Positions 1-32,656 of a DNA stretch of 32,656 nt are shown here, piece after piece. Source of the DNA: an uncultured Ruminococcus sp. (GTDB lineage: Bacteria > Bacillota > Clostridia > Oscillospirales > Ruminococcaceae); assembly GCA_900315755.1 (NCBI GenBank), contig ONAI01000039.1:1-32656 (forward strand), given 5' to 3'. Below the pieces are notes generated by a model. That model was not told the origin of the DNA, searched no databases, and saw only the letters and a list, made by a program, of their open reading frames with translations. Each line of letters begins with the position of its first letter. Within the stretch, counting starts at the first letter, position 1. The translations under genes and the position numbers were made by a program.

Positions 1-64
1 AACATAGTTAGACATTAGAATTCCGGAAATATGAGATATTAGATGAACGCAACTATGCATTATA

Positions 65-94
65 TTTACTGTACAAAACTATGCTCTATATATT
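65..94 (+). promoter_or_regulatory. Possible sigma-A promoter for the PAS/EAL gene
   Basis: A TTTACT at 65-70 is followed after 18 bases by TATATT at 89-94, a weak match to a -35/-10 pair. A Shine-Dalgarno-like AAAGGCGG lies near 105-112, just before the ATG at 121. The region is AT-rich, so a chance match is quite possible. Confidence 0.35.
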
Positions 95-120
95 CGTAAG
101 AATGAAAGGCGGCTGATATT

Positions 121-3100
121 ATGAACCAATTTACCTTCTCCGAAAAAATCAGATCAGCTCTTGAATGCCAGCAACATCCGTTTGCAGTATTTAGATATGT
201 TGAAAACAGTGTAGTCACTGTTCTTGTTTCGGACGGCTTTTGCGACCTCTTTGGATATACTGACCGTGAGCAGGCTGTCTGGGATATGGATCATGATATG
301 TATAGAGACACACATCCTGATGACAGGCAAAGAATAAGTAAAGCTGCTTTACAATTTGCAACAGGTGATGATAATGTTGAGTATGATGTCCTTTTCAGGA
401 CAAAGGCAGGTGTGGATTCGGATTATCATGTGATCCATGCACACGGGAAGCATTTTTTCTCGGAAACAGGTGAGCGCCTTGCACATATCTGGTATATGGA
501 TGAGGGTACTTATATCGAAGGTGATGAGTCTGCCGCAAACGGTATGAATCGTGTTATAAACAGCATTCTTCATGAGGAAAGTATCCTCAGAACTGCAAAT
601 TACGATATGCTGACAGGACTCCCGAACCTTACTTACTTTTTCAAGCGCTGTGAAGCCTGTAAAGAGGGGATGCTGCGTGAAGGAAAAATGGGCTGCCTTC
701 TTTATATAGATCTTAATGGAATGAAATACTATAACTCCCGGTATGGTTTTGCAGAAGGTGACAGACTGCTGAAGTCTGTTGCAGATACCATTGCCCATAT
801 CTTCGGACATGAGGACAGCTGCCATATCTCTGCTGACCGCTTTGCTGTATCAACAACAGAGGACGGGCTTGAAGAGCGTATCGGACTTTTCTTCAGTGAA
901 TTAAGCAGTGCGGAACATCATCTTCCGGCAAGAGTGGGTATCTATCTGCTCTCTGTTGAGGATGTTCCGGTCAGCACAGCTTATGACAGGGCTAAAATGG
1001 CTTGCGATGAAGTCAGCAAATCTGAGACTTCCTGTTTCAATTATTATACCAAGGCTCTTAGCGATATAAATAATAAACGACGCTATATTCAGTCAAACAT
1101 AGATAGAGCGATCAGCGAAAAATGGATACAGGTATATTATCAGCCGATCGTTCGTGCGCTCAATTCCAAGGTGTGTGAAGAAGAAGCACTGGCAAGATGG
1201 ATAGATCCGGAAAAGGGATTCTTGTCTCCTGCTGATTTTATCCCGTATCTTGAAGAATCAGGGCAGATATATAAACTGGATCTGTATGTGCTTGAACAGG
1301 TTCTGGAAAAGATGAAAAATCAGGAGAAAGCCGGATTGACTGTGGTCCCGCATTCTATCAATCTTTCCCGTTCGGATTTCGGTTCCTGCGATATTGTTGA
1401 AGAGATAAGGAAGCGTGTTGATGATGCAGGTATCCGGAGAGATATGATAACCGTTGAGATCACTGAGAGCGTGATAGGCGGCAGTCTCGAATTTATGAAA
1501 GGACAGGTTGCACGTTTTCGGCAGCTTGGATTCCCTGTATGGCTTGACGATTTCGGAAGCGGTTATTCATCGCTTGAGGTAGTGCAGAGCATCCGCTTTG
1601 ACTTATTGAAATTTGACATGAGTTTTATGCGCAGGCTTGATGAGAGCGACAGTGCAAGAGTTGTTCTGACCGAGCTGATGAAAATGGCGGCTTCACTGAA
1701 GGTCAGCACAGTATGTGAGGGAGTTGAAAAGGAAGAACAGGTACGTTTTCTTCAGGAGATCGGATGCTCCAAGCTTCAGGGCTATTATTTCTGCAAACCT
1801 ATATCCTATGAAGCTCTCCTTGAAAGATACAGGAACAATAGACAGATCGGTTATGAAGATCCGGATGCCTCGGACTATTTCGAGACGATCGGCAGCATCA
1901 ATCTTTACGATCTGGAAATGGTCGCCAGCCAGGAGGAAGACTCTCTGCGTCATTCCTTTAATTCTATTCCGGTCGGCATCGTTGAGATAAGAGGTAGAAC
2001 AGCACGTTTTTTGCGTTGCAATGCTTCATACCGTCAGTTTATGAACCGCTTTTTCGGTATGGATACGCATTATATGTCACATGAGTTCACAGAATTCAGC
2101 GACACATTCTGGGACTATGTTGCGAAGAAGTGCAGCGAGCGCAAAGGTCTGAACTTCTTCGATCTTAAGCTTCCGGACGGATTTGTTCTTCACGCATTTT
2201 CACGCTGGATAGATACAAACATGAAAACAGGCGATACAGCAGTTGCCGTTGCAATTCTTTCGATAAAGGATCCGAAGGAAGATCTCCCGCTCGAACGTAT
2301 CCTTTCTGTTATTGAGCCGTTTGGTAAGCATATGCTCGGCGGTCTGTTCGTATACAAGGCTGATGACAGCGAGAAGCTGATGTATGCAAACAAAGCTGTC
2401 TGCAATATTTTCGGCTGTGATAACTTGGAGGAGTTCAAGGCGTATTCAGGCTTTACATTCCGCGGCATGATCCATCCGGATGATTATTCTGCTGTTTCAG
2501 ACTCGATAAGGAAGCAGACCAACGAAGAGCATTCCGAACAGGATTTTGTAGAATTCAGGATCATACGCAAGGATGGTGAGATACGCTGGGTAAACTATTA
2601 TGGACAGCATCTTGAAGTCGAGAACGATAAAGGCTATTATATTGTTTTCTTTACCGACAATACGGATATGCACCAGCAGGCAGAATCGGATAAGGCTCTC
2701 CGCTCTGCTGTTATAGAAGCACTTACCAAAGTATACGATTCAGTATGGCTCATTAACGATATAGAGACTCAGCAGTTTGAGCTGTATCGTATAGATCAGG
2801 AAATGGTTCACCTTATGCCTGCACATACGGCAGTGAAGCTAAAGAAGTTCTCGGAAGCCTTTGCTTTTTATTCAAAGCTGGTATACGAGGAGGACAAGCA
2901 GCAGTTCCTGGACGGAGTATCACTTGAAAACATCGTCAGGAATACGGAGAATAAGCTTATTTATTCAGTGCCGTTCCGCCGTGTATTTGAAAACGGTATC
3001 CGCTATTACCGCGTGGAGTTTTCAAAGCTTAACCTTCCGGGAGGTAAAACCGGCATCGTGACCGGATTCAGAAATGTGGATGAAGAGGTAAATAAAGAAT

Positions 3101-3537
3101 TGCAGATACAGCATTCTCTCCATGAACGTTCCGCAATTATCGAAGCTCTTACACGCAGCTATGATTCGGTTTGGTTTATCAAGGATATGGCAACCCAGCA
3201 GTTTGAGCTGTTCCGTGTTGATAATGAGATGGTACATCTTATCCCGACACAGGAAGTCGTAAAGCTCAAAAGATATTATGATGCCTTCGTATTTTACTCT
3301 AAGCTTGTTCATGAAGAGGATCGTCAGCGCTTCCTTGAAGCTGTAACTCCTGAGAAGATCATCTCGAATACGGAAGGGAAGCCGATCTATTCTGTTCCGT
3401 TCCGCCGGGTTTTTGAAGACAGGATCCGTTTCTATCGGGTAGAATTTGCCAGAATGGATACTGGCAACGGAAACATCAATATCGTGACCGGTTTTAAAAA
3501 TGTAGACGATGAGATCAAAACAGATCACACAATATAA
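121..3537 (+). CDS. PAS / degenerate GGDEF / EAL cyclic-di-GMP phosphodiesterase with duplicated C-terminal sensor modules
   Basis: A 1138-residue predicted cytosolic signalling protein that probably hydrolyses c-di-GMP. Residues about 15-135 look like a PAS domain. Residues 155-310 are a GGDEF domain with DMLTGLPNL, but its signature is SADRF (237-241), so cyclase activity is probably lost. Residues about 330-575 are an EAL domain with its key motifs present: EAL 355-357, NLSRSDF, EITES, DDFGSGYSS starting at D476, LLKFD and CEGVE. Residues 600-850 hold two further PAS-like regions, the second with HPDD. The last 280 residues are two tandem copies of one module (about 861-990 and 1003-1132, offset 142), each running from IEALT..YDSVW to IVTGF.NVD. 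The protein stops right after the second copy. It may be transcribed alone. The EAL call is firm; the sensed signal is unknown. Confidence 0.9.
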   Translation: MNQFTFSEKIRSALECQQHPFAVFRYVENSVVTVLVSDGFCDLFGYTDREQAVWDMDHDMYRDTHPDDRQRISKAALQFATGDDNVEYDVLFRTKAGVDSDYHVIHAHGKHFFSETGERLAHIWYMDEGTYIEGDESAANGMNRVINSILHEESILRTANYDMLTGLPNLTYFFKRCEACKEGMLREGKMGCLLYIDLNGMKYYNSRYGFAEGDRLLKSVADTIAHIFGHEDSCHISADRFAVSTTEDGLEERIGLFFSELSSAEHHLPARVGIYLLSVEDVPVSTAYDRAKMACDEVSKSETSCFNYYTKALSDINNKRRYIQSNIDRAISEKWIQVYYQPIVRALNSKVCEEEALARWIDPEKGFLSPADFIPYLEESGQIYKLDLYVLEQVLEKMKNQEKAGLTVVPHSINLSRSDFGSCDIVEEIRKRVDDAGIRRDMITVEITESVIGGSLEFMKGQVARFRQLGFPVWLDDFGSGYSSLEVVQSIRFDLLKFDMSFMRRLDESDSARVVLTELMKMAASLKVSTVCEGVEKEEQVRFLQEIGCSKLQGYYFCKPISYEALLERYRNNRQIGYEDPDASDYFETIGSINLYDLEMVASQEEDSLRHSFNSIPVGIVEIRGRTARFLRCNASYRQFMNRFFGMDTHYMSHEFTEFSDTFWDYVAKKCSERKGLNFFDLKLPDGFVLHAFSRWIDTNMKTGDTAVAVAILSIKDPKEDLPLERILSVIEPFGKHMLGGLFVYKADDSEKLMYANKAVCNIFGCDNLEEFKAYSGFTFRGMIHPDDYSAVSDSIRKQTNEEHSEQDFVEFRIIRKDGEIRWVNYYGQHLEVENDKGYYIVFFTDNTDMHQQAESDKALRSAVIEALTKVYDSVWLINDIETQQFELYRIDQEMVHLMPAHTAVKLKKFSEAFAFYSKLVYEEDKQQFLDGVSLENIVRNTENKLIYSVPFRRVFENGIRYYRVEFSKLNLPGGKTGIVTGFRNVDEEVNKELQIQHSLHERSAIIEALTRSYDSVWFIKDMATQQFELFRVDNEMVHLIPTQEVVKLKRYYDAFVFYSKLVHEEDRQRFLEAVTPEKIISNTEGKPIYSVPFRRVFEDRIRFYRVEFARMDTGNGNINIVTGFKNVDDEIKTDHTI

Positions 3538-3559
3538 TACGTTCATAAGAATACGATAA

Positions 3560-3633
3560 AGCCGCAGCTTACGCTGATCCCGGCAATACCTAAAACTAAA
3601 CAGAGAATCAGCGGGAGCTTTATTTACGCGGCT
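3560..3633 (+). repeat. Nested inverted repeat between two c-di-GMP genes
   Basis: The 223-base gap between the two signalling genes contains AGCCGC (3560-3565) paired with GCGGCT (3628-3633). Inside it, CGCTGAT (3572-3578) pairs with ATCAGCG (3607-3613). No U-run follows, so it is not a typical terminator. I could not match it to a known riboswitch core. It may be a structured leader of the next gene. Confidence 0.4.
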
Positions 3634-3760
3634 GCTTTGGGGTGCACCTGCTGAGAAAATGAATGATCAAGTTTTGAAAAACGTATAGTTACAGGGAACC
3701 GGGGATATAAATTTCTGTTCAATATCTTCTGAGCTAAATTGAATAAACCGAGGTGGTCTT

Positions 3761-4912
3761 ATGAATGAAAAAGCGACCTATATATCATATGTTATTACCG
3801 AGATTTTCTGTGTGCTCTTTTCGTTAGGAATTATTGTCAAGGCGAACAAGAATGTAGGTACAGACCTTCAGATGCGTTATTTCAGAGGAATGAACCTGTT
3901 TTTCATCATTTATCTGATAAGTGACAGTTTCTGGGCACTTGGACAAGGTGGTCTCGTACCGTTCAGCCGGATACTCAACAAGCTGACGAACGCTTCGGGA
4001 CTTATAGCGGTTGAGCTTCTTGCACTTTTGTGGTGTATATTCGTTATTTACCGTCTCGATCAGAATAAATCGAAGAAAATGAAGAAGTTAATACTAACGT
4101 TTTATTTTGTTGCGGCTGTGGACATTGTCATCACGATAGCTTCTATTTTTAACGACTTTTATTTCTATGTTGACGATGATGACAAGTTTCAGTTTGCAAA
4201 CGGGTATACTCTCCATATCATCTTGATTTTTATTCAGCTTTTCGGAAGCGGTATATTCTCATATGTTCAGAGCTTTTCAAATCAGCAGATCAAGCTAAGG
4301 AAGGAATATCGCCTGCCGCTCCTGTTCATAATAGTTCCGTCTGTTTCGGCTGTATTTGAGGGCTTTCTTCCGCTCACTCCCATTGTTTCCCTCGGAACGT
4401 TCCTGCCCATACACTTTGCATTTCTTGAGATACAGAACAGTGAGATATATTCTGATGCCCTCACCGGTCTGAACAATCGCAGGCGCTTGGAGATATTTCT
4501 TCAGGATATGATCCACAATTCATCAGAGGAAAACAAGTTCCGGCTTCATATAATAGACGTCAACGATTTCAAGCTTGTAAATGACAAGTTCGGTCACATT
4601 GTCGGTGACAGGACTCTTCAGCTCGTTGCGGATGCCCTGCACAATGTCTCGGACCGTATGCACGGCTTCTGTGCGAGGTACGGCGGTGATGAGTTTGTAC
4701 TGATAACCAAGGATGATACGGAAATACATACTGAGATACAGAATGAAGTCAACTCTCTGCGCGAGAAGTGTGCAGACCTCATACCGATGATTTCAGTATG
4801 CACCGGCTGTGCGATCTGCTCCTCCGGAGCTATGACCGCTACACAGCTCATAGCACAGGCGGACGAAGAATTGTATGTCAAAAAGAATATATATCACGGA
4901 AAAGACAATTGA
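3761..4912 (+). CDS. Membrane-anchored diguanylate cyclase
   Basis: A 383-residue protein that probably makes c-di-GMP from two GTP. The first roughly 220 residues are hydrophobic with about six to seven predicted membrane helices. The rest is a GGDEF domain: DALTGLNNRR, the metal-binding IDVNDFK, and an intact RYGGDEF with GGDEF at 308-312. At the usual inhibitory-site spacing an Arg is present but the Asp is replaced by Gly (R-M-H-G), so product feedback is probably weak. The ATG at 3761 has GAGGTGG at 3750-3756. The gene follows the phosphodiesterase by 223 bases on the same strand and ends before a terminator, so the two may form a pair with opposing activities. Confidence 0.9.
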   Translation: MNEKATYISYVITEIFCVLFSLGIIVKANKNVGTDLQMRYFRGMNLFFIIYLISDSFWALGQGGLVPFSRILNKLTNASGLIAVELLALLWCIFVIYRLDQNKSKKMKKLILTFYFVAAVDIVITIASIFNDFYFYVDDDDKFQFANGYTLHIILIFIQLFGSGIFSYVQSFSNQQIKLRKEYRLPLLFIIVPSVSAVFEGFLPLTPIVSLGTFLPIHFAFLEIQNSEIYSDALTGLNNRRRLEIFLQDMIHNSSEENKFRLHIIDVNDFKLVNDKFGHIVGDRTLQLVADALHNVSDRMHGFCARYGGDEFVLITKDDTEIHTEIQNEVNSLREKCADLIPMISVCTGCAICSSGAMTATQLIAQADEELYVKKNIYHGKDN

Positions 4913-4954
4913 TGATTCCTATAACGAAAAACATAAGTGTTGAATAATAAACTG

Positions 4955-4989
4955 AGGCTGATGCGTAGTTGACTGCACCAGCCTTTTTT
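4955..4989 (+). terminator. Rho-independent terminator between convergent genes
   Basis: AGGCTG (4955-4960) pairs with CAGCCT (4979-4984), with an inner TGC/GCA extension, followed by six T. It ends transcription of the diguanylate cyclase gene. On the - strand the same stem is followed by a shorter T-rich stretch, so it may also serve the importer operon arriving from the right. Confidence 0.8.
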
Positions 4990-5043
4990 ATATCTGCAAG
5001 AGTATAGTTTGTCAATAAAAAATCTTTTCAAACATAAAACAGA

Positions 5044-6129
5044 TTACGTGCGTGATTTATACGCCTCCAATAACCGTTTATTTCCGATGTTCATCGTACC
5101 GAAGCTGTCAAGACAGCATATGACTTCACTGCATCTTTTCATTATATCCAGAGCTTTCAGGACACTTTCGTCGCTTATCGGTTCAAATGCTTTTTCAATG
5201 ACAAGTTCTGCTGCAAGACTCTTTGCAACAGGATACTCAATATCGTTTTCATGTATAATACCTGCGGCAAATGCTATGCCCTGACGCTGCAAACGCCGGT
5301 AAGTATCAATACCGCTGCCGCCGCCGGCAATAACGAATATCTGAGGCTCTCCTGTGACTTTAGCAGCCTCAGTCGTACCGAATTCAGGCAGGAATGAGCC
5401 GCTTGTAACACCGTACAATTCACTGACGTAATCACCTTTGAATATATCCTCAGGAGCTCCGATCCTGTCAGCCTTATTATTTTTAATGCATAATATCTTA
5501 TCGGAAAAGCGCTGTGCGAGATCAAGTTCGTGAAGAGTCTGTACAACTGTGATATTTCTGCTTCGCACAAGCTCTCGAAGAATACTTAGCAGACGCAGTT
5601 TATTGTTTATGTCGAGAAAGGAAGTCGGCTCGTCGAGTATTAGGACATCCGGCTGCTGTGCAATAGCCCGCGCGAGCATTACCGTCTGGCGCTGACCGTC
5701 GCTTATAAAGCGTATATCCGTATCTGACAGATATGATATTCCGGTAAGCTCCATTGCTTCATGAACGATATTTCTATCGCTCTCAGAAAGGATCCCAAGT
5801 CTGCCGGTATATGGATACCGACCTGTTGAGACAACGTCCTCGCAGGTCATTTTTTCTGCGGTGATTCGCTCAGTCAGGCACACTGATAGCTTTTGTGCAA
5901 TATCGTGCGCGCTCATTGCTGAGATGTCAGTACCGGCTATGCTGACTTTGCCGGAAATTACAGGCAGCTGTGCGGCAATGCTTTTCAGTATAGTTGATTT
6001 GCCAGCACCGTTCGGACCGATTATTGTAAGTATCTCGCCTCTGTTGACTTCAAATTCAAGGCCGCTCACAATAACTTTCTTCCCGTAGCCAACAGACAGT
6101 TTCTTTGAACTCAGAATAGTACCGCTCAT
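5044..6129 (-). CDS. Corrinoid/iron-chelate-type ABC transporter ATPase (BtuD/FecE-like) with extra C-terminal domain
   Basis: A 361-residue ATPase that would power the adjacent permease. Residues 1-255 are the ABC domain: Walker A GPNGAGKST (38-46), a divergent signature ISDGQ (142-146) instead of LSGGQ, Walker B VLILDEP with E167, and a switch His at 200. Residues about 262-361 are an additional domain starting IFVIAGGGSGIDTYRR, with alternating strand and helix patterns suggestive of a small Rossmann-like fold; typical BtuD is only about 250 residues. The start abuts the permease stop with no gap. It is the last gene of the riboswitch operon. Substrate is inferred from the B12 riboswitch upstream; the role of the tail is unknown. 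Confidence 0.88.
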   Translation of the reverse strand: MSGTILSSKKLSVGYGKKVIVSGLEFEVNRGEILTIIGPNGAGKSTILKSIAAQLPVISGKVSIAGTDISAMSAHDIAQKLSVCLTERITAEKMTCEDVVSTGRYPYTGRLGILSESDRNIVHEAMELTGISYLSDTDIRFISDGQRQTVMLARAIAQQPDVLILDEPTSFLDINNKLRLLSILRELVRSRNITVVQTLHELDLAQRFSDKILCIKNNKADRIGAPEDIFKGDYVSELYGVTSGSFLPEFGTTEAAKVTGEPQIFVIAGGGSGIDTYRRLQRQGIAFAAGIIHENDIEYPVAKSLAAELVIEKAFEPISDESVLKALDIMKRCSEVICCLDSFGTMNIGNKRLLEAYKSRT

Positions 6130-7164
6130 TCACGCACTTCCTTTCTGATTCCTGCGGCTGAGCATTGCCATAATGACAACAGGTGCTCCGAATACAGCTG
6201 TGACAGTGCTTATGCTGATTTCGACAGGGGCAAAGAGCATACGCGCGATAAGGTCGCAGCCGAGACAGAATACTGCTCCTCCTATAAATGAAGCGGGAAT
6301 AATAATGATAGGCTTTGCAGTTCCGAATGAGGTCTTAACAAGGTGAGGAACGGCTATGCCAACAAATGAAACAGGTCCTGCAAAAGCCGTAACACAGGCA
6401 GAAAGTATGCTTGAAAGGAGTATCAGTGCTGTGCGGAAGAGTTTAATGTTCACGCCCATATTCTTAGCATAGTTCTCACCGAGTTGGTAGGCGCTCATGG
6501 GCTTTGAGAGCATAAAAGCTGCCGCAGAAGCTGCAATTACGATCACTGCGATGACCTTTACGTTGTCCATGTTGATACCGGAAAAGCTTCCCATAGACCA
6601 GTTGTGGAGGTTGACAATGTTCGCATCGTCTGCAAATGTGACAGCAAGCTCAGTCAGAGCTGAGCAAATGTAGCCTATCATCACTCCGACGATTATGAGC
6701 TGTGCCATATTCCTGACCTTACCTGAAATCAGCAGTATAGCGCCCATTGAGAGCATAGAGCCGATAAAAGCAGCTCCTACCATTTCGGCTGAATTCATCA
6801 GTATCCCGTATTTCATAGTGAACATCATCGAAAGTGCGACAGTCAGCTTTGCACCAGAGGATATTCCGAGCACATAAGGGCCGGCTATCGGGTTATTGAA
6901 GAAGCTTTGGAGAAGAAAGCCTGACACTGAAAGCGCTCCGCCGAGAAGAGCGGCAGCGAGTGTACGCGGCAGGCGTATTTCCATTACTATCGTCTTTGCG
7001 GAGCTGTTGCTGTCTCCGGTGAGTGCTCCGATAACGTCATTCAGTGAAAGCTTTGCGCTTCCCACAGCGAGTTCAAGAATTAAGAAAACTGCCGCAAGCA
7101 GTACAAGTACAATAAAACAGATCGTCCAGCGAATAACTCTTTTTCTGTTCATATCTTGCCTCAT
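6130..7164 (-). CDS. BtuC/FecCD-family ABC permease
   Basis: A 344-residue very hydrophobic protein of the BtuC/FecCD type, which normally has about ten membrane helices and moves a metal chelate or corrinoid inward. Family marks include RLPRTLAAALLGGALSVSG near residue 65, and the later GPVSFVGIAVPHLV segment that contacts the ATPase. The first ATG overlaps the binding-protein stop by four bases. An in-frame ATG at 7152 has GAGG six bases upstream, whereas the first ATG has no clear ribosome site, so the protein may really start at 7152. Substrate is inferred from operon context. Confidence 0.92.
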   Translation of the reverse strand: MRQDMNRKRVIRWTICFIVLVLLAAVFLILELAVGSAKLSLNDVIGALTGDSNSSAKTIVMEIRLPRTLAAALLGGALSVSGFLLQSFFNNPIAGPYVLGISSGAKLTVALSMMFTMKYGILMNSAEMVGAAFIGSMLSMGAILLISGKVRNMAQLIIVGVMIGYICSALTELAVTFADDANIVNLHNWSMGSFSGINMDNVKVIAVIVIAASAAAFMLSKPMSAYQLGENYAKNMGVNIKLFRTALILLSSILSACVTAFAGPVSFVGIAVPHLVKTSFGTAKPIIIIPASFIGGAVFCLGCDLIARMLFAPVEISISTVTAVFGAPVVIMAMLSRRNQKGSA

Positions 7165-8291
7165 TTCAGCTTGTGCAGATAAGTAAGCTCTGTACTTTCT
7201 GCTTTATCCGTAAAAACTGCGTTAAGGTCGCATATCATATCCGCAGCGCCTGTGGTCTGCTGAAACATATTCTGTCCGGTACACCAGACGTTGCCCTCTT
7301 TGACAGCCTTGAAATCCGCAAGTATGCTGCTCTTTCTGATAAGCTGGTCAATACTGTCTATCTCACCGTCTATCGTGCTGTTATATATGAGTATATCGGC
7401 ATCGTGAGCCAGCTTGTAGAAGGTCTCGGTCTGAATGTTCATAGTAGACAGTGCATTATCGTCAACATTCAGGTCAGATGCGGTGAATATATACCTTCCG
7501 CCGGCGAGGTCTATCATCTTTGCAACGTAGTCCGAAGGCTTCCTTATGTTGAAGTAGCCGTTCGAGGTCACGTAAAAGAATGCGGCTGTCTTGTGTTCGG
7601 AATCGGGTATATCATCGACTTTCAATTCCTCAAACGCCTTTGTTTTTTCTATGAACAGATTTTCGGCTGTTTCATAGTCCCCCATGATGAGTCCGTAGAG
7701 TTTCATCCATTCCATTCTTCCGAGAGGGTGAGTCTCATAGCTTGAACGCTCGACCATAACAGGTATGCCGAAGGACTCGATCTGCTCCTTGACCTTTGGC
7801 GTGTGGTATATCATAGTGGATTCAAGAGCGAGTCCGCATTTTTCAGCGACAAGTGTTTCGTAGTCCGGAGAACTGTACTTTCCGATATACTCAATTTTGC
7901 CGGACTCAACTGCATCACTGATTACAGGAATGCTCCAGCTATCGGCGTTTGTGGAAGTCATAGTGACATTGCCAAGCTTGCCTATGCTGTCAAACAGATC
8001 CATTGAAGACGTCGCGGCAACGTAAATATTATTGATTGGCTGTTTTATAACAGTCATTCCGGAAGTGTCATCGGGAACGCTTTCACCCTCCGGCACAATG
8101 AGGAACTTGTCGCCGTTTATATCCACGAGAGAGCAGCCATTCTCACAATAGTCAACGCTGAACTGCTCAGCGTATTTCAGCTCCATGCTGCCCTTGACAG
8201 ACATATCCGCCGTGTCTTTTTTCTTCTCACAGCCTGTAACGAACAGCAGACCTGCTGCCGTTACAAGCGATACCAAACGTATTATCCGCAT
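7161..8291 (-). CDS. BtuF/FepB-type substrate-binding lipoprotein
   Basis: A 376-residue solute-binding protein with a lipoprotein signal (LLFVTGC, Cys 21), so it would be tethered outside the cell and deliver ligand to the permease. The body follows the BtuF/FepB periplasmic-binding fold: a first lobe with IYVAATSSMDLFDSIG and YIGKYSSPDYETLVAEK, the ESFGIPV stretch, a long linking helix, and a second lobe with the GGRYIF and GNVWC motifs common in this family. It overlaps the upstream gene by ten bases. Iron-siderophore or heme binding cannot be excluded by sequence; a corrinoid is favoured by the riboswitch. Confidence 0.88.
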   Translation of the reverse strand: MRIIRLVSLVTAAGLLFVTGCEKKKDTADMSVKGSMELKYAEQFSVDYCENGCSLVDINGDKFLIVPEGESVPDDTSGMTVIKQPINNIYVAATSSMDLFDSIGKLGNVTMTSTNADSWSIPVISDAVESGKIEYIGKYSSPDYETLVAEKCGLALESTMIYHTPKVKEQIESFGIPVMVERSSYETHPLGRMEWMKLYGLIMGDYETAENLFIEKTKAFEELKVDDIPDSEHKTAAFFYVTSNGYFNIRKPSDYVAKMIDLAGGRYIFTASDLNVDDNALSTMNIQTETFYKLAHDADILIYNSTIDGEIDSIDQLIRKSSILADFKAVKEGNVWCTGQNMFQQTTGAADMICDLNAVFTDKAESTELTYLHKLK

Positions 8292-9211
8292 TTTTTGACA
8301 GTTGAGGAATCAAATCTGAGTGTGTAATCTATCATGTGTGGTTCACTCATAGCAGTGGTCTCAGCGCTTACAGGCATATTGTAATCAAAACCTGTAACGG
8401 GTATCTCGAATACTGAATGACCGCCCGTGATGACCGGAGCATATTCTTTTTCCTGTACGACCATTTTATCATAGTTGTCGCTGTTCCATGCGATCTTCGC
8501 AAGAGCTTTGCCGTCCTTGACTGTGAGTTCCGCCGGTGACTGAACAGATGCTCTGCCTGAACCTCCTTCAAGCTTCACCTCAACAGTATAATTTCCGTCC
8601 TCAAGACCGAGCTGCTCTGTGGAGGTGTATCTGCTTTCAGTAAAAGCCGCGTCCGGAAGCGAATCTGCACGGAATACAAGAGTGCGTCCGTACCATTCCT
8701 GTTTCTTTGCGCTGAGTGCCGCACACTGTATCTCCTTGTCGAGAGCCTCGACCGGCACTCTGAATACCGACTGTCCGCTCTCATTAGAAGTATAGGTGAT
8801 ACGCTCACTCTCAGGAGCATTTCCGGCTTCTTCTTCCGTACCCATAAACAGCGCATCATAGGACTTGCTTGCGATGATAATATCTGCGGACATACTTCCG
8901 TTATCTACATAGAGAATACAGTCAGCTATCTTGAACATTGACGAACTGGAATCAACAGAAATATTGTACTTTCCGTTTTTGAGAGAATCAGCATTTACAG
9001 TATTCATTCCCTCATATCCGACTGTGTTCTGTGGAGCGGTTTCATGCTCTGTCTGTGCTGCTGTGGTAGTGGTCACAGTTGATGTGGATGAAGCTTCTGA
9101 TGATGCGGCTGTTGTCTGAACAGCCTTTTCAGACGATGATGATGTACTGTTGCCGCATGATGTGAGAGTAAGTGCGGCAAGGAGTGAAATTGCTATAATA
9201 GTTTTTTTCAT
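8282..9211 (-). CDS. Surface lipoprotein with two tandem NEAT-like domains
   Basis: A 309-residue lipoprotein (LTLTSC, Cys 19) with a Ser/Thr-rich spacer to about residue 70, then two related domains at about 77-186 and 203-302. Aligned landmarks are LxxGxYxxxV at the start, a central S..YD.L/M, SVF..PV, and a closing TL.F..DS. The second copy is closer to the family form, with DGNYTVEV, SPAELTVKDGKA and FDSS. The pattern resembles NEAT domains, which bind heme in Gram-positive bacteria, but identity is too low to be sure and the heme-ligating Tyr motif is not obvious. Position between an exported chelatase and a BtuF-like protein suggests tetrapyrrole or corrinoid capture. Start supported by AGAGGT upstream of the ATG. 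Confidence 0.75.
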   Translation of the reverse strand: MKKTIIAISLLAALTLTSCGNSTSSSSEKAVQTTAASSEASSTSTVTTTTAAQTEHETAPQNTVGYEGMNTVNADSLKNGKYNISVDSSSSMFKIADCILYVDNGSMSADIIIASKSYDALFMGTEEEAGNAPESERITYTSNESGQSVFRVPVEALDKEIQCAALSAKKQEWYGRTLVFRADSLPDAAFTESRYTSTEQLGLEDGNYTVEVKLEGGSGRASVQSPAELTVKDGKALAKIAWNSDNYDKMVVQEKEYAPVITGGHSVFEIPVTGFDYNMPVSAETTAMSEPHMIDYTLRFDSSTVKKCG

Positions 9212-9232
9212 ATTTACCTCTTATATCAAAAT

Positions 9233-9252
9233 CGGGCAGCGTAAACTGCCCG
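9233..9252 (-). promoter_or_regulatory. Intercistronic stem-loop after the chelatase gene
   Basis: A perfect 7-bp stem CGGGCAG/CTGCCCG with a 6-base loop lies in the 48-base gap between the chelatase and NEAT-like genes. On the - strand it is followed only by ATTTTGAT, so it looks like a partial attenuator or mRNA-stabilising hairpin. It could make the chelatase more abundant than the downstream transporter. Confidence 0.55.
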
Positions 9253-9259
9253 AAAGATT

Positions 9260-10321
9260 TTACTTTATTGAATCAATAGCCTTCTGAGCGTGTTCAACGT
9301 AGAGCTTTCTGATCGCCTCGTTTTCTCCGAGACCTCTTATCAGACACTTTACTTCATAGCCCTCAGCTTCAAATACCGACTTCCACGAATCCTCGTCATC
9401 GCCAGCCATATCGTTGTTTGCGTGGTCGCCTGCAACTACCATAAGAGGCTCAAGTACGACCTTTTCGTATCCGCCTGCCTTGACCTTGGCAAGAACATCC
9501 TCAACGGAGGGCTCAGCTTCGACTGTGCCTACAAAATAATTCTTGTGACCGTTTGAAGTGAGGAGATCCTGTATCTTTGCGTATACACTATTGGAAGCTG
9601 CCTCAGTACCATGTCCCATGAAGCAGATAGCAGTCTTTCCGTCATCGTATTCCTTTGTCCAGTCAACGATAGCGTTCATAACGCGTTTGAAGTCGTCATC
9701 GCTTGTGAGAAGAGGATCACCAATTGCGACCTTCTCAAAGGCATCGGAATAATTAGCGATCTCTGCTTTTACATCGTTGTATTCAAGACCGTTCATGAGG
9801 TGTGTAGGCTGAACAACGAGCTTCTTTACCTTATTGGAAACTGCTCTGTCGAGGGCTTCCTTAACGTCGTCGATGACTTCATTATCGCGGTGCTTAACGT
9901 GGTCGATGATTATATTAGCTGTGAAGCCGCGGCGTACAGAAAAATCGGAGAATGCGTCCTCAAGCGACTGCTCGATAGCACCTATTGTAAGGCGGCGGCT
10001 GTCATTGAAGCTTGTACCGAAGCTGAGCACAAGAAGCTCGTTTTCACCGATGCTATCCTGATTTCTTGGGTTGTCGAGGGAAGCATCGCCGGTATCGTAG
10101 TTCTCCTCTTCTTCCTCTTCAGGCTCTGAAGCTGCCGAATTTGAGGCTTTGGTAGTCTTTGCAGCAGTTGTCGCTGCTGTTGTTGCCTCAGTAGATGCTG
10201 ATGATGAAGCAGCAGTAGTTGCAGTCTTCTTGCTTTCAGAAGAACTGTCGGAACTTCCGCAGGCTGTGAACGAAGCAGTTACGACTGCAAGTCCCATTAA
10301 AAGAGCGATTGTTTTTTTCAT
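9260..10321 (-). CDS. cbiK: Exported CbiK-type (class II) cobaltochelatase lipoprotein
   Basis: A 353-residue protein whose body (about 94-353) matches CbiK, which inserts cobalt into sirohydrochlorin. Family residues are visible: LLVLSFGTSF, QPTHLMNGLE, MGHGTE with H237, TVEAEP with E268, and VAGDHANNDM with H300, corresponding to the His-Glu-His metal site. Unlike cytoplasmic CbiK it carries a signal peptide with lipobox FTAC (Cys 21) and a 70-residue Ser/Thr/Ala and Glu-rich spacer, placing the enzyme outside the membrane. The start at 10321 is chosen because AAAGGAAG precedes it and the signal peptide begins there; a longer frame to 10432 would run through the terminator. It is the first gene after the cobalamin riboswitch. 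It could act as a chelatase or, like the CbiK homologue IhtB, in metal or tetrapyrrole binding. Confidence 0.9.
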   Translation of the reverse strand: MKKTIALLMGLAVVTASFTACGSSDSSSESKKTATTAASSSASTEATTAATTAAKTTKASNSAASEPEEEEEENYDTGDASLDNPRNQDSIGENELLVLSFGTSFNDSRRLTIGAIEQSLEDAFSDFSVRRGFTANIIIDHVKHRDNEVIDDVKEALDRAVSNKVKKLVVQPTHLMNGLEYNDVKAEIANYSDAFEKVAIGDPLLTSDDDFKRVMNAIVDWTKEYDDGKTAICFMGHGTEAASNSVYAKIQDLLTSNGHKNYFVGTVEAEPSVEDVLAKVKAGGYEKVVLEPLMVVAGDHANNDMAGDDEDSWKSVFEAEGYEVKCLIRGLGENEAIRKLYVEHAQKAIDSIK

Positions 10322-10359
10322 AATGATCTTCCTTTCTGAGAAAGGCTTGACCGCATAAC

Positions 10360-10386
10360 AAAAAAGCCTCTGCACAGGCAGAAGGC
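10360..10386 (-). terminator. Riboswitch expression-platform terminator
   Basis: On the - strand GCCTTCTGC and GCAGAGGC form an 8-bp stem with one bulged T, followed by six T. It lies between the B12 aptamer and the chelatase start. Another hairpin (AGACTC/GAGTCT, about 10395-10415) sits between it and the aptamer. This is the expected transcription-off element when cobalamin is bound. Confidence 0.85.
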
Positions 10387-10464
10387 GTTGAAGACAGACT
10401 CGCTCAGAGAGTCTGCATAACAGTACGATCAATACCTCGTGACCTTGACATTTCTGTCATGTAC

Positions 10465-10652
10465 CAACAAAACGGCAGGTTTCCTGACTTATGCATCATC
10501 ACGCCGTACAGCCTTCCCGATTGCTCAGTGACATATTGTACAGCGCTCCGCAATTACAGTGACGAGATCGTGCAGGAACTTCACCTGCTTCCCTTTTACC
10601 CTCCTGCAACAGCAAAGCTGTCGGAGGCACCGCTTGAATTATTAAATTGTTG
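10465..10652 (-). ncRNA. Cobalamin riboswitch aptamer
   Basis: Read on the - strand, the region has the conserved cobalamin aptamer features in order: GGTGCC, GGAGGGTAAAAGGGAA, CAGGTGAA followed by TCCTGCACG, CACTGT, and the B12 box AGTCAGGAAACCTGC at 10475-10489. The closing helix P1 can be CAACAA (10647-10652) with TTGTTG (10465-10470). It controls the chelatase/importer operon: with ample adenosylcobalamin or a related corrinoid the downstream terminator forms. No such element occurs upstream of cbiD. Confidence 0.97.
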
Positions 10653-10667
10653 TCTAAAGACATACAT

Positions 10668-10696
10668 ATTATAGCATTATTGACCGTTAATTGCAA
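10668..10696 (-). promoter_or_regulatory. Promoter of the riboswitch operon
   Basis: On the - strand TTGCAA (10691-10696) and a perfect TATAAT (10668-10673) are 17 bases apart, placing the transcript start about ten bases before the aptamer's P1 helix. It lies between the cbiC stop and the riboswitch, so the capture operon can be expressed independently of biosynthesis. Confidence 0.8.
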
Positions 10697-10734
10697 GTAT
10701 ATGACGAATTTTATACGTTAGCTACAATCGCTCT

Positions 10735-11376
10735 TCACTTTTTGAAGCCTTTTTTGTCGTCAAGCATATAAAGCAGTGCATTGCAGATAGCAGCCGCTAC
10801 ATTGCTTCCGCCCTTTCGTCCTCTTGCGACTATACACGGTACTCCGCTGTCAATGAGCATTTCCTTTGACTGTACAACATTCACGAAGCCTACCGGCGCA
10901 CCGATAATGAGTTCCGGTACGAATGAACCTGCGGATATGTGTTCGCAAAGCCGGACGAGAGCAGTCGGGGCATTTCCGACCGCATATATGACAGGTCTGC
11001 CGAGCCTTGCGGCTTTATCGACGGATGATGCTGCTCGTGTTGTTCCGTTAGCCTTAGCAGTCTTAACTATGTCCTCATCAGCCATAAAGCACTCACATCC
11101 GCAGCCGTGGCGTGTCAGTGCCGCATTGTTTATACCGGCTTTAGCCATATTTGTGTCAGTGACGATGAGAACTCCGCTGTCCAGCAGCTGAAGTGCCTTT
11201 TCTATGACATTTTCGGAAAAATAGAGGTTTTCTGCATAGTCAAAATCAGCGGTAGTGTGTATCGCACGTATCACTACCGGTTTTATCTCCGTAGGTATAT
11301 CAGTTACAAGTTCGCTTTCTATTATTTCAAAGCTGCGCTTTTCGATGTCCGCCGGCAGCACATATTCCAGATTCAT
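10735..11376 (-). CDS. cbiC: Cobalt-precorrin-8 methylmutase
   Basis: A 213-residue CbiC/CobH enzyme that moves the C11 methyl group to C12, giving cobyrinate. Visible family features are VIRAIHTTADFDYA with the catalytic-type His 40, the TDTNMAKAGIN motif, GNAPTAL, and the C-terminal GAPVGFVNVVQSKE and ARGRKGGSNVAAA segments. Length is typical. Its ATG overlaps the cbiP stop as ATGA. It is the last gene of the biosynthetic operon, and only about 40 bases without a clear terminator separate it from the riboswitch promoter. Confidence 0.96.
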   Translation of the reverse strand: MNLEYVLPADIEKRSFEIIESELVTDIPTEIKPVVIRAIHTTADFDYAENLYFSENVIEKALQLLDSGVLIVTDTNMAKAGINNAALTRHGCGCECFMADEDIVKTAKANGTTRAASSVDKAARLGRPVIYAVGNAPTALVRLCEHISAGSFVPELIIGAPVGFVNVVQSKEMLIDSGVPCIVARGRKGGSNVAAAICNALLYMLDDKKGFKK

Positions 11377-12842
11377 ACGCCCTCCTCTATTATACGGTAA
11401 ATGAGCTCCATATTGATGTTATTTCTTACGCTGTCAGCAAGCAGATCAAGCTGAGAATCTCGGTATTCACGCCTGTCGATGCAGCTGCCGGTGTAGTGAA
11501 GTCCTTGCCTTTCATACAGAGCCTTTATCAGTCTGCCGGAGACCTCTGCACTGTCGAAAATACCATGAACATAGCAGCCGGCAGCATTGCTGTTATAAGC
11601 ACCGCCACAGGTTGTGAGCGGCGCACCTGCGCTTTCAGTCACGCCCATATGGACCTCATATCCGCAGAACTCCGCACCCGAAAGGAACGAGAAAAAACCG
11701 CTTACATTGTTGAACTTTCCACTGACCTGAGACTGCTGCTTTTTAGTGCTGAAAACAGTGTCACAGTCAAGCAAGCCAAGTCCATCACTGCTGCCGCCGC
11801 ATTCGCTGTGATGCGGATCGGAAATAGTGCTTCCCATGATCTGATAGCCGCCGCATATCCCGAACACCGGAGTTCCTGCACAGTTCAGCATTTTTATAGC
11901 CTCTGCGAGACCGCTTTCCGTGAGCCATTTCATATCAGCGATAGTGCTTTTCGTTCCGGGGATTATAAGCATATCCGGCAGACCAAGTTCGCTCGCTCTT
12001 GTGACGTAGCGTACCGAAACGCCGTCATACTGGCTAAAGACATCAAGATCGGAGAAGTTTGAGATCTTCGGAAGGCGGATGACAGCAATGTCGATAACGC
12101 CGTCCGCCGACTTTGTATTCAGTTTTTCAGACAGACTGTCTTCGTCCTCAATATCGCAGCTGATGTAAGGTATCACGCCGGCGACTGTCTTGCCGGAGCG
12201 CTCTTGAAGTATGCTTATACCGTTCTGAAATAACGATATATCGCCGCGGAACTTATTCACAACAAGTCCTTTGACAAGTGTTCTTTCACTCGCTTCAAGG
12301 AGCTGTAAAGTGCCGATGAGCTGTGCAAAAACTCCGCCGCGGTCAATGTCTCCGACGAGAAGCACGGGGGACTTCACAAGCTCTGCAAGTCCCATATTCA
12401 CGATGTCATCCGCTTTGAGGTTCAGCTCAACAGGACTGCCTGCGCCCTCGATAACGATAATATCGTGCTGACTGGAGAGTGTTTTGTAGGCGGTCATGAT
12501 GTCAGGAATGAGTTCTTTTTTACAGCGAAAATAGTCGGCTGCGCGCATATTTCCGCGAACTTTTCCGTTGACTATCACCTGCGAGCCGACATCAGTTGTC
12601 GGTTTGAGAAGTATTGGATTCATCAGCGCAGAAGGGGAGATGCCGGCGGCTTCAGCCTGCAAAGCCTGTGCCCTGCCGATCTCAGCACCGTCGGGAGTTA
12701 TGAAGGAATTCAGCGCCATATTCTGCGATTTGAAGGGAGCGACTGAATAGCCGTCCTGCCGGAATATCCTGCAAAGAGCGGCTGTGAGAAAGCTCTTTCC
12801 GACATTGGACATCGTGCCTTGAAGCATTATGCTTTTAGCCAT
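11373..12842 (-). CDS. cbiP: Cobyric acid synthase, glutamine-dependent
   Basis: A 489-residue CbiP/CobQ that amidates four side chains (b, d, e, g) of adenosylcobyrinate a,c-diamide using ATP and glutamine. The N-terminal half is the dethiobiotin-synthetase-like ATPase: GTMSNVGKS P-loop (9-17), FKSQNMALNS and EGAGSPVELNL. The C-terminal half is a type-1 glutaminase with nucleophile C330 in GICGGYQ and H426 in YVHGIFD. It starts within the end of cobD (8-base overlap) and couples to cbiC. Confidence 0.97.
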   Translation of the reverse strand: MAKSIMLQGTMSNVGKSFLTAALCRIFRQDGYSVAPFKSQNMALNSFITPDGAEIGRAQALQAEAAGISPSALMNPILLKPTTDVGSQVIVNGKVRGNMRAADYFRCKKELIPDIMTAYKTLSSQHDIIVIEGAGSPVELNLKADDIVNMGLAELVKSPVLLVGDIDRGGVFAQLIGTLQLLEASERTLVKGLVVNKFRGDISLFQNGISILQERSGKTVAGVIPYISCDIEDEDSLSEKLNTKSADGVIDIAVIRLPKISNFSDLDVFSQYDGVSVRYVTRASELGLPDMLIIPGTKSTIADMKWLTESGLAEAIKMLNCAGTPVFGICGGYQIMGSTISDPHHSECGGSSDGLGLLDCDTVFSTKKQQSQVSGKFNNVSGFFSFLSGAEFCGYEVHMGVTESAGAPLTTCGGAYNSNAAGCYVHGIFDSAEVSGRLIKALYERQGLHYTGSCIDRREYRDSQLDLLADSVRNNINMELIYRIIEEGV

Positions 12843-13869
12843 TTATGCACCTCCTTAGTGTTTCGATAAGCTTTATATTTTCGCTGTGAGTTCGCACTGC
12901 AATGCGGTAGAAGCCGTCTGAAAGTCCGCTGAAATTCGAGCAGTCACGAATAAGTATGCCATCCGCGAGCATTCTTTCAGCAAGTCCCTTATCACTTTTG
13001 AACATCATGAAATTTGCCGCAGAATCGTATACTTTAACGCCGAGCCCTCGCAGTTCCATGGTTAGAAATTCACGTTCGGAAGCGATATACTCTATTGTTT
13101 TGTGAACGTAGTTATTTTCATCCATAGCAGCTATACCAGCTTTCTGTGCGACCGATGAAACGCTCCAGAATTGACCGCTGTTTCGTATTTTTTCTGCAAG
13201 CTCAGTGTTGCCGCATACCGCGTAACCAAGCCTTATTCCCGGTATGGCATACAACTTTGTGAAGGCTTTGAGAATAATTGAACTGCCGCTTATAAAGCGC
13301 ATCAGACTGTATTCTTTGCCGTCCGGTACAAAGTCAAGAAAGCACTCGTCGCTGACAAGAACAGTTCCGTTGTGCTGACATTTTTTTGAGACTTCCTCCA
13401 TAATGTCCGGAGGTGTCAGGCTGCCTGTGGGATTGTTCGGATTGCAGATAAAGCACAAATCTAAGCTTTCGTCAAGGGAGCTTAGAATGTCGCCGGTAAC
13501 GTTAAAGCTATTATCCTCACTCAGGCGATATTCAGTTGTTTCGCAGCCGACTTCGGAAAGTGCACGGCTGTATTCGGTAAAGGATGGAGCGCACACAAGA
13601 GCTTTGTGCGGCTTTAGTGTATGAACAATGCGGAAAATAAGGTCATCCGCGCCGTTTCCGCAAATTATTCTTTCAAAGCTTATGGCCTCATGCACAGATA
13701 TTTTTTTTCTGAGTTCTGTACAGTCTGGATCTGGGTATTTTTCAATATCAGAAATATTCGCTGCAATTGCTGCTTTCACGCTCTCAGGCGTTCCAAGAGG
13801 ATTGATATTAGCCGAAAAATCGATGATATTTTTCAGACTGTAAGCGTTTCCGCCGTGTTGTTGTATCAT
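12835..13869 (-). CDS. cobD: L-threonine-O-3-phosphate decarboxylase
   Basis: A 344-residue PLP enzyme of the histidinol-phosphate-aminotransferase fold, probably CobD, which makes (R)-1-aminopropan-2-ol phosphate for the nucleotide loop. Evidence: the N-terminal HGGN.YSL motif, IDFSANINPLG, CNPNNPTG (142-149), DECFLDF, and the PLP-binding Lys at 205 in FTKLYAIPGIRLGY. GGAGG precedes the ATG, which overlaps the cbiB distal-half stop (ATGA). Histidinol-phosphate aminotransferase is the alternative, but the cobalamin neighbours and HGGN start favour CobD. Confidence 0.94.
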   Translation of the reverse strand: MIQQHGGNAYSLKNIIDFSANINPLGTPESVKAAIAANISDIEKYPDPDCTELRKKISVHEAISFERIICGNGADDLIFRIVHTLKPHKALVCAPSFTEYSRALSEVGCETTEYRLSEDNSFNVTGDILSSLDESLDLCFICNPNNPTGSLTPPDIMEEVSKKCQHNGTVLVSDECFLDFVPDGKEYSLMRFISGSSIILKAFTKLYAIPGIRLGYAVCGNTELAEKIRNSGQFWSVSSVAQKAGIAAMDENNYVHKTIEYIASEREFLTMELRGLGVKVYDSAANFMMFKSDKGLAERMLADGILIRDCSNFSGLSDGFYRIAVRTHSENIKLIETLRRCING

Positions 13870-14282
13870 AGTATTCCTCCAAAAATAATGGCTCTGAGCG
13901 CCACTGAAATAATGAGCATTATTACTGATGAGCCGTACATAAGGCGGTTTGCGCGGCGTATGTCAGCAGCTTCTATCGGTCGGTCATCATCGCCGATATA
14001 TGGCTTTTTGTGCAGCTTTCCGAAGTAGTATGCGTCACCAGCAAGCCGAACGTGCAAAGCACCTGCACAGGCGGATTCAGTCTGTGCAGAATTAGGACTT
14101 GCGTGCTTTCTGCGGTCACGCTTCCAGATGCGAAATGCATTGCGTCCGTCAAGCCTGCAAACAGGAGCGGCTATGACCATAAGCAGCGCTGTGAGTCTTG
14201 AAGGAATATAGTTAAGGACATCATCAAGCTTTGCTGCAAACCACCCTATATCCGCGAATTTCTCGTCCTTATAGCCTATCAT
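13866..14282 (-). CDS. cbiB: Adenosylcobinamide-phosphate synthase, C-terminal half (split cbiB)
   Basis: The 138-residue distal part of CbiB, which joins the aminopropanol phosphate to cobyric acid in the membrane. It begins M-I-G-Y-K-D-E-K-F, the second half of the conserved family motif VNTLDSMxGYKNxRY, and continues with WFAAKLDDVLNYIPSRLTAL, PNSAQTE.A.AGAL and a final hydrophobic helix. The proximal half ends VNTMDS, then TGA, and ATGA overlaps this start. Adding one base would restore a 321-residue CbiB. It may be translated by coupled reinitiation, or the gene may be damaged or misread. Confidence 0.88.
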   Translation of the reverse strand: MIGYKDEKFADIGWFAAKLDDVLNYIPSRLTALLMVIAAPVCRLDGRNAFRIWKRDRRKHASPNSAQTESACAGALHVRLAGDAYYFGKLHKKPYIGDDDRPIEAADIRRANRLMYGSSVIMLIISVALRAIIFGGIL

Positions 14283-14830
14283 GAATCCATAGTATTTACT
14301 GATTTGTAGAAAAATCCACCGACTGCACCTCCGATTCCCATATAGAAAAGCGGAGCGGTCACGCCGTCAGAGGTGTTTTCGGCGACCGTCTCCACCGCTG
14401 CACGGATAATCCCGCCGCGGTCAAGGACTGATGTATCACGCCCTACTATCATTGAGACGGCTTTCCGTGCGGCTTCGGTATCACCGCTCTCTGCCGCCCT
14501 GAAAACCTTCATACTCTCACTGTACAGACACCTTGAGGCAAGCATATAACAGCACAGAATCGTTTCAGCTGCTATTCCCAAATAAATATTCACGCGATAG
14601 CAAAAAATGAGTATTAGAAGTGGCACAACTGTTGACATAATTATCACGGTCAGTGCGAGAAAAGTTCCACCCAGCCGCAGATTCTTCATTTTTCTCCGGA
14701 CGTATCCTTCAAGTCTGCCGATAAGACTGCCGATGAGTTTTATCGGGTGAGGCATTTTGTATGGATCACCAATAATGCAGTCGAGCACAAATCCCAGTAT
14801 CAAGGGGAGTACAAGTGATAGTATTTTCAT
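14279..14830 (-). CDS. cbiB: Adenosylcobinamide-phosphate synthase, N-terminal half (split cbiB)
   Basis: A 183-residue proximal part of CbiB starting at the ATG at 14830, with GGAG seven bases upstream and an ATGA overlap with the cobC stop. It has the CbiB marks DCIIGDPYKMPHPI, RCL, the D-T-S-V-L-D-R region, VAENTSDGVTAPLFY and FYKSVNTMDS, plus several hydrophobic helices. It ends inside the most conserved stretch of the family because one base (most simply an A before ATGATA near 14282) is missing. Both halves are intact elsewhere, so the event is recent, functional as a split protein, or a sequence error. Confidence 0.88.
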   Translation of the reverse strand: MKILSLVLPLILGFVLDCIIGDPYKMPHPIKLIGSLIGRLEGYVRRKMKNLRLGGTFLALTVIIMSTVVPLLILIFCYRVNIYLGIAAETILCCYMLASRCLYSESMKVFRAAESGDTEAARKAVSMIVGRDTSVLDRGGIIRAAVETVAENTSDGVTAPLFYMGIGGAVGGFFYKSVNTMDS

Positions 14831-15387
14831 ATTTTCTCCGTTATCTGAAGTTTTGTTCCGTCCCATTCGCAAACGTATCCGTGACCGTTTTCGCAGTGCC
14901 AGTCAAAATAATCTCTTTGCGGAACAGCAAATTTTTCAAGTATGGACATTATCGTTCCACCGTGAATGATTAAAGCAATGGACTCATATCGCTCATTCTG
15001 ACTGACCATTTTTTGATATGCATTCACGCATCGCAATCGGAAATCAGCAGGCGATTCACCGTTGGGAAATGGCAGTTTGCCGCCGCTGTCTATCCACCTC
15101 TGATATGCGGCACTGCTTGAAAGCTCAGTGTAGTTTTTTCCCTCAAAATCACCGAAATCGCACTCTCTAAGGTCGCTGTAAACCGTAATATCCTGCGTGG
15201 GAAATATTATCTCAGCAGTCTGAGTACAGCGTTTCATGGGACTGCAAATAAGAAGTTGACATTCCGGATAATCAAGCTCACTGAGTTTGGAGATACCCTC
15301 ACTGCAAAGCGGCTCGTCCGTTTTGCCAATGTATCGCTTATCAAGATTTCCGGCTGTCAGACCGTGCCTTATAAAAACTATCCTCAT
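14827..15387 (-). CDS. cobC: Alpha-ribazole-phosphate phosphatase (histidine phosphatase family)
   Basis: A 186-residue phosphoglycerate-mutase-like phosphatase. It has the RHG motif at residues 7-9 followed by LTAGN, CSPMKRCTQTA, the LRECDFGDFEG acid motif, NGESPADFRLR and IIHGGT with the second catalytic His. In a cobalamin operon this is best read as CobC, which removes the 5'-phosphate from alpha-ribazole phosphate or from adenosylcobalamin 5'-phosphate. Overlaps of ATGA type on both sides support tight coupling. The family is broad, so substrate rests on context. Confidence 0.88.
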   Translation of the reverse strand: MRIVFIRHGLTAGNLDKRYIGKTDEPLCSEGISKLSELDYPECQLLICSPMKRCTQTAEIIFPTQDITVYSDLRECDFGDFEGKNYTELSSSAAYQRWIDSGGKLPFPNGESPADFRLRCVNAYQKMVSQNERYESIALIIHGGTIMSILEKFAVPQRDYFDWHCENGHGYVCEWDGTKLQITEKI

Positions 15388-15767
15388 TCGTTTTCACCTT
15401 TGATAATATCCGGTATCCCACAGACTATCCGTATCACTTTTTCAGAATTCGCAGCTATGATACAGCCGCATCGTCCCACATTTTCGCGCCAAATGCGCTC
15501 GCTCTTCTCGATCGGAACGATACCGCAGCCGATCTCGTTTATGATTATTACAGCATCCGGATTTGAGCGGCAAAGCTCCTCAGTAAAGGTGACAGACCTA
15601 TCACCGAGCCGCTTGACAATATCGTGGTAATTTAGAATGCAGCGTACATTCTTAAGTGCGTCAAAATTACAGTCTGCGCCGTCAGCAATGTCACTTTCAG
15701 CAAGTCCGAATTTTCGCATAGCATAGGCAGTTTTGCCCTGATGAATCCCGCCTGTTATCATTATCAT
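15384..15767 (-). CDS. Short CobU-like P-loop protein
   Basis: A 127-residue protein starting at the ATG at 15767, which overlaps the cobS stop (ATGA). It has a P-loop GGIHQGKT (6-13) and a C-terminal half matching CobU (INEIGCGIVP, RIWRENVGR, I..GIPDIIKG). It is about 45 residues shorter than the full CobU encoded two genes away and lacks much of the CobU middle region. A His (48) lies at about the same distance from the P-loop as the guanylylated His of CobU, but the RHR context is absent. It may be a kinase-only paralogue, a partner subunit or a regulator; its activity is unknown. Confidence 0.8.
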   Translation of the reverse strand: MIMITGGIHQGKTAYAMRKFGLAESDIADGADCNFDALKNVRCILNYHDIVKRLGDRSVTFTEELCRSNPDAVIIINEIGCGIVPIEKSERIWRENVGRCGCIIAANSEKVIRIVCGIPDIIKGENE

Positions 15768-16528
15768 AGTGCCATTATCCTTTCCGAAAACACTACCGCT
15801 GCGAGAATCATGATCTCGCACATCTGTAAGAACCAACCGCAGAGATCACCGGTAATACCGCCAAAATCACGATACGCTGTGAACCTGTGATATGTCAGCA
15901 CAAGCAACGCAGCCGCAATTGCCGTGCTTCCCTCTGAAGGCAGCAGGAATATCATTGCCGCTCCGCTAAGGATAAGAAAGCATACTTGCATAGCAATCGT
16001 TATACTTCGATGTGCCGGATGTACAAAACTCTGCAAAGTTCCACTGCTTTTTGCTGATTTGAATGTGACTGCGGTAAGTCCGCTGATCGCTCTTGAAAGT
16101 ACATATCCGCAGGCGATGACTGAGGCTGTTTCCATAGTTCTAACCTGCGAAAAGAGCGCTGTCTGAATTATGAGATAAAGACACAGCTTCATTACGGCGA
16201 ATGAACCTATATGCGGATCCGACATTATTTCAAGACGCTTTTCCTTATTCGCATATGAAGCTCTTGCATCGTTCACGTCGCAAAAGCCGTCGAGATGAAT
16301 GCCGCCGGTCACAAGAGCTGGCAGGAAAACAGCACCTGCCGAGAATAAAAACTGTCCAAATTGAAGTTCGTCACAGATGTAACGCCAAAGCAGCAGCAAT
16401 CCGCCAATAACAGCTCCCACAAGCGGAAAAAATCCCAGCGCATAACGGCGGTTTTCCTCTTTCCACTCCACTTTGGGCACGGGTATCCGCGAATACATCA
16501 GGAACGCCGAAAGCAGTGATCTTACCAT
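15764..16528 (-). CDS. cobS: Adenosylcobinamide-GDP ribazoletransferase (cobalamin synthase)
   Basis: A 254-residue membrane enzyme that joins adenosylcobinamide-GDP to alpha-ribazole or its phosphate. Family motifs are YSRIPVP, the GFFPLVGAVIGG segment, and GGIHLDGFCDVNDA, which corresponds to the Mg-binding HLDG.xDxxD motif, followed by MSDPHIGSFAV. The ATG at 16528 has AAAGGAG upstream and overlaps the cobU end by seven bases. Several hydrophobic helices follow. Residue Ala replaces the usual Gly after the last Asp of the motif. Confidence 0.95.
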   Translation of the reverse strand: MVRSLLSAFLMYSRIPVPKVEWKEENRRYALGFFPLVGAVIGGLLLLWRYICDELQFGQFLFSAGAVFLPALVTGGIHLDGFCDVNDARASYANKEKRLEIMSDPHIGSFAVMKLCLYLIIQTALFSQVRTMETASVIACGYVLSRAISGLTAVTFKSAKSSGTLQSFVHPAHRSITIAMQVCFLILSGAAMIFLLPSEGSTAIAAALLVLTYHRFTAYRDFGGITGDLCGWFLQMCEIMILAAVVFSERIMAL

Positions 16529-17043
16529 ATTTTTTCTCCTTTCAGCACGATAGGGATGCCGTACACACACTCAATAACATTGTCGGCAAATTCGGCTATT
16601 CTGCGGTTGATACAGCCAAGTACGCGGATGTAATCAGCCGTTCCGTCAGTATAAGTGATACCATCGCTGCCGACTTGATTCGTGACTATTACAAGTTCGG
16701 AAACGCTGTTCGCAAGCTGCTTTACACCGTGGACTATCTTGTAAGCCGGATCACTTACAGTGCCGTCTGAAAACATTTCATTCGCGCAGAGATTCCCAAG
16801 ACATTCAAGCAGCACTGCACAGTCCTCCGGCAGGGATAATTCGTGAATATCAGTGTATTTCTCAACAGTCTCGAAGCCTTTTCCTGCACGCATTTTCCGG
16901 TGACGTTCAATGGCTTCAAAGGCTTCCTCACCGAAAGGCTGCATAGTGGCGATATAGATCTTCCTGCCGTGGAATTGTTCGAGGATTCTCTCTGCAAAGC
17001 TCGATTTACCGCACTTTGAACCTCCTGTTATGAGAGTGGTCAT
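16522..17043 (-). CDS. cobU: Adenosylcobinamide kinase / adenosylcobinamide-phosphate guanylyltransferase
   Basis: A 173-residue CobU, typical in length, which phosphorylates adenosylcobinamide and then transfers GMP to it. It has the P-loop GGSKCGKS (7-14), IATMQPFGEE, and the guanylylation-site region ERHRKMR with H48, followed by LLECLGNL.ANEMF, VTNQVGSDG and the terminal GIPIVLKG. Its start overlaps the cobT stop (ATGA). A shorter paralogue lies on the other side of cobS. Confidence 0.95.
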   Translation of the reverse strand: MTTLITGGSKCGKSSFAERILEQFHGRKIYIATMQPFGEEAFEAIERHRKMRAGKGFETVEKYTDIHELSLPEDCAVLLECLGNLCANEMFSDGTVSDPAYKIVHGVKQLANSVSELVIVTNQVGSDGITYTDGTADYIRVLGCINRRIAEFADNVIECVYGIPIVLKGEKIW

Positions 17044-18002
17044 TTTAGTTCCACATACCTTTCTATATTTGTGTCATCAAACCTGTGAGAGTTTTTGTAA
17101 AGTGCCAGTGCTCCGTCAAGCAGCGGAACAAGCAGCACTCCGCCTGTGCCCTCACCGAGCCGTAGTCCGGCGTTTATCGGAGCAGTCAGTCCACAGTAAT
17201 TGAGAAGTCCCTCGCCGGCAGGCTCTCCCGAACAATGGCTCGCAAGCATATACTCAGCACACAGAGGTTCAATAGTGCAGGCGATCGCAGCAGCTGCTGC
17301 GGATATAACTCCGTCAACTATCACGGGTACGCGGTAGTAAGCACCGCCGAGAAAAAGCCCGACCATTGCGGCAATTTCTGCCCCGCCGACCTTCTGGAGC
17401 AGTTCAACAGGCTTGTCAGGTGACGGCTGATTGACTTCTATCGCGCGCCTTACGACATTGATCTTTTTTTGCAGTCCTGATGCCGAAAGTCCTGCACCTC
17501 TTCCGGTGACATTTTCGGGTGGAAGTCCGAGCAATACAGATGCAATTGCGGCGGCAGGAGTAGTGTTGCCAATGCCCATTTCTCCGGTAATTATGAGCCT
17601 TGTACCGTTTTGGACAAGCTCTCCGGCAACGTCTATTCCCGTAATGAGAGCCGCTTCTGTTTCGGCAGGAGTCATTGCGCTTTCATTGGCTATATTTCGT
17701 GTTCCGTGAACTATTTTCCGATGCACGAGTTTCTTGCAGTCAACATTCTGAGCAATACCCACATCGACTGCCACAACGTCAACATTGTAAGCTCCTGCGA
17801 CAGCGTTTATATTTGAGCGCCCCTCAGCAATAGCTCTGGCACACTCCGCCGTGACTTCCTGTCCGCACTGTGTAACTCCCTCACTGACGACGCCGTGATC
17901 TCCGCACATAACGACTGCCGTTCGCTTGGAAATATCCACGTCAGCGTTTCCCTGAACAGCGGCTATCTTCTGCATCTGAACAATGTGTTTTATCCTGTTC
18001 AT
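17040..18002 (-). CDS. cobT: Nicotinate-nucleotide-dimethylbenzimidazole phosphoribosyltransferase, N-terminally short
   Basis: A 320-residue CobT, which makes alpha-ribazole phosphate from a lower-ligand base and nicotinate mononucleotide. Clear motifs are CGDHGVVSEGVT, ITGEMGIGNTTPAAA, VTGRGAGL and RLGEGTGG with E284, matching the catalytic Glu 317 of the Salmonella enzyme. About 33 N-terminal residues are missing, including the usual KPxGSLG segment. An in-frame stop lies just upstream of the ATG, and GGAG is well spaced, so this start is real. It overlaps cbiA by 62 bases, unlike its neighbours. Whether the short form is active is not evident. Confidence 0.92.
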   Translation of the reverse strand: MNRIKHIVQMQKIAAVQGNADVDISKRTAVVMCGDHGVVSEGVTQCGQEVTAECARAIAEGRSNINAVAGAYNVDVVAVDVGIAQNVDCKKLVHRKIVHGTRNIANESAMTPAETEAALITGIDVAGELVQNGTRLIITGEMGIGNTTPAAAIASVLLGLPPENVTGRGAGLSASGLQKKINVVRRAIEVNQPSPDKPVELLQKVGGAEIAAMVGLFLGGAYYRVPVIVDGVISAAAAAIACTIEPLCAEYMLASHCSGEPAGEGLLNYCGLTAPINAGLRLGEGTGGVLLVPLLDGALALYKNSHRFDDTNIERYVELK

Positions 18003-19323
18003 TTCTCACTCCGTGTTCAATACATTTTTTCACAAATCTTTCCGCAACTCCTAAATCAGAATAGAAATAAATATGTGGAAATCCTGCATAAATATTCATT
18101 CCGGTATGGCAGCAATCCCAAGTCCTGCCGTCGCTTTTTTCGGCAGTGAAGCCGTTCCCGCAGTTTGTGCTTTCCCAGTAGTGGAATTCATGTGCCCTGA
18201 TAGTCTCGCCGCGTTTACACAGAAGATTGTCCGAGTTTGCATTCATCGCAATATAGCCGAATCTCTGAAGCTTGTCAGTAGGGAACGTACTTCCGTTTAT
18301 CACGCCTGCCATAGGATAAGAAGAGCTGCTCTTGTCTGTCAGAGTGTCATGCAGATACATGAATCCTCCGCACTCTGCAATAGTTGGCATACCGCTTGAA
18401 ATGCACTTTTTTACGCTTTCGAGCATTGATGAATTTGCAGATAATTTTGCTGCATAAAGCTCAGGATAACCGCCGCTGAGGATAAGTCCGTCCGCCTTTG
18501 GGACAGTGCTGTCGCTGAGAGGCGAGAAGTAACTTATCTTGCAGCCCATTTTTTCAAGCAGCTCGATATTCTCATGATAGATAAAGCAGAACGCGCTGTC
18601 TCTTGCAACTGCTATTGTCGGTGATTCCGGGAAAAATGGAGGATTTACAGGCTCATGTTCCGGCATCGGGACATCACCGGATCTTATCAGTTTATCAATT
18701 TCAATGTACTCTTCGGCAAGCTGACCGAGTGCTTCGAGCTTAGCCTGAATGTCAGCTATTTCATCGGCAGTAATAAGTCCGAGGTGTCGGCTCTCGATAG
18801 TAATATCACACTTTGGCAGGCATCCGAAATATTCAGTGCCAAGCTCACGGCAGAGCCTTTCAGCAAGTGGTATCAGCTTTTCCGGCAGACAATTAAAAAT
18901 GAAGCCTGATATGTGGTTGGGACGGTAGCTGAGAAAGCCGCTCATAACCGCTCCGATCGAGTCGCTCATACCCTTGCAGTTGATAACGATGACAGCCGGT
19001 GTTTCGGTGAGTTCAGACATCGAATGAGCGCTTCCGCAGTTACCGTCATAGAATCCCATGACCCCTTCAATGACTGAAATATCGCTTTGGGCACTGTATT
19101 CATGAAGCAGTGAAAGTAGCGTGTTCCTGTCACAGAAATAGCCGTCGAGGTTATGAGAACTCACACCGATGACTTTTCTGTGAAACATCGGATCGATATA
19201 ATCAGGTCCGCATTTGAACGCAGAAACGCTCATATTACGCCGTTTGAGAGCTGTGAGCACAGCGCAGGTGACGGTAGTTTTTCCGCAGCCGCTTTTAGTT
19301 CCGCCGATAATTATACGCTTCAT
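17941..19323 (-). CDS. cbiA: Cobyrinate a,c-diamide synthase, glutamine-dependent
   Basis: A 460-residue CbiA that amidates the a and c side chains of cobyrinate. It has the P-loop GTKSGCGKTT (8-17), KCGPDYIDPMFH, EGVMGFYDG, LSGGYPELY, the glutaminase Cys 318 in ECGGFMYL and His 417 in GFPHIYFYS. The natural family end is around residue 440; the final 20 residues lie over the start of cobT in another frame, look low in similarity to anything, and may reflect loss of the original stop. The start is ATGA-coupled to cbiET. Confidence 0.96.
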   Translation of the reverse strand: MKRIIIGGTKSGCGKTTVTCAVLTALKRRNMSVSAFKCGPDYIDPMFHRKVIGVSSHNLDGYFCDRNTLLSLLHEYSAQSDISVIEGVMGFYDGNCGSAHSMSELTETPAVIVINCKGMSDSIGAVMSGFLSYRPNHISGFIFNCLPEKLIPLAERLCRELGTEYFGCLPKCDITIESRHLGLITADEIADIQAKLEALGQLAEEYIEIDKLIRSGDVPMPEHEPVNPPFFPESPTIAVARDSAFCFIYHENIELLEKMGCKISYFSPLSDSTVPKADGLILSGGYPELYAAKLSANSSMLESVKKCISSGMPTIAECGGFMYLHDTLTDKSSSSYPMAGVINGSTFPTDKLQRFGYIAMNANSDNLLCKRGETIRAHEFHYWESTNCGNGFTAEKSDGRTWDCCHTGMNIYAGFPHIYFYSDLGVAERFVKKCIEHGVRNEQDKTHCSDAEDSRCSGKR

Positions 19324-20510
19324 ATCAATCTCCCGCTGATTATAAATACTGGGTTTTGCGCCTGCAACATTGTGTGAGTGCCGAGTTTTCTTGTGCGTGA
19401 GGCAGATACCTGCACAATTTCCGGTAAAACTCCGAAGCGCTCAAAGCACTCAATGGCTTCGTTCAGAGTTTCGAGCGATACTGCTGCAACAACTACGTCA
19501 GCACACGGATTCTGGGCGTGGACAGCCTCAAATACACCGCTCATATTCCCCGAACTTCCGCCTATGAACACCTTATCAGGCGCAGCTATATCTGTCAGTA
19601 TTTCCGGGCATTCGCCCTCTGTGACGCTGATATTGTCGCAGCTGAAAAGACGTGCATTTTCAGCGGTAAGAGTTGCTGCCTCGTGTTTCTTGTCAAAGGA
19701 AAAGACCTTTCCGTCCGGACAGCGATAAGCCGTTTCCAGAGTGACAGAGCCAGTGCCGCAGCCAATGTCCCACACAACAGAATCCGACTTGATATTCAGC
19801 TTTGAAACGGCTATACAGCGCACTTCCGACTTTGTCATAGGAATTTCGCCGCGAATGAATTTCTCATCATTTATAGCTGAAGGGATATAATTCAGAGCCT
19901 CTTTGTTTTCGGTTATGAGCACATCGAGTCCTGAGGTATGAACATCCGTGAGTTCGCTTGCTTTTCCGGTAATGATACACTCATTGTGGTAGCCGAGTTC
20001 CGCGCCTATAAAGACGTCTGCGCTGCCAAGCCCGTACTCGCAGAGCCGCTTGCAAACGTCAGCGGCAGTTATATCTCCGCCAAGCAGGAAAAAGCAGTGC
20101 TCGTTCATTTTGACGTTGACAGCAATATTTGAATCCCTGCCGTGGAGTGAAATAAACTTCATTTTTTCGTAGGGGATGCCTACCTTGCTGCAAAGGTATG
20201 AAGCTGAGGAAATTCCAGCGATGACCTGAACATCGTGACCTTCAAGAAGAGGCAGCAGCTTTTTTGTGCCGCTGAAAAAACCGCAGTCTCCGGACATAAG
20301 AACTGCCGCTGTACTGCAATCGGCGCTGCTCAGTTTTTCTGCTATATCAGTATGTCTATACGTTATGAACACCTCTTTGCCAAGCTTCACAAAGGGCTTC
20401 ACAATGCGCTTCGCACCAATCAGCAGGTTTGATTCCGCAATAGCTTTTTCAGCAGCTTTTGTGAGAGTGTTTTCGCCGTCCACACCTGTGCCGACTATGT
20501 AAATCTTCAT
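19320..20510 (-). CDS. cbiET: Cobalt-precorrin-7 C5-methyltransferase / precorrin-6B C15-methyltransferase-decarboxylase (CbiE-CbiT fusion)
   Basis: A 396-residue fusion equivalent to CobL. Residues 1-205 are the CbiE tetrapyrrole methylase (YIVGTGVDG, MSGDCGFFSG, IAGISSASYL). Residues 215-396 are the CbiT methyltransferase: MTKSEVR, SAM motif VWDIGCGTGSVTLE from 246, then FIGGSSGNM. It methylates C5 and C15 and decarboxylates the C12 acetate. ATGA overlaps join it to cbiJ upstream and cbiA downstream. The fused form is common in Firmicutes. Confidence 0.96.
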   Translation of the reverse strand: MKIYIVGTGVDGENTLTKAAEKAIAESNLLIGAKRIVKPFVKLGKEVFITYRHTDIAEKLSSADCSTAAVLMSGDCGFFSGTKKLLPLLEGHDVQVIAGISSASYLCSKVGIPYEKMKFISLHGRDSNIAVNVKMNEHCFFLLGGDITAADVCKRLCEYGLGSADVFIGAELGYHNECIITGKASELTDVHTSGLDVLITENKEALNYIPSAINDEKFIRGEIPMTKSEVRCIAVSKLNIKSDSVVWDIGCGTGSVTLETAYRCPDGKVFSFDKKHEAATLTAENARLFSCDNISVTEGECPEILTDIAAPDKVFIGGSSGNMSGVFEAVHAQNPCADVVVAAVSLETLNEAIECFERFGVLPEIVQVSASRTRKLGTHTMLQAQNPVFIISGRLI

Positions 20511-21247
20511 TTTCCCAGTTCCTTTTCAATGATATTAATAATTACATCAAAGCTGTATCCCTGTTCAGCAGGACGCGCAATGGTTACCAGTTCAGCGCCG
20601 CAAATCCGTACGGCTTCGGCTTTTTCAGGGTATCCGCCAGTCGCTCCGCTCTCTTTTGTCAGTAGGATTCCTGCCCCACTCTTCCGCAGATGCTCGACAT
20701 TCTGCACAGTGCTGAAAGGACCTTTTTCCATTATCACTTTTGCCTTATCATAGCCAAGTTCACAGCACTGACGGAGTATCTCATCTGAGGGCAGAACTCG
20801 TACCCAAAGACGCTCGCGGAAGCCATTCAGACGTGTCAGTTCCGGCAGAGATTTACTGCCAAGTGTGCTGAGTATCGCGCATTCAGTACCGTTTAGCAGC
20901 GAGATCATTTCGTCCATATCGTGAACAGTTTTTCCGCAGATTGCCGAGCTTTTCCGCAGCAGTCTCAGATAATGGATCCCCGTTTTTTTACAGGCGCTTC
21001 GGATGTTTTCGGTTGCCTCGACGGCATATGGGTGAGTTGCATCAACAACAACCGAATAATTGCTGCTGATGAGCTTTTCCATCTGTGCGGAGTCAAGCCT
21101 TCCGCACAGGACGTTTAACTTGTCCGGGAGCAGTCCGGCACCGTAGTCCGTAGCTACTGACACATCGGCGGATATACTGTTTTCAGCGCAATATTCAGCC
21201 AGTTCGCGCCCCTCGGTAGTTCCTCCGAATATAAGCAGCCTAAACAT
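20507..21247 (-). CDS. cbiJ: Cobalt-precorrin-6A reductase
   Basis: A 246-residue NAD(P)H-dependent reductase of the CbiJ/CobK family. It starts with LLIFGGTTEGRELA, the nucleotide-binding GGTxEG motif, and includes VVVDATHPYAVEAT, the LRLLRK segment, ILSTLGSKSLPEL, KGPFSTVQN and TKESGATGGYPEK, all family hallmarks. It overlaps cbiH by eight bases and cbiET by four. Confidence 0.96.
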   Translation of the reverse strand: MFRLLIFGGTTEGRELAEYCAENSISADVSVATDYGAGLLPDKLNVLCGRLDSAQMEKLISSNYSVVVDATHPYAVEATENIRSACKKTGIHYLRLLRKSSAICGKTVHDMDEMISLLNGTECAILSTLGSKSLPELTRLNGFRERLWVRVLPSDEILRQCCELGYDKAKVIMEKGPFSTVQNVEHLRKSGAGILLTKESGATGGYPEKAEAVRICGAELVTIARPAEQGYSFDVIINIIEKELGK

Positions 21248-21962
21248 TGCGGTAGCCCCTCGGAGTCACCATTTTTCCGTTTATCGCCCTTGTTTCTGAA
21301 TTGCCGATGTAGACCGTTGTGAACATATCAACCGCAGTATCCCGCAGCTGCGAAAGCGTAAGCACACGGCTCTCCTGACCGTCACGTCCTATGTTCCTGA
21401 CATATCCGCATACTGTATCTCCTGAGCGGTGCTTCAGCACTATGTCGCAGGCTTTTTTCAGATAGTCCGCACGGCTCTTCGATGACGGATTGTAAATAAC
21501 TATCACCATGTCACACTCAGCTGCACATTCAAGACGTTTTCTTATCTTTTCCGCAGGTGTGAGGAGGTCGGAAAGACTTATCACAGCAAAATCCATAGTC
21601 AGCGGTGAACCGAGAACCGCACCGCCGCTGAATGCAGCTGTTACGCCCGGAACTACTACTATCTTCGCATCCGGGTGAGCAGGGCTCAGTTCATAGGCAA
21701 GTCCTGCCATACCGAAAAGCTGCGGATCGCCGCTGCAAATGAGGGAAACTGTCTTGTTTCCGGCTTCTTTAAGGGCAGCTTCAACTCGATCGCGCTCCTG
21801 CTTCATACCTGTTGAGAAGTAGTTTTTTTCCGGAAAATATTCCTTGATGAGTTCCACATACTTTGTATATCCTACGATGAGTTCGCTTCGTTCGATAGCC
21901 TGCTGTGCGTCAATAGTCATACCTTCACGGCTGCCGGCACCGATTCCGACAATGTAAAGCAT
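21240..21962 (-). CDS. cbiH: Cobalt-factor III / precorrin-3B C17-methyltransferase
   Basis: A 240-residue CbiH/CobJ that methylates C17 and drives ring contraction. It shows the tetrapyrrole methylase pattern: LYIVGIGAGS, ISLICSGDPQLFGMA-type loop, VVPGVTAAFSGGAVLGSP, AVISLSDLLTP, VIYNPSSKSR and VYIGNSETR near the end. ATG at 21962 shares its A with the cbiG stop; a GTG at 21965 is also possible, and AAGGAAGG lies just upstream of both. Confidence 0.96.
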   Translation of the reverse strand: MLYIVGIGAGSREGMTIDAQQAIERSELIVGYTKYVELIKEYFPEKNYFSTGMKQERDRVEAALKEAGNKTVSLICSGDPQLFGMAGLAYELSPAHPDAKIVVVPGVTAAFSGGAVLGSPLTMDFAVISLSDLLTPAEKIRKRLECAAECDMVIVIYNPSSKSRADYLKKACDIVLKHRSGDTVCGYVRNIGRDGQESRVLTLSQLRDTAVDMFTTVYIGNSETRAINGKMVTPRGYRNV

Positions 21963-22993
21963 CACAGCACCTTCCTTTCAAAATCAAGCGTAATTGGCTT
22001 TTCTGCCGCTGCAACTGTAACTCCGTCTGCGGCAGTTTTTCGCATTACCAGATGTCCTCCGCTGCATTTTACAGCGCTTCTCTCGCAGACGTTGTCAACT
22101 CCGGTGATATTTTTCACGAAGTCCGAAGACGTGAAGTCGCCGTCAGCTTCCATAAGCATCTGTGCTGTAAAAAAGAGCAGCTTCAAGCCGTATTTTTCGC
22201 AAAATCCAAGCAGGCCGGCTTCGTTTGACTTGAGGTCTATTGTAGCCGCACAGAACACTCTTTCAAAAGCAATACCAGAAGCATCAAGTGCGGAATTTAC
22301 TGCACGTTCGATAGTGTCGCAGTCCGTACCACGTTTACAGCCGATACCGAGTACAATATTCTGTGGGACAAGTTTCAGCGTCACCGGAAACGGTATTTTG
22401 TCATTGCAGCCTACATATATTCCCGTCCGACAGTACGTATCAGTGCAGAGCTCAGGCGGTATGTTCTCATATTCAAGATCACTTATAAATCCGATCTTTT
22501 CTCCGTCAAGAACAGCCGCGGCAATTGCCTTTGCCGCACTCATATCGGTGATGATAAGTCCGTTTGCAGCCGCAAAGCTGTCCGGTGAAAAACGTCCTCC
22601 GGTGTCGGTCGCAGTAGTAATGGCAGCCTGTGCGCCGAGCACTTCCGCAATTCTTTCCGCAAGAGCGTTCGCACCGCCGATATGTCCGGAGAGTAGAGGA
22701 ATAACGAACTTTCCGCAGTCATCAATGACAATGATCGCCGGATCGGTCGTTTTTGAGTTCAGATGCGGCGCTGTCGAACGAACAGCTATACCGCAGGCGC
22801 ATACGAAAACAAGGGCGTCATACTTCTGAAAAATATCAGCAACAAGTCCGCCGAGGTCAACGAAGGTATGGGAGTTCTTATCGCAGTGCCTGTGGAAACA
22901 AAAACGCTCAGATTCAAGAAAAGCTGCTGATTCAGTAAGCCTTGCGGAGAGTTTCCGTCCATTTTCTGTGAGTGAAATAACAGCTGCTCTCAT
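21962..22993 (-). CDS. cbiG: Cobalt-precorrin-5A hydrolase
   Basis: A 343-residue CbiG that opens the delta-lactone of cobalt-precorrin-5A, releasing acetaldehyde and giving precorrin-5B. N-terminal features are VFVCACGIAVRSTAPHL, the DPAIIVIDD stretch and PLLSGHIGGAN; the C-terminal domain begins at about 210 with NIVLGIGCKRGT and contains ATIDLKSNEAGLLGF. The ATG overlaps the reconstructed cbiF stop (ATGA), showing the normal operon junction is preserved although cbiF is frameshifted. Confidence 0.96.
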   Translation of the reverse strand: MRAAVISLTENGRKLSARLTESAAFLESERFCFHRHCDKNSHTFVDLGGLVADIFQKYDALVFVCACGIAVRSTAPHLNSKTTDPAIIVIDDCGKFVIPLLSGHIGGANALAERIAEVLGAQAAITTATDTGGRFSPDSFAAANGLIITDMSAAKAIAAAVLDGEKIGFISDLEYENIPPELCTDTYCRTGIYVGCNDKIPFPVTLKLVPQNIVLGIGCKRGTDCDTIERAVNSALDASGIAFERVFCAATIDLKSNEAGLLGFCEKYGLKLLFFTAQMLMEADGDFTSSDFVKNITGVDNVCERSAVKCSGGHLVMRKTAADGVTVAAAEKPITLDFERKVL

Positions 22994-23749
22994 TGTTCCT
23001 TTGCCTTTCTGAATTCTGTCTCAAAGTCCGGAGAATAGAGCTTTGAGAGAGAATGTACATCTCCGAGAAAGTGTCCGACTGTGATAAGCGCAGTCTTGGT
23101 TATGCCGTTCTCTTTTGCGGTCTGAGCGAGCGTTGAAACAGTACACCGGCAAACCTTTTCGTCATCCCACGTCGCCTTGTTATACTATCGCCGCAGGAGT
23201 GTCAGAGCTGTAACCTCCGTTTATAAGCCTCTCTGAAAGCTCTGTGAGCATACCCGCGCTGAGGAATATCACCATTGTTGCATTATGCGCTGCAAGGCTC
23301 TCTATGCTCTCGCTTTCAGGTACGGGAGTACGTCCTGCCATTCGCGTGAGGATAACTGTCTGTGACACGTCAGGAAGAGTGTATTCAGCTTTAAGAGCGG
23401 CGGCAGCTCCGCAGAAGGAACTCACTCCCGGACACACGTCATAGGCTATATCAAGTGCATCGAGTCTGTCCATCTGCTCGCGTACAGCACCATATAAACA
23501 GGGATCGCCGGTGTGCAGACGAACAGTAGTCCCGCCGCTGTTCTCAGCTTTTTCCATTACATCTATGACCTCATCGAGAGTCATTTCAGCACTGTTATAT
23601 ACCTCGCAATCAGTACGTGTATATCTGAGCAGTTCCGGATTGACGAGTGAACCTGCATATATCACCACATCAGCAGTTTCAAGCAGCGATTTTCCACGAA
23701 GAGTTATCAGATCAGCAGCACCGCTGCCTGCACCAACAAAATGTATCAT
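22990..23749 (-). pseudogene. cbiF: Cobalt-precorrin-4 C11-methyltransferase, frameshifted
   Basis: The first 189 residues read as CbiF: MIHFVGAGSGAADLITLRG, YAGSLVNPELL, TVRLHTGDPCLYGAV, CPGVSSFCGAAA, LTRMAGRTPVP. The frame then hits TAA at 23180-23182. With one A removed from GTATAACAAGG the frame continues as YKATWDDEKV and on through KENGITKTALITVGHFLGD to a stop at 22990-22992, restoring about 252 residues, the normal family length. No in-frame ATG follows the break. The tail is well conserved, so the change is recent or a sequence error. The gene lies one base after cbiD. If real, C11 methylation would be lost unless another copy exists. Confidence 0.9.
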
Positions 23750-23750
23750 A

Positions 23751-24878
23751 TCATCCCTCCAGCTGACTGATTATTTCATCAGCGTATTCCGTTTTCAGGA
23801 GCATATCATTTTTGTATGAGAATATGACAGCGCCGATCCTTGCACTGCCCTTTGCTCTTGCCTGTAAATAGCCGTCTATACGATTAGTGAGAATATCAAG
23901 CACTGCCCTTGCCGAGCCGTTCTCATATAGAATATCGAGTGCTGCATCAGTCGTAGCGCAGTCTGTAAGTCTGCATAGCACGGAATTCTCAACTCCTGCA
24001 AGTACTCCGCAGGCGATAAGAGTTTCCATTCGCCCGTCAGCATACGAGGAATGAGTGTTCATTATGCCCGAACCCAGCTTGACCATTTTACCGATATGAC
24101 CGCAGATGAGTATGCTGTCAAAACCAAGCGTTATGCCGATGTCTATGGCGTCGCCGATGAAGTTGCTGCACATAACACATTGCTCGCTCAGCTGAGGCAT
24201 ATTCTCAAATATGTGTTTTTCGCTGTAATTCCCGACCGTCAGCAGAAGTGCCTTTTTGCCCTCAGCACGGCGGATATTAGCCTCTGTGCGGATAGTTTCT
24301 ATTATGGCAGTATTGCTCATCGGCTCAACAATGCCTGTCGTGCCTATTATGGAAATGCCGCCGACTATCCCTATACGCGGATTGAAGGTCTTCTTTGCTA
24401 TCTCCTCGCCCTCAGGAACTGAGATAATAACACGTAAGCCGCCGTGATATTCGTGCATTTCAGCGACTGTATCCAGTGCCTGAGTTATCATTTTTCGCGG
24501 AACTGAATTTATAGCATATTCACCGACAGGCTGATCGAGCCCGGCTTTAGTGACCTTGCCGACACCTTTTCCGCCTGTTATTTCAATACCGTTTTGGGTT
24601 AATGACACCTCAGCGCAGACCTCAATGCCATTAGTGATGTCTGGATCGTCTCCGCTGTCCTTGATGACCGAGCAGAGGGCTTTTTCGTCTGAGAGTTCAC
24701 AGCGGTGAACAGGAAGTACCAGTCTTACGCCTTTGGGAGTGATTATCTCACTATTCTTGACGGACTGCCGTGTGAGAAGCATTTCAGCAGCAGCCTGTGC
24801 CGCAGCTGTCGCACATGAACCAGTCGTATAACCGCAGCGCAGTTTTTTAGTACCGCTGTAAATGTAGTTTTCCTCCAT
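23751..24878 (-). CDS. cbiD: Cobalt-precorrin-5B C1-methyltransferase
   Basis: A 375-residue CbiD, the enzyme that methylates C1 in the anaerobic pathway. It has the family start LRCGYTTGSCATAAA, then VIKDSGDDPDITNG, ITGGKGVGKVTKAGL, PVGEYAINSVPRKMI, GIVGGISIIGTTGIVEPMS, and the HIGKMVKLGSGIMNTHS motif. Its presence indicates the early-cobalt pathway. First gene of the operon, with GAGGTG before the ATG and a strong promoter 32 bases upstream. Confidence 0.97.
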   Translation of the reverse strand: MEENYIYSGTKKLRCGYTTGSCATAAAQAAAEMLLTRQSVKNSEIITPKGVRLVLPVHRCELSDEKALCSVIKDSGDDPDITNGIEVCAEVSLTQNGIEITGGKGVGKVTKAGLDQPVGEYAINSVPRKMITQALDTVAEMHEYHGGLRVIISVPEGEEIAKKTFNPRIGIVGGISIIGTTGIVEPMSNTAIIETIRTEANIRRAEGKKALLLTVGNYSEKHIFENMPQLSEQCVMCSNFIGDAIDIGITLGFDSILICGHIGKMVKLGSGIMNTHSSYADGRMETLIACGVLAGVENSVLCRLTDCATTDAALDILYENGSARAVLDILTNRIDGYLQARAKGSARIGAVIFSYKNDMLLKTEYADEIISQLEG

Positions 24879-24909
24879 ACTGTCACCTCACACGATAAAT
24901 TATGTTTAT

Positions 24910-24938
24910 ATTTTACCATATTTTGAGCGATTAGTCAA
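24910..24938 (-). promoter_or_regulatory. Sigma-A promoter of the cobalamin biosynthetic operon
   Basis: On the - strand TTGACT (24933-24938) and TAAAAT (24910-24915) are exactly 17 bases apart. The expected leader to the cbiD ATG is only about 25 bases, too short for a cobalamin riboswitch, so the operon is not controlled by one at its own start. Confidence 0.85.
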
Positions 24939-24943
24939 TGATA

Positions 24944-24987
24944 GAAAAACGCTATATGCTCCGTATCAAGATAGCGTACTTTTTCTC
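24944..24987. terminator. Symmetric hairpin with T-runs, possible bidirectional terminator
   Basis: ACGCTAT (24949-24955) pairs with ATAGCGT (24971-24977). A T-rich run follows on both strands (ACTTTTTC on +, TTTTTC on -). It lies just upstream of the cbiD promoter and may insulate it from transcripts arriving from the right. Confidence 0.55.
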
Positions 24988-25176
24988 GGAAACAGCGTAA
25001 CAAAGCGGACAGACATCGGGAGGCTGTCTTTGGGTGAACATGATGACACTTTGAATTGTTGGTCAGACATAAATTATTATATTTGCACGGAAATTGCAGT
25101 TGATGTCAAAATTGTTCATTTTTGCGGTATTGTTAATTTGAATTTTATATAGAATATGGAACAATCAAAAAAAGCA
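24988..25176. other. Non-coding part of the divergent intergenic region
   Basis: The gap between cbiD and the metal operon (24879-25304) holds the two promoters and the hairpin listed separately. The remaining stretch is AT-rich and has no credible gene. A weak stem GACAG (25008-25012) / CTGTC (25024-25028) followed by TTT is the only structure I see. Confidence 0.5.
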
Positions 25177-25205
25177 TTGACAAAGACACTGCTTCTGAAT
25201 ATAAT
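25177..25205 (+). promoter_or_regulatory. Consensus promoter of the metal-uptake operon
   Basis: TTGACA (25177-25182) and TATAAT (25200-25205) are both perfect matches to the sigma-A consensus with the ideal 17-base spacer. Such a strong promoter normally needs a repressor, which fits the palindrome just downstream. Confidence 0.93.
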
Positions 25206-25212
25206 ATAAAAC

Positions 25213-25233
25213 TGAAAATGATTATCGTTTTCA
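25213..25233 (+). promoter_or_regulatory. Fur-family operator
   Basis: The 21-base stretch begins TGAAAATGATTATCG and ends TTTTCA, an inverted repeat. Its inner 19 bases match the Fur consensus GATAATGATTATCATTATC at 16 of 19 positions. It covers the predicted transcription start, so metal-bound Fur or Zur would block the promoter. The zinc-type transporter downstream suggests Zur, but the sequence cannot separate Fur, Zur and Mn-sensing homologues. Confidence 0.85.
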
Positions 25234-25304
25234 ATTGTGATGCATCAGGGAATAGACGTAATTAAATTGAGATATGCAAATGCTGTAAAGCGAGGTGAGC
25301 TGTT

Positions 25305-25607
25305 ATGTCAGGAAAAAGGAATATAGTGTTAGCATGGCTTGTGCTTTTTATGTTTGGTCTTGTCATATTCGGTTCAACTGTATTCATAGTGATTCACGCA
25401 GACCATGAATGTACAAGTGAGGACTGTTCTGTCTGCATGGAGCTTGCTGAATGTCATAAGACACTGAATGCATTCGGCACTGATGTTGCCGGCACTGTCA
25501 GGATCACAGTGATGCTGATCGCAATAGCATTTATCATAAAGGAAATCATTGTTGACAGATCTTATCACACTACCCTTATATCCCTTAAAGTGGAACTTCT
25601 GAATTAA
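25305..25607 (+). CDS. Small two-helix membrane protein with external Cys/His cluster
   Basis: A 100-residue protein of unknown function, first in the metal operon. It has hydrophobic segments at about 7-30 and 62-83. The loop between them carries H31, H34, C36, C41, C44, C50 and H51 in a compact pattern that could bind a metal such as zinc or form disulfides. The C-terminal tail is short and hydrophilic. AGCGAGGTGAGC precedes the ATG at 25305. It lies about 100 bases after the operator, so it should be metal-regulated with the transporter. It might sense, buffer or hand over metal; this is inference. Confidence 0.8.
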   Translation: MSGKRNIVLAWLVLFMFGLVIFGSTVFIVIHADHECTSEDCSVCMELAECHKTLNAFGTDVAGTVRITVMLIAIAFIIKEIIVDRSYHTTLISLKVELLN

Positions 25608-25656
25608 GAATAAATCGTTAATATGATGGTATAGCTGTGCCTGTTTGTTTAACACG

Positions 25657-25694
25657 GGATGTGGTTTGCAGTTCGTTTGCGACTTGGCACATCC
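25657..25694 (+). promoter_or_regulatory. Intercistronic stem-loop before the binding-protein gene
   Basis: GGATGTG (25657-25663) pairs with CACATCC (25688-25694) in the 131-base gap after the small membrane protein gene. No T-run follows, so it is more likely an mRNA structure or processing site than a terminator. Confidence 0.4.
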
Positions 25695-25738
25695 TGTTGC
25701 GTGGGGCTATAAATTTTTGATTTGGAGGTCAATTTATT

Positions 25739-26815
25739 ATGTTTAAAAAAATCAGTGCGTTTATGATCGCTCTTTCACTTGCAGCTGTTGGTATGACAGG
25801 ATGCGGTTCAGAGAAAAGTGAAAGCGCATCTCAGAAAAATGCCACACAGGCTTCAATTGAAACGCAGAAGGAGAATAATGCTGCTAATCCGAAAGATAAC
25901 AGCAATGGATCGTTCAGTGTCGTATGTACGATCTTCCCGGAATATGACTGGGTAAAGGAGATACTTGGAAAACACACAGAAAATGCTGAGATAACATATC
26001 TTCTCGACAACGGAGTTGATCTTCACAGCTATCAGCCAACTGCTGAGGATATGATGAAGATCTCAACCTGCGATTTGTTCATATATGTCGGCGGCGAGTC
26101 TGATGAATGGGTAGAGGATGCTCTTGATGATGCTGATAACAAGAATATGAAGGTTATCGACCTTATGGATGTTCTCGGAGATTCGGCAAAGGCTGAGGAA
26201 CTCAAGGAAGGTATGCAGGCTGATGAAGAAGAGCATGATCACGAGGAAAATGAGAGTGAGGATCATGAGGAAGAGATCGAATATGATGAACACGTATGGC
26301 TCTCTTTGAAAAATGCGAAGGTATTCTGCACTGAGATCGAGAAGAATCTTGAAGCGATAGACTCCGCTAATGCTGCTGACTACAAGGCAAATCTTGCTGG
26401 TTACACTAAAGAGCTTGATAAGCTTGACAGTTCATTCAAGAAAGCTTTTGATGAGTCAAAGCAGAAGACTCTCGTGTTCGGAGACAGATTCCCGTTCCGT
26501 TACTTTGTTGAGGATTACGGTCTTGACTATTACGCTGCTTTCATTGGCTGTTCAGCAGAAACAGAAGCAAGCTTTGAGACTATCTCATTCCTTTCAGATA
26601 AGGTAAAGGAGCTTGACTGCAAAACTATATATACGCTTGAAAATTCGGATAAGTCCATTGCTGAGACTATTATCAGTACATCAGGAAAAGACGTTGATAT
26701 AGCTGAACTTAATTCACTTCAGTCAGTATCAAATGATGATATAAAAGACGGCGCAAGCTATCTTTCACTCATGCAGAAGAACTACAATGTTCTGAAAGAA
26801 GCACTTGCAAAATAA
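25739..26815 (+). CDS. ZnuA/AdcA-type metal-binding lipoprotein
   Basis: A 358-residue cluster A-I metal-binding protein with lipobox GMTGC (Cys 22). Family features are SVVCTIFPEYDWVKEI, GVDLHSYQPTAEDM with ligand H96, and YDEHVWLSLKNA with H185. Between them (about 163-183) is an acidic, His-containing loop (EEEHDHEE, EDHEEE) typical of zinc-binding members. Where many ZnuA proteins have a third His, this one reads VFGDRFPFRYFVEDYGL with D249, so coordination may differ. The GCSAETEASFETI and YTLENSDK segments follow. A GGAGG site lies before the ATG. Zinc is the likely cargo; manganese is possible. Confidence 0.92.
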   Translation: MFKKISAFMIALSLAAVGMTGCGSEKSESASQKNATQASIETQKENNAANPKDNSNGSFSVVCTIFPEYDWVKEILGKHTENAEITYLLDNGVDLHSYQPTAEDMMKISTCDLFIYVGGESDEWVEDALDDADNKNMKVIDLMDVLGDSAKAEELKEGMQADEEEHDHEENESEDHEEEIEYDEHVWLSLKNAKVFCTEIEKNLEAIDSANAADYKANLAGYTKELDKLDSSFKKAFDESKQKTLVFGDRFPFRYFVEDYGLDYYAAFIGCSAETEASFETISFLSDKVKELDCKTIYTLENSDKSIAETIISTSGKDVDIAELNSLQSVSNDDIKDGASYLSLMQKNYNVLKEALAK

Positions 26816-26825
26816 TAATTGATAT

Positions 26826-26857
26826 GTGCAGGAGTATGTTTGCCGCTCCTGCACTTT
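26826..26857 (+). promoter_or_regulatory. Intercistronic 9-bp stem-loop, possible attenuator
   Basis: GTGCAGGAG (26826-26834) pairs perfectly with CTCCTGCAC (26846-26854) and is followed by only TTTC. It lies between the binding-protein and ATPase genes and could lower expression of the transporter core or protect the upstream message. Confidence 0.6.
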
Positions 26858-26877
26858 CAATGAACGGAGGAAGGAAA

Positions 26878-27597
26878 ATGTATGCACAAATGGTATGCAG
26901 AAATGCTGCTCTTGGATATGATGGACGTATAGTTGCGGAGAAACTGGATTTCACTATAAACAAAGGTGATTATCTGTGCATCCTCGGCGAGAACGGTTCC
27001 GGTAAAAGCACATTGATAAAAGCAATCTTAGGTATCAGACCGCAGGTCAGCGGTGAGATAGCATGGTGCGGCGACATCAAAAAGAATGAGGTAGGCTATC
27101 TTCCTCAGCAGACCGTTGTGCAGAAAGATTTTCCTGCTTCTGTTCGTGAGATAGTACGTTCCGGATGCCTTGCAAAATGCGGACTCCGTCCATTTTACAG
27201 CAGAACTGAAAAAGAACTTGCTGAAAGTACTATGAAACAGCTTGAAATTGATAAACTTGCAAAACGCTGTTACCGCGAGCTTTCAGGCGGTCAGCAGCAA
27301 AGAGTTCTGCTTGCAAGGGCACTGTGCGCGACACGTAAAATGTTATTGCTGGATGAACCTGTGACAGGACTTGATCCTAAGGCTCAGACGGAACTCTACG
27401 AACTGATAGCCCGTCTTAACCGGGAAGGTGTAACTATAATCATGGTATCTCACGATATAGTTTCGGCTGTTAAGTACGCCACACATATTCTGCATATAGG
27501 GAAGAGAAAACAGCTGTTTTTCGGAAAAACATCGGATTATTTGAAGAGTCCGCACGGAAAGCTGTTTATAGGATCGGAGATGATAGGAAATGAGTAA
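26878..27597 (+). CDS. Zinc-type ABC transporter ATPase (ZnuC-like)
   Basis: A 239-residue ATPase with Walker A GENGSGKST, signature LSGGQQQR, Walker B LLLDEPVTGLD and switch His in MVSHD. The ATG at 26878 is chosen because GGAGGAAGG lies directly upstream and the protein then begins in the usual place for the family; an earlier in-frame start at 26824 would run through the stem-loop. It overlaps the permease gene by eight bases. Confidence 0.93.
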   Translation: MYAQMVCRNAALGYDGRIVAEKLDFTINKGDYLCILGENGSGKSTLIKAILGIRPQVSGEIAWCGDIKKNEVGYLPQQTVVQKDFPASVREIVRSGCLAKCGLRPFYSRTEKELAESTMKQLEIDKLAKRCYRELSGGQQQRVLLARALCATRKMLLLDEPVTGLDPKAQTELYELIARLNREGVTIIMVSHDIVSAVKYATHILHIGKRKQLFFGKTSDYLKSPHGKLFIGSEMIGNE

Positions 27598-28528
27598 TAT
27601 AGAAAAACTGCAATTCTACTTTGGCTTCTCTTATGTACGATATGCGTTTATTGTAGGAATACTCATTGCACTGTGTTCATCTCTGCTCGGAGTTACCCTT
27701 GTATTAAAAAGGTTTTCGTTCATTGGCGATGGTCTTTCTCATGTTGCTTTCGGAGCAATGTCGTTTGCAGCAACTCTGCCTGTTATGATAAAGAAATACG
27801 CTCTTGCTATAAGCGGCGAGGATAAGCTGAGTCCGCGTATGCAGAGCATAGTAAGCTGGATAGCTAAGCTGAATGATATGTACATAATCCTGCCTGTTAC
27901 ACTGATATGTGCAATACTTCTCCTTCGGACAGGTCAAAATACCAGGATCAAGGGAGATGCCGCAGTTGCTATGCTGTCTGTCGGAGCACTTGCGATAGGT
28001 TATCTGCTTATGAACCGCTATCCTTCAAGAGCAAATATCAGCGGTGATGTTTGCAGTACACTTTTTGGTTCGACTTCTATAATAACACTGAAACAGGATG
28101 ATGTAAGGCTTTGCATAGTGATGTCTGTTATTGTAATAGTTACATATATAATGTTTTACAACAAGATATTTGCAGTCACATTCGATGAGAACTTCACTAA
28201 CGCAACAGGCATTAAGGCGGATGCTTACAATCTGCTGATAGCAGTTATCACAGCGCTGATAATAGTACTTGCAATGAATCTTGTAGGCTCGCTGTTAATA
28301 TCAGCACTTATAATATTTCCTGCATTGTCCGCTATGAGAGTTTTCAAGAGTTTCCGGAGCGTTATAATATGCTCGGCAGTTGTCTCGGTTTTATGTGCGG
28401 CATTCGGGATCATATCATCAATACTTTTTTCAACTCCGGTAGGCTCAACTATTGTTGTAGCTGATCTTGCAGTATTTATATTGTTTTCACTAATATCGTT
28501 TTTTATCGGTAAACTCAGAAAGAGTTAA
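27590..28528 (+). CDS. Zinc-type ABC transporter permease (ZnuB-like)
   Basis: A 312-residue membrane protein of the ABC-3 family, with roughly eight hydrophobic segments. The family region LVLKRFSFIGDGLSHVAFG near residue 40 and the MNLVGSLLISALIIFPALSAM segment near 225 are visible. It would carry the metal delivered by the upstream lipoprotein. The stretch between the first helices (about 63-95) is longer and more polar than in E. coli ZnuB. Confidence 0.93.
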   Translation: MSNIEKLQFYFGFSYVRYAFIVGILIALCSSLLGVTLVLKRFSFIGDGLSHVAFGAMSFAATLPVMIKKYALAISGEDKLSPRMQSIVSWIAKLNDMYIILPVTLICAILLLRTGQNTRIKGDAAVAMLSVGALAIGYLLMNRYPSRANISGDVCSTLFGSTSIITLKQDDVRLCIVMSVIVIVTYIMFYNKIFAVTFDENFTNATGIKADAYNLLIAVITALIIVLAMNLVGSLLISALIIFPALSAMRVFKSFRSVIICSAVVSVLCAAFGIISSILFSTPVGSTIVVADLAVFILFSLISFFIGKLRKS

Positions 28529-28540
28529 AGAGGTGCTATC

Positions 28541-29080
28541 ATGAAAATAAACAGTTTGATTTCGGTATTATCTGCGTCGCTTGTATTCCTTACGGGATGC
28601 GGCAGTACTTCTTCTGCAACAGGCGGAACTATTGAAAGCTATCAGGCAAGTCTTACTGTTGCCGATACGACTGAGTATATGTCTGCTACTATGCCGGACA
28701 GCAGTGATGGCGAAATAGATATTGACCTCACAAAGCTGGATGCAAATATGATCTACGCTCAGGTAGCCGATATGGTGAATAACGGTGATTCTTATCTCGG
28801 TAAGACAGTAAAGGTCAAAGGAACGTTTTCTTACTTTCAGGAATCAGACGGAAGAGAGTTTTTTGCTGTATTGATAAGTGATGCTACCGCCTGCTGTTCT
28901 CAGGGCATAGAGTTTGTTCTGGACGGCAACTATTCATACCCCGAGGATTATCCATCTATTGGCACTGAAATAACTGTTGTCGGTAAATTCAATTACTATA
29001 CAGAGGATGATTTTTACACCTATTGTCAGCTGTTGAATGCAGAGATGCAGGTAAATGACAAGCTGACATGGGAAAAGTGA
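28541..29080 (+). CDS. Lipoprotein with OB-fold-like domain and vicinal Cys pair
   Basis: A 179-residue protein with lipobox FLTGC (Cys 20). Residues about 84-168 look like a small OB-type beta barrel: YLGKTVKVKGTF, FFAVLISDATACCSQGIEFVL, EITVVGKFNYY, YTYCQLLNA. The Cys pair C118-C119 recalls the CC-containing C-terminal domain of YcgQ-like (DUF1980) proteins that accompany metal transporters. It starts 12 bases after the permease and ends before a terminator, so it belongs to the operon. An extracellular zinc accessory role is plausible but unproven. Confidence 0.82.
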   Translation: MKINSLISVLSASLVFLTGCGSTSSATGGTIESYQASLTVADTTEYMSATMPDSSDGEIDIDLTKLDANMIYAQVADMVNNGDSYLGKTVKVKGTFSYFQESDGREFFAVLISDATACCSQGIEFVLDGNYSYPEDYPSIGTEITVVGKFNYYTEDDFYTYCQLLNAEMQVNDKLTWEK

Positions 29081-29089
29081 TACAATGAT

Positions 29090-29125
29090 AAAAGTCCGTG
29101 AGTGATGAACTCCCGGACTTTTATT
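29090..29125 (+). terminator. Rho-independent terminator of the metal operon
   Basis: AAAAGTCCG (29090-29098) pairs with CGGACTTTT (29114-29122), with an inner GAGT/ACTC stem. It lies ten bases past the lipoprotein stop and closes the operon. Confidence 0.9.
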
Positions 29126-29146
29126 ATAAGCCGTGATTTTCGTATA

Positions 29147-29175
29147 TGGACAAAATTTGTATTTTATGGTAAAAT
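29147..29175 (+). promoter_or_regulatory. Promoter of the GTPase-nuclease gene
   Basis: TGGACA (29147-29152) and TAAAAT (29170-29175) are 17 bases apart, directly after the preceding terminator. The leader to the ATG is about 30 bases, too short for the attenuation peptide seen before some tet(M)-type genes. Confidence 0.75.
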
Positions 29176-29211
29176 GGTATCAGTCAGATTATTTGAGAGC
29201 GGAGCGTGAAT

Positions 29212-31767
29212 ATGAAAACGATAACAGTTGGAATAACAGCCCACGTAGATTCCGGAAAGACCACACTTGCAGAAGCTATGCTTTACAAGAGCGGTAATAT
29301 GAGAAAACTCGGCAGAGTTGACAATGGAGATTCTGCACTTGATACAGATTCGATCGAAAGAGAAAGAGGTATTACTATATTCGCACATCAGGCTGAGTTT
29401 ACAGCAGGTGATAAAAGGATAATGCTTCTTGATACTCCCGGTCACGTTGATTTTTCAGCAGAAACAGAACGCGTTATGAGTGTTCTTGACTATGCTGTGC
29501 TTGTTATAAGCGGTACAGACGGAGTTCAGAGCCACACTTCAACTTTATGGAAGCTTCTTCGCAAGTATGAAGTTCCGGTGTTCATATTTGTCAACAAAAT
29601 GGATCTTATTTCTGCCGACAGAAGCGCAGTCCTTGATGAACTTCGCCGGAGACTTTCCGCAGACTGCTGTGATTTTTCCGGATCGGATGATGAGATATTT
29701 AAGAACACAGCAACCTGTTGTGAGGAACTCATGGAGAAGTATCTTGTCTCCGGAAAACTCAGTGATGCGGATATTGCAAAGGTGATCTCACAGCGCAGGA
29801 TATTTCCATGCTGCTTTGGTTCGGCACTAAAAATGGACGGGATAGAAGAATTCATCGGCGTACTGAGCAGATTTGCGTCAGAGCCGGAACGTTCGCAGTC
29901 TCTCGCATTGAAAGTCTATAAGATCTCGTATGATCCTAAGGGAACACGCCTGACTCATCTGAAAGTGAACGGCGGAAGTTTTTCAGTCAGGGACGAGCTT
30001 TCATATACAGATCAGGAAGGCAATGAAGTTACCGAAAAGATAAGCTCTATTAGATTCTATTCCGGCGAAAAATTCCGTACAGCTGAGAGTGCCGGAGTCG
30101 GTGAGATATGCGCTGTAACCGGACTGAAAGGGACATACTCAGGGCAGGGGATAGGCAGCGAAAGGGATTCAGTCAGTGCAATGCTCGAGCCTATCATGAC
30201 GTATAAAGTCAAACTGCCTGATGGAAGCAGTGTGTATGACGTTCTTGATGATCTCAGGAGGCTTGAGGACGAAGATCCGCAGCTTCATATCGTATGGAAT
30301 GAACAGCTGAGGGAGATACATATACAGCTTATGGGCGCAGTGCAGCTTGAAGTTCTTGTTCAGCGCATTGAGATGAGGTATGGCTATAAGGTCAGCTTTG
30401 AGGATGGTGCTATAACTTATCGTGAGACTATCCGCAGTGCAGTTGAAGGCGTAGGTCATTATGAGCCGCTCCGGCATTATGCGGAGGTGCATCTTCTTAT
30501 TGAACCGCTTGAACGTGGAAGAGGACTTGTCTTTGATTCTGAATGCTCTGAGGATGAACTTGATCGTAACTGGCAGCGTCTTATACTTACGCATCTGAAA
30601 GAGAAAACACATTCGGGAGTTCTTACTGGTTCACCTGTAACTGATATGAAGTTTACTCTGAAGTCCGGACGCGCACACCTGAAGCATACTGAGGGCGGTG
30701 ATTTTCGTCAGGCTACATACAGGGCGGTACGTCAGGGACTTCGCTCAGCAGAGAGCGTCCTGCTCGAACCATACTATGATTATGAGCTTGAGATACCGTC
30801 AGAGTGCGTAGGAAGAGCAATATCTGATCTCCAGCATTTCGGGGCTGAATTTGGTCAGCCTGAAATGTCGGGAGAGATGTCAGTGATAAAAGGCAGCGCA
30901 CCGGTGTCCGAGATCGGAGCTTACCAGATGGAGGTCATCGGATATACAAGGGGCAGGGGAAGGCTTATATGCAGCTTTTCCGGATACCGTGAGTGTCACG
31001 ATGCTGAGCGCGTGATAGCTGAAATCGGCTATGACTGCGATGGCGATATGGAAAATACAGCGGATTCAGTGTTCTGTTCACACGGAGCAGGCTATGTCGT
31101 TAAGTGGAATGAAGTCCCTGAGCATATGCATCTGCCTTCATGTATGACGAATAAGCTCCCGGAAGAAAAAACGGACTTTGCAAGAATACGCAGTTTCGCC
31201 GAGAAGACGGTCTCGGATGAGGAACTGATGGCGATATTTGAGCGCACCTACGGAAAGCTTGACCGTGATCCCAGAAGAGCCTTTAAAAAGACTAAAGCAG
31301 TTCAGCCCGATACCTCAAAAGTAAAGCTTCCGGAACATGAAGGACCGGTTTATCTGCTTGTTGATGGCTACAACATAATATTCTCATGGGATGAGCTTAA
31401 AAAAACAGCCGCTGAGAATCTTGATGCAGCAAGGGCAGAGCTGATAAACATGATGTGCAGCTATCAGGGGTGTACCGGATATGAGGTCATAATAGTATTT
31501 GATGCTTACAAGGTCAAAGGAAAGCACCGCGATGTTGAAAAGTTCTATAACATCAGTATCGTTTATACAAAAGAGTCCGAAACGGCAGACAGCTATATCG
31601 AGCGTGTTTCACATGAACTCTCAAAAAAGCACAGAGTATTGGTCGCTACGTCCGATGGACTTGAACAGATGATAATACTCGGCAACGGTGCGATGAGAAT
31701 GACAGCCGCTGAACTCTACATGAGGTATAAGGCTGCCGGAGAAGCTATGAAGGAATACATGAAGTAA
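29212..31767 (+). CDS. Tet(M)/EF-G-like ribosomal GTPase fused to a Rae1/YacP-type NYN nuclease domain
   Basis: An 851-residue protein. Residues 1-640 follow EF-G and Tet(M): G1 AHVDSGKTT (10-18), RERGIT, DTPGHVDF, NKMD, GSALK, then domain II, a III-like region (IHIQLMGAVQLEVL), a domain IV start (YRETI) and a Tet(M)-like GVLTGSPVTDMK segment. The domain IV loop reads HLKHTEGGDFR, unlike the YSPVSTPADFR of Tet(M), so drug protection is doubtful. After a charged linker, residues about 714-845 match Rae1: VDGYN with D718, VIIVFDAYKVKG, TKESETADSYIE, VATSDGLEQ. Rae1 cuts mRNA in the ribosomal A site. The fusion suggests a factor that enters the A site and cleaves mRNA. ATG at 29212 is chosen for GGAG at 29201-29204; a GTG at 29206 is too close. 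Confidence 0.92.
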   Translation: MKTITVGITAHVDSGKTTLAEAMLYKSGNMRKLGRVDNGDSALDTDSIERERGITIFAHQAEFTAGDKRIMLLDTPGHVDFSAETERVMSVLDYAVLVISGTDGVQSHTSTLWKLLRKYEVPVFIFVNKMDLISADRSAVLDELRRRLSADCCDFSGSDDEIFKNTATCCEELMEKYLVSGKLSDADIAKVISQRRIFPCCFGSALKMDGIEEFIGVLSRFASEPERSQSLALKVYKISYDPKGTRLTHLKVNGGSFSVRDELSYTDQEGNEVTEKISSIRFYSGEKFRTAESAGVGEICAVTGLKGTYSGQGIGSERDSVSAMLEPIMTYKVKLPDGSSVYDVLDDLRRLEDEDPQLHIVWNEQLREIHIQLMGAVQLEVLVQRIEMRYGYKVSFEDGAITYRETIRSAVEGVGHYEPLRHYAEVHLLIEPLERGRGLVFDSECSEDELDRNWQRLILTHLKEKTHSGVLTGSPVTDMKFTLKSGRAHLKHTEGGDFRQATYRAVRQGLRSAESVLLEPYYDYELEIPSECVGRAISDLQHFGAEFGQPEMSGEMSVIKGSAPVSEIGAYQMEVIGYTRGRGRLICSFSGYRECHDAERVIAEIGYDCDGDMENTADSVFCSHGAGYVVKWNEVPEHMHLPSCMTNKLPEEKTDFARIRSFAEKTVSDEELMAIFERTYGKLDRDPRRAFKKTKAVQPDTSKVKLPEHEGPVYLLVDGYNIIFSWDELKKTAAENLDAARAELINMMCSYQGCTGYEVIIVFDAYKVKGKHRDVEKFYNISIVYTKESETADSYIERVSHELSKKHRVLVATSDGLEQMIILGNGAMRMTAAELYMRYKAAGEAMKEYMK

Positions 31768-31785
31768 GTAACAGTTATAAAAACT

Positions 31786-31821
31786 AAGCCCGGAAACTGT
31801 AATAACAGCTTCCGGGCTTTT
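31786..31821. terminator. Bidirectional terminator between convergent genes
   Basis: AAGCCCGGAA (31786-31795) pairs with TTCCGGGCTT (31810-31819), with an inner CTG/CAG stem. T-rich runs follow on both strands. It serves the GTPase-nuclease gene on + and the EAL gene on -. Confidence 0.9.
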
Positions 31822-31841
31822 AATATATCGGAAATAGTAAA

Positions 31842-32651
31842 TTATTTGATGTGCTTCAAGGAATATACCCTCATATCAAGGCGTTTCTCAAATTCCTCCA
31901 GAGGCAGAGGCTTATCGAATAAGTAGCCCTGAGCAAAATCACAGTCATTATCCTTCAGCAATTGCAGCTGATAGACTGTTTCAACGCCTTCAACAATACA
32001 TTCAAGACCAAGTTCCTTTGCCATAGCGACAACGTATTTGAACATGACGCTTCTTGCACTGTCTTTGGATTCGCCGTCCATAGGCAGGAATATCCTGTCA
32101 ACTTTTAGTACGTTCCACGGAACTACACGGATAAGATTAAGAGAAGAATATCCCATGCCGAAATCGTCAACAGAGGTACAGATGTTCTGCTTCTGAAGTC
32201 CTTCAACGATACGTTTCAGATCCTTGAATTCAACGTCGGTAGTAGTTTCAGTGAGTTCTATTTCTATGTATTCATGAGGTACATTGTGGCGGTCGATTAT
32301 CTCAATAATGTTATCAAGAAGATTAGGGTTTACGATATGTCTTCTTGAGAGATTCACAGAAACACGTACAGCCCTTTTGCCTTCATCGAGCCATTTGCGG
32401 ATATGAGAGCAGACGATGTCCAGCATATGGTAATCAAGCTTGCATATTTCATTCGTCTCTTCAAGGATAGGTATGAATTCCATCGGCGGAACGATCTTGC
32501 CTTCGTGAAACCAGCGGCAAAGAGCTTCTGCACCGCAGATCTCACCGGTATTAGTGTTGACCTTTGGCTGATAGAATACATGGAATTCGTTATTTTTCAA
32601 AGCCTCAGGGAATATCTTCTGGATCCTCTTTGATTTTTCTTTATCAGTCAT
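31842..32651 (-). CDS. EAL-domain c-di-GMP phosphodiesterase, probably cut by the right edge
   Basis: At least 269 residues with a near-complete EAL domain: EALCRW, NLSRRHI, ELTET, DDFGMGYSSL, LKVDR and VEGVET, then FDKPLP. The catalytic Glu, Asp-Asp and Lys residues are present, so activity is likely. The first Met (32651) is five bases from the edge and the frame stays open, and these proteins usually carry a GGDEF or sensor part before the EAL. The true start is probably outside. Ends before a shared terminator. Confidence 0.88.
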   Translation of the reverse strand: MTDKEKSKRIQKIFPEALKNNEFHVFYQPKVNTNTGEICGAEALCRWFHEGKIVPPMEFIPILEETNEICKLDYHMLDIVCSHIRKWLDEGKRAVRVSVNLSRRHIVNPNLLDNIIEIIDRHNVPHEYIEIELTETTTDVEFKDLKRIVEGLQKQNICTSVDDFGMGYSSLNLIRVVPWNVLKVDRIFLPMDGESKDSARSVMFKYVVAMAKELGLECIVEGVETVYQLQLLKDNDCDFAQGYLFDKPLPLEEFEKRLDMRVYSLKHIK

Positions 32652-32656
32652 TTTTT

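Follow-up and report, generated by a model that had tools for sequence, protein, structure and literature searches.

The window, a stretch of 32,656 nucleotides of an uncultured Ruminococcus sp. (contig ONAI01000039.1, assembly GCA_900315755.1; genome G000), carries five minus-strand genes downstream of a cobalamin riboswitch, encoding in order a predicted lipoprotein CbiK, a two-domain NEAT-like lipoprotein, a lipoprotein substrate-binding protein (SBP), a FecCD permease and an ATPase. The features at this locus are as follows:

10735..24878, minus strand: later cobalamin genes adjoining the operon (NCBIfam, Pfam, translations)
10668..10696, minus strand: predicted promoter-like site, TTGCAA, 17 nt, TATAAT, with TG before the -10 (consensus scan)
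10457..10649, minus strand: cobalamin riboswitch aptamer RF00174 (cmscan, 100.4 bits, E 3.3e-24)
10367..10384, minus strand: predicted terminator-like hairpin and T run, between aptamer and cbiK (consensus match)
9260..10321, minus strand: predicted lipoprotein CbiK, 353 aa (PF06180, lipoprotein signal, H237/E268/H300)
9232..9253, minus strand: strong 9-bp hairpin in the gap between cbiK and the NEAT-like lipoprotein gene (-16.3 kcal/mol, z -4.2)
8282..9211, minus strand: two-domain NEAT-like lipoprotein "LipB", 309 aa (domain comparison, relatives' PF05031 matches)
7161..8291, minus strand: lipoprotein SBP, PF01497 (Pfam)
6130..7164, minus strand: FecCD/BtuC-type permease (Pfam, NCBIfam)
5044..6129, minus strand: BtuD-type ATPase extended C-terminally by ~110 residues (Pfam, NCBIfam)

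The first-pass annotation described a single riboswitch-controlled unit with CbiK, a NEAT-like lipoprotein and an importer, and this B12-riboswitch operon with an exported CbiK and an importer is confirmed: the aptamer, which lies ahead of all five genes, passes the RF00174 gathering score of 31.5 bits and is the single match above that score in the assembly, a second match of 15.3 bits falling below it. The promoter-like site at 10696-10668, a consensus match, is positioned upstream of the aptamer. The terminator-like hairpin at 10384-10367 is probably the expression platform and recurs in the computed fold, overall an unremarkable one (z -1.1), while the hairpin at 9232-9253 may be an attenuator or processing site. 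The Pfam assignments of the SBP, the FecCD permease and the ABC ATPase are clear. No tandem repeats were found in 4900-11400 and no tRNAs in the window.

The cbiK gene starts with the ATG at 10321, and its product matches PF06180 with E 2e-80 (270 bits against a cut-off of 26.2). Its N-terminus, read by eye, is lipoprotein-like, with M-K-K, a hydrophobic stretch and a predicted lipobox at Cys-21; an acidic linker at about residues 65-92 and the CbiK body at 95-350 follow, and the metal site is complete (H237, E268, H300), in agreement with the earlier description of a lipid-anchored CbiK with a His-Glu-His metal site. The predicted lipoprotein signal departs from the cytoplasmic location of CbiK in the anaerobic pathway. 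With 235.5 bits against the NCBIfam equivalog NF047852 (cut-off 400), the protein is a homologue and not the curated equivalog. Its best solved relative is Salmonella CbiK (PDB 1qgo, E 4e-43) and its second is FetB (PDB 9b86), presumably the same P. gingivalis protein as IhtB; the solved relatives also include PDB 2xvx, which we take to be the periplasmic Dv-CbiKP. The two parallels drawn at first, the periplasmic Desulfovibrio CbiK and the Porphyromonas IhtB, stand as precedents. Retention of the His-Glu-His triad in all 44 exported CbiK sequences examined argues that these proteins are catalytic.

In the genus, 78 of 80 CbiK proteins (the window's included) are lipoproteins by sequence, and a misplaced start codon masking a cytoplasmic CbiK was ruled out on this ground. 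Of the two exceptions one (G070, locus L287) is cytoplasmic, having been wrongly called a lipoprotein by the script, and the other (G036, L262) is cut by a contig end. These calls come from a home-made lipobox rule; applied to 80 named loci picked by similarity to the window's CbiK it called 72 lipoproteins and 8 not, and among the latter L055, L056 and L075 look Sec-exported by eye and some others are cut by contig ends. The calls for the class set were partly corrected by eye: L160 and L163 are lipoproteins although called SP/TM, L147 and L154 are start-codon artefacts counted as cytoplasmic, L192 has a Sec-type signal and was counted as exported, and the odd fragment L209 was not.

The two domains of LipB are homologous to each other (hhalign probability 98%). 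A NEAT-like character may be suggested by its relatives, 35 of 49 of which match PF05031 (NEAT) at E<=0.01 (best 4.7e-9), although its own match of 18.0 bits is below the Pfam gathering score of 32.8. The annotation of the importer as BtuFCD-like holds only in part: the best-scoring curated models are BtuC for the permease (205 bits, cut-off 334) and the corrinoid ATPase for the ATPase (231 bits, cut-off 537), both below cut-off. The SBP sequence alone retrieved no PDB match; a profile of its family (A2) found Lmo2184, 4ovk and IsdE in the PDB at E<=0.01, weakly and over one lobe only, and BtuF was not among the matches at this threshold. This places the SBP family, weakly, nearer Lmo2184 and IsdE, which are of the heme-binding type, than BtuF.

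The same gene order beside cobalamin riboswitches, for which a search in other genomes had been suggested, does recur in relatives. In the genus loci the NEAT-like gene directly follows cbiK in 76 of 79 and is joined by the SBP gene in 73 of 79; the full five-gene order is visible in 41 of 79, with 30 of 79 being too short for the permease. The 80 named loci show the NEAT-like gene after cbiK in 77, the SBP gene as well in 72 and the full order in 63. A cobalamin riboswitch was found at each of the 13 genus loci and at 13 of the 20 class loci that were scanned, the stretch read at the other 7 class loci with exported CbiK having none. Far from being unlinked, as the first-pass annotation had allowed for, the genes are fused in some relatives: CbiK and LipB share one open frame at six loci (L041, L060, L083, L086, L102 and L186), and LipB and the SBP do so at ten. 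The CbiK/LipB fusions therefore suggest that CbiK and the NEAT-like protein act on the same, outer side. Comparison of loci with exported and cytoplasmic CbiK points the same linkage out at class scale, the former having as neighbors LipB (16/21 versus 3/66), the SBP (15/21 versus 2/66) and BtuC (14/21 versus 4/66); L208, L209 and L210 are excluded from these counts and from the tree, G169 (L208) being retained in the BtuC-by-genome table. Origin of the operon by chance or misassembly was ruled out, as gene order and riboswitch recur in relatives.

The adjoining cluster (10735..24878) comprises, in transcription order, cbiD, cbiF (a short ORF), cbiG, cbiH, cbiJ, cbiET, cbiA, cobT, cobU, cobS, a short CobU-like ORF, cobC, cbiB (split), cobD, cbiP and cbiC. 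NCBIfam named cbiF, cbiC and cbiB, PF01888 cbiD, PF00590 the methylases and Pfam the CobU-like ORF, the remaining names being readings of the translations. None of the cluster genes is cbiL, cobA or a chelatase gene, and whole-genome searches of G000 returned no HemC match, no second CbiK and no CbiX above cut-off. Since its only TP-methylases are CbiF, CbiH, CbiET and one on another contig taken for RsmI, neither CobA nor CbiL appears to be encoded, and a second chelatase or CobA was not found elsewhere in this genome. G000 is 92% complete, and absence of early genes was judged on HemC and CobA. The later corrin genes are under purifying selection (dN/dS 0.06-0.31 for 18 genes, G000 versus G099), values that do not support pathway decay. 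The retrieved loci, several of them ending shortly beyond cbiD, showed no conserved CbiL substitute upstream of that gene.

Among 120 genomes of the genus (the window's included), 80 have CbiK, 76 CbiD and 9 HemC. The operon also occurs in the non-pathogenic Ruminococcus flavefaciens Y1 (L014), and in genome G105 a CbiL was found but no HemC. A HemC match is missing in 70 of the 76 CbiD genomes, a CbiL match in 42 of them (G000 among these, and some incomplete) and both in 39 (the window's and 38 others); L092 and L255, which have no start motif, are absent from the genus tree. Across 80 CbiK-bearing genomes of the class, exported CbiK alone occurs in 13 of 22 genomes lacking HemC versus 2 of 58 possessing it (Fisher 1.3e-7; within-family shuffle p 0.0018), an association that shared descent may underlie, as the independent tree pairs number only 2-4. 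Genomes with HemC and exported CbiK alone are G330 and G378 in the class and G012, G028 and G055 in the genus, and six further class genomes with HemC combine exported and cytoplasmic CbiK. Conversely, nine genomes lacking HemC have a cytoplasmic CbiK, seven full-length and two as fragments (G169, G298), and a BtuC-like gene lies near CbiK in four of the nine (G165, G232, G300 and G169); export is thus not required for salvage.

We lean towards the view that this operon serves as the entry point to a truncated cobalamin pathway, with capture and cobalt insertion at the surface, import, and completion inside. Low cellular B12 would let the riboswitch permit expression of the operon; the NEAT-like lipoprotein and the SBP would pick up, outside the cell, sirohydrochlorin or a closely related early ring of the B12 pathway that other microbes release; surface-anchored CbiK would insert cobalt, so that the ring is trapped in cobalt-loaded form; the FecCD/ATPase importer would carry this inside; and cytoplasmic Cbi/Cob enzymes of the neighboring cluster would complete the corrin ring and nucleotide loop. 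Here we infer the ligand, the outside insertion of cobalt, the order of chelation before import and the source of the precursor. The initial proposal, that a B12-controlled gene set including an exported cobaltochelatase captures a tetrapyrrole, is the best-supported reading, with ligand, catalysis and signal processing remaining predicted; its choice between loading cobalt and stripping metal narrows to an entry step because this CbiK is the only one found in the genome, HemC, CobA and CbiL were not found and the later corrin genes are under purifying selection. As HemC and CbiL are jointly missing in those 39 genomes, sirohydrochlorin alone would be insufficient for the known pathway, and a later ring may be captured instead. 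A more tentative extension is that many Clostridia have shifted cobalt insertion to the outside of the cell, splitting the pathway between ring-shedding producers and cobalt-loading finishers. On this view, cells that also lack CbiL, as the window's genome seems to, would take up factor III, which is trimethylated, with or without cobalt, or else C20 methylation would be performed by another enzyme or dispensed with. No proposal of an exported CbiK operon as the door to a truncated B12 pathway came up in the literature searched.

Other readings account for parts of this evidence. B12 riboswitches are typical of corrinoid importers, and the one above this operon, together with the best, if sub-cut-off, scores of permease and ATPase against BtuC and corrinoid-ATPase models, would suit BtuFCD-like uptake of cobalamin or cobinamide, with the exported CbiK as an accessory binding protein or serving another purpose. 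Comparable linked genes of Desulfovibrio were indeed named btuCDF (Rodionov et al. 2004, PMC545781). We nevertheless consider this somewhat unlikely, for it leaves unexplained why the one chelatase found, its metal site intact, is exported and linked to an importer, as well as the tie to HemC absence and the substrate source of the retained cbi genes; moreover, the matches of the SBP family are to heme-type SBPs and not to BtuF. Those same SBP matches (IsdE, Lmo2184), the NEAT-like lipoprotein and the rank of FetB among the solved relatives fit a role in heme or porphyrin handling, in which exported CbiK would strip or swap ring metal for iron or porphyrin use, an activity akin to the surface exchange of porphyrin metals reported for FetB (PMC13402209); B12-riboswitch control, the adjacent cob genes and the link to missing HemC in genomes that make corrins leave this very unlikely.

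Alternatively, a metal-free ring or a cobalt-bearing intermediate might be imported first, the surface CbiK being only a binding or hand-over protein or a metal scavenger. The four genomes without HemC in which a BtuC-like gene lies near a cytoplasmic or fragmentary CbiK speak for such an order; however, it is unlikely given the invariant His-Glu-His of the 44 exported proteins examined, which favors catalysis, and the lack in G000 of another detected chelatase to act after import.

Considered as an entry door, the operon has affinities with several known systems. Tetrapyrrole precursor salvagers are Firmicutes with corrin genes and without early tetrapyrrole genes, for which an external precursor was predicted, ALA dependence being verified for three species (Shelton et al., PMC6461909). 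G000 likewise has corrin genes and lacks early ones (HemC, CobA), but whereas the salvagers have a complete corrin-ring pathway, CbiL was not found in G000, one of the 42 genus genomes counted above; if HemC, CobA and CbiL are truly absent, ALA could not rescue G000, because the gap extends past precorrin-2. The passages on salvagers in that paper mention no uptake system or exported chelatase, which the window's operon possesses. In Desulfovibrio, cbiK-cbiL/btuCDF lie under a B12 element and the importer was read as transporting B12 (PMC545781), and a CbiK is periplasmic (Dv-CbiKP, PMC4063343). The window shares with it the B12 riboswitch, CbiK, the importer and a CbiK outside the cytoplasm; unlike the window's genome, these Desulfovibrio genomes are described as having nearly complete de novo synthesis, and the account of them mentions no NEAT-like lipoprotein (PMC545781). 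FetB/IhtB of P. gingivalis, which lacks the steps to precorrin-2 (PMC6461909), is similarly a CbiK-family protein acting on an extracellular tetrapyrrole, as predicted here, but it is Gram-negative in origin, is described as handling heme or Mn-porphyrin or as a putative ferrochelatase, and the relevant passages mention no B12 riboswitch (PMC13402209, PMC13227078). Salmonella CbiK shares family and His-Glu-His site, but has no lipoprotein signal and works in the cytoplasm, on sirohydrochlorin that the cell itself makes (PMC7689651). Isd-type heme uptake offers a NEAT-like lipoprotein, SBP and FecCD-family permease, with weak sequence matches, but the window's operon is B12-controlled and includes a chelatase.

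For tetrapyrrole precursor salvage the operon is a candidate uptake system, and it provides a testable role for exported CbiK in distant lineages. If this is true, neighbors supply the early ring, and trade in the gut occurs at sirohydrochlorin or factor III and not only in finished corrinoids; genome surveys may score such bacteria as B12 producers or cobinamide salvagers. The same logic could explain a P. gingivalis corrin pathway without precorrin-2 synthesis, an old question that becomes testable with defined ligands. The title of a study by Roper from 2000 speaks of a functional corrin pathway in that organism.

In the genus members that do possess HemC, the hem clusters lie beside sulfate ABC transport genes at 4 of 9 loci; a fifth has CysA at a contig end, and the other four show at most an ABC ATPase some way off. 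Three of these loci were scanned for further genes, revealing a sulfite reductase in L311 and L314 and a PAPS-reductase-family protein in L317; given such neighbors, these hem clusters probably serve siroheme synthesis.

Downstream of a cobalamin riboswitch lie five minus-strand genes reaching position 5044, with the following features:

ends at 10668, minus strand: promoter-like site upstream of the aptamer
10649-10457, minus strand: cobalamin riboswitch (RF00174, 100.4 bits)
10384-10367, minus strand: terminator-like hairpin and T run, between the aptamer and the cbiK ATG
10321, minus strand: cbiK ATG; lipoprotein CbiK of 353 aa (PF06180, E 2e-80)
second gene, minus strand: LipB gene; lipoprotein of 309 aa
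third gene, minus strand: gene for the solute-binding protein (SBP); lipoprotein of 376 aa (PF01497)
fourth and fifth genes, minus strand, to the operon end at 5044: FecCD permease gene, then ABC ATPase gene

The succession of aptamer, hairpin and cbiK suggests a transcription-terminating riboswitch. Directly upstream of the operon, on the same strand, is a cluster of later cobalamin genes, cbiD to cbiC, several of these names being our interpretation of the sequences. A strong hairpin in the gap between cbiK and the LipB gene (9232-9253, minus strand, z -4.2) perhaps sets the output of CbiK above that of the importer.

The two domains of LipB are homologous to each other (hhalign probability 98%); the NEAT match of the window's protein alone is below the Pfam cut-off, but 35 of 49 relatives give NEAT matches with E of 0.01 or lower. 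The SBP profile recovers, among solved structures, Lmo2184 (E 6.5e-10), 4ovk and IsdE (0.0014), all weak matches mainly over one lobe, with BtuF absent; IsdE is also the NCBIfam model matched by the largest number of members (9/23). BtuC and corrinoid-ATPase models score best for the permease and the ATPase, respectively, both below cut-off. The ATPase (5044-6129, minus strand) has a C-terminal extension, residues about 250-361, part of which is covered by the corrinoid-ATPase model NF007082. Among solved structures, the relatives of CbiK are its Salmonella counterpart (1qgo), FetB (9b86) and 2xvx, a putative chelatase from Desulfovibrio. The His-Glu-His triad of CbiK is kept in 44/44 aligned CbiKs with a lipoprotein or Sec-type signal by sequence (hereafter exported) and in 61/67 cytoplasmic ones. 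By eye, an ENYxTGDASLD-like segment precedes the CbiK body in the linker of the window's protein and at loci L015, L041, L060 and L077.

The window's assembly (2.45 Mb, 123 contigs, 92% complete) contains this CbiK as its sole CbiK, a PF01903 search giving nothing else above cut-off, and one cobalamin riboswitch above the gathering score. A PF01379 search of the assembly gave no match to HemC. Its four PF00590 methylases are CbiF, CbiH, CbiET and one on contig 83, which from its size and recurrence in relatives we take for RsmI; thus neither CobA nor CbiL was found among them. Against G099, a near relative, dN/dS is 0.06-0.31 for 18 genes of the operon and the adjoining cluster, the CbiJ value being based on eight changes. 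The cell keeps a corrin pathway under selection, yet seems to be without means of making its ring substrate. In the window cbiB is broken into two ORFs (13866-14872, minus strand) and cbiF is short (23180-23749, minus strand); G099 has a cbiF of 252 aa (L291) and matches both cbiB pieces (L280), and the frameshifts are local, whether biological or introduced in assembly.

As the window's genome is partly missing, relatives are needed. Among 120 genomes of the genus, the window's included, CbiK occurs in 80, CbiD in 76, HemC in 9 and CbiL above cut-off in 34; with completeness of 90% or more and contamination of 5% or less required, 65 genomes remain, and of these 47 have CbiK, 44 CbiD and 7 HemC. 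HemC accompanies CbiD in 6 of the 76 genomes and CbiL in 34, while 39 have neither. Each of the 80 CbiK genomes has exactly one CbiK match, of which 78 are lipoproteins by a lipobox rule and a check by eye, one (G070) is cytoplasmic and one is N-terminally cut. When every TP methylase was sought in 14 CbiD genomes (95-99% complete) in which both CbiL and HemC are missing, 13 had exactly four and the remaining one had three plus two fragments; four CbiL genomes have five each. Over the genus CbiK tree (74 rows, 70 labelled) CbiL status switches 4 times or more, the best tree giving 9 switches, and the loci examined showed no conserved gene replacing CbiL upstream of cbiD.

The nine HemC loci of the genus carry a HemA-SirC-HemC-CobA/HemD-HemB-HemL cluster, complete in eight, the ninth being a short contig. 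A sulfate ABC transporter adjoins it in four, CysA lies at the contig end in one, and four have none or only a distant ATPase. With sulfite reductase and a PAPS-reductase-family protein also among the neighbours, the probable end product of these clusters is siroheme. Three CbiD-bearing genomes with HemC and CobA-HemD (G012, G028 and the 74% complete G055; the all-methylase search covered the first two) show no match to CbiL, and their CbiK is of the exported kind alone; they count against a simple rule of export only when HemC is lost.

Of 79 genus loci, 76 have LipB directly after CbiK and 73 have the SBP next after it as well; all five genes are visible in order in 41, with 30 too short for this to be seen. 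In 80 named loci picked for similarity to the window's CbiK, CbiK-LipB occurs in 77, CbiK-LipB-SBP in 72 and the full order in 63. At six loci (L041, L060, L083, L086, L102, L186) a single open frame runs through CbiK and LipB, placing chelatase and capture protein on one side of the membrane, which argues for their working jointly. LipB and SBP are likewise in one frame at ten (L052, L055, L057, L067, L071, L073, L085, L183, L185, L190). All 13 genus loci examined, out of 79, have the riboswitch upstream of the operon or close to it; in the wider class it accompanies 13 of 20 exported-CbiK loci examined, out of 21, and was not found in the other seven within the stretch read. Two genus loci, L092 (G083) and L255 (G094), have another arrangement, in which the exported CbiK is more divergent and BtuC/BtuD lie upstream of it.

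CbiK occurs in 81 of 323 class genomes (93% completeness asked for, window's included), and the 80 apart from the window's divide into 58 with HemC and 22 without. N-termini at 90 CbiK loci were classified by rule and corrected by eye. Exported CbiK is the only form in 13/22 genomes without HemC versus 2/58 with it (G330 and G378); six further HemC genomes have an exported CbiK plus a cytoplasmic one. Shuffling within families gives p 0.0018 for this link; shared descent may lie behind it, since phylogenetically independent pairs number only 2-4. For a CbiK tree of 111 rows made by a quick method, the best tree requires 5 changes of the exported label, and well-supported branches alone require 2. 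The window falls inside a large exported group; as G201 with G138, G388 with G330, and G398 stand apart from it, export likely arose repeatedly. Stretches of about 7 kb around 21 exported and 66 cytoplasmic loci contain LipB at 16/21 versus 3/66, SBP at 15/21 versus 2/66 and BtuC at 14/21 versus 4/66. A BtuC-like gene is near CbiK in 13/22 genomes without HemC versus 6/58 with it, and because in four of those 13 CbiK is cytoplasmic or fragmentary, the importer tends to accompany a lack of early tetrapyrrole synthesis, also in the absence of CbiK export. Exported CbiKs at L178, L182, L183, L185, L186, L190, L191 and L192 form a subgroup with a long N-terminal extension, the candidate starts preceding the CbiK match by up to about 100-260 residues.

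The plainest account is then that the cell salvages an early ring and inserts cobalt into it at the cell surface: its corrin pathway is under selection, its ring source seems to be missing, and its sole cobaltochelatase, predicted to lie outside the cell, is B12-controlled together with a neighbouring importer and tetrapyrrole-type capture protein. Insertion outside would commit the ring as a B12 precursor and could spare the cell a cobalt importer. In CbiL-bearing members the captured ring can be sirohydrochlorin. In those without CbiL, the window's included, it might be factor III, a metabolite of B12 producers; or C20 methylation might fall to some other, as yet unassigned enzyme, or be dispensed with.

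Shelton et al. define tetrapyrrole precursor salvagers, verify ALA dependence in three species and report P. gingivalis to be without steps to precorrin-2; the accessible part of their paper names no uptake system (PMC6461909). In the accessible parts of other papers, a B12 element precedes cbiK-cbiL and btuCDF in Desulfovibrio, the importer being read as B12 transport (Rodionov et al. 2004, PMC545781), Dv-CbiKP is called periplasmic (PMC4063343), an exchange of porphyrin metals is ascribed to FetB (PMC13402209), and IhtB is termed a putative ferrochelatase (PMC13227078). No proposal of exported CbiK as entry to a salvage route was found in the literature searched, which left most subscription papers outside; as far as could be seen, what is new is the combination and the role, the parts being known.

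Divergent from the cbiD to cbiC cluster, 25739-28528 (plus strand) encodes a ZnuA-type SBP, an ATPase and a permease, a candidate zinc, manganese or cobalt uptake system. No ORF similar to this SBP was seen in the other cbiD-upstream loci compared, several of which end short of the region; G099 has the transporter also. At 29206-31767 (plus strand) an EF-G-like GTPase is fused to a YacP-like NYN domain.
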